DNA from: a virus
Virus record (IMG/VR): IMGVR_UViG_3300043395_002792
Span: 1-26,347 of that record
Strand: one strand, 5' to 3'
DNA: 26,347 nucleotides
Shown here piece after piece: positions 1 through 26,347 of the stretch; position 1 is the stretch's first letter; each line of letters starts with the position of its first letter. A program made the position numbers and the translations under genes. Below the pieces are notes generated by a model that was not told the DNA's origin, ran no database searches, and worked only from the letters and a program-made list of their open reading frames with translations.

Positions 1-47
1 GCCGCTAGTGGCGCCGACCCGAACGCGAAGTCCATTCTCATGCCCAT
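1..47 (-). CDS. Start of an unidentified protein, cut by window edge
   Basis: Only the first 15 codons are present. The ATG at 47-45 is preceded at about 7 nt by a clear Shine-Dalgarno AAGGAG (plus-strand 55-60), which overlaps the stop codon of the tail fibre gene upstream. The visible peptide begins MGMRMDFAFGSAPLA. Two further in-frame ATGs (41-39 and 35-33) follow, but the first has the best spacing. Its position directly after the fibre gene would fit a fibre chaperone, a second fibre part or a lysis gene. Nothing in the few residues decides between them. Confidence 0.6.
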   Translation of the reverse strand, partial: MGMRMDFAFGSAPLA

Positions 48-58
48 GAGTCCACTCC

Positions 59-3000
59 TTATGTGCACTTCTCCAGCACCATCGAACAGCCATCGCGCAC
101 GCGGGCCGTGCCTGCGCTATTAGTCCGCGAGAATCGCGGGATGAACGTGCCGCCCGCGTTGACACGGATGTAACCCTCGATGCGGCACACCAGGTCGGTG
201 ACCGTCGTGTTGTTGGCCAGCGTCAAGGCCGTGTTCAGCGCCGTCGTGTTCACGGCAATCACGTTGCTTCCCGCCGTTCCGGTCGTGGTCAAGATTTCGG
301 TCGAATAGGTCAGTGTCGTGACTGTGGCAGTTCCGCCGTTGAGGTCGATCTTGAACCCGCCTAGGCTGAGCGTCGAGTAGCGCATCCGAATCTGGAACCG
401 GTACTTCGCGCCAGCCTCCAACGTCCCAGACAGGCCGGTGATTGCGGCCATCGAGGTCGTCGTGGAATCCTGGTCGGCGGCGTTGGCCGAAGCAAGCTGG
501 TTGACAGCAGGCATCGCGCCCAGATTGGTCAGCGCAGCCGCAGCCGTGCTTGCGCCGGTGCCGCCATCTGCCACGGCAACATCTGTGCCACCTGCCTGGT
601 AGAAGCCGTCCGTCGCGAGTTGCGCTTCGACGTTCGTCCATGTAATGCGCTTGGCGACGTTGCTGGCCGCGCTGTCGATCAGGGCCACCTCGTCGTTGCC
701 GGTCAGACTGGTCTTGGCCGTCAGCGAATGGATCAGGTCCAGCAGCTTTTGTGGCGTCGCAGCCTTAGCCGTCCCGCTGTTCGTGAAGGGCACCACGTCC
801 GAAAGCGCCGGAGTCGAAGCCGACAGCCCAGACATGGAGTCCAGCAGGGTCTGGAACGTCGAGTAGACCGAGGTGCTGCCCTCGATCACTCCCAGCTTGG
901 TGGACAAGGCCAGCGTGCTGAGCGGCGCGCCCAAGCCATTGAGCAGGTTGTATAGGCTGGTGGCCTTGCTGGACACGTCCGACAGATTGTTGGCCGCCAC
1001 AAGCAGCCCGCTGATCGACGGCAGGTCACTTTGGAACGCAAACTCTTCGGCACCGTAGAACAGTCGCCCGGCTGCCGTGCCCCAGATTGTGTAGTCCTCA
1101 AGCGGGTCGCCAGCCATCGGATTGCTAGCCACGCCCGTCAGCGCCATGCCAGTCGGGTCAATCACTCCGGGGACGGTCATCTTGCCGGGGGTCAGTTCCA
1201 TTTCGACCACGCCGCCGACGTTGAATCTTAGGCGCGTCGGCGAGCGCAGTTCAATGCCGATGCCAGGCCCGGCCAGCAGCTGCACGGTGTCGTCGGCCGC
1301 ATCGACGGTGATGTATCCAAGCGACAAGTCAATCGGCGTGTCGATCTGCTTGACGCCCGTGGCCTTGGGGATACGGCCCGTGGTCAGGTTGCTGCCGCTG
1401 GTGATGTCGCCGGTGCCCGCGCCTGCGCCGAGTTCGACACCGTTGACCATGAACTTGCCTGCCCCCGCGTTGGCGCCCGTGGCGTCGCGCTTGGTCCAGT
1501 TGATGTTGGGCTCGGTCGCGCTGTCGGTGTAATCGAGCTCGTACTGCCAGCCCGAGACCAAGTCGCCCGCGAGGTTGCGCAGGCCGATGCCGCCACGCCC
1601 GGGGATAATCACGCCCGCCGCGTTCTTGCCCGCCAGAATCGCGCGCAGCATGGCGTTGGGTGTGCCGGTCCAGCGCTCTTTGTTTTCGACGAACAGCCAG
1701 TCCGGGGGCACGTTGCTGGGCACGGCGAACACGCTGCCAGGGCCGCGCGCTGGCGTGCGACCTGAGATTCCGCCGGCATCGTCAAAGGACAGTTCGGCCG
1801 CGTTGCTGAGTTGCACCGGCCAGCGCTGGTTGGGGTCGTCGTTATTCTGCGGCGCGGTGAACAGGTAGTTCGGTGCCGCCACGTCGTCGGCCACCACGGG
1901 CGATTCAAAGGCCTGCTGGATCGTGTAGCCGTACATCAGGCCAGCCAGGTTGTCGACTTCGCTGGTGCCGATCATGCGCAGGTCAAGCCTGCCGTCGGGC
2001 AGCGAGGGCCGGGCGCGGTATTGCATGCTCGTGGCTTCAAGCTGGTTCATCGCCGCAGCAGCGCGTTCACCGAAGTTCACGGGCGGCACGATGCCCGCTG
2101 CCGGGTAGATGCCCTGCACGTCGTCAACGGTCGGGCCGTCGTCGCCGCCGCTGTGGCTTGCGGGTTGGCCGCCGAATACGTTGGGTATGCCCGGCTCCGG
2201 CTCGCCCTCGCGCGGCACGCGGATGATGCCCGGCCACTTTGGTTTGATAGGCGGATCGTCCGTTGGCGGGTTCGGCGGGTCTTCTGGCGGCACCGGTGGA
2301 ACTGGCGGGCCCGGGTCTAGCAGCGGCACCCAGGTCACCAGCTTTTTGTAGCCGGGTGCATGGCCGCACAACTTCGCGTGGGTGTCGGTGTAATCCTCGC
2401 GGATCTCGGTCAGCACCGGGAAGATCGACCGGGCTGGGAACGGCCACTGTTCGGGGCTCATGGCCAGCGGGGAATACAGCAGGCTGCCACGCGAGCCGAA
2501 CTTGGTGCGATAGGCCTCAAGGCCGCCTTCGAGGATTTCGGTGCCATCGAAGCCGACACCCAGCCGGTGGTTGCCGTCGTCAGCCGGGTGCGCAAAGCCG
2601 AAGGCTTCGGCGCTGAGTGTGGCTTCGGCAGCGGCGAAGTGCGCGCCAAGCCAGCCAGAGTTATCGCCGGCGCTTTTGGTCGCGTTCAGCAACAGGGCCA
2701 GGGTTGGCGATTCTTCCTCGAAGCTGCTGGCGGTGTCGCGCGGGTTCGGTGCAGCAGCGCAGAACTTTTCGAGCCACGGCCGCACGCGCAGTGGCCCGTG
2801 TAATCCCGCGCGCCAGTCATCGCGGCTGCCGTCGCCGGGGTCGTATACCCAGGTCGAGTTGATCGGCGGGTCGTCGGGGCGATGGTGGGCGATCAGCTGG
2901 GCACGGTTCGGGAAAGCAACGTGCTCGTTTTCAAAGCCCGGACCTACCTTGGCTGCCCGCGCCACCAGCGCTTCCAGCGGCTTTGCGGTGCGGATGTTCG

Positions 3001-3325
3001 GTTCGCTGCCCGAGGCGCGCCACAGCTCAAGCCCCGGCGTTTCGGTATCGGCGTCGTCCTTGACCGCGAACTCACGGTCCTGCACGTGCTCTTCGGCGAC
3101 GATGGCGTCGGACGCCACGGCATCCAGCCCGCCCCATTCGTCGCCCTTGGTCAGGGCGAACGCCTTGCCCACCTGCGCAGCCAGCCCGGAGTTGCGTGCT
3201 TTCTTGCCGCTTCGCTTGGTGCCGGCCGTGAACTCGTACAGCGATAGCGACCATGCCGCGCGCTTGCGGTCGGCCGAGGCCAGCCACATCACAAGGTTGC
3301 CTAAACCGGCGCGGTTTGACCTCAT
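59..3325 (-). CDS. Tail fibre / receptor-binding protein
   Basis: A 1088-residue protein, the largest in the window and the last complete gene of the structural operon. The N-terminal third (about 1-335) is a globular part that presumably attaches to the tail. Residues 337-365 form a proline-rich hinge (PGPPVPPVPPEDPPNPP). The middle is glycine-, serine- and threonine-rich. Near residue 918 is VADGGTGASTAAAALTNLGA, a DGGTGA-type motif that recurs in phage fibre shafts. The last 130 residues are beta-rich with many threonines and end in a compact tip (GTFIPRFSRTNSAGTARV), like the jelly-roll tips of trimeric fibres. It probably trimerises and binds the host surface. The ATG overlaps the upstream stop by four bases (ATGA, 3325-3322). 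The fibre role rests on size, composition and position. The receptor cannot be inferred. Confidence 0.8.
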   Translation of the reverse strand: MRSNRAGLGNLVMWLASADRKRAAWSLSLYEFTAGTKRSGKKARNSGLAAQVGKAFALTKGDEWGGLDAVASDAIVAEEHVQDREFAVKDDADTETPGLELWRASGSEPNIRTAKPLEALVARAAKVGPGFENEHVAFPNRAQLIAHHRPDDPPINSTWVYDPGDGSRDDWRAGLHGPLRVRPWLEKFCAAAPNPRDTASSFEEESPTLALLLNATKSAGDNSGWLGAHFAAAEATLSAEAFGFAHPADDGNHRLGVGFDGTEILEGGLEAYRTKFGSRGSLLYSPLAMSPEQWPFPARSIFPVLTEIREDYTDTHAKLCGHAPGYKKLVTWVPLLDPGPPVPPVPPEDPPNPPTDDPPIKPKWPGIIRVPREGEPEPGIPNVFGGQPASHSGGDDGPTVDDVQGIYPAAGIVPPVNFGERAAAAMNQLEATSMQYRARPSLPDGRLDLRMIGTSEVDNLAGLMYGYTIQQAFESPVVADDVAAPNYLFTAPQNNDDPNQRWPVQLSNAAELSFDDAGGISGRTPARGPGSVFAVPSNVPPDWLFVENKERWTGTPNAMLRAILAGKNAAGVIIPGRGGIGLRNLAGDLVSGWQYELDYTDSATEPNINWTKRDATGANAGAGKFMVNGVELGAGAGTGDITSGSNLTTGRIPKATGVKQIDTPIDLSLGYITVDAADDTVQLLAGPGIGIELRSPTRLRFNVGGVVEMELTPGKMTVPGVIDPTGMALTGVASNPMAGDPLEDYTIWGTAAGRLFYGAEEFAFQSDLPSISGLLVAANNLSDVSSKATSLYNLLNGLGAPLSTLALSTKLGVIEGSTSVYSTFQTLLDSMSGLSASTPALSDVVPFTNSGTAKAATPQKLLDLIHSLTAKTSLTGNDEVALIDSAASNVAKRITWTNVEAQLATDGFYQAGGTDVAVADGGTGASTAAAALTNLGAMPAVNQLASANAADQDSTTTSMAAITGLSGTLEAGAKYRFQIRMRYSTLSLGGFKIDLNGGTATVTTLTYSTEILTTTGTAGSNVIAVNTTALNTALTLANNTTVTDLVCRIEGYIRVNAGGTFIPRFSRTNSAGTARVRDGCSMVLEKCT

Positions 3326-5343
3326 ACGGCCTGCCCCCCTGCAAAGCCGCCGGTTGCCCCGGCCACAACCTTGTCGCCTTCGCGCTGGGTGCGCTGGGCG
3401 TCGCGACGGAAACTGCGCTCCTGGCGCAGGGCCTCGTTGTCGGTGTTGCCGACCTCGATTTCGCTGGTGATCACGCAGCCCGAGACCCTGATCGTCACTT
3501 CGCGCACACCGCGGCCCAACGGGATGTCGAACCCGGCCAGGCCGTGCGCAACGCCTGAACCCTCAATCTTCTCGTTGATGCGGTCGATCACCACGGCGAC
3601 ACGGCGTTTGGCGTCGGCCTCAAGATCCGGCAGGTTCAGGTGCGCGCCGAAGCCGTCGGCCTCGACACCCCGAATGCTGCCCCGGTAATCGCGGATCGCG
3701 AACAGGTCGCTGCCGACTTCGAGTTCCAGCACGGGCACATCGCCGTCCGGGAAGGCTTCGATGTCGACGGCGGTCCAGCGCTCAAAGTTGTTCGGTAGCC
3801 GGCGCGTGCCGACCAGAAACACCTGCAGGGTCCATTCACGTTCGGCGGCAAAGCGCACGTCGGCCACGGTCGGAAAGTGGCGGCCGGTGAAGCTGCCGGC
3901 CAGAACACCGGCGTCGTCTTCGGGCGGGGTCGCGGCCTGCTGCACGCGCAGCTCTGGCTGTTCGTCGCGGCCGTTTGCGCCAACCATGCGGCCCAACCAC
4001 AGGCGTTCGGCGGATGCTTCGACCTGGTTGGGCGTGATGCGCAGCACCAGGTCGGCTTCGGATTCCCAGCGCGCGGTGAACGGCGCGTCGGGTGGCTCGG
4101 GGTCTTGGATCTGCTTGATGTGGCTGCGCGCGACCACGGCATTGATCAGCGTCTGCTGTTCGTCGCTGTCTTCTTCGGCGTAGGCCAGCCATTCGGTCCA
4201 CTCGCCTTTGATGCAGCGGGCGGTGAGCTGGTCAGCAAAGCGCACAGCCCCGTCTTTGTCGGTGACCTGCACGAAATAGCCGGGCTGCAGGTCCGCCCAG
4301 CCGCCGCGGCGGCCGATGCCGTCCGGGTAGACAATCTGGCGCAATGTGCGCCAGTCGCGCTTGATGATGGCGATTACACCCTTGGCGTCGGCGTCGTAGC
4401 CGGCCACGGGCTCCACCTTCGTGCCGTCGAACTTCTCGGTGTTGATGACCATGCGGATCTGGTCGTCGGTCAGGTCCGTGCGGCCGAAGCCGTGCGCCAC
4501 CAATAGTTCCGGCAGCGTGAGAAACTTGTCGCCGCTGGCGTAGACCTGGCGCAGCGACACCAGCAGCGGGTCGGGCGTAGCCGTGGCCCGTGCGTCTTCG
4601 GGCGTGGCGCGGATCGCGTGGCGCTGGTGGTACAGGCAACGGATCACGCGGGGCAGCCCGCGCACTTTGCCGGATGCGGCATCCCACGTGGGTTCGAAGC
4701 CCTCCACCCAGTTGAACGCCGCGGGGTTGATCTGGGCGGTTTCGACAGTGCCGCGTGCGCGCAGCAGCAGCTTGCCGGTGTCGTCAACCGTCACGTCGGC
4801 GTTGACGTAATCGGCGATGCGGTCCAGCGCCCGCAGCAGCTTCATGCCGCCGGTCAGAATGCCGTTTGGCAGCTCCCACTCGGCCGGAGTGTCGGCCACG
4901 ATGTCAGGGTGTTTTGCCGCCGCGAACTCCGGCACCAGGCCAGCAAGGTCGTCAAGCGCTTCACCGATCAGCGGGGCGAACGTGCCCTGCAGATAGCCGT
5001 CCTTGAACTGCAGGTTGAAATCCATCGGGCAATCGCGGTTCTCAAGGTCCTTGCGGCAATCGTACAGCACCACTTCGCAGACCATGTCGTTGACGGCGCG
5101 CACCCGCGCCACCCTCACGTCCTTGACCACGCGGGTTTCCTGCGCCGGCTGCGCGGTGTTGTCTTGCGCGGAGGTAGTGAACTCAAGGTCGGTGACGTAC
5201 GGCAGGGCTTCGAGTTCGGCCAGCTTTTCAATCGGCTGGCGCAGCGTGACCGGGCGCGGCTGCGCGCCCAGATAGAACGGCCAATCGAACTCGCAGTCAT
5301 CGAGTTCGACAGAGCCCAGCCGCACCAGTGTGCCCTCGGCCAC
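3322..5343 (-). CDS. Large virion protein, probably tail tip or hub
   Basis: A 673-residue protein that I do not recognise by sequence. It starts with GTG at 5343-5341, whose G is the last base of the upstream TAG stop (TAGTG). A G-rich stretch (GGGGG) lies about 8 nt before it, and the gene ends in an ATGA overlap with the tail fibre. Both junctions imply translational coupling. The N-terminal 130 residues contain many beta-strand-like segments (VTDLEFTTSAQDN). There is no signal peptide or membrane segment. Residues around 570-600 form a predicted helix (DLEADAKRRVAVVIDRINEK), and the C-terminus is basic and glycine-rich (ATGGFAGGQAV). Its place directly before the fibre, after a 461-residue partner, fits a tail-tip, hub or fibre-adaptor protein. 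That role is inferred only from gene order. Confidence 0.6.
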   Translation of the reverse strand: MAEGTLVRLGSVELDDCEFDWPFYLGAQPRPVTLRQPIEKLAELEALPYVTDLEFTTSAQDNTAQPAQETRVVKDVRVARVRAVNDMVCEVVLYDCRKDLENRDCPMDFNLQFKDGYLQGTFAPLIGEALDDLAGLVPEFAAAKHPDIVADTPAEWELPNGILTGGMKLLRALDRIADYVNADVTVDDTGKLLLRARGTVETAQINPAAFNWVEGFEPTWDAASGKVRGLPRVIRCLYHQRHAIRATPEDARATATPDPLLVSLRQVYASGDKFLTLPELLVAHGFGRTDLTDDQIRMVINTEKFDGTKVEPVAGYDADAKGVIAIIKRDWRTLRQIVYPDGIGRRGGWADLQPGYFVQVTDKDGAVRFADQLTARCIKGEWTEWLAYAEEDSDEQQTLINAVVARSHIKQIQDPEPPDAPFTARWESEADLVLRITPNQVEASAERLWLGRMVGANGRDEQPELRVQQAATPPEDDAGVLAGSFTGRHFPTVADVRFAAEREWTLQVFLVGTRRLPNNFERWTAVDIEAFPDGDVPVLELEVGSDLFAIRDYRGSIRGVEADGFGAHLNLPDLEADAKRRVAVVIDRINEKIEGSGVAHGLAGFDIPLGRGVREVTIRVSGCVITSEIEVGNTDNEALRQERSFRRDAQRTQREGDKVVAGATGGFAGGQAV

Positions 5344-6728
5344 TACAGCACCCCCGCGATCACTTCAAAGTCTGTCTCGGCGTCTGCCTGCGGGTCGGCG
5401 CCGACGTAGGTCCAGGAACCGGACCAACGAACGGTGTATTCCAGCGTGCCGTTCTGGCTGACCGACACGTCGGGCTGTGAAGGCGTGAAGCTGTCTTCGT
5501 CAAAGCGTTCGGCGTTGATGAAGCCCAGCGCCGGGTAACTGGGCAGGTTCTTGGCAACGACCGTGCAGTCGTGGCTTACTGTGTACATCGGCCCGTTGCG
5601 GTGTTTGTAGACGCGCGTGCCTGAGGTGCCGCCCAGCCTGCGGTTGCGCGAGGCGCGGGTAATCTTCACGTCTTCGACCAGCGAGAGGATTTCGCCCACT
5701 TCGGCGCGGCCGATGATGACAAACGTGATTTCGCCGCTGGTGCCGCTGGGCGCCCAGGCCGGTTCGTCAGGTTGTTCAATGGTCACACCAACGCGCGCGG
5801 CAAAGTGCGCGGCGATGCCTTGCAGCGCGTTGCGCACCGTGGTCTTCCATGCGCCGGCGGCAAGCAGTCCGGTGTCACTTCCGTCGAAAGTTGAATCGTT
5901 GCTGCCCTTGACCTGCAGGCTGCCCGTGATCAGCACGTTGTACCCGGGTGCCTGCCCGATGCGGCGATTAACGGGCGCCCGGGCGTTGAACTCGCCATGA
6001 TACGCGCAGGTGACCACGTCGCTGCCCACGGCCGTTGCAAGGTCGGGCGGCATGGCAGTCAAAATGCAGGTTGCGCGAAACGGGCTGAACAGTTGCGACG
6101 TCGGCGATGCCGGCTGGTTTTCCTGCCTTTGACCCGTGTACAGCGGGCTGCGAAAGCGCCAGTGCGAGCCGAGAAACGACGGGCGGCCTGTGCCTGCGCG
6201 CACGGTCTGCACCCAGGTCTTGGCATCGGCCAGAGTCTTGAACAGTGCCGACATGCTGGCGCTGCCCACGCCGTTGTCATCAAAGGCGAACTCAAGGTCC
6301 ATCGGGCCGAGCGATCCGGGCACGTCGCCGGCGCCTGTGTTGGGCGCGGCAATGCGTTCGGCGGAAAAGGTCAGCAGAACTTTGGCGGCCAGCGCGCCTT
6401 CTTCTTTGAACAGCTTGCACGAAGTGCGGGCCCATGCTCCGGTTGAAACCTTCAGCGACGCGAGTTCCGAACCGCTGGTGTACTCAAAGACCAGGTCGAA
6501 GTTGACCAGGGCAGCTTGTGCTTCCAGTGCGTCCAGTGCGCTTTTCAGGTTGGCCGTGGTGTCGCGCTGGACCTGCACCAGAAACTCCATGACTGCGCTG
6601 TCAGGCCCGATCTCGCCCTTCAACGCGGGCCCCTCTGGCAGCATGAGCAAACAACCCGTGGTGGTACTGGTGCTGCCGGTTTCGGCGCTGTCGATGATGT
6701 ACGTGCCGATCTTGAGCCTGACCGCCAT
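5343..6728 (-). CDS. Virion protein of unknown family, tail region
   Basis: A 461-residue protein starting at ATG 6728 with AAGGG about 9 nt upstream. It is rich in beta-prone stretches and small residues, with no signal peptide, membrane span or coiled coil. There are two broadly similar halves: residues 1-170 (VRLKIGTYIIDSAETGS, then a helix with DTTANLKSALDALEAQAAL) and residues 250-461 (VNRRIGQAPGYNVLITGS, then WKTTVRNALQGIAAHFAAR). Both halves have a strand-rich start followed by one helix, so an internal duplication is possible. The TAGTG junction couples it to the 673-residue downstream gene. A distal-tail or tail-tip role is inferred from position. I do not recognise the family. Confidence 0.55.
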   Translation of the reverse strand: MAVRLKIGTYIIDSAETGSTSTTTGCLLMLPEGPALKGEIGPDSAVMEFLVQVQRDTTANLKSALDALEAQAALVNFDLVFEYTSGSELASLKVSTGAWARTSCKLFKEEGALAAKVLLTFSAERIAAPNTGAGDVPGSLGPMDLEFAFDDNGVGSASMSALFKTLADAKTWVQTVRAGTGRPSFLGSHWRFRSPLYTGQRQENQPASPTSQLFSPFRATCILTAMPPDLATAVGSDVVTCAYHGEFNARAPVNRRIGQAPGYNVLITGSLQVKGSNDSTFDGSDTGLLAAGAWKTTVRNALQGIAAHFAARVGVTIEQPDEPAWAPSGTSGEITFVIIGRAEVGEILSLVEDVKITRASRNRRLGGTSGTRVYKHRNGPMYTVSHDCTVVAKNLPSYPALGFINAERFDEDSFTPSQPDVSVSQNGTLEYTVRWSGSWTYVGADPQADAETDFEVIAGVL

Positions 6729-6745
6729 GGTGTTACCCTTTGCGC

Positions 6746-6967
6746 ATGAGCAAGCTGCCCAAACCGCCCGAAGCCGATGTTCTCAACCAGCGCGTGGTTG
6801 ACCTGCAGAACCGGGTTGATGCCCTGGAGCACAAGCGCGGCCTGACTTGGGAGCAAATCTGGTTGATCACTGGGTGGATCTTCATCGTATGCCCGGTCTT
6901 CTGGAGCCTGATCAGCTTGGTTTTGTGGCTTCTGTTCCCGACCATGTGGCCGTTCTCGGCCTTTTAG
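6746..6967 (+). CDS. Small coiled-coil plus membrane-anchor protein on the opposite strand
   Basis: A 73-residue protein (MSKLPKPPEADVLNQ...), the only convincing plus-strand gene in the window. It fills a 235-bp hole between two minus-strand genes. Residues 9-30 form a short heptad-like helix (DVLNQRVVDLQNRVDALEH). Residues 37-64 are a strongly hydrophobic membrane segment rich in Trp, Ile and Leu (IWLITGWIFIVCPVFWSL). The ATG at 6746 is preferred to an in-frame TTG at 6740. No good Shine-Dalgarno is visible. The stop (TAG) overlaps the convergent minus-strand stop within the four bases TTAG at 6964-6967. This topology could suit a superinfection-exclusion or lysis-timing protein, which is inference. 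The absence of a competing minus-strand gene here and the well-formed domains are the main support. Confidence 0.6.
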   Translation: MSKLPKPPEADVLNQRVVDLQNRVDALEHKRGLTWEQIWLITGWIFIVCPVFWSLISLVLWLLFPTMWPFSAF

Positions 6968-7788
6968 TCGCCCTCGCCGGCCATCATTCTCTTCTGTCCG
7001 CTGTTGATCGCGTTCAGCCGCGCCAACTCTTGCCCGTGGCGCACCTGCTCCTGGCGTTCCGCGTGGTAGCGCAGGGCCGTGCCGTGGCGCAGGCCGACGG
7101 GCAGGGTCTCGTTGGCCAGGCCAGCCAGAGCCTTATCAAGCTGGTCGCGCGACTTGCTGTTGACCACGGCGATGCGGGCTTCCTCGGCTTCCGCTTCGCG
7201 GCGTTCGGCCTCTGCCGCTTGCCGCCGGGCCCTGCGCATGGCCGCGCGCCTGGCTGCGTCTTCCGCGGCCTGCTTGGCCGGGTCGAGGCTGGCCAGCAGT
7301 TCCTCGACTTCCGCTTCGGCTTGTTCCTTGCTTCGGCCACCGAACAGGCGGCGCAAGCTGCCGGCCACATTGGCAACCGGGCGCTGAAAATACCCGGCGA
7401 TGTTGTCGCGCGCGTCGCGAAGCACCTGCCCGGCGCTGGGGTTGGTGCGCAGATAGTCGGCCAGGTCGGCCGCATTGTCTGCCAGGCGTTCGGTGCCATG
7501 CAGGGCGATGTGCGTGGCGGCAAAGGCGCCCAGCCCGCCGCCGGTGATGCCGCGGGCCAGCGCGCCCGGCTTGAACCCGCCCTTGCCCAGCGCCAGCATG
7601 TTGCGGGCGCTGAAGAAGTTCGCGGCGCGGGATTTCAGGCTCAGGCGTTCGGCGTCGGCCTGCGCGGCCTTGGCCTGTTCGGCCTTCAGGCGCAGGCGTT
7701 CCATGGCGGCCGCGACGGTGTTGGTCTTGGCAACCGCCTGTTGCTCGCCTTTGACTTCGATCTGCACGTCTGTGCGTTCGATGGTCAT
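6964..7788 (-). CDS. Helical virion-associated protein, possible short tape-measure or internal protein
   Basis: A 274-residue protein with ATG at 7788 in an ATGA overlap with the upstream stop. The same frame stays open much farther upstream (to 8526), but that part reads against a real gene. Residues 1-60 are a charged helix. Residues 66-98 are a glycine/alanine-rich, mildly hydrophobic stretch (GGFKPGALARGITGGGLG). Residues 155-210 are an Ala/Glu/Arg-rich coiled coil (AARRAAMRRARRQAAEAE). Helices flanking a hydrophobic glycine-rich core are typical of tape-measure and ejected internal proteins, but this one is much shorter than usual tape-measure proteins. The position between tail-tube-like and tail-tip genes agrees. 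The assignment is inference. Confidence 0.6.
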   Translation of the reverse strand: MTIERTDVQIEVKGEQQAVAKTNTVAAAMERLRLKAEQAKAAQADAERLSLKSRAANFFSARNMLALGKGGFKPGALARGITGGGLGAFAATHIALHGTERLADNAADLADYLRTNPSAGQVLRDARDNIAGYFQRPVANVAGSLRRLFGGRSKEQAEAEVEELLASLDPAKQAAEDAARRAAMRRARRQAAEAERREAEAEEARIAVVNSKSRDQLDKALAGLANETLPVGLRHGTALRYHAERQEQVRHGQELARLNAINSGQKRMMAGEGD

Positions 7789-8471
7789 GCAGTCATCCGA
7801 TCCAGTCGCAGCGTGATCAGCGCCGCTGCTTTGCCCGATAGTTGCCGCTTGCTGGCGCCCTTGAGGTTGCCAATGTGCTGGGCAACGGCTTCGTTGATCT
7901 GCCCGTTGATGTACACCGAGTCGCGGCGCGCGATGTTGCCCAGGCCCGGCGCCTTCTGGTCGGCGAAGTGCCCGATGTAGCTGTTGACCGCAAAGCTGCG
8001 CCGGTTTGTCAGCAGCCGTGTTACGCCGACGGCCACCACGGACTTGTCTTTGATGACGCGCTTGCCTGCCAGGTTGCGCATGGCCTTGCCCAACGTCGCG
8101 CGGCCGGTGATCGTCAGGTTGGGCCGGGTTAGGTCGATGCTGAAGCCGGACGGGTACTTGATGAATGCCAGCGGGCTGCGAATCGTTTTCAGGATGCCCT
8201 TCCGCGCGACACCCCGGCGTTTGTCCAGGCCGAGCTGTTCCTTGCGCTTGCCCCAGGCATCGCCGTAGGGCGCGATGGGCACGATCTGCCCGGCCTTGTT
8301 GGCATAGAAACCCTGCGCAAAGCGCGTGTACATGCGCTTGAACACTTCGCGCCCGGCGATCTGGGCGGCACGGACGGCGCGTTGCTTGACCGCTGCCAGC
8401 GCACGCTGAAACGCCCGCAGGCTCTGCGTTGCCCCACTTGTGGCCCTGCGGATGTCGCCGATGTCGGCCAT
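7785..8471 (-). CDS. Basic virion protein of unknown family
   Basis: A 228-residue, strongly basic protein starting at ATG 8471, three bases after the upstream TAG. The first 60 residues are helical and rich in Arg and Ala (ATSGATQSLRAFQRALAAVK). Residue 65 onward contains short conserved-looking pieces such as APYGDAWGKRKEQLGLDKR and SGFSIDLTRPNLTITGRATL. No membrane segment or signal is present. The combination of a helical N-terminus and a WGKRK-type motif resembles tail-completion or neck proteins, in which a statement of the type 'P.W.K.' is frequent, but I would not assign the family. The ATGA overlap with the 274-residue downstream gene suggests coupled expression. Confidence 0.6.
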   Translation of the reverse strand: MADIGDIRRATSGATQSLRAFQRALAAVKQRAVRAAQIAGREVFKRMYTRFAQGFYANKAGQIVPIAPYGDAWGKRKEQLGLDKRRGVARKGILKTIRSPLAFIKYPSGFSIDLTRPNLTITGRATLGKAMRNLAGKRVIKDKSVVAVGVTRLLTNRRSFAVNSYIGHFADQKAPGLGNIARRDSVYINGQINEAVAQHIGNLKGASKRQLSGKAAALITLRLDRMTA

Positions 8472-8474
8472 GTT

Positions 8475-9020
8475 CTACGGCAGGCTGTACGCGGTGTTCA
8501 GGGCCGCATACGTGCCTTCCTTCCATGCCTGTTTGGTTCCATCCAGACTGCGCTTGGTCAGCAGGATCAGGTTGCTTCCTTCAAACCGTTTCGTGTTTCG
8601 TGCCCACACCAGCTTCTTTACGCTTTCGGGGTGCAGCGTCACGCGCGGGCTGTACCAATAGTTGTCGTAGGCCGTGGCCAGCGGTCGGATTACCAGCGAG
8701 TAGCTTGGCGGCATCCCGTACAGACCCACGCTGTTGCCACCGCTGGAATCGAGCCCCGTGCCCGTGCTGGCCAGCATCATCAGCAGCTTGTAGGTGTTGG
8801 CGTCGACATTGTGCAAAGGCAGGTACAGCGCGGGCGGCCTTCTGGGCACGCGCACTGTCGTCCATGCGTCGGCTTCAAGGCCGCTGCCGTGGACCTCGAC
8901 GTCGCTACCGTCGTCGAACTCGATCCGGTCCTCAAGGATGCCGGTCAGCAACGTGCCGCTGGCCCCGTCCACTTGGGTCGGGGCCAGGTACACCTTGCCT
9001 GCCAGTGCGAATACAGCCAT
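8475..9020 (-). CDS. Possible tail tube / major tail protein
   Basis: A 181-residue protein. An in-frame TTG at 9029 would add three residues, but the ATG at 9020 with GGAA about 6 nt upstream is the better start. The N-terminus MAVFALAGKVYLAPTQVDG is followed by ILEDRIEFDDGSDVEVHGSG and a beta-rich remainder. A short protein beginning with a 'G.V.LAP' strand and then a long beta-rich body is common among tube-forming tail proteins. The order (tail-terminator-like, 559-residue protein, this gene, tape-measure-like) is compatible with that. I cannot exclude a generic head-tail connector. Confidence in the gene is high, but in the tube role only moderate. Confidence 0.6.
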   Translation of the reverse strand: MAVFALAGKVYLAPTQVDGASGTLLTGILEDRIEFDDGSDVEVHGSGLEADAWTTVRVPRRPPALYLPLHNVDANTYKLLMMLASTGTGLDSSGGNSVGLYGMPPSYSLVIRPLATAYDNYWYSPRVTLHPESVKKLVWARNTKRFEGSNLILLTKRSLDGTKQAWKEGTYAALNTAYSLP

Positions 9021-9029
9021 GGGTTCCAA

Positions 9030-10709
9030 TCAAGCTGCGGTGCCGGAGATCGTGATTTCGTAAGTGCCTTCGCTGGCGTCGTTGTTGTCGATGCGAATGG
9101 TCAGGCTGAACGCGCCAGCGCCACCGTCGGTCACGCCGACTGTCACGTCCAGGTACGACTGTGGCGGGATGGCCTGCGGCACCGACAGCCCGGCAGTTGT
9201 CAGCGTGGCGTTGGTTGCCCCGCCAACGTCTACCGGCACACCAATCGAAAGCGGGCCGTTGCCGCTGTTGTAGACGCGCAGGGTCACGGTGTGTTCGGTT
9301 GAGGCTGCGACCGTGCCCAGCGCAATCGTGCCGCCGTCTGCGACGTTGCTGCCGTTGCGCGTAATGCCGATTTCGGGTGCCGGCGGCGCCGTGTCGGCAA
9401 TGGTCGGGCTTGCGGCCTCGGGCAGATAGGCGTTCACGCGGTCGGCTGTTCGGTGATAGGCGAAGTACAGCGCCCGCGCGTTGCGGCCGTCGCTGGTCAT
9501 TGTGTCGGCCAGGCTGAAGGCCGGAGTCAGCAGGTTGATCGTGCTGATGCCCGTGCGCGACCAGTGCCCATAGAACGGGCCGTCAAACTGCTTGTAGACC
9601 TGCCCGCCCATGAACCCGAAGTTGATGTAGTTGCTGGAATCCGTGCCGCTGGTGAAAGCGAACTCGATTGCGAGTGTGGCGCCGGCCGTGTCGAAGTTTC
9701 GCGGGTACAGGTCCTTGTCGCGGTCCAGGCGCAGGTAATTCCACCCTGCACTCAAGCCGGCCATGGTGAAGACTTGGGTCTTGTTTCCCCACGTGACCGT
9801 GATGTTGCCGACTGGCGTGCCGGTCTTGTAGATAGCGGGCAGGTAGTTGCGCGGCAGGCGCCGGTGCTGGTTGTTGATCACCAGCGGCTGGGTGAACGTG
9901 CGCGATGTGCTGTTGCCGTACATCTTGTGTGAGCCGGTCAAGCCGCGGTACTTGATGCTGGTGTCCCACGTGTGCACCGGGCTGCCCGACTTGGTCAACA
10001 CCCACGGGCCTTGCGTCGTGTCGCCCGACAGGTCCCCGCCGTTCGTGTTGGTGCTGAGCCCCTGATTCAATGCCGGCGCGCCCACGATGCCGTCGCCCGA
10101 GTAGGCGTCGTTAACCGCCTGGATGCTGAGTTCGCCGTCAGGACCCAGCAGGTTGAAGATGTCCGCGCCCTTGGTGCGCGACTTGATGGTGATGATGCTG
10201 GCGTACTGGCTTGGCTTGCTGGTCACGTACAGATCGACCGTCTGGTTGTGTAGGCCTGCCGCGATCGGGCTACCGTCTTCGTCGACCGTCAGGCGGTCAA
10301 TCACCCCGTTGTCGGTCGCGCTGGGCTCGGCAGCGTAGCTCACTTTGCGCGGCATGATGCTCAGATTGTTGGCTGCCATGTGCGCGCGAATGTCGGCCAA
10401 CAGCAGGGCCCGGCTTCGGAACGGGCGGTTGCCCTTGACGTAAGCGCTGGGCTGGCTGAGTTGCGTGCCCCAGTAAGCGATCACCGTGTCCATCTTGGAC
10501 GCCCAGCGTTCGGTGATTGCCCGGTAGGCCGCACGGTCGGCATTGATGTCGTTCTGCACAGCTACGCGCCCGGGGTCGCCGGCGGGCAGCACGTCTAGCT
10601 CGGCTTCGAACGCGGCCTTCAGCGCAAGCTGGCATGTGATGTTCGTGTGCTCGCTCAGAATGTCTTCGCAGGCATCGGTGAACATGTCGTAAGCGTCGGA
10701 TAGGGCCAT
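9030..10709 (-). CDS. Virion protein ending in an Ig-like (choice-of-anchor D / ASH-type) domain
   Basis: A 559-residue protein, ATG at 10709 with GGAG about 8 nt upstream. Residues 1-125 are helical and acidic (ALSDAYDMFTDACEDILSEH). The middle (about 130-440) is beta-rich with Trp/Tyr-rich stretches that look like a carbohydrate-binding or virion jelly-roll fold (YINFGFMGGQVYKQFDGPFY). Residues 445-559 resemble the Ig-like choice-of-anchor D / ASH group: a leading PEIGITRNGSNVADGG strand, a central VTLRVYNSGNGPLSI and a terminal SLTIRIDNNDASEGTYEI, where IDNNDxxE is the usual signature. Such Ig-like modules decorate phage tails and heads and weakly bind surface glycans. It may be a tail or decoration protein. 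The domain call is by motif only. Confidence 0.65.
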   Translation of the reverse strand: MALSDAYDMFTDACEDILSEHTNITCQLALKAAFEAELDVLPAGDPGRVAVQNDINADRAAYRAITERWASKMDTVIAYWGTQLSQPSAYVKGNRPFRSRALLLADIRAHMAANNLSIMPRKVSYAAEPSATDNGVIDRLTVDEDGSPIAAGLHNQTVDLYVTSKPSQYASIITIKSRTKGADIFNLLGPDGELSIQAVNDAYSGDGIVGAPALNQGLSTNTNGGDLSGDTTQGPWVLTKSGSPVHTWDTSIKYRGLTGSHKMYGNSTSRTFTQPLVINNQHRRLPRNYLPAIYKTGTPVGNITVTWGNKTQVFTMAGLSAGWNYLRLDRDKDLYPRNFDTAGATLAIEFAFTSGTDSSNYINFGFMGGQVYKQFDGPFYGHWSRTGISTINLLTPAFSLADTMTSDGRNARALYFAYHRTADRVNAYLPEAASPTIADTAPPAPEIGITRNGSNVADGGTIALGTVAASTEHTVTLRVYNSGNGPLSIGVPVDVGGATNATLTTAGLSVPQAIPPQSYLDVTVGVTDGGAGAFSLTIRIDNNDASEGTYEITISGTAA

Positions 10710-10756
10710 GGCGTTCTCCGGGTCTCTGTCGTTGAGGCTTTCGGGTCAATCGTTCG

Positions 10757-10978
10757 CTACTTGGCTTCCGCGGCCAGGCGCATGGCAATCGCCGCGCACC
10801 GTTCTTTGGCTTGCTTGATCGCGCCCCAGCCTTGCGGGCCAAGGTCGGCAAAAGCGCCGGCCATGGCCGCGCGGTCGGTCAGGTCGATCAGCAGCGAGAG
10901 TGCCTGCGCGTCGGTCATGGCCGCAGGCTTGGCAGCGGCAGCCGGGGCGGGTTTACGGACGTCGGGTTTCTTGCTCAT
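10757..10978 (-). CDS. Small helical protein, unknown function
   Basis: A 73-residue protein starting at ATG 10978 in an ATGA overlap with the upstream gene. Residues 1-20 are a basic, proline/alanine-rich linker (MSKKPDVRKPAPAAAAKPAA). Residues 21-73 are an alanine-rich amphipathic helical part (SLLIDLTDRAAMAGAFADLG). No membrane span or known motif is seen. A 47-bp gap separates it from the next gene, wider than most in the operon, and nothing clear is seen in that gap apart from the next Shine-Dalgarno. It may be a tail assembly accessory, but no function can be supported. Confidence 0.6.
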   Translation of the reverse strand: MSKKPDVRKPAPAAAAKPAAMTDAQALSLLIDLTDRAAMAGAFADLGPQGWGAIKQAKERCAAIAMRLAAEAK

Positions 10979-11475
10979 GCGCTCACCAATGGGGACTTGT
11001 GCCAGAGTTCGCAGGCCACCGTGGCCAGCAGTTCGGGTCGGTCTGCATCCTGTAGTTGGTCAAACGGGACCAGGGCGAGGTCTTCCAGCGTCCATTCCCC
11101 GCTGCCGCCCAGCCGGTTGCTGTGCGTGTCGGTCAGGTAGGTCGCGAAGATCGCCGCGCCTTTGTCCTTCAGCGTGTTGCGCAGCCCTTGCTTGGTCGCG
11201 CCCAGGAACTCGCCTAGCCCGCGAAGGTCCACAAGCTGGATCAGCACTTCAAAGCGGAAGCGGGTGCGGGCGCTGTCCTCCGAGGATTCGAGTTCCTCTT
11301 GCGACGCGGGCCTGCACCAGGCGTGCCCGGCGGCACCGGAAAGGAACAGGTCCGGCTGATCGCCGCCCTCAATATGCTTGGTGCCCGCGCTGTCGCCCAT
11401 GACTGACGCAAACGCCGTGTCGGCCCTCAAGGCCGCAACCAGCGCATTGCGCAGATTGACCTCGAAGTAAGCCAT
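10975..11475 (-). CDS. Probable tail-terminator / neck protein
   Basis: A 166-residue protein. The frame is open upstream to 11583, but the ATG at 11475 lies in a TAATG overlap with the preceding stop and is chosen. The sequence starts MAYFEVNLRNALVAALRADT and has an Arg/Phe-rich central strand (RTRFRFEVLIQLVDLRGLGE), then TLEDLALVPFDQLQDADRP. An N-terminal helix that begins with 'LR.ALVA.L..D', followed by a beta strand with alternating hydrophobics, is the layout of small tail-terminator proteins. It follows a putative tail-completion gene, the usual order. Family membership is inference from layout and length (about 130-170 residues is usual). Confidence 0.5.
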   Translation of the reverse strand: MAYFEVNLRNALVAALRADTAFASVMGDSAGTKHIEGGDQPDLFLSGAAGHAWCRPASQEELESSEDSARTRFRFEVLIQLVDLRGLGEFLGATKQGLRNTLKDKGAAIFATYLTDTHSNRLGGSGEWTLEDLALVPFDQLQDADRPELLATVACELWHKSPLVSA

Positions 11476-12038
11476 TAGAACACCCTCACGCGCGAGCCCA
11501 GCTTGGCCCGCGTTCGCGATGCGGAGGTTGTGGCCGGCTTGGTATCGCGCCGGCCTTCCGTTCGCCGTCTGGCGGCCTCCCAATCGTTTTGCCGGTCGGC
11601 CATGTAGCGTTCGGCCATGCGGGCATCCTTGGCCAGCAGAACAAGTATCTGCCCACCACGGACTTTGCGTTCGGCCACGTACTCCGCGTAGCCCACGTCG
11701 CCCTGCAGCTTGCTCTCTTCCCAGCGGATGGTTGCCCGGCCGCGCGAGACAGCGCCAATGGTCCAGTACCCGCCGCTGTCGAGGTGGTCCTGCAGGTTCC
11801 CGGTCGCCGTGCCGACCTTGAGGGACAGGCCCTCGGCAGCCTTGCGCTGGTCTGTGGCCTCGGTATTGGCCGGCATCTTGCGCCCGGCCGCACGCTCGTT
11901 GGACCAGTCCTTGGCGATGCGTTCATCGATCTGTTCGGCAACGTCGCCGAGCCAATCCTGCACCTCACGGCGCGCAATCTCGGGATTCAGGCCCGAGATC
12001 GTCAGGGTGCTGCCGCCTGTGATGCTGGCCCGAATCAC
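11475..12038 (-). CDS. Probable tail-completion (HK97 gp10-like) protein
   Basis: A 187-residue protein with a GTG start at 12038-12036 in a GTGA overlap with the upstream stop. An N-terminal beta hairpin (SITGGSTLTISGLNPEIA) is followed by a helix with WLGDVAEQIDERIAKDW. Then come MPANTEATDQRKAAEGLSLK and TATGNLQDHLDSGGY, reminiscent of the 'tG.L..s' segment of virion-morphogenesis / gp10-like proteins. GYAEYVAERKVRGG resembles their usual 'YA..~e.G' element. The C-terminal 35 residues are very basic. Position and motifs agree with a head-tail joining role. A computed structure would decide. Confidence 0.5.
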   Translation of the reverse strand: MIRASITGGSTLTISGLNPEIARREVQDWLGDVAEQIDERIAKDWSNERAAGRKMPANTEATDQRKAAEGLSLKVGTATGNLQDHLDSGGYWTIGAVSRGRATIRWEESKLQGDVGYAEYVAERKVRGGQILVLLAKDARMAERYMADRQNDWEAARRRTEGRRDTKPATTSASRTRAKLGSRVRVF

Positions 12039-12397
12039 TGGCGGCCCTCCAGCTTGGCGCGAAGGCCGTTGATGATTGCCGAGTCCTGGGCCTTTTCCTT
12101 GCGCAGGCGTTCGAGTTCTTCGCGCTCGGCCTGGGTCAGGGGTGGCTTCACGCGCGCCGGTCTTGCCGGCAGCTTTTCGGTATCGCGGGTGGCTTCGTCG
12201 TCTTCGGCATCCGGTTCAAGGGCGGCGACGATGTCGGCCTGCGAGACCTGCCCGTTGACGTTGCGCGCGGCGTCAGCCGTGATCAACTGGTCCAGCGCGA
12301 ACAGCGCCTGGCTGTCGCACAGGTTGGCGTGCGTAGCCGTGGCCGCGTGGATTTCGCGGCGGGCTTTGATAAGGATGTCGCGGACGGTTGGGGTCAT
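12035..12397 (-). CDS. Small charged protein, unknown function
   Basis: A 120-residue protein whose ATG at 12397 overlaps the upstream stop (TGATG). The frame is open to 12604, but the extension is Arg-rich antisense-like sequence and is not used. Residues 1-45 look helical (MTPTVRDILIKARREIHAAT). Residues 50-80 are acidic (ADIVAALEPDAEDDEATRD). Residues 85-120 form a coiled coil (TQAEREELERLRKEKAQDSA). Such N-terminal 'IL..AR..I' helices appear in head-tail connector proteins. I would treat it as hypothetical. Confidence 0.6.
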   Translation of the reverse strand: MTPTVRDILIKARREIHAATATHANLCDSQALFALDQLITADAARNVNGQVSQADIVAALEPDAEDDEATRDTEKLPARPARVKPPLTQAEREELERLRKEKAQDSAIINGLRAKLEGRQ

Positions 12398-12885
12398 CAG
12401 CCGGTCACTTTCTCGACCAGTGCCCTCAGCTCGGGCGTTGCTTTGGAAGCCAGTTTCTCGACGACGACGGCCTTCACTTCCGGAGTGTCTTCGATGTCCT
12501 GAATCAGCTTCCGGCCGGCGCGGGCCTCTTGGTTTTTCTTGCGTGCCCAGATGCCGATACCGGTGGCCCCCAGAGTCAGCACCCCGGCGGCAAGATCGCC
12601 CCATGGCGGCGGGATCAACCCTTTGGCCATCGTCGCGCCTTGCTTGAGCACGCCCCCATCTTCGGGATAGACCATCACCGGGTCGTTGGGCTTGCCGTCT
12701 GGCGCTACGGGCTGCGTCGTTTCCTGTCCGTCGGCCGTCACATAGATCGGCTTGCCGTCTTCGGTCTTGGCCTGCACCTTCGGACCCGCCAGCAGTGCGC
12801 AGCCATTCAGCGCCATGTAGGCACCGAACAGGAGGGCCAGCAGCAAGGCAAGCATCGAAGCGTTGGTCATGGGTTTGACGGTCAT
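12397..12885 (-). CDS. Two-segment membrane protein
   Basis: A 162-residue protein starting at ATG 12885, with AAGGA about 8 nt upstream and an ATGA overlap with the lipoprotein gene. Residues 11-30 form a first membrane segment (MLALLLALLFGAYMALNGCA). The LNGC within it resembles, but does not fully match, a lipobox. Residues 40-90 are a hydrophilic loop. Residues 97-115 form a second hydrophobic segment (GDLAAGVLTLGATGIGIWAR) followed by Arg/Lys. A helical, charged C-terminus follows. It sits in a run of four small membrane-associated genes. A holin, holin-like protein or inner-membrane spanin component would fit, but no family match is claimed. Confidence 0.65.
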   Translation of the reverse strand: MTVKPMTNASMLALLLALLFGAYMALNGCALLAGPKVQAKTEDGKPIYVTADGQETTQPVAPDGKPNDPVMVYPEDGGVLKQGATMAKGLIPPPWGDLAAGVLTLGATGIGIWARKKNQEARAGRKLIQDIEDTPEVKAVVVEKLASKATPELRALVEKVTG

Positions 12886-13079
12886 TTGCCGATCCTTTCG
12901 TTCATGCCGGGCGGGTCGTCGGTTCCCGCCTCCAGTGTCTGTGCTGTGCGCCACTGCAGGCGCCCATCCTTGTGCCGCACTTCAATCGTCAGGCTGACCG
13001 ACTTCGTCACCCCTGGCTTCGGAGCGCTCGCGCAGCCTGCGCTCAATAACACGGCGATAAGCAGCCAGAGCCCGCGCAT
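12882..13079 (-). CDS. Small lipoprotein, possible outer-membrane spanin or exclusion protein
   Basis: A 65-residue protein with ATG at 13079 and a strong GGAGG about 8 nt upstream. Residues 1-16 are a signal peptide with a clear type II lipobox (LIAVLLSAGCAS), so Cys16 is the expected lipidation site. The mature part (about 50 residues) contains a beta-rich LTIEVRHKDGRLQWRTAQ and ends charged. The length fits phage Rz1-like outer-membrane spanins, but Rz1 is usually proline-rich and this is not. It overlaps the next membrane gene by ATGA. The lipoprotein call is firm. The lysis role is inference. Confidence 0.75.
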   Translation of the reverse strand: MRGLWLLIAVLLSAGCASAPKPGVTKSVSLTIEVRHKDGRLQWRTAQTLEAGTDDPPGMNERIGK

Positions 13080-13112
13080 GCACTTCCTCCAGCGTTTCGC
13101 CGGCTACGTTCC

Positions 13113-13214
13113 TCAGCGGCCCAGAATGTGGACGCACAAGGCCGTCGCCAGCAGGCCCAGGATCGCCAGCACCAGGACCTTTGATTCCCATTTCATCCGG
13201 CGCCACCAGATCAC
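13113..13214 (-). CDS. 33-residue single-span membrane peptide
   Basis: This small gene fills the space between the 114-residue gene and the lipoprotein gene. It starts with GTG at 13214-13212, in a GTGA overlap with the preceding stop, and has a strong GGAGGT five bases before it. An alternative ATG at 13196 would give 27 residues but has no good Shine-Dalgarno. The peptide begins MIWWRRMKWESK and continues into one hydrophobic segment (VLVLAILGLLATALCVHILG). The basic, Trp-rich start predicts an N-in topology. It could be a pinholin-like or lysis-regulating peptide. That role is inference from topology and neighbours. The reading frame, ribosome site and exact overlap are seen directly. Confidence 0.65.
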   Translation of the reverse strand: MIWWRRMKWESKVLVLAILGLLATALCVHILGR

Positions 13215-13555
13215 CCTGACCTCCGCGGCACATCGCCCGTTGACCTGCGCAGCAGGGTCTTCACGTCGGACTTGAGCTCCTTCAGGTCTTCGTGCATCCG
13301 GTCAACCTTGGTGCGCAGCTCGGTGTGAATCTGCGCGTCCTGGCGTTCATGGTCTGCCTGGCCCTGGCGCACGGTCTGGATCGCCGACCACTGTTCGCGC
13401 TCGGCGTTTTCCTCGCGGGCCTCTTCGCGGGCCTGCTTGTCGTCGGCGGCCTTGCGACGGATCGCCTTGACGATGCCTGACCCAACCTCTTTCAGGCCCG
13501 ATCCCAGCACGCCGAAACCTGCCGCGATTGCATACATAGTTGCCTCGTCGGGCAT
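13211..13555 (-). CDS. Small membrane-anchored or amphipathic coiled-coil protein
   Basis: A 114-residue protein starting at ATG 13555. Residues 7-28 are moderately hydrophobic and glycine-rich (MYAIAAGFGVLGSGLKEVGS), which may be a membrane anchor or an amphipathic helix. Residues 33-105 are a long charged helix or coiled coil (ADDKQAREEAREENAEREQW, then ELRTKVDRMHEDLKELKSDV). The anchor-plus-coil architecture resembles inner-membrane spanins (Rz) or small virion coiled coils. It lies at the start of the membrane gene cluster. Neither assignment is certain. Confidence 0.65.
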   Translation of the reverse strand: MPDEATMYAIAAGFGVLGSGLKEVGSGIVKAIRRKAADDKQAREEAREENAEREQWSAIQTVRQGQADHERQDAQIHTELRTKVDRMHEDLKELKSDVKTLLRRSTGDVPRRSG

Positions 13556-13558
13556 GCC

Positions 13559-14338
13559 CTACCCCCGGTACAGCTTGATCATCCCCGACCTCAGGTTCTG
13601 GTCGGCCTTGCCGTCGCGCTCGTAGTCGAACTGGATGCTGATGCCCTTGAACTCCTCGCGCGCCAGTTCCAGGTACTGCACCGCCCGGTCGGCGAACTGT
13701 TCACCGCGGCCCAACGTCGCCATGTGCATCGCCAGCAGCGCGTGACAGCGCGCGAAGTCCCCGGTGCGCACAATGTGGGCAAGCAACGGGCGGCCCCATT
13801 CGTCGTAACGAAGTTCGCCCTCGGCCTGGGCCAGAATCCACTTGTCCAGCTTGCGCTTGGCCTCGACCAACAGAGCCTCAAAGCGTGTGTTCGCCGCGCC
13901 GCTTGGGTAGGCGCCACTGTTGAGCAGGCTGGCGGCGTTGCGTTCGATGCGCACCAAATCGTTTTCGTCGGCGTAGCCAACCACCACGTCAAGGGTCGCG
14001 TCTTCGTCGGGGTTGGTGCCCGGCGTGCCATTGTCGACGTCGGCACTGCCGGTGATGCCACTGGTATTGTCGGCCGCCAAAGTCACTTTGCCGCCGCTGA
14101 TGGTTCCGCTGCACACTTCATCGGTGCCCGCGTACACACCCGGCCCGCGACGGCGCACGCTGAAATCCGTGCCGACAATCGCGATCCACATGCGCCCATC
14201 GTCGGACCAGGCCTTGAGGCCAGCGCTCGTGGTCGGTGTCGCGCCCCATCCGGTCAGCACCAGGCGCGAAACACGCGCACGGCCTGTGCGGCAATCGCTC
14301 AGGCTGTACGCTTCGCTGATGTTGGCTGCGCTGGTCAT
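13559..14338 (-). CDS. Virion protein of unknown family
   Basis: A 259-residue protein with ATG at 14338 in a TGATG overlap with the upstream stop. The frame is open to 14485, but the upstream part is low-complexity antisense-like sequence. The N-terminal 115 residues are beta-rich (ARVSRLVLTGWGATPTTSAG, RMWIAIVGTDFSVRRR) with a glycine-rich strand-turn body. Residues 130-259 are helical (NDLVRIERNAASLLNSGAYP, FEALLVEAKRKLDKWILAQA) and end with the conserved-looking NLRSGMIKLYRG. It lies within the head-to-tail block and may join head and tail. I do not recognise a specific family. Confidence 0.55.
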   Translation of the reverse strand: MTSAANISEAYSLSDCRTGRARVSRLVLTGWGATPTTSAGLKAWSDDGRMWIAIVGTDFSVRRRGPGVYAGTDEVCSGTISGGKVTLAADNTSGITGSADVDNGTPGTNPDEDATLDVVVGYADENDLVRIERNAASLLNSGAYPSGAANTRFEALLVEAKRKLDKWILAQAEGELRYDEWGRPLLAHIVRTGDFARCHALLAMHMATLGRGEQFADRAVQYLELAREEFKGISIQFDYERDGKADQNLRSGMIKLYRG

Positions 14339-15402
14339 CAGGCCGCGCGCTCCATGCTCATGCCCACCGTGCCGAACTGAAGGCTCTTGGCCGCACCTTC
14401 CAGGGCCTTCACCGACAGGAACGGCAGCAGCGTCTTGTTGGTTGCCAGCGCCGGAGTCATGGCGACTTTGACGCCATTGATCCACACGTGGGCCTTGCGG
14501 TCGGCGTCAATGGCGATGTCCACCGCATACTCGGTGTCGGCCTCCATGGCGATGCCGGTATCAATCACGGCGTCGGTGCCTCCGATGCTGTAGATGACAA
14601 CCAGATTGGGCTGGGTGACGTAAGGATCGCCCTCTCCCGGTGTGGTCAGCGAGCCGTCAAACCACACGCCGACCTGGTCGTTGTCGGTCGTCAGATTGTG
14701 GGCGTTGGTCAGGGCCAGCGCGCACTTGACGGACATCAGGTCGATGTCGGCGGCGCGGAAGGTTCGCGACAGGATCGGCCGCAGTTCCGATTTCACGCCC
14801 TTGGCCCATCGGGTGTCGTTGGCGTTGGTCAGCCGCGGCTGAAGGATGGCGCTGTCGTCTTCGGCGCCTGCCGTGGTCATAATCAGGCCGCCGCTGGCCG
14901 CTGCCATCGTGACTTTGGCGCTTGTCATGTTCGTGCCGGCCACCTCAAAGTCGGCGTTGGCCTGCATGATGTTCGTGAGTTTCAGCGCGAGCTTGGCAAT
15001 CGCGTCCGCCACCGGGCCCTGGTCTGCGGCCGAGCCACCGGTCGTGATCTCGGCCAGCGTGTTCGGGGTGCCAGCGCTGCCGCCGCTGCTGTCGGTCAGG
15101 AACGTGACGTCGGCTGCCAGAAATGGGCGCTTGCTGAAGCGCTCGATCAAGGCAAAGCGTGAAGGGGTTTCCAGCGCCATGCCGCCCATTGCCTGGCGTA
15201 GACCGGCCACGCTGTCGATGCCGCTGTAAGGGTCGACCAGCCAGATCGCCTGGCCCGGCGTATCGTCAACGCACACATAGGCGATGCCGGTGCGCGTGTC
15301 GATCCAGCGCGAGCCTTCGGTGAAATCCAGCCCGGCATCGTCGACAACTGTGGGCTGCGTCGTCGCGGTCAGGTTGTGTTTCTGCGGAAGCGTGATGGAC
15401 AT
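14338..15402 (-). CDS. Virion protein with a possible lectin-like (ConA/LamG) C-terminal domain
   Basis: A 354-residue protein. The ATG at 15402 with GGGAA about 9 nt upstream is preferred to an ATG at 15429 that lacks a Shine-Dalgarno. Residues 8-57 (HNLTATTQPTVVDDAGLDF, then GSRWIDTRTGIAYVCVDDT) match an element often seen at the start of phage fibre or spike proteins, where a 'GS.W.D..t..aYvc' strand pair occurs. Residues about 225-345 are strand-rich with DADRKAHVWINGVKV, the typical 'h.v.idG' of LamG/ConA-like lectin folds. It may be a capsid or tail decoration with glycan binding. Both domain calls are by motif. Confidence 0.55.
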   Translation of the reverse strand: MSITLPQKHNLTATTQPTVVDDAGLDFTEGSRWIDTRTGIAYVCVDDTPGQAIWLVDPYSGIDSVAGLRQAMGGMALETPSRFALIERFSKRPFLAADVTFLTDSSGGSAGTPNTLAEITTGGSAADQGPVADAIAKLALKLTNIMQANADFEVAGTNMTSAKVTMAAASGGLIMTTAGAEDDSAILQPRLTNANDTRWAKGVKSELRPILSRTFRAADIDLMSVKCALALTNAHNLTTDNDQVGVWFDGSLTTPGEGDPYVTQPNLVVIYSIGGTDAVIDTGIAMEADTEYAVDIAIDADRKAHVWINGVKVAMTPALATNKTLLPFLSVKALEGAAKSLQFGTVGMSMERAA

Positions 15403-15447
15403 GGCTTGTTCCCGTTTCAGGTGCTGCACGAATGGAGCGTGTGCGGT

Positions 15448-16194
15448 CTAGAAGTATTTCGCCTTCACCAGCAGTTCTTCGTCGGAAGCAACTTTGATCG
15501 TGAATGTTGACACCGCGCCGAGCCAAGGGATGTTTTCCTCCCACGTCTGGCTTGCGACCGGGATGCCCTGAATCAGCGCCGTGGCCGCCGCATTGGCGCG
15601 CAGCCCCCCGAGCCAGTACTGGAAGGCCTGGCCATCGCAATACAGGCTGATGGCGCGCAGCACGGCCTTGGAAAGGCTCACCCCGGCATCGAGCACAAGC
15701 GACCCATCCCACGTCATTTCGTAGTACAGGTCGCCGTCGAAGGTGGCGCCGCCGACGAACTCGGTCCATGTGTCGGTGTCGTTGCTGACGTTGCCGCTGT
15801 TGGCGGGGGCGCCCGCCGCGTCGCCCGTGGCCGTCAGGGTGATTGTGCCAGCCGCGCCACTGCGAATCTGGCGCAGGGTGATGGTGTCGGTGCTGGCTGT
15901 CGCCACCCAGTTGCTGATCGTCGGGTTAGCCAGCCGGAACGCATTGATCGCCACAGCGATCAGTGCCGCCGTTGTGTTGAGATTCGCGCTGAACGTGACC
16001 GGCGCCATGATCGCGACGCCGTTGTCCTTGTAGGTCCAGGTTGCCGCTCCGCTGCCCGCCGTCAACTGGATGGCGATAGTGCCCAGCGGGCGAACCTTGA
16101 CGCCGAACTGGGTTACGCCACGGTCAAGTTGCAGCGCGTTACCCTGCGCGTCGCGCGGCAACACGCCTACCTGGTCATCGAATGCGAGTCCCAT
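15448..16194 (-). CDS. Virion protein of unknown family
   Basis: A 248-residue protein with ATG at 16194 and GGGAG about 8 nt upstream. It has an early strand (VTQFGVKVRPLGTIAIQLTA), then glycine/threonine-rich strand-turn repeats up to about 135. A Trp/Tyr-rich part follows (WTEFVGGATFDGDLYYEMTW), then a helical portion and a beta C-terminus. No membrane segment or recognised enzyme motif is present. In head modules of this layout (capsid, cement, small gene, structural gene) such proteins may be minor capsid or connector components, but I cannot name a family. Confidence 0.55.
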   Translation of the reverse strand: MGLAFDDQVGVLPRDAQGNALQLDRGVTQFGVKVRPLGTIAIQLTAGSGAATWTYKDNGVAIMAPVTFSANLNTTAALIAVAINAFRLANPTISNWVATASTDTITLRQIRSGAAGTITLTATGDAAGAPANSGNVSNDTDTWTEFVGGATFDGDLYYEMTWDGSLVLDAGVSLSKAVLRAISLYCDGQAFQYWLGGLRANAAATALIQGIPVASQTWEENIPWLGAVSTFTIKVASDEELLVKAKYF

Positions 16195-16237
16195 CGCCTA
16201 CTCCCTGGCCAGTGGCCGGTGCTGGTGCTGGTGCGCT

Positions 16238-16639
16238 TCAGTTCCCTGTGGCCGGTGCTTCGGCCGGCTTGCCTTTGCCGCCCTTGGCTGGCGGCTTCGG
16301 TGTCGGCGCCTTGCCCTTGGCGAGTGCTTCGTTGTTGCGGGCGTCATCTTGCTTGTCGCGGTCCATCAACGCGGCGATCTGCTGTTCATGCGACATGGTC
16401 AGGAAGCCCAGGATGTTGCGGGTCTGGCACAGCACCCGGACCTGGTCGGTGGTCAGCTTGCGGTAGTTGCGCGACGGGTCGTCGCCCGCGCTCGTGTCAT
16501 CGATGCGCACACAGTGGCCGCCGGCCAGCGCGTCGCGCATGTCTACCAGGGTGTTGAACCCAACGACCTCGCCGGTCTCGCGGTCGAGGGCCTTGTACGG
16601 ACGGCGGGCGTATTCCGCCTGCAGCGCTTCACTTTGCAT
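16238..16639 (-). CDS. Small phage protein following the capsid cement gene
   Basis: A 133-residue protein starting at ATG 16639 with AGGAG about 8 nt upstream, part of that site lying in the hairpin at 16650-16664. Residues 1-40 resemble an adaptor (EYARRPYKALDRETGEVVGF), and residues 45-100 are helical (YRKLTTDQVRVLCQTRNILG). The last 30 residues are Pro/Lys/Gly-rich (KAPTPKPPAKGGKGKPAEAP), a flexible basic tail. It may be a head-completion or scaffolding accessory. The function is unknown. Confidence 0.6.
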   Translation of the reverse strand: MQSEALQAEYARRPYKALDRETGEVVGFNTLVDMRDALAGGHCVRIDDTSAGDDPSRNYRKLTTDQVRVLCQTRNILGFLTMSHEQQIAALMDRDKQDDARNNEALAKGKAPTPKPPAKGGKGKPAEAPATGN

Positions 16640-16649
16640 CGTCGATCTC

Positions 16650-16664
16650 CTGAGAACGTCTCAG
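16650..16664 (-). promoter_or_regulatory. Hairpin touching the ribosome site of the 133-residue gene
   Basis: CTGAGA (16650-16655) and TCTCAG (16659-16664) form a perfect 6-bp stem around a 3-nt loop. On the minus strand the last two bases of the stem are the start of the AGGAG ribosome site of the gene at 16639. It may modulate that gene's translation. Confidence 0.4.
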
Positions 16665-16665
16665 A

Positions 16666-16685
16666 GGGGCCTCCGCAGAGGCCCC
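16666..16685 (-). terminator. GC-rich 8-bp hairpin after the cement gene, no U-tract
   Basis: GGGGCCTC (16666-16673) and GAGGCCCC (16678-16685) pair perfectly around CGCA. It lies 10 bases after the cement stop. No U-run follows, so it may slow or process the transcript, or protect the capsid mRNA 3' end rather than stop transcription completely. Confidence 0.4.
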
Positions 16686-16695
16686 CGAGTCATGC

Positions 16696-17166
16696 TCAGG
16701 CAGCGATCGGGTTCAGCGGCACGTGATAGGCCGTGAAGTTGATGCTCTTGGTGCTGCCCGCAGCGACGATGTACAGGCGCAGGTAACGGTAGGCGTTACC
16801 CGCTTCGTCGACGTTTTCGAACAGGATGCTGCGGCGCCCCACGGCGTCGTCGCGGTCGCTGTCCGTGCGCTTGGGCGTCTTGTGGCCGACGTTGATCGCG
16901 GCCAGTTCGATGATGCCCGAGGCCGTGGCGAACGTGGCCGAGTTGCTTCCCTGGGCCACGATGTCGAACACGTCGTCGTTGGTGCTGATCGTCAACGCCG
17001 AAATGTCGATCACGATCTTGCCGGCGCGGCGACCGACCGGCGAGCCGGCGGCGCAGCCGGCCATCAGGTCAACGATGCTGCTACCGGCTGCCGAGCTGGT
17101 GACAGCCCCGGCGTTCTGCAGCTTCTGTGTGGCGTCAAACATGTGGGTCGGAGGTGTGGCACCCAT
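16696..17166 (-). CDS. Probable capsid cement / decoration protein (Bbp16-like)
   Basis: A 156-residue protein directly downstream of the major capsid gene. The N-terminal part (HMFDATQKLQNAGAVTSSA, then SSIVDLMAGCAAGSPVGRRA) is followed by alternating strands (KIVIDISALTISTNDDVFDI). It ends in RYLRLYIVAAGSTKSINFTA. A beta sandwich with a 'TSSAAGSSIVDLM' lead is the pattern of Bbp16-type jelly-roll cement proteins that stabilise HK97-fold shells. Length and position agree with that family. The ATG at 17166 follows a 93-bp gap that contains a GC-rich hairpin. A structure comparison would confirm it. Confidence 0.6.
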   Translation of the reverse strand: MGATPPTHMFDATQKLQNAGAVTSSAAGSSIVDLMAGCAAGSPVGRRAGKIVIDISALTISTNDDVFDIVAQGSNSATFATASGIIELAAINVGHKTPKRTDSDRDDAVGRRSILFENVDEAGNAYRYLRLYIVAAGSTKSINFTAYHVPLNPIAA

Positions 17167-17227
17167 GGTTGGTTTCCTCTTTCAAGTCCCGAGGGACGGT
17201 TTCGTTTCGTCAGCACTGCGCGCCGAA

Positions 17228-17245
17228 GGGCCGGTTGCCCGGCCC
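17228..17245 (-). terminator. GC-rich 7-bp hairpin after the major capsid gene, no U-tract
   Basis: GGGCCGG (17228-17234) and CCGGCCC (17239-17245) pair around a 4-nt loop, about 15 bases after the capsid stop. A smaller GTCC/GGAC stem lies at 17186-17197. Like the hairpin after the cement gene it lacks a U-tract. mRNA stabilisation or partial termination are possible. Confidence 0.4.
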
Positions 17246-17259
17246 CCGGCGATCAATCA

Positions 17260-18234
17260 TCAGGCAACCCAGGCAGCGTCACTGATGCCGCGCAGGCGGG
17301 CGGCGCACTTGGGGGTCTTCAGAGCCAGGCCGAACAGGCCCAGCAGCTTGTTGCGCATGGAGCTTTCGAGGCCAACCTCACCGACCTGACGCGGGGCGGC
17401 CAGGCCGTTGCGCTGGCCAGTCACGCCCTTGCCGCCCAGCGAGACGCAGTAGATGCTGCCGGCGGTCGCGGTCGCGCCGCCTGCACCCACTTCGTCAAAC
17501 GCCAGGATGCTGTCGTTGCCGTCGAAGTCGGCAACCGGCACGATCGGCACGCCGTTGATCGCCGTGGCCTTGCCTGCCCACGTGTCGACACCGATCTGCA
17601 CCTGGCCGCCCACGCCAGCCAGACTGACGGCCGCGTCTGCGCGGCGCGACATGCCCTTGGACATGAACAGCACCTTGTTCGGTCCGTTGACCGCGTCGAT
17701 CAACTGGCGCACCTTGGCGACGCTGCAGGCATCGCCGCCGTTGGTGCTGCCGGCCTCGATCAGTTGGCCGCCGGTAAGACGGGCCTGGAAGCCCGTCACC
17801 TGCGCGGGCGTGCTGCTTTCGTCGCCCTTGAACACGTGGGTCAAGTAGATCTGCAGCAGGGCCGTGAAATGCAGGCCCGACTGTTCGACCATGTGCTGGC
17901 GGCCGGCATCGGTGGCAAGCAGCGCCACGTCGATCACCGTGCTGGTCTCGTAGATCTTGAAGGCCTCAACGACCTCCTCGATCTGGCCCTTGGTGTCGGC
18001 CGCCACGTTCTCGTTCATGTTGCGCGGCGCGACGTTGGGCAATGCCAGCGTGCGGCGGAACTTGTACGAGAGCGAGCCCGGCGTGTCCTCGAAGGGGAAC
18101 ACGGAGTAGAACGTCGGCAGTCCGTCACGACCGCCGTTGTCGATGCTGAATCGGTCGTACAGCAACTGGTCGATGCGCGTCAGGCTGCCCGAACGGGCAG
18201 CTTCCTGAAGCGTGATTGCGCCTGTGAAGGCCAT
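17260..18234 (-). CDS. Major capsid protein
   Basis: A 324-residue protein forming the icosahedral shell, probably with an HK97-type fold. It begins FTGAITLQEAARSGSLTRID, an N-terminal 'tLqEaA.......i' helix common to major capsid proteins, followed by FSVFPFEDTPGSLSYKFRR-like strands (seen as YSVFPFEDTPGSLSYKF) and an E-loop-like stretch around residues 60-90. The C-terminal half has KVLFMSKGMSRRADAAV and ends in LLGLFGLALKTPKCAARLRG. The ATG at 18234 has a GGGAG about 7 nt upstream, preceded by a 6-bp hairpin at 18247-18264. Order portal, scaffold, capsid, cement is typical. The fold is inferred from family-like pattern and order. Confidence 0.8.
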   Translation of the reverse strand: MAFTGAITLQEAARSGSLTRIDQLLYDRFSIDNGGRDGLPTFYSVFPFEDTPGSLSYKFRRTLALPNVAPRNMNENVAADTKGQIEEVVEAFKIYETSTVIDVALLATDAGRQHMVEQSGLHFTALLQIYLTHVFKGDESSTPAQVTGFQARLTGGQLIEAGSTNGGDACSVAKVRQLIDAVNGPNKVLFMSKGMSRRADAAVSLAGVGGQVQIGVDTWAGKATAINGVPIVPVADFDGNDSILAFDEVGAGGATATAGSIYCVSLGGKGVTGQRNGLAAPRQVGEVGLESSMRNKLLGLFGLALKTPKCAARLRGISDAAWVA

Positions 18235-18246
18235 GATTTTCTCCCG

Positions 18247-18264
18247 GCGGCGCTTTCACGCCGC
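18247..18264 (-). promoter_or_regulatory. Hairpin upstream of the major capsid ribosome site
   Basis: GCGGCG (18247-18252) and CGCCGC (18259-18264) pair around a 6-nt loop, just before the GGGAG ribosome site of the capsid gene. It may protect the 5' end of processed capsid mRNA. Confidence 0.35.
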
Positions 18265-18268
18265 GTTG

Positions 18269-19060
18269 TCACGACCGGCTTTTCAGGAGCTCGGTCGCGA
18301 GATCGTTGTCGATTTGCTGGCGCTGCAAGTGCAACGGAACTTCGGACTTTCCGCTGCCATTGCTGTTTTGGTTGCCGCTTGCGCCTTGTCGGCCACCCTG
18401 TGTGCCTGTCCCGCCGCTGCCCGCAAGCAACGGCGCGTACTGCTGATCCCGGGCTTGCTCGGCCACGTACTCTTCAATCGTCTGGTTGCGAACCGTGCCG
18501 TCGTTGTTCACGACTTGCTTGGCCTTGCCGTCCTGGCCGACCACAACAGGCTGGAGTTTGTCGTCCAGCTTCACGTTTTCGCGGAACAGCCTGGCCGCGA
18601 TCTCGGGTGCCACGAACTTGGCCTTCTGTGCCGCGACGGTCAGCGCGCGCTCGACCGTCACCGCCTCATAGCCGCGCAGCAACTGCTGATGCTGCTGGGT
18701 CAGCTTGCCAAGCTCGGCATCCTTGGCCGCCGCGACTTCCTTGGTGCGAAGCTCAATCTGCTCGCGCACCTTGTCTTCGGGCGTCCAGTTCTTCATGTCC
18801 TCGATCTTCTTCAGCGCGTCCCGCGCCTTGGTCGCATCGAGGTCTTTGAACGCGGCAAGCCGCTGGTCTTTCTCGGCGTCGGCCTCGCGCAGCTTCTGCA
18901 CGGTGGTCTTGAGGCCGGTCACATGCTCAAGCGCGAAGCCTTCGACAGGCTCCACGTCAAGCAGGAACACGGCCTTGTCGCCCTCGCCCTCTTTGCGATA
19001 GAGGGCCTTGAGCGCGGCGTCGATTCCGTCCAGCGATTTGACCATTGCCTTGAGTGCCAT
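18269..19060 (-). CDS. Capsid scaffolding protein
   Basis: A 263-residue, highly helical and charged protein between portal and capsid genes. The N-terminal YRKEGEGDKAVFLLDVEPVE is followed by a long coiled coil (residues about 45-130, with VQKLREADAEKDQRLAAFKD and REQIELRTKEVAAAKDAEL). A short mixed region follows, then a Gly/Ser/Asn/Gln-rich linker (residues about 217-243), and finally a basic helical C-terminus (VPLHLQRQQIDNDLATELLK), the part that in scaffolds binds capsid protein. It would guide assembly of the prohead and then leave. No protease domain or active-site motif is visible, so prohead processing, if any, is elsewhere. Confidence 0.75.
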   Translation of the reverse strand: MALKAMVKSLDGIDAALKALYRKEGEGDKAVFLLDVEPVEGFALEHVTGLKTTVQKLREADAEKDQRLAAFKDLDATKARDALKKIEDMKNWTPEDKVREQIELRTKEVAAAKDAELGKLTQQHQQLLRGYEAVTVERALTVAAQKAKFVAPEIAARLFRENVKLDDKLQPVVVGQDGKAKQVVNNDGTVRNQTIEEYVAEQARDQQYAPLLAGSGGTGTQGGRQGASGNQNSNGSGKSEVPLHLQRQQIDNDLATELLKSRS

Positions 19061-19073
19061 TGCCTAGCTCCGG

Positions 19074-20852
19074 TTAAGCAGCTTCCCGCTGCCCGGGCAT
19101 CCCGCCCTTTGGTGTGTCGTCGCCGCTCGGCATGGGCATCCCGCCCTTGCCGTCGGCTTCTTTCTTGGGTGTCTGCGTTGGCCTGGTGGCCGCGTGTTTG
19201 ACCGCAGCGTCAATCATTGCGTTGGCTTCAGCGTCATCGAACGCCGGAAACCCGTTGGCGATCAGCACCTTGGCCGATTCGCCTGGCATTAGTCCCGCCG
19301 CAACGCTTTCCACGATGCCCTGGCCTGCCGTGATCTGAGCGCCGTTCAGCGCCGTTTCCTGCACGTTGCCAAGAGCCTTGTCTTCTTCGCGCTTGGTTGC
19401 CAGCGTGTCCAACTCGTCCTCGACCACAAGGTCGTCGCTGTACATCCCGCGCCGCTTAGCTTCTTTCAGGTAGGTCTCTTCGGTGATGCGGCCTTCTTTC
19501 ACGTCGGCCTGCAACGCCGTGATCTCGTTGCCGCCCGCGATCTTGACCGCGTAGTCCTTGAAGATCTGTACGTCAAAGGTTTCCGGCAGCGTCATGCCAG
19601 ACCACGTGGCCGCGCGCGCGAACGCCTGTTCAAGCGCGGTGTCAACGGCCTGCGCCCAGGCTTGCACGTCGGTTGCCGCGCCGTCGGCGTTCAGGAATGA
19701 AGCCGTGGCGCTGGCGCCGCTGGACTTCTCGATGTGCGGGCGGACGCCAAGCTGCTCCATGCCGCGCTGCAAGTTGTCGAGGTCGTCTTGCCCGACCTGC
19801 ACGGCAGCGCCTGAGTGCTCAACGATCTGCAAGCGTGCATCGGGGTTCTGGCTGGCGATCGCGGCGCCGCTGGAAATGGTGAATGCCTTGGCTTCCTCTG
19901 GGCTGAAGCCGGTGGCGAACACGATGGGCACGCGCGCCATGTGCACGATGTTCCGCTGGTCGCTGCTGGACTGCCAATGCGTGAGGTTGGTTTCGGCAAG
20001 CGCCAGCAGCGGCGGCTCGGCGTCCATGAACCGGCGATAGCCCGTGTACACTGTCACCAGCGGCACGCTGTCAAAGCCGCCCGGCGGACCAAACGCGCCG
20101 CTTTCGACCATCGCCCATGACGCCTGGCGGCCTTCGGTCAACTCGTAATACCGGGCGTCGTCGCCAGGCTCTAACGTCAGCGCATAACGGGGCGGGTTGA
20201 AGGCGGTGTTCTGCCACAGTTCGAAGCTGTCGCGGCGCACGACCCGGATGTACTCGGCTTTCTTTTCGCCCCACCTGCCGTCGGGCACGGTGCGGATTTC
20301 GTGCATGCGCACTTCGGTGAAGATCGGTTCGCCGTTAGGCCCCGCCTGTGTCTTCCAGCCGATCAGGTTCGGAGCCTCGACCAGCTTGAAAAACGCACGC
20401 GGGCGCTTGGCTGCTTCGTCGGCCACGGTGATCGTCTCGCCGCCAGGCGCCATCGCCGTGTAGTCGATGAACACATGTGAGCGCCCATACTTCACGGCGC
20501 TACGCATGAGCGACTTCGCGAACTGTGTCAGGTCGTTGCCGTCACCATCGGCGTTGGTGACCAGCGCTGCCAGCGCTTCAGGAAGATTCTCGATCGCCAC
20601 CGGCTTGCTGAAGGGGTCTGCCACCGCAGAATCCAGCGCGCTGCTGAAACCGGGGAACAGGTGGCTGCGACGCAGGCGCGCGGTGTATTGCGCGGGCTCT
20701 TCTTTGTGCTCGCGCGGCAGCCAGACTCCGCCGCGCCACTTCATGCGGTCGCTGCCGCCGTCAAGGTCCCCGACAAGGCACCAGTCGCGCCAGTGCGCAA
20801 CGATCAACTCGTTGGGCCGGGCGACGTTGTCGGTTGTGGCGTCGAAGATCAA
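19074..20852 (-). CDS. Portal protein (DUF4055-like)
   Basis: A 592-residue protein that forms the dodecameric DNA gateway at one capsid vertex. The N-terminal half matches the DUF4055 portal layout: YTARLRRSHLFPGFSSALDS, then VADPFSKPVAIENLPEALAA, and a long helix followed by SAVKYGRSHVFIDYTA. Residues about 300-420 are the stem/crown helices (MARVPIVFATGFSPEEAKAF, then DNLQRGMEQLGV). The C-terminus is proline-, glycine- and methionine-rich (KGGMPMPSGDDTPKGGMPG). The start is TTG at 20852-20850, with GAGGG 5 nt upstream; the next in-frame ATG is codon 37 and would cut conserved sequence. It is the first gene after the 155-bp structured gap. Confidence 0.85.
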   Translation of the reverse strand: MIFDATTDNVARPNELIVAHWRDWCLVGDLDGGSDRMKWRGGVWLPREHKEEPAQYTARLRRSHLFPGFSSALDSAVADPFSKPVAIENLPEALAALVTNADGDGNDLTQFAKSLMRSAVKYGRSHVFIDYTAMAPGGETITVADEAAKRPRAFFKLVEAPNLIGWKTQAGPNGEPIFTEVRMHEIRTVPDGRWGEKKAEYIRVVRRDSFELWQNTAFNPPRYALTLEPGDDARYYELTEGRQASWAMVESGAFGPPGGFDSVPLVTVYTGYRRFMDAEPPLLALAETNLTHWQSSSDQRNIVHMARVPIVFATGFSPEEAKAFTISSGAAIASQNPDARLQIVEHSGAAVQVGQDDLDNLQRGMEQLGVRPHIEKSSGASATASFLNADGAATDVQAWAQAVDTALEQAFARAATWSGMTLPETFDVQIFKDYAVKIAGGNEITALQADVKEGRITEETYLKEAKRRGMYSDDLVVEDELDTLATKREEDKALGNVQETALNGAQITAGQGIVESVAAGLMPGESAKVLIANGFPAFDDAEANAMIDAAVKHAATRPTQTPKKEADGKGGMPMPSGDDTPKGGMPGQREAA

Positions 20853-20870
20853 AGCGCCCTCGGGGGCGCT

Positions 20871-20933
20871 GACGCCGACTCGGTATATAAAGCGGGCGAC
20901 AGACCCGCCTCAGTTGTTCGCTGAGTCGGCGTC
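20871..20933. repeat. Nested inverted repeats, possible structured RNA leader
   Basis: GACGCCGACTC at 20871-20881 pairs perfectly with GAGTCGGCGTC at 20923-20933 (11 bp). Between them lie two small hairpins, each with a 5-bp stem and 7-nt loop: GCGGG/CCCGC (20892-20896 with 20904-20908) and CTCAG/CTGAG (20909-20913 with 20921-20925). A further 9-bp pairing, GCGACAGAC (20896-20904) with GTCTGTCGC (20931-20939), competes with the outer stem. Such alternatives would suit a switch, a DNA-protein site or a structured 5' leader of the portal transcript. Confidence 0.7.
20884..20889 (-). promoter_or_regulatory. Candidate -10 box for the portal and head operon
   Basis: On the minus strand this reads TATATA, the only strongly AT-rich hexamer in the gap. 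A start about 7 nt downstream would leave a leader of about 24 nt before the portal TTG. No good -35 is seen at 16-18 nt (TGAGGC at 17 nt is weak), so this would need an activator or a phage factor. Confidence 0.25.
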
Positions 20934-21007
20934 TGTCGCGCCGAATGCAAGAGTAGGTTTTTCGCTTGCCTTTTGCCAGAAGGATTCTGTGTACCGAATC
21001 CGCTGGC

Positions 21008-22432
21008 CTAAAACAGGGCAGTCCGCGTCACACCCCAGCCTGCAACCTCATGCCGCACGCGCTCGCCATAGGCGAATGCGTCAACCTGGTCGTCATGCGC
21101 GCCGCTGGCACCTTCAGGTCCGAACTCCAGTAACTCGCGCTCAAGTTCGGCTTGCCATGGGCCGGGCGCGAACCAGACCTTCCCGTTTGCCATCGCAGCA
21201 GCCATTGGAGCCGCGCGTGTGGCCTTGTCCTTGTCGGGGCGCAGCTCGCGCACCGGCAGACCTTTGCGCAGCGCGTCTTGAATGAGCATGGTCTGCGCGC
21301 CGATCTTCTCGATCCATGCTTCGGCCGCGCGGTGCCGGTTCAACATCATGGCGATCTGCGCCGGAATGTCGCCGCCCTCGAACCTGTCGCGCATCACGTC
21401 CAGTAGCAGCAGCACTTCGCCGAACATCGCCCAGGCCATGATCACCGTGTAGTCGCCGGAATCCTTGGTACTGAAGGCCGGGTCGACAGTCAGGAATCGC
21501 CGGGCTGACTGCACGTTGCGCCAGCCGAGGTCGCCCAGCTTGTACAGGTCAGGCGAACCGTTCTTTTCGGCGTAGCGGAAATCGCGGCGCTTGAACATGC
21601 CGCCACCGTCGCGCCGCGGGCTGCCCTGATACTTGGCCTGGAAGTCAGACGGGTTCAACTGGCGCTGCTCTTCGAGGAAGCTGAGCGGGAATCGCGCCGG
21701 CCACAGTGCTTCGCCCGCGCGCCTGTGCTTCCCGCCTGTGCTGGCGATGGCCTCGAAGTTGACCACGCGCCAGGCGTCCGGTTGCGCCTTCAGTAGCCGA
21801 CCGAGAATGTCGTCGTCGTGCCATTGGTGCATGACAATCAGTTGCTTGGCTTTGGCGGTCAGGCGCCGGTTGCTCCATGTGCCGGTGAACCATTGCCAAA
21901 GGGCATCACGCTGCGTCGGGCTGTAGGCCGCTTCCATGGTGCGGATCGGGTCGTCAATCACCCCATGGGTGAAGTGTTTGCCGATCAGGCCGCCGTTGAC
22001 GCCTTCGCAGAAATACTTGTTGCCGTTGCTCAGCCGGAAGTGGTCGGCCTTCGTTGGCAGCCACGGGCGGAACAGGTCGCCGAACAGATTGGTGTAGGGT
22101 TCATCGCGCATGATCCCGCGCACGTCCGCCCCGAAGCCTTCGGCGCTGTCGGCGCTGTAGCTGACCTGCATCGCGCTCACGCCCCGCTGGCCCAGCAGCC
22201 AGGCCATCATGCGGCGCGAGACCAACTCAGACTTCCCGTGCGCCGGCGGCATCTTGAGGATCAGGTTGTCGGTGTCGCCAAAGGCCCAGCGCATCAACTC
22301 GGCGCACACCTCGCGCAGATGCCATGACCACTCATAGTTCGGGAACGTCCAGCGCACGAACCACTCAAGGTCGCGCCGGGCAAGTTCAGCGCGCACGTCG
22401 CGCTTAGGTATCTTCGTCGGCAGGGTCGTCAT
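21008..22432 (-). CDS. terL: Terminase large subunit (packaging ATPase and nuclease)
   Basis: A 474-residue protein that drives DNA into the prohead through the portal and cuts the concatemer. The ATPase part has the Walker A-like MPPAHGKSEL (residues 61-70, Lys67) and Walker B HGVIDDP (Asp160/Asp161). The C-terminal RNase H-like nuclease has LTVDPAFSTKDSGDYTVIMA (Asp317), WIEKIGAQ (Glu375) and GAHDDQVDAFAY (Asp447/Asp448/Asp451), the acidic residues expected for metal binding. Motifs and length are complete, so it is very likely active. It overlaps the small terminase gene by 29 bases and shares its transcript. Confidence 0.95.
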   Translation of the reverse strand: MTTLPTKIPKRDVRAELARRDLEWFVRWTFPNYEWSWHLREVCAELMRWAFGDTDNLILKMPPAHGKSELVSRRMMAWLLGQRGVSAMQVSYSADSAEGFGADVRGIMRDEPYTNLFGDLFRPWLPTKADHFRLSNGNKYFCEGVNGGLIGKHFTHGVIDDPIRTMEAAYSPTQRDALWQWFTGTWSNRRLTAKAKQLIVMHQWHDDDILGRLLKAQPDAWRVVNFEAIASTGGKHRRAGEALWPARFPLSFLEEQRQLNPSDFQAKYQGSPRRDGGGMFKRRDFRYAEKNGSPDLYKLGDLGWRNVQSARRFLTVDPAFSTKDSGDYTVIMAWAMFGEVLLLLDVMRDRFEGGDIPAQIAMMLNRHRAAEAWIEKIGAQTMLIQDALRKGLPVRELRPDKDKATRAAPMAAAMANGKVWFAPGPWQAELERELLEFGPEGASGAHDDQVDAFAYGERVRHEVAGWGVTRTALF

Positions 22433-22886
22433 CGGTCAGCAGCGCTTTGAGCACATCCAGCGGGACTGTTGACAGGTCAACACTGGCTTTGATCGGCCCG
22501 CCGTCGGCCCCCGTGTGTTCCTGGGTCAGCTTGTCGCCGTAGACGCGGGGTTTCAGCTTGGAGGCCACCCACTTGCGCGCGTCAACACGCAGGCGCATGG
22601 CGTTGTAGTTCTTGGGGGTCGCGCGGTCGGCCAGTTCCACGATCGCGTCGGCCATCACGTCGGCCTGGTCTTCACGTGCGCGCGCGTACATGTGCGTGAA
22701 TTCCGCGATCTCCCGCCGCCATTTCATCACGGTCGTATACGACGGCGCCCACGCGAGTTTGCAGATCGCGACCAGGCTTTTGCCTTGCGCGATTTCGCGG
22801 CATACACGCTCGGCCAGCGCCTTGCGATACAGTGCGGGCGCGCCGACTGGCCGTGGTGTGGCTTTGCGCTTGGCTTTGCGCGCCAT
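22404..22886 (-). CDS. terS: Terminase small subunit
   Basis: A 160-residue DNA-recognition subunit of the packaging motor. Residues 36-60 form a helix-turn-helix (SLVAICKLAWAPSYTTVMKW) that would bind the packaging site. Residues 62-80 are the oligomerisation helix (EFTHMYARAREDQADVMAD), and RKWVASKLKPRVYGDKLTQE is the very common tail of this family. The acidic C-terminus (TDDDPADEDT) may contact the large subunit. The ATG at 22886 overlaps the upstream stop as TGATG; an immediately preceding GTG (22889) would add one residue. A GAGGAAG lies 5-10 nt upstream. Confidence 0.9.
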   Translation of the reverse strand: MARKAKRKATPRPVGAPALYRKALAERVCREIAQGKSLVAICKLAWAPSYTTVMKWRREIAEFTHMYARAREDQADVMADAIVELADRATPKNYNAMRLRVDARKWVASKLKPRVYGDKLTQEHTGADGGPIKASVDLSTVPLDVLKALLTDDDPADEDT

Positions 22887-23038
22887 CACTCTTCCTCGCC
22901 GCCCCCGATGCGCACGGAGGTCTTCTGTGTCCCGCCGGGCTGAAGCACACGCACGACGTTGGCCTTCACGCGCGGCTTGCCCTTGGCTTTTGGCTTGCGT
23001 GAGTCACCCTTGATGATTCGCAGGTTGGGTTTGTTCAT
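22886..23038 (-). CDS. 50-residue basic protein before terminase
   Basis: A small, lysine- and arginine-rich protein (MNKPNLRIIKGDSRKPKAKG...) ending in an acidic GGGEEE. It starts at ATG 23038 and ends in a TGATG overlap with the small terminase. No canonical Shine-Dalgarno is seen. A TGCTACACT extended -10-like string on the minus strand (23053-23045) would place the transcript start at or next to the ATG, suggesting a leaderless message. The NLRIIKGDSRK start recalls the N-terminus of some small terminase proteins. It could be a DNA-binding accessory of packaging or an inhibitor linked to the neighbouring CRISPR-Cas locus. Neither can be supported from sequence alone. Confidence 0.55.
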   Translation of the reverse strand: MNKPNLRIIKGDSRKPKAKGKPRVKANVVRVLQPGGTQKTSVRIGGGEEE

Positions 23039-23044
23039 GGGTTC

Positions 23045-23053
23045 AGTGTAGCA
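23045..23053 (-). promoter_or_regulatory. Candidate extended -10 promoter for the packaging genes
   Basis: The minus strand reads TGCTACACT, that is a TG one base before TACACT. No -35 match is seen at 17 nt (GCGCGA), which extended -10 promoters can lack. The expected start is at the ATG of the 50-residue gene. It is a string match in a 70-bp gap and may be chance. Confidence 0.25.
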
Positions 23054-23090
23054 CGGAGGCCTTGCTATCGCGCCTGTTCCGGAGCTTACT

Positions 23091-23106
23091 GCCCGTCTCT
23101 CCGGGC
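23091..23106 (-). terminator. Weak hairpin just after the effector stop codon
   Basis: GCCCG (23091-23095) and CGGGC (23102-23106) form a 5-bp stem with a 6-nt loop, two bases after the TGA (23111-23109). No U-tract follows (AGTAAG), so it is not a classic intrinsic terminator. It may end or stabilise the effector message. Confidence 0.3.
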
Positions 23107-23108
23107 TG

Positions 23109-24329
23109 TCACGCAGCACTCTCCAGAACGCGCCTGCGGAAGCCCGTCGCTGCCTGCATGTCATCGCCGCTCACGTACTCGACCTTGATGCCAGCTTCGT
23201 CGGCCTTGTACTCGACCATCTGGTGCAGGTCGTGATAGCGCCAGTTGGTGCCCAGCAGCGTGCCCTTAAGCGCGTCCTTCAGGTCGGTGGTGTCCTCAAG
23301 CTGGATTACCCCGGCCTCGTGGTCGCATGCGAACTTGACCAGCATCCGCGATAGCGCGTGGTTGATGCTTGACTGCGTGCGGTCAATCCGGCCTTGCAGC
23401 GTTTCGGTCGGCGCCAGCTTGCGCGTCACCCCATGTCCGCATCGCGCGTGTTCGGCCTTGCCGCCGCGCTGCACTTCGCGACGCCGCCTGCCGATCACGT
23501 TGCGCATCTGTTTGATCCGGTGCCCGAGAGCGCTGGTGTGTTCCGGCCCAAGGATGGCCGCGCCACACCACGCCGTAAGCGGCACTTCGTAGTCAATCAC
23601 CGCACGGCAGATCACGGCAGGGTTCTGCACCGGCGCGGTCGCCGGCTTGTCGAACGAGATGTGCAGCCACCAGCGGTTGCTGTCGTCGCAACTGATTTCA
23701 AAACTGCGCTGCCGCCAGCCCTGTTCGTCCTGGTCGGGGTTCGTGGCCAGATTGTGCAACCAAGCCTGTGTGCGCGAGTCACGCGGCGGCACGCAGCACA
23801 GCAGCGTCGGGAAGCTGGATTTGTCGCCAGCACGCTGGCCTTGCCCGATGCGCGGCTTGAACACGTATCCGTTGTGCTCTGCGCTGAAGTGCAGCGGGTC
23901 AAACTTGCCTTCCCCGCCGCGCAGCGGCAGCGGCATGTTCAAGCGCATGGTGGGCAGCGCGCGCTCGCCACGCACGAACGACTTCCAGTGGTGCCCGCGC
24001 ACCAGCGCTTGCAGCTTCTGATTCAGACCGCCCGTGATGTATCCGTTGACCGCGCCCGCAGGCGGCGGGGTCTTGCACTTGGGATCAGCGCGCAGGCGTT
24101 CGCCCAGGCGCTGGTTGAGCTGGTCAATGCTTGGCGGCTTGGCGTCGGCATCGCCAGCGCGCTTGCGGTGCCAGGCGATTGCCGATTCGGTCAGATACTC
24201 GTTGGCCAGCAGCCACGCGCGGTGGCGCATCTCACGCAACAGGTTGCCGAGTTCGTCCCACGAGCGATCCAGCGGCTTGATGAGCCGCAGCTTGACCACC
24301 CTGACCACGCGTTTCGTTTCGTTTTCCAT
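23109..24329 (-). CDS. Hypercompact type V (Cas12/TnpB-like) CRISPR effector
   Basis: A 406-residue protein adjacent to the CRISPR array, far shorter than typical Cas12 (about 1000-1300) and Cas12j/CasPhi (about 700-800). The N-terminus (VVKLRLIKPLDRSWDELG, then REMRHRAWLLANEYL) resembles the RNA-binding wedge part of Cas12 and TnpB. RuvC-I is in CRAVIDYEVPLTAWCGA (Asp246, but Glu replaces the usual Gly two residues later). An Arg-rich helix follows (RRRREV, 281-286). RuvC-II is VIQLEDTTDL (Glu345). The usual YKAE-like helix is present (MVEYKADEAGIKVEYV, 371-386), but the protein ends 20 residues later with SGDDMQAATGFRRRVLESAA and no CxxC zinc ribbon. Asp389/Asp390 with AA could be a shortened RuvC-III. 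It may be a binding-only or weakly cutting effector. The start is ATG 24329 (AAGGGA about 7 nt upstream), not the ATG at 24374 inside the degenerate repeat. No known subtype is claimed. Confidence 0.85.
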   Translation of the reverse strand: MENETKRVVRVVKLRLIKPLDRSWDELGNLLREMRHRAWLLANEYLTESAIAWHRKRAGDADAKPPSIDQLNQRLGERLRADPKCKTPPPAGAVNGYITGGLNQKLQALVRGHHWKSFVRGERALPTMRLNMPLPLRGGEGKFDPLHFSAEHNGYVFKPRIGQGQRAGDKSSFPTLLCCVPPRDSRTQAWLHNLATNPDQDEQGWRQRSFEISCDDSNRWWLHISFDKPATAPVQNPAVICRAVIDYEVPLTAWCGAAILGPEHTSALGHRIKQMRNVIGRRRREVQRGGKAEHARCGHGVTRKLAPTETLQGRIDRTQSSINHALSRMLVKFACDHEAGVIQLEDTTDLKDALKGTLLGTNWRYHDLHQMVEYKADEAGIKVEYVSGDDMQAATGFRRRVLESAA

Positions 24330-24339
24330 TTTCGTTTCC

Positions 24340-24375
24340 CTTGCTGTCTGGCCGCATTGGACGGCCACCCACACC
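24340..24375. repeat. Degenerate CRISPR repeat next to the effector start
   Basis: The last 24 bases (plus-strand CCGCATTGGACGGCC to CACACC) match the array repeat with one substitution, A to C at 24367. The first 12 bases are diverged. It ends 11 bases upstream of the effector ATG at 24329, so it lies in the effector's own 5' leader. Confidence 0.85.
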
Positions 24376-24379
24376 AGAA

Positions 24380-24418
24380 CAGGTTCAGGCGTCAGGTTCA
24401 GGCGTCAGGTTCAGGCTT
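24380..24418. repeat. Three tandem 13-bp repeats between degenerate repeat and array
   Basis: CAGGTTCAGGCGT occurs at 24380-24392 and 24393-24405, and once more at 24406-24418 with one change (CTT instead of CGT at the end). With four preceding bases it fills all 43 bp between the degenerate and the first perfect CRISPR repeat, where one spacer of 30 bp would be expected. Confidence 0.85.
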
Positions 24419-24652
24419 CCTGTGACTACCCCGCATTGGACGGCCAACCACACCTGGTACGCCGATGTGAAGGCGTACCTCTCTCCTGTGACTACCCCGC
24501 ATTGGACGGCCAACCACACCCGCGCAGTCGGTTTGGTTGTCTGTGAACAGCCTGTGACTACCCCGCATTGGACGGCCAACCACACCCAGGATTGGGCGCG
24601 GCCGTTGTCGCGATGACCTGTGACTACCCCGCATTGGACGGCCAACCACACC

Positions 24653-24835
24653 GGTCCCGGCGCAACTCTTGACGGGTCAAGGTGTTGGCTGGCTTTCTTT
24701 GTGCGGAAAGTTGTCAATTCGTCCGCCCTGCGTGTAGTCGGTGAGCGTTTTTGCAGCGAACCGTGGCTCGACTTACGCAACACTTCTCACCTCTCGGGCC
24801 TCACAGAGACCCACCCCTTTCGGGTTAGCACTTCC
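24653..24835 (-). promoter_or_regulatory. Putative leader of the CRISPR locus (183 bp, non-coding)
   Basis: This gap between the acidic-protein gene and the array contains no convincing gene. On the minus strand it has a perfect TTGACA (24717-24712), though no TATAAT-like hexamer follows at 16-18 nt. A 6-bp inverted repeat CTTGAC-GG-GTCAAG lies at 24668-24681, 16 bases before the array, as an operator might. At 24729-24739 the plus strand TGCGTGTAGTC resembles the repeat segment TGCGGGGTAGTC, so a minus-strand transcript would carry a short partial complement (anti-repeat). A weak ACCC-GAAAG-GGGT stem at the right end could be the end of the upstream message. Confidence 0.45.
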
Positions 24836-25468
24836 CTACGCCGTCACCTTGCGCTTGCGGCCTTTCTTTTCGGCTTCGGCCTGGAACTCGCCCTTGGCCA
24901 GGGTCTGCTTGCGCTTGGCTTCGTCGCCCTCGCCGTCATCGAATGACTTGTCTTCGCCCAGCGGGTCGGCCTCGCCCTTGATGCGGGCGATTTCCTCCTC
25001 GGGGCTTTCTTCGCCGTCTTCGTCGCTGAACAGTTCCGGGCCATCGCTGACCTTGGGCGCGGTCGGCTCTTCGGACTTCTCGCTGAACTCGACTTCCACC
25101 GCGGCGCCGTCTTCGTCCCCGTTCTGCATCGCCAGCTCCAGCAGCATCGTCGCGTTTACCAACTGCAACGCGCTGGCGCTGCGGAACTCCCACGTCTGGT
25201 AGGCAGGCGTGTCCTTCTGCGCGGCGTTGCGCGTGATCTTCAGCTTGCCGGTCATGGTCACGCTGCGCAGGCCGTCGAACAGGTTGCGCGAGCTGACCTT
25301 CAGAATCCCGTGCTTGGGCAGCGGGTCTTTCTCGTTGCCGGGCGTGACAGCCCCGGCCGGCAGCAACCCGTTGAGCTTCAGCTTCCAGCCGGGTTGGGCA
25401 TCGGTGCCCTTCTGCTTGCTGAATCCGACCAGGATCAGGTTCTCGGTGATGGCTTCTTTCTCCAGCAT
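24836..25468 (-). CDS. Unidentified protein with acidic C-terminal region
   Basis: A 210-residue protein, ATG at 25468 with GAGGA about 7 nt upstream. Residues 8-115 are compact and mixed (ENLILVGFSKQKGTDAQPGW, then TGKLKITRNAAQKDTPAYQT). Residues 117-185 are extremely acidic (SDEDGEESPEEEIARIKGEA). The last 25 residues are basic (EKKGRKRKVTA). An OB-like strand-rich head plus an acidic tail recalls phage single-stranded DNA-binding proteins, though their acidic tails are usually terminal. It follows the RusA-like gene after 14 bases and precedes the CRISPR leader. SSB-like function is a hypothesis. Confidence 0.6.
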   Translation of the reverse strand: MLEKEAITENLILVGFSKQKGTDAQPGWKLKLNGLLPAGAVTPGNEKDPLPKHGILKVSSRNLFDGLRSVTMTGKLKITRNAAQKDTPAYQTWEFRSASALQLVNATMLLELAMQNGDEDGAAVEVEFSEKSEEPTAPKVSDGPELFSDEDGEESPEEEIARIKGEADPLGEDKSFDDGEGDEAKRKQTLAKGEFQAEAEKKGRKRKVTA

Positions 25469-25482
25469 GGGTGTTCCTCGCT

Positions 25483-26103
25483 TTATTCCGCGAGCAGCGC
25501 CCGTTGCGCACTGGCAACCAGGGCCACTCGGACAATCACGCCGGGACGTTCGCCCGGTCGTGCGAATCTTTTGAACGCCGGCAATGCCACCACGACTTTG
25601 CCGACTGGATCTGTGATGCTTGAACCCACGATCTGCCCGTCGTCTTCGACCAGCACGCCGGTCAACCCGTCACGCACCGCGCGCACCAGCTTGTCTTCAT
25701 CGCGCTTGAACACCGGCCATTCCGAGCCCGCGTTGATCGAGTTGCCCGCTGCCGGCTTGCCGTGCTTGTTCAGAACCTCACGCGAAAGGCGGAACTCACA
25801 ACCAAGCAACACCGGCTTGTAGGCGCCGATCGGTGACCGGCCGGCCATGAACGTGCGCGCCGCGGCGTTGACCTGTTTGCGCCATGCGTCAAGCCTCGGG
25901 TCGTCGGCCTTGACGATGCAGCGGTTGGCGTTTTGCGACCAGAAAGCCACCATCGAACCTTCGGGCACTGGCTCGCCATCGACGTTGAATGCGTACACTG
26001 TGGCCGGCAGAAACTCCGGGGGCTTGCCCTGAACCTGGCGCGTCAATGCCGCCCGGATCACGGGGTTCTGCATCGCCTGCTCGGTTGTCATGCGTGCGGT
26101 CAT
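25483..26103 (-). CDS. rusA: RusA-type Holliday-junction resolvase
   Basis: A 206-residue homolog of RusA, a dimeric nuclease that resolves four-way junctions in phage DNA replication or before packaging. The family signature is KRDEDKLVRAVRDGLTGVL (Asp135, Asp137, Asp145) followed by VEDDGQIVGSS (Asp154/Asp155), the acidic residues that bind metal in RusA. The usual 'kPD.DN..Ka..D.L.g' motif has changed to kRDEDKLvRAV, with Asp positions kept. The N-terminal 35 residues are an extra part compared with E. coli RusA (120 residues). The ATG at 26103 sits in an ATGA overlap with the methyltransferase; an alternative ATG at 26091 would remove four residues. Confidence 0.85.
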   Translation of the reverse strand: MTARMTTEQAMQNPVIRAALTRQVQGKPPEFLPATVYAFNVDGEPVPEGSMVAFWSQNANRCIVKADDPRLDAWRKQVNAAARTFMAGRSPIGAYKPVLLGCEFRLSREVLNKHGKPAAGNSINAGSEWPVFKRDEDKLVRAVRDGLTGVLVEDDGQIVGSSITDPVGKVVVALPAFKRFARPGERPGVIVRVALVASAQRALLAE

Positions 26104-26347
26104 GGGCGGCCCCCAGCGAATGCCAGCTTGCCTTGTGACGCCTCGGCCTGGATGCGGCGCTTGGCGATGGCGTAGTATTTTGGTTCCAGCTCGATGCCGA
26201 TGAAGTGGCAACCCATGCGGAGTGCGGCTACGCCGGTTGTGCCGGAGCCCATATATGGATCACACAACGTTTCGCCGCCCTCGAACAGCCTGTGGAGTAG
26301 ACGCTCCATGAACTGTATGGGCTTAGGACTTGGGTGGTCTGGCATCT
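26100..26347 (-). CDS. DNA methyltransferase, C-terminal part
   Basis: About 82 residues visible, cut by the window edge. HPSPKPIQFMERLLHRLF is the usual 'H..qKP..Lm..li' element, then DPYMGSGTTGVAALRMGCHF is the SAM-binding motif I (Asp-Pro-Tyr-Met-Gly-Ser-Gly). IGIELEPKYYAIAKRRI completes the site. These are typical of the beta group of exocyclic amino methyltransferases (N6-adenine or N4-cytosine), in which the catalytic DPPY/SPPY motif lies before motif I, here beyond the window. It may protect phage DNA from host restriction. The visible ATG (26345) is probably internal. It overlaps rusA by ATGA. Confidence 0.8.
   Translation of the reverse strand, partial: MPDHPSPKPIQFMERLLHRLFEGGETLCDPYMGSGTTGVAALRMGCHFIGIELEPKYYAIAKRRIQAEASQGKLAFAGGRP

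Follow-up and report, generated by a model that had tools for sequence, protein, structure and literature searches.

A candidate overlapped spanin locus, with a possibly interrupted i-spanin gene, in a 26,347-base virus record

Four short genes (A to D, Table 1) in a 26,347-base IMG/VR virus record probably form an orphan cassette that is related to lysis, and we consider the case about evenly balanced that the core of the cluster is an overlapped two-component spanin locus, in which B and an open frame that continues past it would together constitute the i-spanin, C would be the o-spanin, and A and D would be accessories. The whole of the record was analysed and is called the window in the following; records of this kind can be fragments, so that the contig is possibly incomplete. 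The spanin and lysis reading draws on four features: the lipoprotein C, the transmembrane peptide B, the second, overlapping frame and the position of the lysis genes in the related phages PAE1 and CN1. An earlier note on this DNA had suggested a lysis cassette with pinholin, spanins and holin; the lysis and spanin part of that suggestion is the best-supported one, B is less likely to be a pinholin than part of an i-spanin, and the layout of D is not clearly that of a two-span holin.

The proposed i-spanin gene would start at the GTG of B (13214), with B as its transmembrane anchor (N-in) and the -1-frame tail, which runs to 12982, as its helical periplasmic part. The o-spanin C, an outer-membrane lipoprotein, would be read in the +1 frame within the tail. 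After degradation of the peptidoglycan the i- and o-spanin would join, and the inner and outer membranes would then fuse. Somewhere within ~13128-13113 the i-spanin would be interrupted, by an assembly error, by a real frameshift in the phage or by recoding, of which recoding is the least likely because B's frame holds no classic slippery heptamer (programmed frameshifting at an X-XXY-YYZ heptamer was rejected on that ground). A and D would be co-translated, membrane-associated accessories that probably take part in lysis too: A as a tethered coiled coil with a releasin-like layout and D as a lipoprotein with a u-spanin-like layout. That the proteins sit in membranes, that B and the tail form one i-spanin, and all of the functions named here are inferences.

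Table 1. Positions in the window of the cluster genes, the frame that continues past B and the flanking genes
Feature	Position	Strand	Description
Upstream flanking gene	13559..14341	-	stops 3 nt short of A
ORF A	13211..13555	-	114 aa, coiled coil, weakly hydrophobic start
ORF B	13113..13214	-	33 aa, GTG start, basic N-terminus, one strong transmembrane segment
Frame-change stretch	13113..13128	-	change from B's frame to the tail's frame, from the change-point scan
-1-frame tail	12982..13112	-	stop at 12984-12982; charged, helix-like by eye
ORF C	12882..13079	-	65 aa, lipobox LSAGC
ORF D	12397..12885	-	162 aa, ATGA overlap with C, LNGC
Gene E	12035..12397	-	120 aa, 1-nt overlap with D; flanking, outside the cassette

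The structural genes follow one another on the minus strand in the order small and large terminase, portal, scaffold and major capsid protein, and the genes past the major capsid protein are taken for neck and tail genes. The cluster lies between a connector-like gene on the one side and gene E, the gene for a 187-aa protein and then the tail genes on the other. The upstream gene was taken for connector-like by its position and by an eye reading of its helical C-terminus, and no family match was found when it was scanned as a longer ORF to 14485, nor for gene E in the PHROGs scan. The 187-aa protein was read by eye as gp10-like (its PHROG match is weak and of unknown function), and one further product may be a tail fibre (PHROG match, E 0.0012).

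The ORFs, their sequence signals, their codon usage and the open tail frame are direct observations. All four ORFs of the cluster at 12397-13555 were recovered, on the minus strand and with codons that fit this genome. They had been described as all coupled, which is true of A and B (the exact GTGA overlap was confirmed) and of C and D (ATGA) and not of B and C, which are 33 nt apart; with 3 nt before A and a 1-nt overlap of D with gene E, the B-C gap is the only one above 3 nt from the gene preceding A to gene E. The duplex energies of the ribosome sites were -10.0 for A, -10.7 for B (in agreement with the strong site claimed before), -9.3 for C and -5.5 for D. Ten other genes picked from the window served for comparison (nine at +0.6 to -7.4, the tenth at -12.2), and nine of these have weaker sites than A, B and C. 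The codon-usage score, trained on 17 window genes, was 0.74 (A), 0.81 (B), 0.44 (C) and 0.81 (D) per codon, where random in-frame pieces average ~0.86 and out-of-frame pieces ~-0.86. Because of its codon usage and ribosome site, B is unlikely to have arisen by chance, even though it is short. A lipoprotein-signal scan of the minus-strand ORFs of less than 220 aa in the window returned three candidates: C, D and one frame across CRISPR repeats.

From its sequence, C is best read as an o-spanin-type lipoprotein. The lipobox LSAGC, which had been noticed before and was confirmed by the lipoprotein-signal scan, fits the consensus and is followed by Ala at +2 and a mature part of 50 aa; by the +2 residue rule for lipoprotein sorting, C is predicted to carry the signal of an outer-membrane lipoprotein that is expected of an o-spanin. 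Its placement agrees as well: C starts 33 nt past B's stop and is +1 relative to the open tail frame. Similarity to known families was not found at a convincing level, since the PHROG Rz-like spanins were matched with E values of 0.13 and 0.28 only. Except for the lipobox Cys, neither C nor the tail contains a cysteine.

The 33-residue single-span peptide B was borne out as an ORF with a clear transmembrane stretch (residues 13-31, hydropathy 2.73; preceded by R5, R6 and K8) and normal codon usage, and on hydropathy and charge it would have the N-terminal, N-in transmembrane segment of an i-spanin. The earlier note had overlooked that the -1 frame is open beyond B's stop, with a coding-like stretch that starts at ~13116 and ends with the frame's own stop at 12982. 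This frame is mostly non-coding under B, becomes coding-like from B's stop across C's start and is overlapped by C, which is +1 relative to it. The total of a change-point scan was highest (43.6) with the switch placed behind the last sense codon of B, and came to 43.1 and 41.6 with the switch one and two codons earlier. The transmembrane segment and the putative periplasmic domain do not share one frame as they do in an i-spanin, the tail being in the -1 frame. The tail as a separately started gene was rejected, as the candidate starts have weak ribosome sites. The -1 frame is open past B's stop, is coding-like there and reaches C, and for this reason we hold it, with moderate confidence, more likely that B is the beginning of an i-spanin, with its transmembrane segment, than that it is a pinholin complete in itself.

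The 43 codons of the tail have a mean score of 0.34 per codon, a value that was reached by none of the out-of-frame open 43-codon stretches in the 17 window genes (0 of 1602 in the +1 and 0 of 2647 in the -1 frame; maxima -0.02 and -0.05), and its 32 codons under C score 0.11, which was likewise not reached (0 of 2258 and 0 of 3279; maxima 0.10 and 0.09). Since C is of unusual composition, codons were also redrawn with C's protein held. This overlap-only test gave P 0.014 with genome weights (285 of 20000) and 0.027 with uniform codon weights; control stretches came close (0.07 and 0.26 for the alternative frame under B, 0.053 and 0.035 for the rest of C), so that the test by itself is modest. 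The reverse test, on C's frame with the tail protein held, gave 0.004 and 0.036. In a joint test the free intergenic bases were randomised as well and the ribosome site was kept, and P was 0.0019-0.0025 for a tail from 13110 (75 and 100 of 40000), 0.0080 from 13113 and 0.0074 from 13116; with uniform weights the values were 0.0045, 0.010 and 0.010, respectively. The joint P thus goes from 0.002 to 0.008-0.010 once one poor codon at the tail start is counted. For the known embedded pairs of PAE1 and CN1 the i-spanin frame given the o-spanin had P 0.00265 and 0.0027, and the opposite direction 0 of 20,000, on overlaps of 66 codons each, which are longer than the present one (the start in CN1 was set by eye). 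The tail was spotted by eye before testing and the P values are therefore somewhat optimistic.

The same numbers bear on a tentative alternative, which we regard as possible and clearly less probable: B could be complete as a 33-residue peptide with one span (acting as small holin, pinholin or regulator of lysis) and C a lone lipoprotein, the open -1 frame being a by-product of C and C's ribosome site. The sequence as given does stop at 13113, B is preceded by a strong ribosome site of its own, is normal in its codon usage and contains a clear transmembrane segment, and the overlap-only P of 0.014-0.027 is modest, with a joint P of up to 0.010. A by-product would have to account for a joint P that lies between 0.002 and 0.010, for a frame switch that coincides with B's stop and for the 33-nt gap before C, the sole one of more than 3 nt from the gene before A to gene E. 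No match of B was found among the PHROG holins either (best E 0.18 and 0.20, both to PHROGs of unknown function), and B as a pinholin by family was rejected. A lone 33-residue membrane peptide that is more likely half a spanin calls for caution in naming mini-holins from single contigs.

The two-component reading can be compared with published spanin pairs. In the sections drawn on here, the survey of 677 genomes by Kongari and co-workers (PMC6139136) lists 228 overlapped, 182 embedded and 118 separated pairs, with combined periplasmic lengths of 62-300 residues; it counts more than 120 i-spanins without a predicted coiled coil, finds ~4% of the pairs without periplasmic cysteines and places the o-spanin in +1 of the i-spanin frame in lambda, T7 and P2. 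The combined periplasmic length of the present pair, ~100 residues, is inside that range. According to the same source, spanin genes are short, overlapping and often overlooked by gene callers. The joined i-spanin (B plus tail) had no match in PHROGs or, by tblastn, in phages, and one with the Pfam family TetR_C_12 (E 0.014, below the cutoff) was judged a chance match.

The portal and capsid proteins are distant kin of those of Yuavirus-type, Ruegeria and Caulobacter phages (~29-38% identity). Two relatives by portal protein, Pseudomonas phage PAE1 and Bordetella phage CN1 (Mesyanzhinovviridae), carry genes annotated as Rz-like spanin, holin and endolysin in the interval from the capsid region to the head-tail genes, so that lysis genes occupy a comparable, not identical, place in two of the nine GenBank relatives inspected. 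For the other seven, the displayed stretch behind the capsid gene carries no annotated lysis gene; in one of them this stretch ends ~2.5 kb past the capsid gene. In RcRudolph a lytic transglycosylase is encoded upstream of the terminase. Among 44 capsid-match loci with at least 3.5 kb beyond the match, seven lipobox ORFs were found, one of them with a partner, which looks like chance; no convincing pair of a lipoprotein and a transmembrane protein was recovered from these 44 loci, and a stricter lipoprotein-signal filter on the related loci found none. The gene position therefore backs a lysis role only via the Yuavirus side.

D had been described as a two-span protein, of which the first hydrophobic span stood; the second is weak (best window 1.26) and the first ends in the lipobox-like LNGC, so that two spans are just one option. 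The order in D is: a hydrophobic start ending in LNGC, a middle of ~66 residues, a weak Gly/Ala-rich span at ~96-114, basic residues and a helical C-terminus, with 48 residues after the second span. Its structure model is of low confidence (mean pLDDT 57.4) and has one short strand only. It is doubtful, though conceivable, that D is a u-spanin, with an outer-membrane lipid anchor and a weak C-terminal inner-membrane span; the adjoining two-component pair would then be redundant or decaying, which fits the best explanation. The sequence of lipobox, middle, span and basic residues is that of T1 gp11, and D has C29 as its sole cysteine, that is, none in the periplasmic part. In the survey sections cited (PMC6139136), LNGC is among the lipobox deviations of spanins and none of the 58 u-spanins has a periplasmic cysteine. 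Against such a role stand the weak second span (1.26, as compared to 2.97 in T1 gp11), the 48 residues that follow it (8 in T1 gp11), a lipobox outside the consensus, the single short strand of the low-confidence model and the lack of a sequence relative in our searches. On account of LNGC, the weak second span and the low-confidence model we call D u-spanin-like in layout and not a u-spanin.

That D is a two-span inner-membrane holin (N-in, C-in) we consider unlikely: it has two hydrophobic stretches with basic residues after the second and adjoins spanin-like genes, and yet the loop between the spans would be ~60 residues long, the second span is weak, the first ends lipobox-like and no holin family was matched. 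It is rather improbable that the phage holds both spanin kinds, a two-component pair with a broken i-spanin and D as a u-spanin; in the survey each of the 677 genomes is assigned one kind or none (PMC6139136, Table 1). Were both kinds present, the phage would have been caught as one outer-membrane disruption system replaces the other, and it would offer a natural test of how one spanin system replaces another.

The earlier statement that no endolysin is seen in the window agrees with our scans: none was recognised with PHROGs in 30 entries (some in alternative frames or with alternative starts) or with Pfam in 20 entries (partly the same as the PHROGs set), with two or more short ORFs close to the end of the contig, at 22886-23164 and 26100-26345, outside both scans. 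The Phage_lysozyme family was absent from the record by profile search (controls rang in 3 of 14 genomes), and the window yielded no recognisable holin. These absences say little, given that the record is possibly a fragment. Superinfection exclusion, the second function suggested before, received no positive support. We regard it as quite improbable that the cluster serves superinfection exclusion or modifies the envelope, as a module apart from lysis: small phage lipoproteins that block receptors do exist (T5 Llp, Cor) and no endolysin or holin adjoins the cluster, but the genes stand within the head-to-tail order and mostly overlap their neighbours, late expression would be expected of them, and in PAE1 and CN1 a comparable place is taken by lysis genes.

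A had been described as a coiled coil with a hydrophobic start. The coiled coil was found again (the single-sequence structure model is one helix over residues 4-106, mean pLDDT 84.8) and the hydrophobic start is only weak: the weakly hydrophobic, uncharged residues 5-21 follow MPDE and precede basic residues, with IRRK at 32-35, and the best 19-residue hydropathy mean is 1.05 in a stretch that includes K22 and E23. This layout suggests N-out/C-in tethering, as in a releasin. Family matches of A were weak and mostly in the coiled coil; those with a holin/anti-holin PHROG (E 0.0032) and XhlA (E 0.21) covered the coiled coil only, and A as a member of a holin family was not convincing. It is very improbable that A is a releasin like gp25 of Mu, which would free a SAR endolysin whose gene lies in a missing part of the genome. 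Both proteins have an N-terminal hydrophobic stretch after about four residues, an RR motif and a coiled-coil-like cytoplasmic part; the part of the source used here describes gp25 as a releasin with its layout and restricts DUF2730, among active phages, to transposable ones (PMC9239132). DUF2730 (PF10805), which matches gp25 with E 2.5e-13, did not appear for A among the matches with E up to 10, in a search where the HMMER filters drop most weak matches. BLASTP gave E 0.99, and A as a DUF2730 protein was rejected on these two results. Moreover, A has a weaker hydrophobic stretch, and what follows this stretch lacks the acidic character (19 acidic and 21 basic residues).

No relatives of A, B, C, D or the joined spanin were found in the searches made. 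Exact-peptide scans with C and D in viral contigs and with D in genome contigs returned nothing, and neither did a scan of both collections with a degenerate DNA pattern derived from B, where the contig scans may leave out the window's own or very near records; exact-peptide scans with the major capsid protein, the terminase and a 673-aa tail protein returned no relatives either. By tblastn in phages A gave nothing, and D, at E up to 10, gave four records at E 0.4 or worse that were judged chance matches. D and A were also searched in 40 chosen whole records behind related loci: a single 24-residue match of D (E 0.0047, 11.7 bits) was put down to chance, and A had none. The alignment scans used the best 80 of at least 593 portal loci and the best 80 of 155 major capsid protein loci. 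Against these best-80 and the GenBank loci, matches at E ≤0.001 were confined to head genes, namely those for the terminase, portal, scaffold, major capsid protein and a 156-aa protein; a 133-aa protein followed at E ~0.001-0.002, and we attribute to chance the weaker matches of D (0.077), gene E (0.052) and the 187-aa protein (0.02-0.04).

When set beside known systems, the cassette agrees with each of them in part. Mu gp25 differs from A in its family match (DUF2730), its stronger hydrophobic stretch and its acidic character, and the head genes of the present phage resemble phages other than Mu. T1 gp11, compared by layout and not by alignment, shares with D the lipobox and a later hydrophobic stretch followed by basic residues, D having no further periplasmic cysteine; it has a strong span and a short tail, and D has LNGC as its lipobox. 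The Yuavirus-type phages PAE1 and CN1 share a distantly related portal protein; unlike in those phages, the cluster here comes after the putative connector, no similarity of the cassette proteins was found and neither a holin nor an endolysin was recognised. Compared to lambda Rz/Rz1 and P2 LysB/LysC, with which no sequence similarity was found, the present locus has no periplasmic cysteine and has its transmembrane and helical parts in different frames; like those pairs, it combines an N-terminal transmembrane segment with a basic N-in flank and a charged, helix-like second part, and the end of the putative i-spanin is overlapped by a lipoprotein gene in the +1 frame.

The compact Cas12-type protein encoded in the window matched Cas12u3 (E 9.7e-37) and Cas12f (E 2.4e-34) in PADLOC, and its relatives among solved structures were recovered from E 9e-27 onward, with entries named Cas12f1 from 8e-15. 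Its gene adjoins an array in which a 37-nt repeat recurs every 66 nt in four near-identical copies, and a degenerate fifth copy is located at 24339. Together, gene and array are a small phage-borne CRISPR system, close to the terminase genes of the phage. The 81-aa ORF at the contig edge carries what we take to be a DNA-methyltransferase-like motif.

Coordinates of the features in the window and in the related phages
Feature	Sequence	Position	Strand	Remark
Tail region	window	3322-10709		no relatives found
Cas12-type protein, 406 aa	window	23109-24329	-	PADLOC and solved-structure matches
CRISPR array	window	24418-24652		repeats beside Cas12-type gene
RusA-like resolvase	window	25483-26211		PHROG match, E 1e-12
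ORF, 81 aa	window	26100-26345		at contig edge
PAE1 spanin gene	L005	9789-10358
CN1 spanin gene	L010	16367-16933

Within the tail region, the proteins of 559 and 673 amino acids had no match among 50,697 phage records, and no long tape-measure-like gene was visible by eye in the ORF lists of the window. The C-terminus of the 559-aa protein (9030-10709) gave weak, below-cutoff matches to Ig-like domains (DUF1573, HYDIN-like).

In the portal-protein relatives Pseudomonas phage PAE1 (L005) and Bordetella phage CN1 (L010), the spanin genes both contain an embedded +1 lipoprotein frame with an ISGC lipobox, a frame absent from the annotation tables inspected for the two loci.
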